DNA of 33,229 nucleotides from contig NW_003130854.1 in assembly GCF_000003605.2 (NCBI RefSeq), forward strand, positions 1,801,467 to 1,834,695, written 5' to 3'. The notes beneath the pieces are model-generated. The model saw only the letters and a program-made list of their open reading frames with translations, searched no databases and was not told where the DNA came from. The stretch comes from Saccoglossus kowalevskii. Taxonomy: Eukaryota; Hemichordata; Enteropneusta; Harrimaniidae. Shown here piece by piece: positions 1-33,229 of this stretch; positions within the stretch are counted from its first letter, which is position 1, and every line of letters begins with the position of its first letter. A program made the translations under genes and the position numbers.

Positions 1-129
1 AATTAAGATCCAGGACGGAAACAAATGTGTCAATATTGTGTTGTAGTACTTTTTTTCATAGAAAGTATAATTAAATTAGTGCGATTTGCACCCTCATTGT
101 GATTTGTGTGATTAAATGCATATACTTTG

Positions 130-345
130 TTTAATTTGTAATGCAAATTGTAAACGGTAACGCTTTGATTGATATGCAAATTGTAAACGGTTACACTTCT
201 ATTGATATGTTAATTGTAAACGCTACACTTTTGATACAAAGTGTAGCATTTACACTTTGCATATGAATGAAAGTGTGACCGTTTACACTTTGCATATTTG
301 CGAATTCGTTGCTTTTTACAATTTGCATATAAATTCACCCTGTTT
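130..345. repeat. Foldback (inverted-repeat) element built from roughly 33-bp units
   Basis: Three left-arm units carry the core GCAAATTGTAAACGG or a variant (near 143, 175 and 208). They are followed by inverted copies carrying TTTACACTTTGCATAT (near 249, 283 and 315). The centre is a near-perfect hairpin, GCTACACTT...AAAGTGTAGC, at about 222-248. It is therefore a tandem array that folds back on itself. It lies just left of the segmental duplication, and I saw no second copy in the window. No coding capacity is visible. Confidence 0.75.
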
Positions 346-1416
346 GCAAGAATAAATCGTTGGCGAGAACAATGATGCACGTGACCAAAAGTGGTATAAA
401 TAAGATATGTGGTTTCTAAATGTTTGCCCTACATAGTGTGACGTACTTTCATCCTTGTGTGTTTATAACTCAACTGAATACAAATGCATTGCACACTCGA
501 GTTGATTAATTCCAATGAATGTATATAGCCATACTTCCTACGAAATCACGTATCACTATGTTCGTGGTACGTCAGAGATCAATGGTTTCTTTGTGTTCCA
601 TGTCTAGCCGTTTTCATTTACACTATTCGACGACCCTCGAGGTAAAAGTGTGAAACTAGCTATCATAATAACGTTCATCTATAATAACGTAACACATAAT
701 GCACACAATAACACATTGTGAAAGTTACTATCATTCGGCCTTATAGACCCGCGTAATTGAATTCACCTTAGGTCGTGATTACGCGTATCTCTATGAGTCA
801 CCGGTTTATCCAACTGCCGTGTCACTGCTAAATTTGTTACTCAGCGAAACCAACAGAACAAAGACAAAACCAGAACAATTTTTCATTGTATTCAACGAAT
901 TTCGTATCACTGTTAGGTCAACGTAAGTATTGTTTTTGTAGACTAGCGGCAGCTTAAGTATGATGAACTGTCTGTGACCTCGACTATTTCAACGACAGAG
1001 TCATTGGGAGGTGAGAATAGAGAGAATGCAATATAACTTGAAGAAAGCCGCTGTATCTGTCAAATACTGTATTATTGAGGTGGATTAGAAGCGCACTGCT
1101 ACATCGGTCACACCTGTCGGGTTATTTGTTTTGTTTAATATTTGTATAACCTCAAAACATGTAATACATGAACATTCACATATTTTTTGTTCAAAAATTA
1201 AATTGTGAATATGCCGAATTTTAATAATGAGCAAAACGTTTTTTTTTTTTTTTTTACATATTCTCATGTAAATTGATCCCCGTCCCCACTGCATCACTAA
1301 TGTGCGTGACTGTTTCTAAGTTAAATAATTCTGTCCAATACACGGAAGCACACAGATGCATAATTATGACTACTTTATTATTATTATGAAAGCGTAAACT
1401 ACCCATATCGTGTTTG
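346..1416. other. Noncoding stretch, mostly duplicated flank
   Basis: From 484 this aligns with about 19996-21190 of unit 2. A long T run at 1241-1253 is present here and absent from unit 2. No exon with convincing splice sites or domain similarity was found; the short open frames are not conserved between the two copies. Confidence 0.6.
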
Positions 1417-1557
1417 CACGCATGCGTCAGATGGCCATAGCGTGTCACTGTTTACAAACAAACGCCTACCCATGAGCCTTTGCGTTTTTTAGCGTTTGTG
1501 GTTATGGTCGCTTGGGACTCAATTCTCGCGCGTGCGCAGGTGACGACCCTCCCGCCT
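1417..1557 (+). mobile_element. Small inverted-repeat element (MITE-like), copy 1, left end shortened
   Basis: Shares the internal blocks CAGATGGCCATAGCGTGTCA and GAGCCTTTGCG with copies at 3051, 6194 and 24706. The right end is GGTGACGACCCTCCCGC. The left terminal repeat present in the other copies is missing. Unit 2 has no element at the matching site (about 21180, after CCCATATCGTGTT), so this insertion is specific to unit 1. Confidence 0.75.
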
Positions 1558-1745
1558 TAATAGAAAAGTCAGTTCTGAGGAGTACAATTGCATAATTTGT
1601 GGTTATTTCGAGGATACTGCAAAGTATGCACGAAAACATTGCAGTGGGATTAAAGACCGACGTGCCGCGATACTCTTTTTCTCCCAGGAATACATCATGG
1701 GAATGCCGAAATCCTAAATATTTAGAACATATTTTGCGTTAGGTT

Positions 1746-1890
1746 CGGTCAAACACTGGGGCAGTCATGTTTGTTTGTATTATTATTTTTATTATTAGAG
1801 GACGCTTATGCTCGTAATCCTCCTTTATTTGGAATTCGCATTTTCTAATATGGTATGTGCAATATCGCAAAATTACGGCACGATGTAACT
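1746..1890 (+). repeat. Dispersed repeat, plus-strand copy
   Basis: Matches the reverse complement of about 31985-32115. Shared blocks include GTCATGTTTGTT versus GCCATGTTTGTT, TTATTAGAGGACG and TTTGGAATTCGCATTT. It is absent from the corresponding place in unit 2 (about 21190-21230). No coding potential or clear terminal repeats were seen, so the class is unknown. Confidence 0.65.
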
Positions 1891-3050
1891 TTTGGCGTTA
1901 CAGTGACAGGTGTATAATAATGTTGTATATTACGGGTATTATATATGCGGTATTAAATCAGTGGTAGTGGCAATAACGTGTACTTCCTCTGTGGCTGAAT
2001 ATAAAAACGCGGGTCGGCTAAAGTTCATGTTGGGTGCCTACAGTGCAAAGATTATATGTCAAGCGAGTTGACGCCCCCGCACACAACGCTCTATTTCGTG
2101 CGAGTATATCCTATACACCTCAGTTAAGCACTACGGACAAAGGGCAATTAACCGGACCGTCGCGATATTTAGTGTCGCAAATAAATTTGATTTAATTTGG
2201 GAAACTGGTGGTTATTCGCATTTGCCGCATGCAACTTTGTTTAAATATTGGTCAGTGATCGAGAACAGCTTTTTATGGCGTTTTAACTGCGTTTAAAACA
2301 TTGTGATTACATAATTATTATTTGAGATGTTTTCTGCCATATCCCGACAGATGGAATATCATCGTACACATTACTTATTGTTTTCAATTATCACTTATTA
2401 AGTATGAATTTTCAGTAAAATCTTACATGTAGTACAACACTTCCGGTTTTTGGGTCTGTGTTTTCTGAGAGATAATGTGTCATATTGTGTGTGTGTGGAA
2501 TGACATTGTAAGTGAATGCATTAAAGGTTCTATCGACGGCTTCGAAATGTACTAGGTGTAATATGCAACGCACGTCGCTAGTGGTAATGTTCATTTACAG
2601 TGATAATATCATTTCCTGACTGAAAATGTCATTGTATATGTTTGAACTAAGATCACTGATGGATCCAGAAATTTGGTAAAGGGGTGCTACTGCTATAGAA
2701 TCTGCCCATGACGTGGCCTGGGTTTTGTCGATTGTTTTATCATTGCGCCTGGCGCGTCTCCCCCTAAGTCCGCGCATGCCATCCGAATATTCACAAGAGA
2801 TTAAGATCGGAGTAAAATAATTAAGCTGAGATAATTATTAAATGAACCTATCAAAATTGTTTGTTTATCAAAATACCTCGTCACTGCTCAATCAACATCT
2901 AGATACAAAACAATCGGAAAGTGGCCCACATGCAACTGTAGATGTGTGTAAATTTACAGTGCCACTGCTTGTGTAAAGGTTCTACTCACCCTATACTCAA
3001 TGATTACAGCGAAAGTATGTGTGGTTTGTGAAAAGAGGTCACGTTTGTTT
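1891..3050. other. Noncoding stretch between repeats
   Basis: Parts at about 1936-2240 and 2785-3050 align with about 21230-21850 in unit 2. The part at about 2245-2785 has no counterpart there, so it is either an insertion here or a deletion in unit 2. No gene is supported. Confidence 0.5.
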
Positions 3051-3211
3051 AAAGCGGGGGTGTTGTCACCCGCGCATGCATCAGATGGCCATAGCGTGTC
3101 ATTGTTTACAAACTAGCGTCTAGCCATGAGCCTTTGCGTTTTTAGTGTGTGTTGTTATCGTCGTTTGGGACTCAATTCCCGCGCGTGCACAGGTAACGAC
3201 CCTCCCGCTTT
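3051..3211 (+). mobile_element. Small inverted-repeat element (MITE-like), copy 2
   Basis: Begins AAAGCGGGGG and ends CCCTCCCGCTTT, so the tips are inverted repeats. The subterminal GTTGTCACCCGCGCATGC is answered at the right end by GCGCGTGCACAGGTAACGAC. Length is 161 bp. The paralogous site in unit 2 (about 21843, between AAAGAGGTCACG and TATACAGA) lacks it. It is too short to encode a transposase and is presumably mobilised in trans. Confidence 0.85.
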
Positions 3212-3910
3212 GATTTATACAGAATCAAATCAGTCGCATGTTGTGTGTGGTTTCGGTGAGTGAGACAATCGCTATAAATAGATAAATTCTCACCCTGCCA
3301 ATCTTGCCCCCGCGGGGCACTCACATAGGAAAGCTATTCGTGATGTGATTGTTTCTTCTCCAAATATTCCCTAGACATGGGACCACTTTTAATTTATTTT
3401 TGAGTTTCTCCTTGATATCTCGTTTCAAGGTTTACAAATGAGACTTATATTGTGTGTACTTAGTATGTCAATACGACTCCCCCCGTCGCTATATGAATCT
3501 GATACAACATAAACTGTAAATGCTTTGTCATAATGCAGCGATGGTTAATGCATTCATACACCTCTGACATTCTTGTTTTATACACCTATATAACATGACG
3601 GTTTGATTCAAAATAATGAATGTTGATGGTTAATGAGATAACAATGTGGAACCTTTTTATTTGTGCCAATATCTGAAATTCTTATTGAAAGTTCACAAAT
3701 ATTATAGTTCCATTTTGACTTCAAAATGTACATCAGGTGTCATAAAGACATATTATTACATTGAATCATGACATCTTCGACAATATCATGACGCCACAGG
3801 GGGTCAGGTACGATTCCTCATAATACGACCACGATATACACCAAGAGTTCACATACATAAACAAAATAAACAAACGAAAACATATTTCAAATTACATGTT
3901 TAGAAATGTA

Positions 3911-3916
3911 TTTAAT
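3911..3916 (-). terminator. Candidate polyadenylation signal of the HSPA12-like pseudogene
   Basis: The minus strand reads ATTAAA about 215 bases beyond the old stop codon. The same hexamer in the same local context (AAATACATTTCTAAAC follows the hexamer core) is kept near 22494 behind the intact copy. Inferred from sequence only. Confidence 0.3.
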
Positions 3917-4131
3917 TCCCTGTATTATTTACATGATCACCACTCATAACACGTGGTCTTAAAATTATAATTAACTGTAAGTCAGAATGGTATTCAACGT
4001 CTCCAGTTATTGATCATACTATAAATTCTATACTCAAAATAATTATATCCAAATAAAACAATAACACTTCTCAAAAAGTATTTTAGAAATCACCAAGAGT
4101 AAATATGTCGTTTAGACTGGAGTTATACACA

Positions 4132-5192
4132 TTAGCGGGCTTCCAGCTCCAAATGTGTCATAGTCACTTCGCCAGACACTGTATCAATAGCAGTAGCCCT
4201 TATCTCTGTGTCAGCAAACTCTATTTTTAGATCTATGTCACGGTTTTTACCCATGCTTACATGAGGTGACTCAACAACAATTTTAGTTTCCCCTTTTCTC
4301 ACATGGTCATCATCAATATAAAGAGCATCATTTGTCTCCGTTACATAGAATAGAAATTCAAAATTCGACTCGGAATGGTCGCCATGAATTGGCTGGAATG
4401 TATACTTAATGGTTTTACCAAACCAGATCTTTTTGTTCACTTTGAACAATTAGTGAATTAGACCCTCAGCATATGGATCGCCATCGCCATCTTCGGTTTT
4501 GAAAGTACGATCCGGGTCGTGTGTACTGGGATCAATTATATACAGAGCAAATTTCACAGCCATATGTTAATTTTAAACATATTATTTGAATTCAATACGT
4601 ATTTTGACGGAGTAAGAAAGCTCCCTTAACTACTGCCAAATTAGCATCCCGTGGAACCAGTATTTGATATTTCGAAAATAGTTTATTAATTTCTGCTTGC
4701 AAAAGAAGCGACTCTGAGAATCCGCCAACTAGGAAAATACATTTCACTTCCTCCAATTCTTTTTTTTTTTTGATAGTAATTCACCCATCAATTTAAGAAT
4801 TCCATCAATTGCGGGCTTAAACAATGTTTTCATTATTTCTGAATTTAGGACAAGATATTCTTTATTTATTTTCACCTTACCCTCAGGATAACATTTCTCG
4901 ATTGATTTCGCCATTAATGTTTTGAGTTGTTTTGTATGAAATTCAGTGAATGTATAAGGCAGGCGGAATCTTGAGTCGTTACCTTTGCTTATTCTATCAA
5001 GAGTCTTTTTCATTTCAAATTCCATAATAATTCGCAACCAGTCTGGCGGATATTCTTTCTTGTAATCAAGAATGAATTTGTCCCCGAAAATCTGTTTTAA
5101 TAGCTTTCCAAATTCTTTGTCGACATGTGCTCCTCCGAATGGGCCTACTATGGCTTTATGAATCTCCACTAGCTTTTTGTCCACTGTTTCTT
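4132..5192 (-). pseudogene. HSPA12-like: Pseudogene exon 4 (several frameshifts and stops)
   Basis: Homologous to the last exon of the intact gene. The CAG acceptor is kept, but GGTVD has become EETVD and the nine codons after VD are deleted, apparently between two GAC repeats. The poly-T expansion then shifts the frame at GELLSKK, followed by a TGA, a 4-bp insertion, a 6-bp GGCGAT duplication and a TAA. The last 105 residues are open from 4449 to the original stop at 4132. Confidence 0.9.
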
Positions 5193-5563
5193 CTGTTGAA
5201 AGTGATATAAATTAGATAGTTATTACATTTATTGCATGTTACCAAAATACTATCAATCTATCAATTTCTACCTAGTATTTCTATTAGAATAACTAGTAAC
5301 TGAAATACACGAAGTGCAAAATGTTGTATTCACCATGATGAATTAGGTTATAACGTAGGTAAAGATACAAACTTGTGCTTCCTTTATCATTATTTGTCAT
5401 TCATCCCATATTCATTATTATTTAGGATTTGACCACAACTTCAGTCGACTTTTATTCTAGTGACAAACACTTGTAAGCAAATTATATCATGATAACGTAT
5501 TAGCATAGTCAATTAGACTATCTACAATGCGGACACGTGTACACAACGAATTATATTACTCAC

Positions 5564-5743
5564 CACCACAATCCACTATCAGCACGAGGTCCCTGGCCTG
5601 GCGACAACATCTGAGCATTTAACACCATGTTCTTTACCATTTACAAACCCAGCCATGGGACTCTCTATACAGTGCAAGGACGCCGCTTCAGATTCCAGAG
5701 CAATGATCAATTGCTCATCGCAATCTCTAGATGCTACGTTGGC
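5564..5743 (-). pseudogene. HSPA12-like: Pseudogene exon 3 (1-bp deletion)
   Basis: 180 nt against 181 in the intact copy. It encodes the ANVASRD...LIIALE.EAAS block, then loses one base where the intact copy reads SYMIVDCGG; the frame shifts straight into TGA. The splice sites (CAG acceptor, GTGAGT donor) are preserved. Confidence 0.88.
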
Positions 5744-6193
5744 CTGAAATAATTTCATATGGATAATACAATACTAGTAATCGTTCCAGAGGGTGTGTTA
5801 AACTATAACTCGTTATTGCGATGTATTATCATACGCGAGTGCGTATGAGATACATATATGGAATTCAGTACATATGCGTCAATCAAAGAACATATGCGCC
5901 TTATTGGAGACTTTTGTTCAAATCAATCATTAATAATAATATTACGTTATATGAAACATTCGACTGAAACGGATTGAGAATATTTCTTGGTTGATTTTTC
6001 ATACCGACACATAACTCTGATTAGAGAGACTAGGTGGGTTATGTATATTATGCAAACATATCTTTGTTCAGTTTTAATATAAAACAGCCTCAACACAACT
6101 TGCCCCATTGTTTCTATGTTTTCAGGTAGTCTAATAATGTAATTTAGTAAAAATATTGCAATAGCCAATTTTGATTGAATGTGTGTTTTTTTT

Positions 6194-6361
6194 AAAGCGG
6201 CGGGGGGTGGGGGGTCGTCACCTACGCACGCGTGGGAATTGTGTCCTAAACGATGATAACAACACACGCTACGAACGCAAAGGCTCATGGGTTGACTTTT
6301 GTTCGTAAACAATGACATTTTATTGCCACCTGACGCATGCGCAGGTGACGACTCTCCCGCT
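6194..6361 (-). mobile_element. Small inverted-repeat element (MITE-like), copy 3
   Basis: Inverted relative to copies 1 and 2. It starts AAAGCGGCGGGGGG and ends GCGCAGGTGACGACTCTCCCGC, with the internal CGCAAAGGCTCATGG. It sits in the intron between pseudogene exons 2 and 3, but about 100 bp from the point where copy 4 sits in the paralogous intron, so the two are separate insertions. Confidence 0.85.
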
Positions 6362-6449
6362 ATAAGTAATGTGATAGTTGTTAAATAGAACGACTGAAAC
6401 AATTCCGTACAAAAGTGGCAAAAATAGTTTCCATTCAACTTTGTGTTAC

Positions 6450-6671
6450 CTGATATGCAGCTTCTCTCATGAATTGTTTGGATGCCTGACCCCAGATAGC
6501 AGGAACGGTGAGTACCCATTGGACTTCTTCATCTTTGAAATCCAAGCCGGTCGTTTCTGTAATCACTTTCAAAGCTTTCATTTTCAAGTAATGTATTGCG
6601 TGTGAAAACACTTCAACAGCTTTCATACTATGCCCATTTGCTGCAGTCAGTTCTACTTCAGTGTCGATAAC
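6450..6671 (-). pseudogene. HSPA12-like: Pseudogene exon 2 (frame still open)
   Basis: 222 nt with intact acceptor (CAG before GTTATCGACACT) and donor (CAG then GTAACA). It encodes the HSPA12 signature WVLTVPAIWGQASKQFMREA with few changes from the intact copy and no stop. Confidence 0.88.
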
Positions 6672-7094
6672 CTGAATATTAATAAAGAAGATATAGATAT
6701 TGCGTCAGATTGTGACACAGGTTCACAATAGGGTACACAACAAAAATAAAATCAGCATTCCAACCTTTCCGCATGCAGATTTTGTATAATGCAAATGAGA
6801 TAAAGGAGTTGTTAATCTGTGTTTGTTTAGATCATAGCTGTATTTGAACTTGACAAATCAAACTGTCTTGTTAAAAGTTGTTGACCGAAAGGAAAGAAAA
6901 GGGGCAGGGGCTTGGTGCAAATTAGTATAGAGCTAATCGTACCTAGAACTAAACAGCGTTAAGACTAGCCATGATTTAACGGGGTTTTAAGAGTGGCGTT
7001 CCTTACATTTGATCACCGGCCACTCTAATTTATACAAACGTAATTTATTTGACCTAGAAAGCCTAATATAATTTATTAATACTTAAATGCGTTA

Positions 7095-7595
7095 AGCCCC
7101 TTTCACAATTGGCGCCTCACTCGTGCGACAATTGTTTTTTTCGAAAATATTGTTTCCGTCCTGTTGTAGAAGTGTTGTCTTTGAGTCGCAAGCAATATAT
7201 AAAATCGTACGTATTTGGGGTGAAAGCTCAGGAGTTCTCGAGCTTATATTGGGAGTGAAAAAAAAATCGTACAACGTTGCAAAGGGGGCAAGACAGGTCT
7301 TCCAATAGTCTTAGGGTGGTACAGCGGACTCTTACGACAGGACGCATCATCGTACGACATGAAAATACTCGTGCAACACTCGTTCGGGGGTCTTACGAGT
7401 GTGTGCAAAGTCGCACAACACTCGTATTGCCTGTCGTGCAATTATTTTTCATCGCGTCAGTCGCTCAAAATATCGGAGCAGCACGTTTTTTTTTCCCGAC
7501 CGAGATGCGACAACGGCTACAACGAGTCGTACAACGGGAAAAATTTCGAGTCGCAAGCCATTGTAGTCTGTTTGGCACCAATTGTGAAAGGGGCT
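7095..7595. mobile_element. 501-bp terminal-inverted-repeat element in pseudogene intron 1
   Basis: The left end AGCCCCTTTCACAATTGG and the right end CCAATTGTGAAAGGGGCT are perfect inverted repeats, extending to 22 bp with one mismatch. The interior is rich in ACTCGT, TCGTAC and CGAC-type motifs on both strands, like subterminal transposase-binding clusters. Unit 2 has an uninterrupted site (CCTTAAATAG near 25727), and TTAA lies close to both ends here, hinting at a TTAA target. It is non-autonomous; the open frames inside look like chance. Confidence 0.85.
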
Positions 7596-8045
7596 ATTAA
7601 ATAGACGAATGCAACTCACTGATCACAATGTATAACCCTAAACGCCAAACATGTCCATATCAACTGGTATATTAGTGGAACTATATTTAGGTAAAGAGGC
7701 GAAAATTAATTGGGCCATAAACCATCATCAACTTCATACCAAAAAGTATGTCATATAACAGTACAGAAATATAAAGTATAATTTCCGAGTCCATCTTGCT
7801 TACTTGGACTGAGAAGAAAAATATTAGATAAAATAAATATATTTTAACTAGCCTAGGGCGCGCGATCTGTGGTCTATATATAATCCGTGAATTGTTGAAC
7901 GAGTAGACATCCCCGACTATCAAACCCATGCCCGTAAGTTATCATTCAAGCACATTCTGCCATAATGCAGGTAGGAATTATATGCATAGTAGTAAAGTGT
8001 TTTAAAAAAATGTCATTTCAATACATCAATGCATTTTGTGATTAC

Positions 8046-8378
8046 CTTGTCAAGTCCTTCTTTATACAATGCCATTTTGAACTTGTCAAAATAGTAGTGC
8101 TTTTTTTCTTCAACTGAGAGAGCGGAGTAGGTCATTTAAGCTTCATAACCAAATGCCATAAATTCGTTGTCCGAATTTAGTAAAACACAGGTCGGAGCCT
8201 TGGTAGTACTCACACCTACTTCACTGGTCCATGGTCTGCAGAAGTGAATATTTCTCACTGCGCCTTTATGTTCGTGGTTGAAGGCGAAGGCAAAGCCACT
8301 GTATGTCGTACCAAAATTGATTGAGACAACGGCGAGATATCTCTGCTCCTTGAGTGTTAACGCTGACATCGACGCCAT
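8046..8378 (-). pseudogene. HSPA12-like: Pseudogene exon 1 (start codon, phosphate-1 region)
   Basis: Starts with the same MASMSALTLKEQ as the intact copy and keeps the GT donor after GACAAG. The ATPase motif reads INFGTTYSG, where the family has DFGTT(Y/S)SG. A TAA replaces the Lys codon after FGYEA at 8136-8138. Exon length equals that of the intact copy, so the damage here is by substitution only. Confidence 0.9.
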
Positions 8379-9106
8379 TTTGTCCAGATAAAATGACGTA
8401 ACTGGAAACGGAAATAATTATAATCATTAAATTGAATTGGTTCGTTGTAGATTTAAGTTGCTCCAAAAGTAAAAATTATATAATCAGAAGTTTAATATTT
8501 TACGTAATTACTTAATTATTATTTTATAGCACAATACATATTTTAGTGTGCGCTGCGTGTCAGAGCGGTGTCAATCGAATCAGCTAATTTATATCTTATT
8601 AGAAAATGAAAATTCCGAATATCGCCATAAGGATCTATTTCTAAGATGGCGGGTGCATTAAACAATTAAACAAGGTAAATACCAAAAAATACCGCTCGCT
8701 ACAGTGTATTTCTTTCGTATTTCACCACACACAATGTAATGCAATAATACCTTCGGGATACTAGAGAATTCGTTGTGCAATCTGCCTTGACATTTCAAAG
8801 GTGGCCAGCTTCGTACAAGACTAGAAACACCGAGAAGAGTCAGTTTGCATTGTTGACCAATTATTTACTCAATTATTGTAAGCAATTTAATTTGTTTCAG
8901 CCATATATGAGGCATAACAGTTTAGTCATCGCTATTTAATGCTTGTTCTCATGAACATAATTACAGTGTTTTCTTTTGCAAAAGATACCGTGAATGTGAT
9001 TGCCTTACCTTGTTCTATTCGTAATAATTTCGCTAAGGAAAGAATTAGTATGCTCGTTCAAACACGGTGATCCATTCGAGCTTCACGCGTGGGCGTTTTG
9101 GTATGA
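8379..9106. promoter_or_regulatory. Shared divergent promoter region, unit 1
   Basis: Lies between the HSPA12-like start (minus) and the first exon of the coiled-coil gene (plus). An AG acceptor just upstream of the ATG (CCGTTTCCAG before TTACGTC on minus) implies a spliced 5' leader for the chaperone gene. The ATF/CREB-like octamer TTACGTCA is kept in both units. A YY1-like AAGATGGCGGG sits at 8643-8653, with a relative in unit 2. Blocks such as TGCTCGTTCAAACACGGTGA (about 9051) also match unit 2. Transcription start sites cannot be placed. Confidence 0.5.
8643..8653. promoter_or_regulatory. YY1-like motif in the divergent promoter (unit 1)
   Basis: AAGATGGCGGG matches the known YY1 core AANATGGCGGC closely. 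The paralogous interval of unit 2 has CAATATGGCGGAC at 27040-27052. Conservation of this core in otherwise diverged sequence supports a role in initiation, but no experiment is at hand. Confidence 0.4.
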
Positions 9107-9277
9107 AAACTAGTCTCGTGTTTGCATTGTCTGAGTTATTACACAACATTCAGCAATTCGTTGAATCACACGTCATTGGAAATTTGGCAGTTTCCAGGAA
9201 GCAGTGAACCAAAAGAAGGAAATACATTTTCATGTCAGTACTATCCGTGGCAGTATATATCTACAAGACTTCATCAA
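9107..9277 (+). other. SPATA18-like: First exon of the MIEAP-like gene, probably 5' UTR
   Basis: Open since a stop at 9104-9106 and ending at a GTAAGT donor. It contains no in-frame ATG. The matching exon in unit 2 (ending 27560) is read in a different frame over the shared block TTTCCAGGAA, so the frame is not conserved, which argues for a leader. The true 5' end is unknown. Confidence 0.5.
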
Positions 9278-12200
9278 GTAAGTGTAATTTTTTTCTTGAT
9301 TGTAGCGTAGCTGAAGCAAAATTTTAAACATCTGTTATTTTGAAAGGTTCATTATTTGAATTCATGGATAGAAGACAAATTCATTGTCACCAAACCATTT
9401 TTCGGACGATTTTAAACAGAAGTTTAATAGTAATTTAATAGTGTCTCACTCTTGCACTAAGACTTTATAAATTTCGTTTCTTAATTCAAGTATATGTTCA
9501 AAGACGCGTGAACGTCCGTGGTTAACAAAATGCTTTTCACAACCAAACATATATATTGACACTAGAGGGCAACACGCATAATATGTTGAACACGACATGT
9601 GTAATGTGTCATACACTGCTATTCGTTTACTTATTTTTGTTTCATTTTCAGGAAATAACTTCATTAAAATGTAAGTAGACGCTAGCTTTATATAATTCTA
9701 TTTATACTTATAACTTTTATATGCCTGCATTTTATTACTATTCCATCGTTTGTATTATACACAAATGTTCACTGTATTATTGAACAGCAGCACACTAACC
9801 TGATTGTATATAGTAAGTAGTTATTGCAACAACACAAAACTAAACAAAACAAAATATTCATTTCTTTTTACTGAATACAGGGCTTTGAAAAGTAGTAAGT
9901 CCGAAACAAATATTTGCAAAATATTGGACGATTCACGGGATTCTATTTTGAACATTCACCGACGTGAGACAGAGAAGTTGAACAAAGTGATTATCAAGAA
10001 GAACAAAACAATAAAAGAACTTGAATCGAAGTGAGTGTGTCCCTATTTTCAACTTAATATAGTTTTTCTTATTACTTTTTTTAAAAAGCTTGCACGTTTC
10101 CATTATTTCACATTCCAGTTCTCTGTCCCATTATCTTAATCCGTGATTTATTTAAATCAGCATATGCTGTGGACCTATTCTTATTGTTTTAATGGCGTTA
10201 CAGCCGTGTTGGATTGCGTCGTGTTCGAAATCTCAAATGTACTTATACAGGTACATAAGTACAGACATAACACTTGATTTGTAAGCTGGTACGAAATGTT
10301 TTGTTCTCTCAACTGATCTCTCACAGACTTACTCAAGCAAAGAAATCCACAACGCCAAAACTAGAATCGGAAAGAATTAATAAAAACTATGAAGCTGAGT
10401 ATGTATTTCTATTCTGTTCTGTCAAGTTATTAATGAATGATTACAGTGAGCAATTGTATATCAAGTAATGTACTTTGGATTCCTCGTTGGGAACATTCTA
10501 TAATGATTAGGCTTACTTGTATTTCAGATTAAAGAAGTATAAACAGGAAATACAGCACAAAGACGAGGTTATTAACAACTTGCAAGAACAAGTTCAAGGA
10601 TATGAAAGACAGTAAATACCAAATCTATTGCTAATTTGTGAACATTGAAAACTTCTAGTATATTTCATACGAATCAGATTAATAAGACATGTTTAAATAG
10701 TTTATCTATGTTGTCGGGCCCGTATTGTTTCTGATCATCACGCGAGTAACATGCAGTATCAATATTATTCATCCAAAATGTTGTTGACACTTGTATGATT
10801 TGTTTAGAATAATAAAATTGGAGAAGAACGCAGAAAGACAATCGGAAGATTACAAATCAATTCAAAAGTTAAAGGATGAGTGAGTTATTTTCTTGTTCCC
10901 AAAACGTCAACTTTTTCGTATTTGTCCTTCTGATCTCATAGTTTATAGACATTTCAGAATATGCTATTAATATACTATTACTATTTCAGTGATGGTAATT
11001 CTGTTTTAAATGTTGAACTCCAAGGTCATATATAAGTTGTATTCAATCCTATTGAAAATTTAATGATATGTTCATTTGTTTTAATACCCAGAAATACGGC
11101 GCTGTTACAGAAGAAAAATGTCATTATAGAACAGATTCAACGTGAAATCAATGATCATAAATACCAGTAAGTAATCAGTACAGTACATATATAGAGGCAA
11201 ATATCTGCCTCATGTAGTTTAAACGTGTGTACATAAATCTAGAAAGCCCGTATTTTAAACGTTGTGAAATTGATTGTGTTTAACAACGTTTTATCTATTA
11301 TATCAGATTAAATGTATACAAGATGAATGAAACCAAAAATAGAGAAAAGATTCATTCGCAAACTGAGGATATTAAAAGATTGGAGATCAGGTATTTTCAA
11401 TATATAATTTTTAATATATAAAATATAATATATAATTTATAAACACATATCTATAGATGTGGTATGCCTGTAATGAACAGAAGATGTGATACCTTTGAAA
11501 TCACAACTTGCCAATCTTGAATTATTACGTCAATTGCATATATGAATAAAGCAATATCTGTCTGCTTCTAGGTGCTCACAAATGAAAAATGATTTACAGG
11601 AAAATAATAAAACCGTGGAATATTACAAGAAATGGTAGATCTGTTTTAAGTTGACTGATATATTGATACACTATGTTTTCCCCTTTTCGATGTAAATATA
11701 TTTCATTATGAAAAACAGGTTTACAGTGGTATTGTAAAAGAAACAAATTAGGTCATGAGGTCATGTAGTCTGTTATAAGTATGCTTGAACGATATTTATT
11801 CAACATATTGGCTATGACAATTCAGTACGGTAAGTGTTACGCGTTACAGGTGTTAGCGACACTGAATTGGACAGCTATATATTTACATTTCGTTCATAAG
11901 GTGAATGTGGCTATTCGATTTGTTGAATTATTAGGGACGCCGTAAAAAATCGATGTCGGATAAAAAACTTATTTGTTTTAGTTTGGGGTTGTGGTGGGGT
12001 GACCTCAAAAAGTTTCCATCCTACAAAAACGATTTTATTTTTAAATGAAGTAAAAAAAAACTTGGAGTATTTGTAGTTCGTTTTTTTTTCTATCCAATCA
12101 TGGTCAAAAATATAAGAAAATGAAAAAAAAAACATCCAAGATGTGAAAATGGATTGGTCCGAGTGTAAATATGTGCGTCAAATGAGGTCAATTACAGGAC

Positions 12201-15200
12201 ATGAACCTAGAACCAACTGGTTTGCCATACTACTGTCCGATTATCAATTTGTATTGAATGTAGTCTGACGCCATGATCAATATTTATCAATTAAGTTTCA
12301 GTGGGGTGGGGAGGGTTTGGGAAAAAAAACTAAAGGAATTAAGTTTGTTATCCTACATTGAACTTTTGATGTTGTCCCTTAATAAGTTGAATGTCAATCA
12401 GTATACGCGTCAAAAATAGGATATTGTAGACAATAGAGAAGACAGTAGTTTTATATTATAATGAACTGACCGATCAGATGGTTTTACCATATTACATGTG
12501 TTGCTATTACTCGAAATACACATAATATCTGTTGTCTATTTCGATCAGTTTGCAGGAAGATAAAATAATGGTTAAGGATCACCAAGATGAAGTCGATGCG
12601 AGAAATCAAATAATAAATTTAATAAAATCATTAAATCATTGTATTATATCATATCATTATTTTTTGGGTATTACAACATTTATTCTATTCATTAAATTGT
12701 TTTTTATTTGTGTATTTGTTCTGTTTTTTTCATATAGTGTTGACGAGTATCAAACAGACATTGTGAGATACAAAGATGAAATGGCTAAGAAAGACACAGT
12801 GATTCGGGACACGCAATTCGGGTATGTTTGGATTGGCAGAAAGTTATAGTTACAGTAATATCGTATTTTATGTGCCACAATAAGAATTAGATAATGAATA
12901 TGCATGGTTTCAACAAAAAACAAATCACGTCTGTGAATTACCCCAGAGCATATATTTACCAAGTTTCATTGAAATGTGATAATTATGCATCATACGTAAT
13001 AACAAATGTAATTACTATAATAGAGTTTTAATTAACATTATCCCCACGCACTTATTAAAGTACAATATTTTCAAATATATGTACATATATGTGCTAATTT
13101 ATATTGGAATGGGTTGATTAGCTCTTGAGATATCGATGGAAAAAACAAAAATTTTGTTATTATGCAAATTAGATATTTTTCCGAAATTGTAATGTCAATT
13201 GCGGGTGTCATTTTGGGAAAAAATACACATCCAATGTGGTGTATTGATAATGGATTATACACCCGACACAAATAATATATGTACATTATACTCTACTTGG
13301 CTATATTTCAATAAACCAGAGTACGTATTCAGAAGCCTCGAGTAACGTTAATTTATACCGCCCAGTAATACTATCGTATTTGGTTCCACATAATTGTATA
13401 CAGTAATATAAGAAATGTTGTACAAGTTCATCAAAACGATTGAACACTATCAATTGATTCGTCACCGTGGATTTAAACTGGGAAAGATATACACAATTGA
13501 TTTGCTCTCAATTTTTGGAAAAATCTCGGGCATATGAAACACAAATCTGAAATATGAAAACCGAGTAATCGTAGACTCTAAAAAAATGTAAAATTATATA
13601 ATAGTTATGCCCAAATATCTGTAAGTGGGACAACAAATAGCCTACAGTATTCCTTAAAGAACCAAATAAATTCAAATGTTATTTAAATATATAACATATT
13701 GATGGTTCCCTCATTTTTTTTATTATTTGCTAGAATATCAGAGAATGAAAAGACTATACAAATTGCAAATGACGAAATAAAAAAACTCAACTTGAATATT
13801 GAAGAGCACAAGAAAAGGTTCGTATAAATGTATAGATATAATAAATCACTGATTTTGTTCTATGCATGGTGTAAACGACAGAAATTTAAATAGGATATAT
13901 TTATTATACTTCAATTAATTAGAATTTATTCTGTTTTTCATATAGTGTTGATGAATATAAATCAGACATTGTGAGATACAAAGATGAAATGGCTAAGAAA
14001 GACACAATGATTCAGAACACTCAACTCAGGTATGTTTGGATTTTCAGAAATGTATAGTTACAGTAATTTGGATTGAATATTTAGTTTACTTGCATTCATT
14101 ATTTGTATCTTGTAACTTGTAGTCTGCAGCCTGATTTATGTTATGTGGCACAAGTTCAATTAAAATCTGATTTTAGATTTCAAAATATGAATTAGATAAT
14201 GAATATGCATGGCGTCAACACAAAACTAATCACGTCTTTGAATTACCCCAGAACATATATTTACCAAGTTTTAATTAAAAACTCATCAGGCCATTAGCAT
14301 TGTCCCTACGCACTTATAGAAATACAATATTTTTTTTCAAATATATGTACATATATGTGCTGATTTCCATTGGAATGTGGTGATTAGTTCTTGAGATATC
14401 GATGGGAAACAGCAATTTAAATATTTTGCAAATAAGATATTCTTCCGAAATTGTAATTTCAATTGGGGTATCATTTTGGGAAAAAATACAAATCCACTAT
14501 GGTGTATTGATAATGGCTTATACACCTGACTCAAATAATATATTATACTCCACTTGGATGATGGTGTCTAATATTGAAATAATATTTCAATAAACAAGAG
14601 TACGTGATAATTAGCTTCGAGTAACGTTAAGTTTTACCGCCCAGTAATATTATCGTATTTCCTTACTATTTGGTTACACATAACTCTTTACGGTAACATA
14701 TAAAATGTTACACAAGTTTATCAAAACAATTTAACACTATCAATTGATTCGTCATCATGTATTTGAACTAAAAAGATATACACAATTGATTTGCTTTTAC
14801 TTCTGAAAAGATTCCGGGCATATGAAACACAAATCAGAAATATGAAAACCGAGTGATCGTAGAGTCTAAAAAAAACGTAAAATGATATAATAGTTACGCC
14901 TGTAAGTGGGACAACAAAGAGCCTACAGTATTCATTAGAGAACCAAATAAATTCAAATGTTATTTAAATATATAAAATATTGATGGTTTCCTCAAATGTG
15001 TTTAAATATCTGCTAGAATATCAGAGAATGAAGAGACTATACAAAATGCAAATGACGAAATAACAAAACTCAACTTGAATATTGAACAGCACAAGAAAAG
15101 GTTCGTACAAATTTATAGATATATTAAATCAATGATTTTGTTCTATGCATGGTGTAAACGACAGAAATTTAAATAGGATATATTTATTATACTTCAATTA

Positions 15201-18200
15201 ATTAGAATTTATTCTGTTTTTCATATAGTGTTGATGAATATAAATCAGACATTGTGAGATACAAAGATGAAATGGCTAAGAAAGACACAATGATTCGGGA
15301 CACCCAACTAAGGTATGTTTGGATTTTCAGAAATGTATAGTTACAGTAATTTGGATTGAATACTTAGTTAACTTGCATTCATTATTTGTATCTTGTAACT
15401 TGTAGTCTGCAGCCTTATTTATGTTACGTGGCACAAGTTCAATTAAAATCTGATTTTAGATTTCAAAATACGAATTAGATAATGAATATGCATGGTGTCA
15501 ACACAAAATTAATCACGTCTTTGAATTACTCCAGAACATATATTTACCAAGTTTTAATTAAAAAATCATCAGGCCCTTAGCATTGTTCCTATGCACTTAT
15601 TGAAATACAATTTTTTTTCAAATATATGTACATATATGTGCTGATTTCCATTGGAATGTGGTGATTAGTTCTTGAGATATCGATGGGAAACAGCAATTTA
15701 AATATTTTGCAAATAAGATATTCTTCCGAAATTGTAATTTCAATTGGGGTATCATTTTGGGAAAAATACAAATTCACTATGGTGTATTGATAATGGCTTA
15801 TACACCCGACTCAAATAATATATTGTACTCCACTTGGATGATGGTGTCTAATTTTGAAACAATATTCAATAAACAAGAGTACGTGATAAATAGCTTCGAG
15901 TAACGTTAATTTATACCGCCCAGTAATATTATCGTATTTCCTTACTATTTGGTTACACATAACTCTATACGGTAACATATAAAATCTTGTACAAGTTTAT
16001 CAAAACAATTGAACACTATCAATTGATTCGTCATCGTGTATTTGAACTGGGAAAGATATGCATAATTGATTTGCTCTCATTTTTAACAGATCCCGGGCAT
16101 ATGAAATACAAATAAGAAATATGAAAATTGGGTGATAGTAGACTCTAAACAAACGCAAAATGATATAATAGTTATGCCTATATATCTGTAAGTGGGACAA
16201 CAAATAGCCTACAGTATTCCTCAAAGAACCAAATAAATCCAAATGTTCTTTAAATATATGAAATATTGATGGTTTCCTCAAATTTGTTTAAATATCTGCT
16301 AGAATATCAGAGAATGAAAAGACTATACAAATTGCAAATGACGAAATAACAAAACTCAACTTGAATATTGAAGAGCACAAGAAAAGGTTCGTATAAATGT
16401 ATAGATATGATAAATCACTGATTTTGTTCTATGCATGGTGTAAACGACAGAAATTTAAATAGGATATATTTATTATACTTCAATTAATTAGAATTTATTC
16501 TGTTTTTCATATAGTGTTGATGAATATAAATCAGACATTGTGAGATACAAAGATGAAATGGCTAAGAAAGACTCAATGATTCGGGACACCCAACTAAGGT
16601 ATGTTTGGATTAGGGGAAAGTTATAGTTACAGTAATTTGGATTGAATATTTAGTCCACTTGCATTCATTATTTGTATCATAACTTGTACTATGCCGTCTG
16701 ATTTATGTTATGTGCCACAAGCTCAATTCAATTAATTACTTTTATAAAGTTTTAATAGAAACTCACAAGGTTGTTAGCATTTTCCCCATGCACTAATTGA
16801 AATACAATATTTTTGTTTTCAAATATATGTACATGTATCGATGGAAAAGAAAAAAAATAAACTATTATGCAAATAAGATATTCTTCCAAAATTGTAATTT
16901 AAATTTTGGGTATAATTTGGGGAAAAATAGAAATCCACTATGGTGTATTGATAATGTCTTATACACCCGACACAGATAATATATATATATTATACTCTAC
17001 TTGGCTGATGGTGTATAATTTTGGAACTCTATTTCAAGACTGACTGAAGCTGCAAAGAAGAATCTTGCTGTAGGCCACCAAAGGATTGAGAATACTGAAT
17101 TCACAGTTCGGCCTTCGACTTTGACTGATAATTACATCAGATTCATAGATGGTGAACGTATGGATGCAGTGGAACGTTTGCAGAAAATGACAACAATAAA
17201 TGAATTAACGTGTGAACGTATAGCTTGCAAAGTAATGCAAGTGAGTTTTCAATATTTAATGCCGCGTTCCCATTGAAACACAAATCGTTATCCGACTGTA
17301 GCTGTGCATTCATATTCCTCGCCTGCGTATGTGTATACGTATTTTTAATAATTTTGGAGTTGTAAATGTATGAGCAGCGAAAAACGCCATTATTTGATCT
17401 TTGGTAGCCTATAAATATGCTCTGAATGCAACTACTCAATATTTTATTTCTTCGTGAAATGCAACAACAGTAGTTAAAACATAATTAGTTAAGTAGTATA
17501 CAACTGAAATGTTTATCTCATAAAGAATGGTTATTTGAAGTAAATATTTCTACTAGAATATTGTTTTATCGCCACACATAATATTGGCTACGAAATGTTA
17601 TTTCTCGCAATATTCGTATTGGTAAATCATCTGTATTACGTTAACAACTTATATATATTTCCATGTTTTTAGCTTGCTTACATCATATCAAACAGTATGT
17701 GTACCGAATTCAAAAAGAATGCAAAAGCTATACTTTCCCAACCAGTTAAATGTGCTGCAATCATGACAGATATACAAGGTAATGACGACACAGTAAGCTA
17801 TGATGTGATGTTAAATACCGTATTGAAACGTACATCCCATAACTGCGATATATCACCGATTATAAAGGTACGATATTAAAGCACAATTCTGTCAAAGACT
17901 TCGACTAGATGTGTGTACACTGTCTGGGCGTTATTTTTATGAGTGATGTGATGTATCATGCTGCCATGTTCTCACAAGCTAGATGTGTTTCGTGTCTTGT
18001 CTGTATTGTTATTTGTGTACGTTACTTTACTATTAAAATAGTACATCGCTTATAAATCGTTAAACATGCCATTCTACTCATGTGTACTAATACATAAGTA
18101 TATTTTTCAGGGTATTATACGTGACATGGAAAAACGTTTTAAAGGCGGAAACTTAGCCGATTGGGAAGTCGTGGAAGAGGCACTCAGTGAGTTCATAGAC

Positions 18201-18443
18201 TCGTGCGCCCGACTTGCCTGGGGTTTGGTTGTTCAAACACCGCCACTTACTTTGGAATTTAACGATAAACCTGTATATAACCCAAACCAACATCAGCTAT
18301 CTGGCATCAAGAGTGAATCCATTAAACCCGATACAGTCCTCGTATACATATGGCCAGTACTCAGAGAACAGGACAACGGTAGAGTTGTGTGTAAGGGTAT
18401 TTTGACAAAGGTGTGTGACCTTATTGTAATGATCATTGTGTAG
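9107..18443 (+). CDS. SPATA18-like: Coiled-coil protein with MIEAP/SPATA18-like C-terminal domain (unit 1)
   Basis: Multi-exon gene assembled from splice sites and frame: 9107?-9277, 9652-9670, 9881-10030, 10327-10398, 10528-10611, 10808-10879, 11092-11166, 11307-11390, 11572-11634, 12549-12632 (or through to 12821), 12738-12821, 13734-13817, 13946-14029, 15017-15100, 15229-15312, 16303-16386, 16515-16598, 17039-17240, 17673-17867, then 18111-18443 or 18111-18410 plus 18621-18710. The first in-frame ATG is split between exons 2 and 3. About 667-702 residues from it if the last exon reads through to 18443: a long Lys/Glu-rich coiled coil, then roughly 240 residues resembling the MIEAP C-terminus. 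In vertebrates that protein takes part in mitochondrial quality control; the canonical MIEAP N-terminus is not seen here. One frame lesion near 12625-12640 (see findings) leaves its integrity uncertain. Confidence 0.75.
9652..9670 (+). CDS. SPATA18-like: 19-nt microexon ending in AT of a split start codon
   Basis: TTTTCAG acceptor, 19 bases, then GTAAGT. It ends AAAAT and the next exon begins with G, giving ATG across the junction. The unit 2 counterpart is 26 nt (27947-27972) and also ends in AT before a following G. Conservation of the split ATG with changed exon length supports it as the initiator. Confidence 0.6.
9881..10030 (+). CDS. SPATA18-like: First coding exon of the coiled-coil rod
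   Basis: 150 nt between TACAG and GTGAGT. It completes the ATG and encodes MALKSSKSETNICK followed by a helical stretch with NIHRRETEKLNK and ending KTIKELES. The unit 2 exon 29106-29249 aligns, sharing DSI, IHRRE, KLN and IKELE. It ends in phase 2, setting the phase for the exons that follow. Confidence 0.8.
10327..11634 (+). CDS. SPATA18-like: Six rod exons, all phase 2
   Basis: Exons 10327-10398 (72 nt), 10528-10611 (84), 10808-10879 (72), 11092-11166 (75), 11307-11390 (84) and 11572-11634 (63). Each has AG/GT borders, a length divisible by three and phase-2 ends. Products are Lys/Glu/Gln-rich helices, for example LKKYKQEIQHKDEVINNLQ. Exons 10528 and 11307 both open with ATTAAA and are both 84 nt, and 10808 and 11092 resemble each other at their starts, suggesting older exon duplications. 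Confidence 0.8.
12549..12821 (+). CDS. SPATA18-like: Exon pair fused in frame across an intron with a damaged donor
   Basis: The first 84 nt (12549-12632) fit the 28-residue module with heptad a-positions L, V, V and I. An exact 8-bp duplication AAATCATT/AAATCATT then precedes GTATTATATC, displacing the donor so that splicing to 12738 shifts the frame into a TGA. If 12641-12737 is retained, the whole 273 nt stays open and adds a hydrophobic segment (SYHYFLGITTFILFIKLFF and onward). The second part, 12738-12821, is the first Q-type module. Confidence 0.55.
12738..17038 (+). repeat. Tandem array of about 1.28-kb units, each carrying a Q+P exon pair
   Basis: Q exons at 12738, 13946, 15229 and 16515; P exons at 13734, 15017 and 16303; all 84 nt. 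Spacing between Q exons is 1208, 1283 and 1286 bp. The P-to-Q introns are all 128 bp (13818-13945, 15101-15228, 16387-16514) and nearly identical. The long Q-to-P introns are also nearly identical between the second and third units, more diverged in the first, and only a shortened relic follows the last Q exon. This is recent unequal duplication of an exon pair with its introns. Confidence 0.92.
13734..16598 (+). CDS. SPATA18-like: Repeated 28-residue coiled-coil modules (P1-Q1-P2-Q2-P3-Q3)
   Basis: P modules read RISENEKTIQIANDEI...KLNLNIEEHKK and Q modules read SVDEYKSDIVRYKDEM...KKDTMI with small differences between copies. Each is 28 residues, four heptads. Over a Q+P pair the a-positions are V, I, M, I, I, I, I, I and the d-positions Y, Y, K, T, N, A, L, H, and the register passes every exon junction without a skip. 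A long two-stranded rod or filament-like segment is the natural reading; partner and location are not visible. Confidence 0.85.
17039..17240 (+). CDS. SPATA18-like: Linker and start of the MIEAP-like C-terminal region
   Basis: 202 nt from TTTCAAG to GTGAGT. It enters in phase 2 and leaves in phase 0, ending the run of phase-2 modules. It encodes LTEAAKKNLAVGHQR, a segment with PSTLTDNYIRFIDGERMDAV, and CERIACKVMQ at the end. The N-terminal part continues the helix; the rest is globular in composition. Confidence 0.75.
17673..17867 (+). CDS. SPATA18-like: MIEAP-like domain, middle exon
   Basis: 195 nt, phase 0 at both ends, acceptor TTTTTAG and donor GTACGA. It encodes LAYIISNSMCTEFKKNAKAI and a C-terminal stretch ending CDISPIIK. 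Its position and helical character match the segment of MIEAP just before the conserved C-terminal block. By itself it would not identify the family. Confidence 0.7.
18111..18443 (+). CDS. SPATA18-like: MIEAP-like domain, conserved C-terminal exon
   Basis: Encodes EFIDSCARLAWGLVVQTPPL, then YNPNQH, then VLVYIWPVLRE and RVVCKGILTK. These correspond to the vertebrate MIEAP order FIxxxCxxA-PPL-F(N/D)-(V/L)xYxWPAL-xKGxA, recalled from the family rather than searched. The frame can read on to TAG at 18441-18443, adding nine hydrophobic residues. Alternatively it splices at AAG/GTGTGT (18410) to 18621-18710, adding LLDQALNNLVNF and a tail. Which end is used is undecided. Confidence 0.78.
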   Translation, partial: GIIRDMEKRFKGGNLADWEVVEEALSEFIDSCARLAWGLVVQTPPLTLEFNDKPVYNPNQHQLSGIKSESIKPDTVLVYIWPVLREQDNGRVVCKGILTKVCDLIVMIIV

Positions 18444-18620
18444 AAATTGATTATGATAGTTAATTATCGTAACATTTTGGAACGCATTATTAATTATACC
18501 TATTGTGTTAATTGGGTACTGTCGTGTTTTTGTAATTTCGGATGTCATTATGCTATTTTACTTCACATTGTAGTACCCTTATGTATAATTTAATAATGTA
18601 TGACATCATATATTCAACAG

Positions 18621-18710
18621 TTGCTAGATCAAGCATTAAACAATCTGGTCAATTTTACAAAAATCGCAAATAATCTAATACAATTTTGGGATGTGATCTT
18701 TGATTATTAA
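18621..18710 (+). CDS. SPATA18-like: Possible alternative last exon
   Basis: Preceded by TATTCAACAG, in phase 0 with the donor at 18410, and open for 29 codons to TAA (18708-18710). The product is LLDQALNNLVNFTKIANNLI followed by FWDVIFDY. A polyadenylation hexamer follows at 18984. Supported only by frame and splice sites. Confidence 0.4.
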   Translation: MLDQALNNLVNFTKIANNLIQFWDVIFDY

Positions 18711-18983
18711 GTGCTAGTAGGTTTTATCTTTTTTAGAACGGAGAAATTGGGAAAATAAAGAAAACATAGTGTCGGTGTCTTCAAACTGCGTACTAGCATA
18801 AATTGGATACAAGAATTATTTGGAATCATGATCGAACTATTGAGCTCCGAAGTCTGTAAATCGACAGTACTGTACTTATTGCAGCGATGTGTGAATTTCT
18901 GATTGGATAACAACAAATACTTGTATGACGTAATGACAATAAGCGAATCTAAATACTACACAATGTCTTACAAAGCGAAATCA

Positions 18984-18989
18984 AATAAA
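18984..18989 (+). terminator. Candidate polyadenylation signal AATAAA
   Basis: AATAAA lies about 275 bases after the possible stop at 18710 and 540 after the stop at 18443, at a plausible distance for the 3' end of the MIEAP-like gene. Confidence 0.35.
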
Positions 18990-19235
18990 AGTTTCAAACC
19001 AATATACATATGATACTACTATGGCATTGCTCATAATTACATTTTGTTTACTTTTTGAAATGAATTCTCTACAACTGAATTATCATAAATTATACTCTAG
19101 GTGTGCCCTGGCGATACTCTTAACATACTTAGTAATTTTAAGTTAAAGAATCTCTGCAATTTGTGTAGAAATAACATGCCAAACCACAGATATTTATACA
19201 GAATTTATATAAAGATATTTACAGATAAATGATTG
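18990..19235. other. Intergenic sequence, nothing recognised
   Basis: AT-rich sequence between the MIEAP-like gene and the first microsatellite. No open frame, splice pattern or repeat was recognised. Confidence 0.6.
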
Positions 19236-19330
19236 ACACTACACTACACTACACTACACTACACTACACTACACTACACTATACTACACTACACTACACT
19301 ACACTACACTACACTACACTACACTACACT
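19236..19330. repeat. (ACACT)n microsatellite
   Basis: Nineteen pentamers with one variant (ATACT at 19281). Confidence 0.97.
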
Positions 19331-19705
19331 GAAGTATGAAACCTGAATACAAATCAGAAAAATTACATTAAAGCCATCTTTACAACAGTTTTATTGCATT
19401 TAATCACACACATATTATATGCAAAACAAACTTTTGAATGTTAAGTATTATGTTAAAATGTGAAATTTGTACATGTTGTACTACATAATGCTATTAAAGT
19501 GGAATACATATTCGTAACTTTGAATTGTTTATTTTGAAAAACAAACAGACGTGCATTATCAGGGTTCTATGTTGTTCATTGTTTGTGCCAAGTTTGAACG
19601 AAACAACTATACATGTCCAAAATCCGGTTCAGGAATGTCAGATTCTATTAAAATAGCCGCTATTCAGCCACCTTGAATTAAATTATTAAATGAATATATG
19701 TGCGA
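19331..19705. other. Intergenic sequence, nothing recognised
   Basis: Unique AT-rich sequence between two microsatellites; no feature supported. Confidence 0.6.
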
Positions 19706-19710
19706 TATAG

Positions 19711-19804
19711 AATAGAATAGAATAGAATAGAATAGAATAGAATAGAATACAATAGAATAGAATAGAATAGAATTAGAATTAGAATTAGAATAGAATAGAA
19801 TAGA
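19711..19804. repeat. (AATAG)n microsatellite with AATTAG variants
   Basis: Mostly AATAG pentamers, with a run of AATTAG hexamers near 19771-19788 and one AATAC at 19746-19750. It lies within 200 bp of the junction between the two duplication units. Confidence 0.96.
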
Positions 19805-19995
19805 TGATTTTATTATTGAATAAAAGTGTTCCTTTCACGTTTAAACATTACACAGGAGAGTAATACATATTTGTCGAATTTCTAAAAATTACGGGCATCG
19901 GTTTGTTGTTTCTTGCAATATTCCGACTACAAATAATTTCTATGAAAACAAAATCCTTCCGATCCCTGTCTAACACGAACAAAACCTATCAGTAT

Positions 19996-20790
19996 ACATG
20001 CGTCGCACACTCGAGTTGATTAATTCCAATGAATGTATATAGCCATACTTTCTACGAAATCACGTATCACCATGTTCGTGGTACGTCAGAGGTCAATGTT
20101 TTTTTTGTGTTCCATGTTTAGCCGTTTTCATTTAGACTATTTGACGACCTTCGAGGTAAAAGTGTGAAACTAGCTATCATAATAACGTTCATCTATAATA
20201 ACGTAACACATAATGCATATAATAATACATTGTGAGGGTCGCATTCAATCGGCTCTATAGACCCGTGTAATTGAATTCACTTTAGGTCGTGATTACGCGT
20301 ATCTCGATGAATCATCGGTTTATCCAACTGCCGCGTCATTGCTAAATCTGTTACTAAGCGAAACCAACTGAACAAAGAAGACAAAACCAGAACAATAGTG
20401 GTAATTTTAGCCCACGTTCTCCAAACACTGTTCACGCCATCGATTCAAGTATTCTACGAATTTCGTATCACTGTCAGGTCAACGTAATCATTGTTTCTGT
20501 AGACTAGCGGCAGCTTAAGTATGATGAACTGTCTGTGACCTCGACTATTTCAACGACCGAGTCATTGGGGAGGTGAGAATAACGAAAATGCAATATAAGA
20601 AAGCCTCTGTATCTGCCAAACAAGTCGTCTGCTATATCGGTAACCTTCGTCGATTTATATCAGGTGATTGATTTTTATAGTCACAAACAAGTAATACATG
20701 AACACATTTTTGTTCAAAAATTAAATTGTGAATATGCCGCTCAAATTTTAATAATGAGTAATATTCTCACGTATCCCCATTCCGACTACA
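19996..20790. other. Noncoding duplicated flank in unit 2
   Basis: Aligns with about 484-1290 of unit 1, with small indels. No gene seen. Confidence 0.6.
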
Positions 20791-21017
20791 CAGTGTCGGC
20801 GGCACGGAGAGGGACAACAGCATTTTGGGGGCGTCGATCCTCTAAAATAAAGCTCAAAACTTTTTTGTCAGCAAAATTTGCCCTTCAAAATGCAGGAAAT
20901 AGCGTTTCAGAGGGTCTAGATTTCAAATTTTAAGGGGAACATGCCCCGGACCCCCTAATAAGGCTGGTGACCAAATCTCGCCCCTCCATGATGTAAAATT
21001 CTGTGCCGCCGCCTCTG
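20791..21017. mobile_element. hAT-like non-autonomous element
   Basis: 227 bp. The left end CAGTGTCGGCGGCAC pairs with the right end read in reverse, CAGAGGCGGCGGCAC. The CAGNG start is typical of hAT termini. The block AACATGCCCCGGACCCCC is inside. The paralogous site in unit 1 (near 1290, ACTGCATCACTAATG) has no insert. CTACAC flanks both ends loosely, but a clean 8-bp target duplication is not seen. Confidence 0.7.
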
Positions 21018-22490
21018 CTACACCACTAATGTGCGTGACTGTATTTCTTTAAATGATTCTGTCCAATACGCGGAAGCACACGGGTGCATCATTTTGACTA
21101 CTGTATCATAAAAGCGTACTGCCGCTTGGCAACATGAAAATATAAGGGTGCCTAGACATCGTAACGTACCCATATCGTGTTCGCGAGAATAAAATATTAT
21201 GACCGCCTTGGGGTAATCAATTGTATTAACATATATGTGGTATTAAATCAGTAGTGGTGGCAATTATGTATATTTTTTCTATGTACTGAATATAAAAAGG
21301 CCGTGGGTCGGGTAAAGAGTTCATTTTGGGTACCTACAGTGTAGATGTTATCTGCCAAACGAGATTACGCCCACGCACACAACGCTCAATTACGTGTGAG
21401 TATCATACACATCCTAGTTAAGCACTACGGACGAATGGCAATTATGGGAAACACCGCGAGAATTATTATCGCAAATAAATTGGGCTCCGTGATTTAAACT
21501 CTTGATTGAATTGGGAAAACTGGTGGTTATTCGCATTTGCCTCATGAGAGTTTGTTTAGAATTAGTATTCACAAAGCAAAGTATTCACAAGAGATTAAGA
21601 TCGGAATAAAATAATTCAGCTGAGATAATTATTAAATGCACCTAGCAATTTTTGTTTTATCCAAATATCTCGTCACTGCTCAATCAACATCCAGATACAA
21701 ATCAATCGGAAAGTCCGCCACGTGTAACTGTAGATTGATGTATATTTACAGTGTCACTGTTTCTGTGAAGGTTCGACTTACCCGATACTCATCATTTCTG
21801 CGAATGTATGTGTCATTTTGAGGTTTGTGAAAAGAGGTCACGTTATACAGACTCAAGTATGTCATAGGTTGTGTGTGGTTTCGGTGAGTGAGACAATCGC
21901 TATAAACATACATATTCTCACCCCCCCCCCAATTTTGTTCCCGCGAGGCACTCGCATAAAGAAGCTTTTCGTGACGCGATGCCTCAATGGATTGTTTATT
22001 TCCCAAATATTCCCTGGACACGGGACCACTTTCAATTTAAAGTTTCTCCTCGATAACTCGTCTCAGGGTGTACAAATTATTATATTGTGTCTACTTAGTT
22101 TGTCAATATTCCTGTTTTATGTTCTTATATAACATGACGTTTTGATTAAAATAATGAATGTTGATGATTAGTGAGATAATAACGTGGTACCTTTTAATGT
22201 GTGTCAATATCTGAAATATATTCTTATTGAGAGTTCACAAATAATATTGTCTATGTTTTGTCTTGAAAATGCACGTCTGTTGTCCTAAAAACTATTAATT
22301 TATTGAATCATGGCATTTTGACAGTATTGTAACGCCACGGGGGGGGGGGGGTCTGGTGCCATTCAGCATATGATCAATGACCTCGCGATTTGTCTAGTAC
22401 ACATACATCAAGAAATAACATTTCTCATATATAATAAAATAAAACGAAATAAACAAACAAAAACATATTTGAAATTACATGTTTAGAAAT
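21018..22490. other. Noncoding duplicated 3' flank of the intact HSPA12-like gene
   Basis: Aligns piecewise with unit 1 (about 1300-1410, 1936-2240, 2785-3050, 3212-3910). It includes homopolymers at about 21921-21931 (C) and 22339-22351 (G). No gene is supported. Confidence 0.55.
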
Positions 22491-22493
22491 GTA

Positions 22494-22499
22494 TTTAAT
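22494..22499 (-). terminator. Candidate polyadenylation signal of the intact HSPA12-like gene
   Basis: ATTAAA on the minus strand about 290 bases beyond the stop, in a context conserved with 3911-3916 of unit 1. Confidence 0.35.
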
Positions 22500-22788
22500 T
22501 TAATTAATGATTAACAATTTAACAATATACAATGTAGTTATTTGAAAAAAATCGTAACATAAGCGTTGCATACAGTTTCACGGGAGCCCCACTCATAAAA
22601 AATAAACTTAAAATTATAACTAACTGTGAGTCGAAATATTATTCAACGTGGTCAATTACTGATCTTATTATATATTCTAAACCCAAAAATATTTTTTCTC
22701 AATAAAACAAACAATAACACTTCTCAGGAAGTATTTTAGAAATCACCAAGAGTAAATATGTCTGTCTTTTAGACTGGAGTTATACACA

Positions 22789-23855
22789 TTAGCGGGCTTC
22801 CAGCTCCAAATGCGTCATAGTCACTTCGCCAGACACTGTATCAATAGCAGTAGCCCTTATCTCTGTGTCAGCAAACTCTATTTTTAGATCTATGTCACGG
22901 TTTTTACCCATGCTTACATGAGGTGACTTAACAACAATTTTAGTTTCCTCTTTTCTCACATGGTCATCATCAATATACAGAGCATCATCTTTCTCCGTTA
23001 CATAGAATAGAAATTCAAATTCCGACTGGTCGCCATGAATTGGCTGGAATGTATACTTAATGGTTTTACCAAGCCAGATCTTTTCGTTTACTTTGACCAA
23101 TCTGTGAAAGAGACCCTCGGCATACAGATCGCCATCTTCGGTTTTGAAAGTGCGATCAGGGTCGTGTTTGCTGGGATCAAATACAGAGCAAATTTCACAA
23201 CCATATGTTAATTTTGAAATTCTCATTTGAATTCTATGCGGATTTTGGCCAAATAAAATAGCTCCCTTAACTACTGCCAAATTAGCATCCCGTGGAACCA
23301 GTATTTTATATTTCGAAAATTGTTTATTAATTTCTGCTTGCAAAAGAAGCGACTCCGAGAATCCGCCAACTAGGAAAATACATTTCACTTCCTCCAACTC
23401 TTTTTTTGATAGTAATTCACCCATCAATTTAACAATTCCACCAATTGCTGGCTTAAACAATGTTTTCATGATTTCTGAATTTAGGACTAGATATTCTTTA
23501 TTTATTTTTACCTTACCCTCGGGATAACATTTCTCGATTGATTTCGCCATTGATGTTTTGAGTTGTTTTGTATGAAATTCGGTGAATGTATAAGGCAGGC
23601 GGATTCTTGAGTCGTTACCTTTGCTTATTCTATCAAGAGTCTTTTTCATTTCAAATTCCATAATAATTCGCAACCAGTCTGGCGGATATTCGTTCTTGTA
23701 ATCGAGAATGAATTTTTCCCCGAAAATCTTTTTTAATAACTTTTCAAATTCTTCGTCAACCTGCGCTCCTCCGAATGGGCCTCCTGTTGCTTTATGAATC
23801 TCCATCAGTTTTTTGTCACTCGTTATGCGATGCATGGTTATGTCCACTGTTCCTC
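22789..23855 (-). CDS. HSPA12-like: HSPA12-like exon 4 with stop
   Basis: Completes GGTVDIT, then GPFGGAQVDEEFEKLL, WLRIIMEFEMKK, and the nucleotide-site LVGGFSESLLLQ with VPRDANLAVVKGAILFGQ. The C-terminal part covers the HSPA12-type beta-rich tail and ends THLELEAR with TAA at 22789-22791. The 352-codon open stretch contains no lesion. Confidence 0.93.
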
Positions 23856-26826
23856 CTGTTAAAAGTGATATAAAATAGATAGTTATTGCATGTTACTAAC
23901 ATACTATCAATCTATCAATTTCTACCTAGAATTTCTATTAGAATAACTAGTAACTGAAATACACGAAGTGCAAAATGTTGTATTGACCATAGGGGATGAA
24001 TTAGGTTATAACGTAGGTGAAGATACAAACTTGTGCTTCCTTTATCATTATTTGTCATTCATTCCATATTCATTATTATTTAGGATTTGACCACAACTTC
24101 AGTCGACTTTTATTCTAGTGACAAACACTTGTAACCAAATTAAAGCATGATAACGTATTAGCATAGTCAATTAGACTATCTACAATGCGGACACGTGTAC
24201 ACAACGAATTATATTACTCACCACCACAATCCACTATCATGTACGAGGTTCCTGGCCTGGCGACAACATCTGAGCATTTAACACCATGTTCTTTACCATT
24301 TACAAATCCAGCCATGGGACTCTCTATACAGTGCAAGGACGCCGCTTCAGGTTCCAAAGCAATGATCAACTGCTTATCGTGATCTCTAGATGCTACGTTA
24401 GCCTGAAATTATTCCATATGGATAATACAATATTAGTTAGTTGAATTACAATATTGTATGATAAAAACACGCTCTTGTGATTAATTAATTAACACACGCT
24501 AGTGAAGGTGTGTTACGTATAAGTAATTCAATACGCATGCGTCATCTACATTATTGCCACTTGTAATACTAAAACATCACTCAAGAAACAATTTGTTTGT
24601 TTGTTTTTTTTCAATTAATAATGAATAAAACATGCCACCACATAACTCTGGTTAAATAGGTATATTATGCAAATTAGCAAACATATATCTGTTAAGTTTA
24701 AATTTAAAGCGGAAGGGTCGTCATCTGCGCACGCGCGGGCATTGAGTCCCAAGCGACGATAACGACACACGCTAAAAACACAAAGGCTCATGGGTAGACG
24801 CTTGTTTGTAAACAATGACACGCTATGGCCATCTGATGCATGCGCGGGTGACGACTCCCCCGTTTTAAAACAACCTTGACACAACTTGCCCCTCTGTTTC
24901 GATATTGTCAGATAGTCTAATATATAGGTGACCACATAAACTTCTGCGGCCTCATTTTTTTAAAAGGTGGTTAAAATATCATCTTATTGCTAAATACGAA
25001 ATACTACGAGTGAGACGACACTGTAAAAAATCATTATTGGCAAAAATATTTTCCATTCAACATTGTGTTACCTGATAAGCAGCTTCTCTCATGAATTGTT
25101 TGGATGCTTGACCCCAGATAGCAGGAACGGTGAGTACCCATTGGACTTCTTCACCTTTGAACTCCACGCCGGTCGTTTCTGTAATCACTTTCAAAGCCTC
25201 CATTTTCAAGTAATGAATTGCGTGTGAAAACACTTTCACAGCTTTCATACTATGCCCGTTTGCTGCAGTCAGTTCTACTTCAGTGTCGATAACCTGAATA
25301 TCAATAAAGAAGATATAGGCATCGCGTCAGATTGTGACACAGGTTCACAATAGGGTACACAACAAAAATAAAATAAGCATTCCAACATTTCGCCATGCAG
25401 ATTTTGTATAATGCAAATGAGATAAAGGAGATGTTAATCTGTGTTTGTTTAGATCGTAGCTGTCTTTTGATTTTGATAAATCAAACTCATTGAAATCTAA
25501 CTGTCATGGTAAATGTTGGGGCAGGGGCATAGTGCAAATTAGTAGCGAGCTACTCCTACCAAAAGGACTCAAAAGCGTTGAACCTAGCCATGATTTCAAG
25601 GGGTTATCAGAGAGGCGTTATTTACATTCGGTCACCGACCACTTTACTTTATTCAAACAAGCCATGGGAATGCAATATTTATTTGATCTAGAGAGCCTAA
25701 TATAATTTATTATTACTTGAAAACCTTAAATAGACAAAGACGACTCACTGATCACCATGTATAACAGGATTTACTGTAGTGCGTCCTTTCCACATGTTCC
25801 CCTCTGTCAAACACTAAACGCCTCTCCCGTTAGTGAAATTGTACATATACACAGTTCATATAAACTGTTTATTTGGACTGAGAACACAAGTATTAGATGA
25901 AATAGGTATTTTAAGCTAGCCTAAGATGCGTGATCTGTGGTGTATAAAAGTTCTGTACATCGCTGAGCGAGCAGACAGCCCCGACTATCGAACCCACGCT
26001 CCCTTAGTTACCATTCAAGCATACTCTGGCATAAAGCAAAGATGGGAATCATATCCCGGGGGCACTTAATGCAAATCACATTATTGAGAAGTGCACGTGC
26101 CGCCTTTTGGGGTCGTAATTTATAGCTGCTTGGTCTAGAATTGGGTATAGATTTGCTTGCCTTTAGGTCCAATACCAGGTTTGCCTCTCTTGGATGGGCC
26201 AGGGAATGAAGCCTCTTTTTTTGAATTTATTTACCTGAGTTTTAGTACTTTTATTGATTGAATTTTATTGAACAATTTAGTTTTTAATGGGATATACAAA
26301 ATAACTGTTTGGTCTATAAGGGGGTATGGTTTTTGAGGTGAAAATGGTGTATGATGGGAACTGGGGTTATAATACCAAACACCCCTACGAAACTGAAAGG
26401 CCAGTGTGACCCCCCTCCCCGGAATCATATGCATGGGTAAAGTATTGAAAACAAATGCCATTTTAATAAATCAATGATACATTCTGTGATTACCTTGTCA
26501 AGTCCTTCTTTATACAATGCCATTTTGAACTTGTCAAAATAGTAGTGCGTTTTGTCTTCAACTGAGAGTTCGGAGTAGGTTTCTTTAGCTTCATAACCAA
26601 ATGCCACAAATTTTTTGTCCGAGTTTAGCAACACACAGGTCGGAGCCTTGAACGTACTCGCACCTACTTCACTGGTCCATGGTTTGCAAAGTTGAATATC
26701 TCTCACGGCGCCTTTGTATTCGTGGTTGAAGGCGAAGGCGAATCCACTGTATGTCGTACCAAAATCGATTGAGACCACGACGAGATATCTCTGTTCCTTG
26801 AGTGTCAACGCTGACATCGACGCCAT
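22789..26826 (-). CDS. HSPA12-like: HSPA12-like Hsp70-family ATPase, intact, 600 residues
   Basis: Four exons join without a break: 26826-26494 (333 nt), 25293-25072 (222), 24402-24222 (181) and 23855-22789 (1067), with GT/AG borders throughout. The start is the ATG at 26826, preceded by a leader acceptor (TTTTCAG before TTACGTC). The protein has an actin-like Hsp70 ATPase fold: phosphate-1 motif IDFGTTYSG at about 20-28, HSPA12 signature TVPAIW at 166-171 with KQFMREAAY at 176-184, phosphate-2 motif DCGGGTVD at 243-250, and adenosine-site motif LVGGFSES at 407-414. Human HSPA12A/B are about 675-690 residues, so this is somewhat short. HSPA12 members lack the usual Hsp70 substrate domain; the exact client here is unknown. 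It faces the coiled-coil gene head to head. Confidence 0.93.
24222..24402 (-). CDS. HSPA12-like: HSPA12-like exon 3
   Basis: Residues 186-245 plus the first base of Gly246: ANVASRDHDKQLIIALEPEA, a Cys/Gly-containing loop, then SYMIVDCG. GTGAGT donor in phase 1, so the glycine run of the phosphate-2 motif is interrupted by the intron. Confidence 0.92.
24706..24866 (-). mobile_element. Small inverted-repeat element (MITE-like), copy 4
   Basis: 161 bp. It starts AAAGCGGAAGGGTCGTCA and ends GGTGACGACTCCCCCGTTTT, with CGCAAAG-type and CTATGGCCATCTGATGCATG blocks. It lies in the intron between exons 3 and 2. The unit 1 site (about 6078, TTTTAATATAAAACAGCC) is empty. Confidence 0.87.
25072..25293 (-). 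CDS. HSPA12-like: HSPA12-like exon 2
   Basis: Residues 112-185, phase 0 at both ends: VIDTEVELTAANGHSMKAVK, a helix, then the HSPA12-specific WVLTVPAIWGQASKQFMREA. Acceptor CAG before GTTATC; donor CAG then GTAACA. Confidence 0.92.
26045..26430. mobile_element. 366-bp insertion with a perfect 10-bp target duplication
   Basis: GGAATCATAT occurs at 26045-26054 and again at 26421-26430, flanking 26055-26420. Unit 1 has a single GGAATTATAT near 7972. The insert starts CCCGGGGGCACT and ends GTGACCCCCCTCCCCGG, a poor inverted repeat. A 9-10 bp duplication is typical of Mutator-like elements, but no transposase is present, so that class is a suggestion. Confidence 0.85.
26494..26826 (-). CDS. HSPA12-like: HSPA12-like exon 1
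   Basis: Residues 1-111: MASMSALTLKEQ, the phosphate-1 motif DFGTTYSG (Asp21), KAPTCVLLNSD and FGYEAKETY, ending YKEGLDK at a GTAATC donor. Both active-site Thr residues are present, unlike the damaged motif in the unit 1 copy. An in-frame TTG 33 bases upstream falls inside the leader intron and is not the start. Confidence 0.92.
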
Positions 26827-27461
26827 TTTGTCGAGATAAAATGACGTAACTGAAAACAATCATTTCATCATTAAAATCATTAAATTTGCAATTAATTCGT
26901 AGTGGCCGATAATCACGGTTATTTCTGTTGGTGTAATTACGTAATATTGTTTTAATAATAAAATACATATGTTAGTATGACTCTAAGTCACAGTTTTCAA
27001 TCAAATGCAAAATAAGAAATGTCGATGACGTGTTTTTTCAATATGGCGGACGTATTAATACCGAAAAGTTATAGTATTCTTCAGCACCTCGTCTGCTATA
27101 TTGTGCTCGCAGTAATTTGCGGTATTCGGAGTGTAAGTTTTTCTGATTCTTTTGTTGATCATCATTTTTGACACATCTGATGTAAAGCAAAATTGTCAGT
27201 GCTGCCTATTATCTGTTTTCATAAATGATATTACAAAACTTGTTGCTAAAATCATCTCGAAAGTAATTGTCTTACCTGGCTTAATTCTTTTCAGAAGAAA
27301 ACTAACTGCTCGCTCAACCACAGTGACCAGTTGTGCTTTGTGAGTGGGTATATTTCTGCGCACCAATCGTATGCTTTTATTCTCTAGCTAAAGTACACTC
27401 ATCAATTCGGCGAATTATTCTGTAATGGACACGTCATGGGAAATTCCCCAGTTTCCAGGAA
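26827..27461. promoter_or_regulatory. Shared divergent promoter region, unit 2
   Basis: Between the HSPA12-like ATG and the first exon of the second coiled-coil gene. It keeps TTACGTCA in the chaperone leader (26841-26849 region), a YY1-like core at 27040-27052 (CAATATGGCGGAC) and the block TGCTCGCTCAACCACAGTGA near 27307. The arrangement mirrors unit 1 and suggests co-regulated divergent transcription, which is inference. Confidence 0.5.
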
Positions 27462-27560
27462 ATGGTGAACCAAAATATAACACATAAGCATTTCAGCACT
27501 GTCACATATTTGAATGTACACGATTCAGTCGTAACGTATACCAAGCTGTTTCACCACAAG
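27462..27560 (+). CDS. First exon of the second coiled-coil gene, coding status uncertain
   Basis: Ends CACCACAAG before GTAAGT. From the ATG at 27462 the frame (MVNQNITHKHFSTVTYLNVH and onward) runs into the following exons, so an N-terminal extension of about 41 residues is possible. Unit 1 has no matching ATG and a different frame, so a leader role with initiation at the split ATG is more likely. Upstream extent unknown. Confidence 0.4.
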
Positions 27561-30500
27561 GTAAGTGTCACATCTGTCTTGGCTGTAATCTACAGTGTTG
27601 AAACTAAGAATATGCATGGCTTCCTGTACAATGTTTTGTTGTTTTTGTTTTATTACATTTGTTATCCCTTCCTATCTTCGGGATGCTTTGTGGTGCGTCT
27701 TTAAAAAAACACAAATATTTGTATGGATAATTGTCTTATATATGTGAATCGGACGTTCGTTTTTTTGATATGCATCGTTTTATCCTTTCGGTGTTTGAGG
27801 GATACATGGACAATGGATTGTGAGTGTGTCAGTTTACAATGAAGTCCATGACACGTCATTAGTTACCACTAGAGGGCGGTAAGCATATCATGTTGAGCTC
27901 ATTTTTAGTATCTATAATAACCTTTTTTCTTTTCTTATCTCCTTAGAAGGATAATTCAAACGTCAATAACATGTAAGTATGCATCATATTGATATCAAAG
28001 AGACATGGTTGAGGGATAACTTGCGATATCAATAAATACCATGTTTTGTTTGTTATATGGAATAAGCATTTTGTTGATTATGGTCGACACATAATAACTT
28101 TGATGTAAAATAATTGGATTGGACTTTAATTTATTTATTTATTTATTTATAATGTTTATTAAATTCTTATACCGAAAGTAACGAAAACTCCCTTCTAAGG
28201 TTGAATGCTTTATGTAGAAATTTACCAAGATTACGTAGTACCTTTGCTGATTTTGAGCGCATTAGACTGTAATGTTTTTCTGAATTGGGAAGATGCCCAA
28301 AATACTCAGGAATTTACTGTTTCCTCATAGAGTGAAATAATGGGCAAATAAGAACAAAATGGTATTCGTCCTTTACATTAGATAAACAAAACTCGCATAT
28401 TATTTCATCAATTTCCTACCCTGTATAGCGCCCCTCTTCAATGTGCAATCTATGACTAGAACAGCGAATACGTACTAGAGCATGTCTGTGTTTAGCCTCT
28501 GTGACTACAAAAAGATATCTTTCTGGTTCAAGCATGGTTTTAAAACTACAATATGACCTTGGTTTGGCAGTGCAACATATTTCACTGTACCAATCCTGTC
28601 TATGAATATCAATTACCCGCTGCTTGAACTGTACCAAAAACAAGTTTACATCCCCCAAGCCCTGGGATATCCAAACCATACCAAAGCCGTACATATGAAG
28701 TATTTTTTTAATTTCAGTGGCCCATGATGTCCTTCCATTTTCATCTAATTTATTTATTTGATTTACTATAGTTTTTTAATTGTTTTTTTACATTAACATT
28801 TCTTCATTTTCTAACCAATGCAGTACACCGTCAGAGCTTTCGTTACGTGTGACCGCTATCGCCACACATACAGTCTGTTTGCAATATAGAAGCCTTTTAT
28901 CATAAAATGATTGATGATTGATTAGCTCAGTGTCAATCAATATGCATCTATTTCAAAGAGAGGCTATATATGACGATATTGTTGCAATAGCTGTCACACA
29001 TAAGTTGACATAAAAGTACATCGGAATTATAACAGTGAATCGCGTGCCATAGAAAACTCTCAGCTACCAATGACTACCAAATAACTGTGTTGCATCCAAC
29101 TATAGGGAAACAAGTGAGTCCGAGAAACATATCTACAAACTATCGAACGAGTTTCGTGATTCTATTTGTGATATTCACCGACGTGAGCTAGGTAAGCTAA
29201 ACGACATAATTGGAAAGAAAGAGAGAAAAATAAAAGAACTCGAAACTCGGTGAGTACATGCTTATATAAAATATTTAAACTGTGTTAACATATGCATATC
29301 AGTATGCAAACATGTGAAATAAAGTAATTTTTACTTGAAATAAAAATATTAAATATTACACGCCACTTACCGTAAAATTTCGTACAACGATAACTTAACA
29401 ACAATGAAAAATAATTACATTTAAATGTATTATATTGTATACGTGATTAGTACGACACACTTGTCATGCAGTTGCAAGGATTTACCTAATGTAACATACG
29501 AAAAAATCAAAACATAGACTAAGTAACAGATAATATGTAACAAAATTAAGCATATCTTTTTCTTATCTGTTTCCTAAACTCTTCTCTTCGTTTTGCTAAG
29601 ATATATGTTCATCGACGTATATATGACACTGCTTTGAATACAATTTTAATAATCTGCCAAAATTTGAAACTTAGTGTCTCTATATTGGAGTGTGAAAACT
29701 CAGCTTACCATTTGTTTGTGTGTATATATGTTTTTCTATGTGATATGGTTTTCCCCTTTGCTGTCTTAATATTGTATTAGTATATAGTGCGGTGTGGGAT
29801 TTTTTGAAAAAAACGTCAAAACATTTTAGATTTCAAAGCAAGCACACTTATAAACAAACTAATTATCCGTGGTGTTTCTAGATTTTATTCACTTCTGCGT
29901 ATCGTTTATTATGATTCATTATATTAATTTTATTTTTAAGAAAAATGAATGTTATAACAATAACAATGTTAACTGTTCTCCTTCGAGTGCTGGCATATAG
30001 TACATATACTTGTTACATAAGATCCAGGATTCTGTTTGTCTTTTCTCCGATTGAGTAATTTCATTAAATAATAATAATAATAATAATCAATTTTGTGGAA
30101 ACTCACATTTTCATTTAATTGTGTATATACTTTTGTACTATGTGATATGATTTGATACTTGAAACCAAACACAATTGAATAGCCACAGTCGTTGCAAAGC
30201 GTCGCGCCCCTCTGCCATTATAATATTGTATTAGTATACAACACATGTGCAGTGTGGGCTTTTTTCCTTAGCATCGTAATATTTTATTATATACAATATA
30301 ATTAATAAAGAATTACAGGGGACTCGAAAAAGCGGCAAAACAAGTTACATTTGAAAGCAAGCACATATCGAACTAACTGTCTGTGAATTTCGATATTTTA
30401 AAAATTTTGTTTAATTTTGCATGACCGTTCATTATGATTCATTGTATTAATTTCGTTTTTGAAAATCGAATTTTTAATTTGGTTGAAATATAATGCATTG

Positions 30501-31850
30501 AGTCAACTAAGAAAGGTGATTTGTTAATGTTAACGTCGGGAGGAATGGTCAGCAGATATCTTTACAACTTTAACTAGACAATCCACAACCGCAGAGGACC
30601 ATGCTTCACACAATTTATTTCAGGGTTTTTAGATATGATATGGTGAATATGTGATTTTAAAATGCAATAAAAGAATTCACTTTACATGACTGTTGCGCAA
30701 ATTAATTATTTTTAACTGTTCATCTCCGAATGCTGACATATATTACACATACGTCTTTCAATTGTTATTTTGAAGACTAGCAAAACAACCTAAGGAGACA
30801 AGAATGGGAATGACACATATACAAGAAATGGATAAACTAAAAACTAGGAATGAAATTCAGTACGTATCTTTGAAGTTCATATTTTGTCACAATTATTTCA
30901 ATCATAGTTTGCTTTGAGTATTTTCTCCGATGGAGTAATTCCATTGAATTTTAATAATAATACTCAAATTTTGAAACTGCAATGATTGTACTATTAGTGT
31001 CCTGTCAACACGTACATATGAGTGACACTTGTTTTGTATTTTAGGACGAGTGAAATTAAACAGAATATATACCAAAAAGAACAGGATATTAAAAAGATGG
31101 AAAGTAAAATCCAAGAATATGAGAACCAGTGAGTGTCGGTCAAATTTTAATTTGAGTTCATTTTAAATTGTATTTCAATTATTCAGTGAAATGTGAGTTG
31201 TTCAAATGTCCATGTAGCATCAAATAGACTACAACTTGGCTTTGTCAAATTATTTAACTCTCAATATGCCATCCATAAAGATTCTGAAATAGTCATCAAA
31301 GTAGATGCTGAATTGTTCGGGATACGAATTATCAAGTTACGTAAACATCAGGTTACAAAAAAGCACGACCAAATTGTACTCAATGTTCAATAACCGGAGC
31401 TTCGAGTTAGAGTAAAATACATTTTAAAGAATTTGTTTATTATTGAACGCCTACATTTATCAACCCAAACTTCTGTTAACAGTTAAACAAACCAAAATCT
31501 ATATTTATTTGTTTTGGTACTCAAAGGTCGTTTAATTGTTAATTAAAATTCGTATTACTAAATTTGAACTTAAAAAAACATCTATGTTGCCCGTAAGTTG
31601 AAGTTCTGTAAACTGTTAAGTGAACATCGAGTTTCAACTTTGGCGTGTTTATTTTGGAAAAAAAATGGCGTTATTTCTAAAATATGGGCGTAACTCGAAA
31701 TTCAGCATCTCTCATCAAAATAACTTGAAAGCGTTATTCATTCATTCATTCATTTATTTTATTTAATTGATTATATAGAATACGCAATTTTGAAAAGAAG
31801 GCAGACATGCAAGAACAAGATAACAAAGCAATTCAAAAATATATAAATGA
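27462..31850 (+). CDS. Second MIEAP-type coiled-coil gene, 5' part only (unit 2)
   Basis: Exons found by homology and splice sites: about 27462-27560, 27947-27972, 29106-29249, 30776-30859, 31045-31128 and 31779-31850. They join in one frame in phase 2, with the split ATG at 27971/29106. Products are METSESEKHIYKLSNEF with IHRRELGKLND and IKELE, then LAKQPKETRMGMTHIQEMDK, TSEIKQNIYQKEQDIKKMES and IRNFEKKADMQEQDNKAIQK. They match the first rod exons of unit 1, and 31779-31850 matches 10808-10879 in length (72 nt) and sequence. No further exon is recognised before 33229 and no C-terminal domain is in view, so it may continue outside the window or be truncated. Introns are longer than in unit 1 because of insertions. 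Confidence 0.65.
28126..28760 (-). mobile_element. 5'-truncated non-LTR retrotransposon (LINE) remnant
   Basis: The minus strand encodes the C-terminal end of a LINE reverse-transcriptase polyprotein: RCSSHRLHIEEGRYTG, then a zinc-knuckle-like ICEFC...EYHFVLICPLFHSM, and LMRSKSAKVLRNLGKFLHKA. These follow the known C-terminal layout of animal CR1/RTE-type elements. In-frame TAG and TAA codons show it is dead. The 3' end is a (TAAA)n tail at 28126-28152. It lies in the intron between the second and third exons; the matching unit 1 intron is only 210 bp. Confidence 0.8.
29700..31010. repeat. Diverged internal tandem duplication within an intron
   Basis: About 29750-29960 resembles 30220-30480 (shared ATATTGTATTAGTATA, GTGTGGG.TTTTTT, TTTGAAAGCAAGCACA-type and TTATGATTCATT blocks). 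About 29970-30090 resembles 30715-30970 (TCTCCGATTGAGTAATT versus TCTCCGATGGAGTAATT). It lengthens the intron before 30776. A (TAA)n run sits at about 30066-30087. Confidence 0.65.
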
Positions 31851-31984
31851 GTAAATCACTTGTTTGAAAGCAGCGATGTTGTTTTCTAGGTCTTATATTT
31901 TAAAAGCAAACGATGTGTTATATTATTTGTTCATTTCAAATCCTTACTAAATTTATTCATTTAAATCTAGCACATTTGTTATTG

Positions 31985-32115
31985 TAACGCGGAATTTTAC
32001 GAGATATGTTCATCCTATCGTGTAAGGAAATGCGAATTCCAAATATGGAATTATTACGCGCGTAAACGTCCTCTAATAATAACAACAAACATGGCTGCCA
32101 CCAGGGTTTGACCAA
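31985..32115 (-). repeat. Dispersed repeat, minus-strand copy
   Basis: Reverse complement of 1746-1890. Shared blocks are AAATGCGAATTCCAAAT, CGTCCTCTAATAATAA and AACAAACATGGCTGCC. Sequence continues on both sides without a recognised terminus. Confidence 0.65.
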
Positions 32116-32191
32116 CGTCACACAAAAAAGTTCGCTAAAGGTGTTCAAAACGTTTTGCATAAACATGCATAAAGATGTACAATAATATGAT

Positions 32192-32742
32192 TATTACAAG
32201 AATACCTCAAAGTATGCACTCAAACAGTACGCCACGCATTGACCTCCGCTGCGTGTCGGTCCCGGAGGAGTACTCACATTGAAGTCCTATATGTATATGT
32301 GCCGCCAAAAGGGCTCCTAAATTCGCCACTTCTGTCTGAAAAGGGGTATGTTATTTTACACTGTCTGTCTGAAATGGGGTATCCTTTTTTCATTAATTCT
32401 GTCTAAAAATGAGTCCATATTTTCAAAAGACTGTCTCTAGAGCTTGAGTAATCCAACAACCAGGATAATGAAGCTGATCTGTAATTTCATTTCGATCATC
32501 AAAGTCCATCTCCGGGAGTCAACCTGCTTTTCCCTTGGTACCATTTATGCTTACTGTCTGGATAGGGGTGTCAAATATCCAGAGTTTGTCTGAAAATGGG
32601 TAGGCTATTTGAGTTTATTTCTTTCTGATAAAGAGTAGGGGTTTCAAACAATCAGCTACACACCCCTGTCAGTATTTTTTGCAAGTACCCCCCCCCCCCA
32701 GGGTGTCGGTCTTCGTGCATACTTTGAGGTATTCTCGTAATA
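32192..32742. mobile_element. 551-bp terminal-inverted-repeat element
   Basis: The left end TATTACAAGAATACCTC...AGTATGCAC and the right end in reverse, TATTACGAGAATACCTC...AGTATGCAC, match over about 28 bp with one difference. The inside has a spaced motif resembling TGTCTGAAAAGGGGTA at about 32332, 32361, 32399, 32554 and 32588, and a run of C at about 32690-32699. No open reading frame of note. Confidence 0.75.
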
Positions 32743-32956
32743 CTGTAAAAGGGTTAATTATTCACTGGGTTTTAATTTTGCTTAATATATTTCGCTGACT
32801 GAAAAATGCGCTAAATTAAAACCCAGTGAATATGTAAAATTTAGCACAGAACACATTGTCTAAATGATAAAACAGTGAATTTAAAACCCACTGAATATGC
32901 CTGAAATGGTCAATCAGCGAAATTTAAACTCAGTGAAAATTAGTCATTTTACAGTA
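32741..32956. mobile_element. 216-bp foldback/inverted-repeat element
   Basis: The tips TACTGTAAAA and TTTTACAGTA are perfect inverted repeats that continue imperfectly inward. Internally ATTCACTGGGTTTTAATTT (near 32760) and its exact reverse complement (near 32812) form a second hairpin, and the ACCCA(C/G)TGAATAT theme recurs to 32930. It abuts the preceding element and shares TA with it. Confidence 0.75.
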
Positions 32957-33229
32957 ATCTCATATTTGTATGTGTGAGTCGTTTCTTCTACTAGTTAACG
33001 ATGTCGTCGCATACACTTATGTGGATTTCAATTTCATTTCTCTTTAGTTGATTTTGTCCCCTGTCGACCAGACCTAAATAATTGTAAAAAAATAAGTCTT
33101 TGACTTCGACCTCCCCACATTTCTGCCCGAGCTAGTTAATTAACATGTAGTCCCAATGAGTAGCATGACCCCATCTATTCCCTCAAAGCGTACTTCGTCT
33201 AGATTTAGAACATATATATATCTGTCTAT
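32957..33229. other. Right end of window, nothing recognised
   Basis: AT-rich sequence. A TTTCTCTTTAG acceptor-like site at about 33045 is followed in phase by TGA, so I did not call an exon. Confidence 0.5.

Follow-up and report, generated by a model that had tools for sequence, protein, structure and literature searches.

The window analysed here, a stretch of 33,229 nucleotides from the hemichordate Saccoglossus kowalevskii, probably contains a MIEAP-domain gene in which an N-terminal coiled-coil rod is encoded by small exons with phase 2 at both ends (phase 2-2), and in which a block of two such exons, P and Q, has been tandemly copied and partly homogenised. Seven exons make up the array between positions 12738 and 16598, namely Q0 (12738..12821), P1 (13734..13817), Q1 (13946..14029), P2 (15017..15100), Q2 (15229..15312), P3 (16303..16386) and Q3 (16515..16598), and like all features described below they lie on the forward strand. 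As a preliminary description of this DNA had stated, all seven are 84 nt long, phase 2-2 and encode 28 residues each; every one is bounded by AG and GT, its first base completes the previous codon and two bases are left over at its end.

The tandem array as a whole covers 12726..17038 (4313 nt, ~3.4 units of 1.28 kb) and reads as Q, long intron, P and short intron three times over, followed by a last Q and a truncated long intron, so that the P-Q block of ~1.28 kb is present in three copies with one extra Q. The Q copies are spaced 1208, 1283 and 1286 nt apart, and the 3' end of the array (17038) is the acceptor of M1, the first exon of the MIEAP domain. Tandem blocks of similar exons that include their introns, as in the nebulin (NEB) and titin (TTN) arrays, are thus found here, and the seven exons represent only two exon types multiplied by copying, not seven independent coincidences. 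A splice-and-codon chainer recovered all 15 exons from e1a to M1 at the same borders, with an additional 51-nt exon at 9038 and shorter versions of M2 and M3; as it was trained partly on the codons of this gene, it serves as a consistency check only.

Identity of the Gene and Exons Flanking the Array

The spliced model matches the PF16026 (MIEAP) profile with an E-value of 3.4e-24 and 86.3 bits over profile positions 1-193 of 195, the curated cut-off being 27 bits. A sequence search of the MIEAP part against solved structures gave two matches only, both with E ~0.6. The domain is encoded by M1 (17039..17240, 202 nt, phase 2-0), which holds the end of the coil and the start of the domain behind a weak acceptor (score 1.0), by M2 (17673..17867, 195 nt, phase 0-0) and by M3 (18111..18443), which ends at the stop codon 18441-18443 or is spliced at a GT at 18411.

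Upstream of the array, the predicted coiled-coil region begins in e1a (9881..10030, 150 nt) and continues through e1b (10327..10398, 72 nt), e1c (10528..10611, 84 nt), e1d (10808..10879, 72 nt), e1e (11092..11166, 75 nt), e1f (11307..11390, 84 nt) and e1g (11572..11634, 63 nt, 3' end TG), all of them phase 2-2. The phase-2, 84-nt design extends beyond the array, because all predicted introns from e1a to M1 (14/14) are in phase 2 and e1c and e1f, with 28 residues each, are also 84 nt long; e1b, e1d and e1e, with 24, 24 and 25 residues, break the whole-heptad count. From e1a to M3, the predicted exons have open frames, AG/GT sites and agreeing phases. A possible 5' exon of 19 nt (9652..9670), proposed from splice-site and frame compatibility, would supply two last bases that form an ATG with the first base of e1a (MALKSSKSETN...). 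Continuation of the frame opened at an ATG at 9232 is an alternative to this 5' exon.

Directly upstream of the array, an open and coil-like stretch (P0, 12549..12640) is a candidate for a decayed eighth exon. The next GT lies 92 nt from its acceptor, after a tandem AAATCATT repeat, scores weakly (-2.8) and leads to loss of the frame, and P0 is probably not used. The open 273 nt from 12549 to 12821 also scored as a candidate for a single unspliced exon, but the stretch before Q0 resembles a T-rich intron tail.

Heptad Register and Predicted Coil

The register claimed in the preliminary description, with a hydrophobic residue recurring at position a, holds throughout the array: position a is hydrophobic in 28 of 28 heptads over 196 residues (I 20, V 4, M 4), without a break at any exon junction. 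Exon borders inside the array fall at g|a of the assigned register, and each exon amounts to exactly four heptads, hence extra blocks could lengthen the rod unbroken. Position d is occupied by Y (8), K (4), T (4), N (3), A (3), L (3) and H (3) in the 28 heptads, with I, L, V, M or F at only 3/28, and the predicted coil strength is therefore moderate. Within one non-redundant Q+P pair, hydrophobic periodicity was found at 7 residues (permutation p 0.002) and at 3.5 (p 0.039).

When the exons were scored singly by a COILS-type method, the register started with a at the first residue in 7/7 array exons, with scores of 1.15-1.52 (lowest in Q0, 1.15); for the three exons subjected to permutation, the start at a had p-values of 0.009 (Q0), 0.004 (Q2) and 0.015 (P3). 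Outside the array, e1c, e1d, e1e, e1f and the candidate P0 also scored best at a, yet in the shuffle test only e1c was clearly better (0/2000), p ranging from 0.05 to 0.49 for e1d, e1e, e1f (not significant alone) and P0. The register of e1a, fitted to its last 28 residues only and chosen to end at the border, is not counted as evidence. A rule that every coil exon starts at a was rejected, as the best-scoring start is e for e1b, d for e1g and e for an exon of the paralogue C3787.

The MIEAP/SPATA18 family (PF16026) has its coiled coil N-terminal to the MIEAP domain, as is predicted here. Human Mieap is reported to function in mitochondrial quality control, to form condensates and to have two coiled-coil domains within residues 92-311 (PMC10845071). 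In comparison, the gene described here has 346 predicted coil residues (summed over e1b to Q3), 196 of them from the tandem exon array. Mieap families are described as expanded in bivalves (PMC8382680). In the sequence fetched for four other MIEAP loci no comparable exon array was seen, although at two of these (C3787 and C260) the contig holds only ~1.3-1.6 kb of sequence 5' of the domain.

Divergence and History of the Copies

The preliminary description had proposed a repeated P-Q unit of about 1.28 kb with near-identical introns, of which the unit itself and the short intron stand, while the long intron does not fit. The short intron from P to Q is 128 nt long and 96-99% identical between copies, whereas the long intron from Q to P measures 912, 987 and 990 nt, the first copy being ~85% identical to the others and the remaining pair 94.4% identical. 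Expressed as divergence, the long introns differ by 5.6-14.6% with 7-15 gap events in addition, and the exon copies are free of gaps. This divergence, together with a window devoid of N, weakens an explanation that the preliminary description had named as fatal to the array, in which the extra units would be an assembly artefact of misjoined or duplicated haplotypes. Assemblies typically fail at tandem repeats and a single assembly was examined; however, the window also lies within a 3.16-Mb contig and the Q exon was found only at the four places in the array, so that no second haplotype copy was detected, and we consider such an artefact highly improbable.

Similarity is unevenly distributed along the unit. 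A 300-nt stretch comprising the end of the long intron, P, the short intron and most of Q shows identities of 96 and 98% with the reference copy, compared with 85-94% for the whole long introns. The unit that differs from the other two also shifts: counts for unit 0 versus unit 1 as the odd one out are 57:4 in Q and the initial half of the long intron, 35:21 in the remaining half of that intron and 1:7 in P and the short intron, with a Fisher p of 2.3e-6 for the two unit ends, a contrast chosen after the counts were seen. Such mosaic units are best read as pointing to unequal crossing-over or gene conversion, which would have both produced the P-Q copies and partly homogenised them.

All 12 amino-acid changes among the copies avoid a and d (p ~0.016; 0.13 for a alone), and for two of the three pairs of units the exons have diverged less than the long introns (p 0.0017 and 0.035; third pair 0.58). 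Since conservation of the short intron equals that of the exons, exon similarity may reflect homogenisation rather than constraint. Codon changes replaced the residue in four cases in P, with none silent only, and in eight cases in Q, with three silent only; this prevalence of replacements points to weak or only recent purifying selection on the array. Seemingly near-neutral replacement changes and a P0 that has no usable in-frame donor would also suit a decaying or non-functional gene whose array is neutral pseudogene debris, but the open frames, AG/GT sites and agreeing phases from e1a to M3 and a MIEAP score far over the cut-off make this very unlikely.

P and Q may conceivably be sisters from one ancestral 84-nt exon: the similarity of P1 and Q1 in step beats full shuffles (p 0.005), while P3 and Q2 have no excess similarity over shuffles that keep the heptad position (p 0.23). 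e1c and Q2 match best when shifted against each other by one heptad (p 0.008), hence the exon borders are not clearly homologous.

Splicing of the Array

With phase 2-2 in all exons, any subset keeps frame and register, and junctions among the seven array exons create no stop codon in any order. The proposal that the gene can grow in steps of 56 residues with frame and register preserved is accordingly permitted by its anatomy. Stops arise at 4/105 forward junctions overall, all of them from e1g to an exon starting with A, as e1g ends in TG and joining it to P1, P2, P3 or M1 gives TGA, which limits exon skipping. The acceptors of P2 and P3 are weak (score 1.3), while another acceptor 8 nt inside the exon, use of which would break the frame, scores 2.4, and a looser exon listing placed both exons at this inner site; P exons might therefore be skipped or mis-spliced.

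Weak P acceptors, the common phase and the scarcity of stop-forming junctions would all be expected if P and Q exons served as alternative cassettes, with messages that include different exons and yield 28-residue steps or exclusive isoforms instead of one 196-residue segment. This is rather unlikely, as splice-site strength was scored with a generic matrix and nothing in the sequence forces any exon out. Alternative cassettes are compatible with the duplication history outlined above.

In the tandem-copy reading that we prefer, the message would carry all seven array exons, and each block would add 56 residues or ~8 nm of helix, a length based on the general rise per residue. The rod would self-associate and thereby space the MIEAP domains. 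We infer that its expansion was tolerated and did not result from selection for a precise ruler, because symmetric exons of whole heptads are structurally silent insertions.

A functional length ruler, the copy number of which is tuned by selection to measure a distance, such as that from one membrane or condensate partner to another, would likewise account for whole-heptad modules, gapless exon copies and changes that spare a and d, and coiled-coil rulers are reported to exist (PMC5082667). This protein is not known to have a partner, a distance to measure or a conserved length, however, replacement changes predominate among the copies and the comparison rests on one genome, which leaves a ruler unlikely.

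Relation to Known Repeat Systems

Close precedents are the exon-block arrays of TTN and NEB and the coiled-coil cassette proteins of bacteria. The PEVK region of TTN is a spring and not a coiled coil, while the repeats of NEB bind actin and are not heptads. TTN PEVK has three copies of a nine-exon block and a fourth, partial copy made up of the initial two exons, which resembles the (Q,P)x3 + Q arrangement of the array; unlike here, four exons separate the partial fourth copy from the third (PMC9142044). Gains and losses of this segmental duplication are reported in healthy people and a ruler hypothesis is discussed (PMC9142044), and the duplication was partly tied to LINE-1 (PMC6469411). The NEB triplicate region shares tandem exon blocks with the array and differs in repeat type; eight exons in a 10-kb block are present three times with variable copy number, deviation by at least two copies being reported as pathogenic (PMC9109913). 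Documented length variation without exon structure is found in bacterial surface proteins, namely the Vaa adhesin of Mycoplasma hominis, isolates of which differ in carrying between 1 and 5 exchangeable cassettes, each ~110 residues long and containing a coiled-coil motif (PMC524362), and the streptococcal M protein, the size of which varies via recombination between intragenic repeats (according to a reference title in PMC9704523). In titles and abstract openings of the papers listed from open-licence literature on MIEAP, exon duplication and heptads, no description of an array of this kind was found.

Coiled-coil regions are reported to vary in length on average 3.6 times less than other regions (PMC5082667), and array exons of whole heptads with one common intron phase show how a rod could change its length without the usual penalty. 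Tentatively, the number of units may differ between individuals, in which case rod length would change in ~8 nm steps and constitute a copy-number and splicing variable in a eukaryotic coiled coil; with equal reserve, the common heptad position of the introns and a variable rod could be seen as an exon-based animal counterpart of the length-variable surface rods of bacteria. The array would offer a natural series for asking whether rod length matters in MIEAP proteins, and, if the unit number is polymorphic, a clean case in animals of a rod length that is inherited in quantised steps.

Structure of the Array Exons

The seven exons of the array (12738–16598) alternate between two types in the order Q-P-Q-P-Q-P-Q (Q0, P1, Q1, P2, Q2, P3 and Q3), and all seven are 84 nt long, bounded by AG and GT, and in phase 2-2, the first base finishing the preceding codon and two bases remaining at the end. 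Translations of the Q-type exons resemble VDEYKSDIVRYKDEMAKKDTMIRDTQLR and those of the P-type exons ISENEKTIQIANDEITKLNLNIEEHKKS. Within every exon, residues 1, 8, 15 and 22 are hydrophobic, in 28/28 cases across the 196 residues (I 20, V 4, M 4). The 84-nt, phase-2 exons of 28 residues in heptad register reported in the preliminary description are real in 7/7 exons, and this structural reading is sound; a ruler function is a hypothesis. Using COILS-type scoring, register a falls on the first residue of 7/7 array exons, each scored alone, and permutation p-values for the register were 0.009 (Q0), 0.004 (Q2) and 0.015 (P3), only these three being tested. In the sliding coil profile Q0 is poor and the remaining array exons are mostly high. 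Tyrosine and polar residues occupy most d positions (Y 8, K 4, T 4, N 3, A 3, L 3, H 3); the array plausibly encodes a rod, though no strong canonical coil.

Upstream of the array lie the predicted coil exons e1a–e1g (150, 72, 84, 72, 75, 84 and 63 nt, respectively; all phase 2-2), and downstream exons M1–M3 encode the MIEAP domain (PF16026; 86.3 bits vs. a cut-off of 27); the same Pfam scan gave ten weaker matches, all under cut-off and several to coil-rich models. Phase 2 is found in 14/14 predicted introns from e1a to M1, or 10 if duplicated introns are counted once. As the lengths of e1b, e1d and e1e do not amount to whole heptads, the four-heptad rule does not hold for the whole rod; it applies to nine exons, namely the seven array exons, e1c and e1f. 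A small splice-and-codon chainer recovered exactly these 15 exons (e1a–M1), which is consistency only, because its training was partly on these same exons; it additionally placed a 51-nt exon at 9038, and M2 and M3 came out shortened. A looser exon listing shortened e1c and e1e, and for P2 and P3 it favoured an acceptor lying 8 nt further in, which would break the frame.

Limits on Exon Shuffling and Skipping

Joining the seven array exons in any order creates no junction stop, and 4/105 forward junctions do give one: e1g to P1, P2, P3 or M1 yields TGA, because the 3′ end of e1g is TG. Exon e1g must therefore be followed by a T-starting exon, and skipping of the whole array from e1g is ruled out by the junction TGA. 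A candidate decayed eighth exon, P0 (12549), is open and coil-like; its sole nearby donor is weak, 92 nt away and downstream of a tandem 8-base repeat, and P0 is probably unused. The repeat, a tandem AAATCATT at 12625–12640, directly precedes this GT. One frame is open at 12526–12849 across P0, the next 97 nt and Q0; its middle would encode a strongly hydrophobic stretch and is probably a T-rich intron tail.

Origin of the Array and Possible Selection Among Copies

The repeat spans 12726–17038 (4313 nt, 3.36 units), each full unit (0, 1 and 2) comprising Q, a long intron, P and a short intron. Over a 300-nt stretch that takes in P, the short intron and most of Q, identity to the reference copy is 96 and 98%. 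The second and third long introns are 94.4% identical and the first is ~85% identical to either; between 7 and 15 gap events separate them. So large a divergence speaks against the units being haplotypes duplicated by the assembly. The intron following Q3 is a truncated long intron, 81–86% identical to the others, with homology extending up to the M1 acceptor. Sites at which one of the three full units is odd number 57:4 (unit 0:unit 1) across Q and the 5′ half of the long intron, 35:21 across the 3′ half of this intron and 1:7 across P and the short intron, unit 2 being odd at 7, 17 and 1 sites, respectively. The two unit ends differ (Fisher p 2.3e-6, for a contrast picked post hoc with the counts already known), and the longest exact tract between units is 157 nt. 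Unequal crossing-over or gene conversion would be expected to leave a mosaic of this kind.

Amino-acid changes among the copies lie outside a and d in 12/12 cases (p about 0.016, a and d having about 29% of possible changes); for avoidance of a alone, p is 0.13. Divergence is lower in exons than in long introns between units 0 and 2 (10/168 vs. 124/849, p 0.0017) and units 0 and 1 (14/168 vs. 122/843, p 0.035), whereas the contrast is absent between units 1 and 2 (7/168 vs. 55/981, p 0.58). As the short intron is conserved equally to the exons, and the P copies show four replaced codons and zero silent changes, homogenisation accounts for much of this, and selection on the array exons is only suggested.

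Related Loci and Known Systems

Searches of the genome with Q exon DNA matched only the four copies in the window (4 candidates scored; absence elsewhere is no proof of rarity), and P–Q protein matched the seven exons plus one further site at E 0.6 (9 candidates scored). PF16026 gave seven exon matches over five contigs (8 candidates scored). On contig C3787, the paralogue carries a phase 2-2 coil exon of 135 nt upstream of its MIEAP domain; this exon shares phase-2 entry with the array exons but neither the 84-nt size nor the register. A repeat scan of the stretches fetched for the four other MIEAP loci found no repeats at C2975 and C3227; at C3787 and C260 it found short-period satellite-like repeats (spacings 22/45 nt and 29 nt), plus two 2-copy families at C260, and no exon-block array, exon calling at these loci being thin and the upstream sequence at C3787 and C260 short. 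A satellite-like repeat with 29-nt spacing adjoins the C260 locus (L029:8455–9907).

In layout, the P–Q array, known here from one genome, can be likened to the intragenic exon-block arrays described in titin (PMC9142044, PMC6469411) and nebulin (PMC9109913); coiled-coil cassettes of variable length are likewise described in bacteria (PMC524362). Less usual is the combination of whole-heptad exons, one rod-wide intron phase and a mosaic array in a single animal gene.

Flanking Sequence

Two mutually related minus-strand genes lie either side of the MIEAP gene (3500–8700 and 22000–27200), their three largest matching DNA pieces (463 to 1872 nt) being 87.7–90.2% identical. We take them to resemble HSP70-family (HSPA12-type) proteins; Pfam on four pieces gave a single, sub-threshold ATPase match. 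The left copy has its frame split around a 12-base T run (4760–4771), at which point the right copy has one 367-aa frame. Downstream of the MIEAP gene, the 5-base tandem repeats (ACACT)19 and (ATAGA)19 occupy 19236–19330 and 19707–19804.
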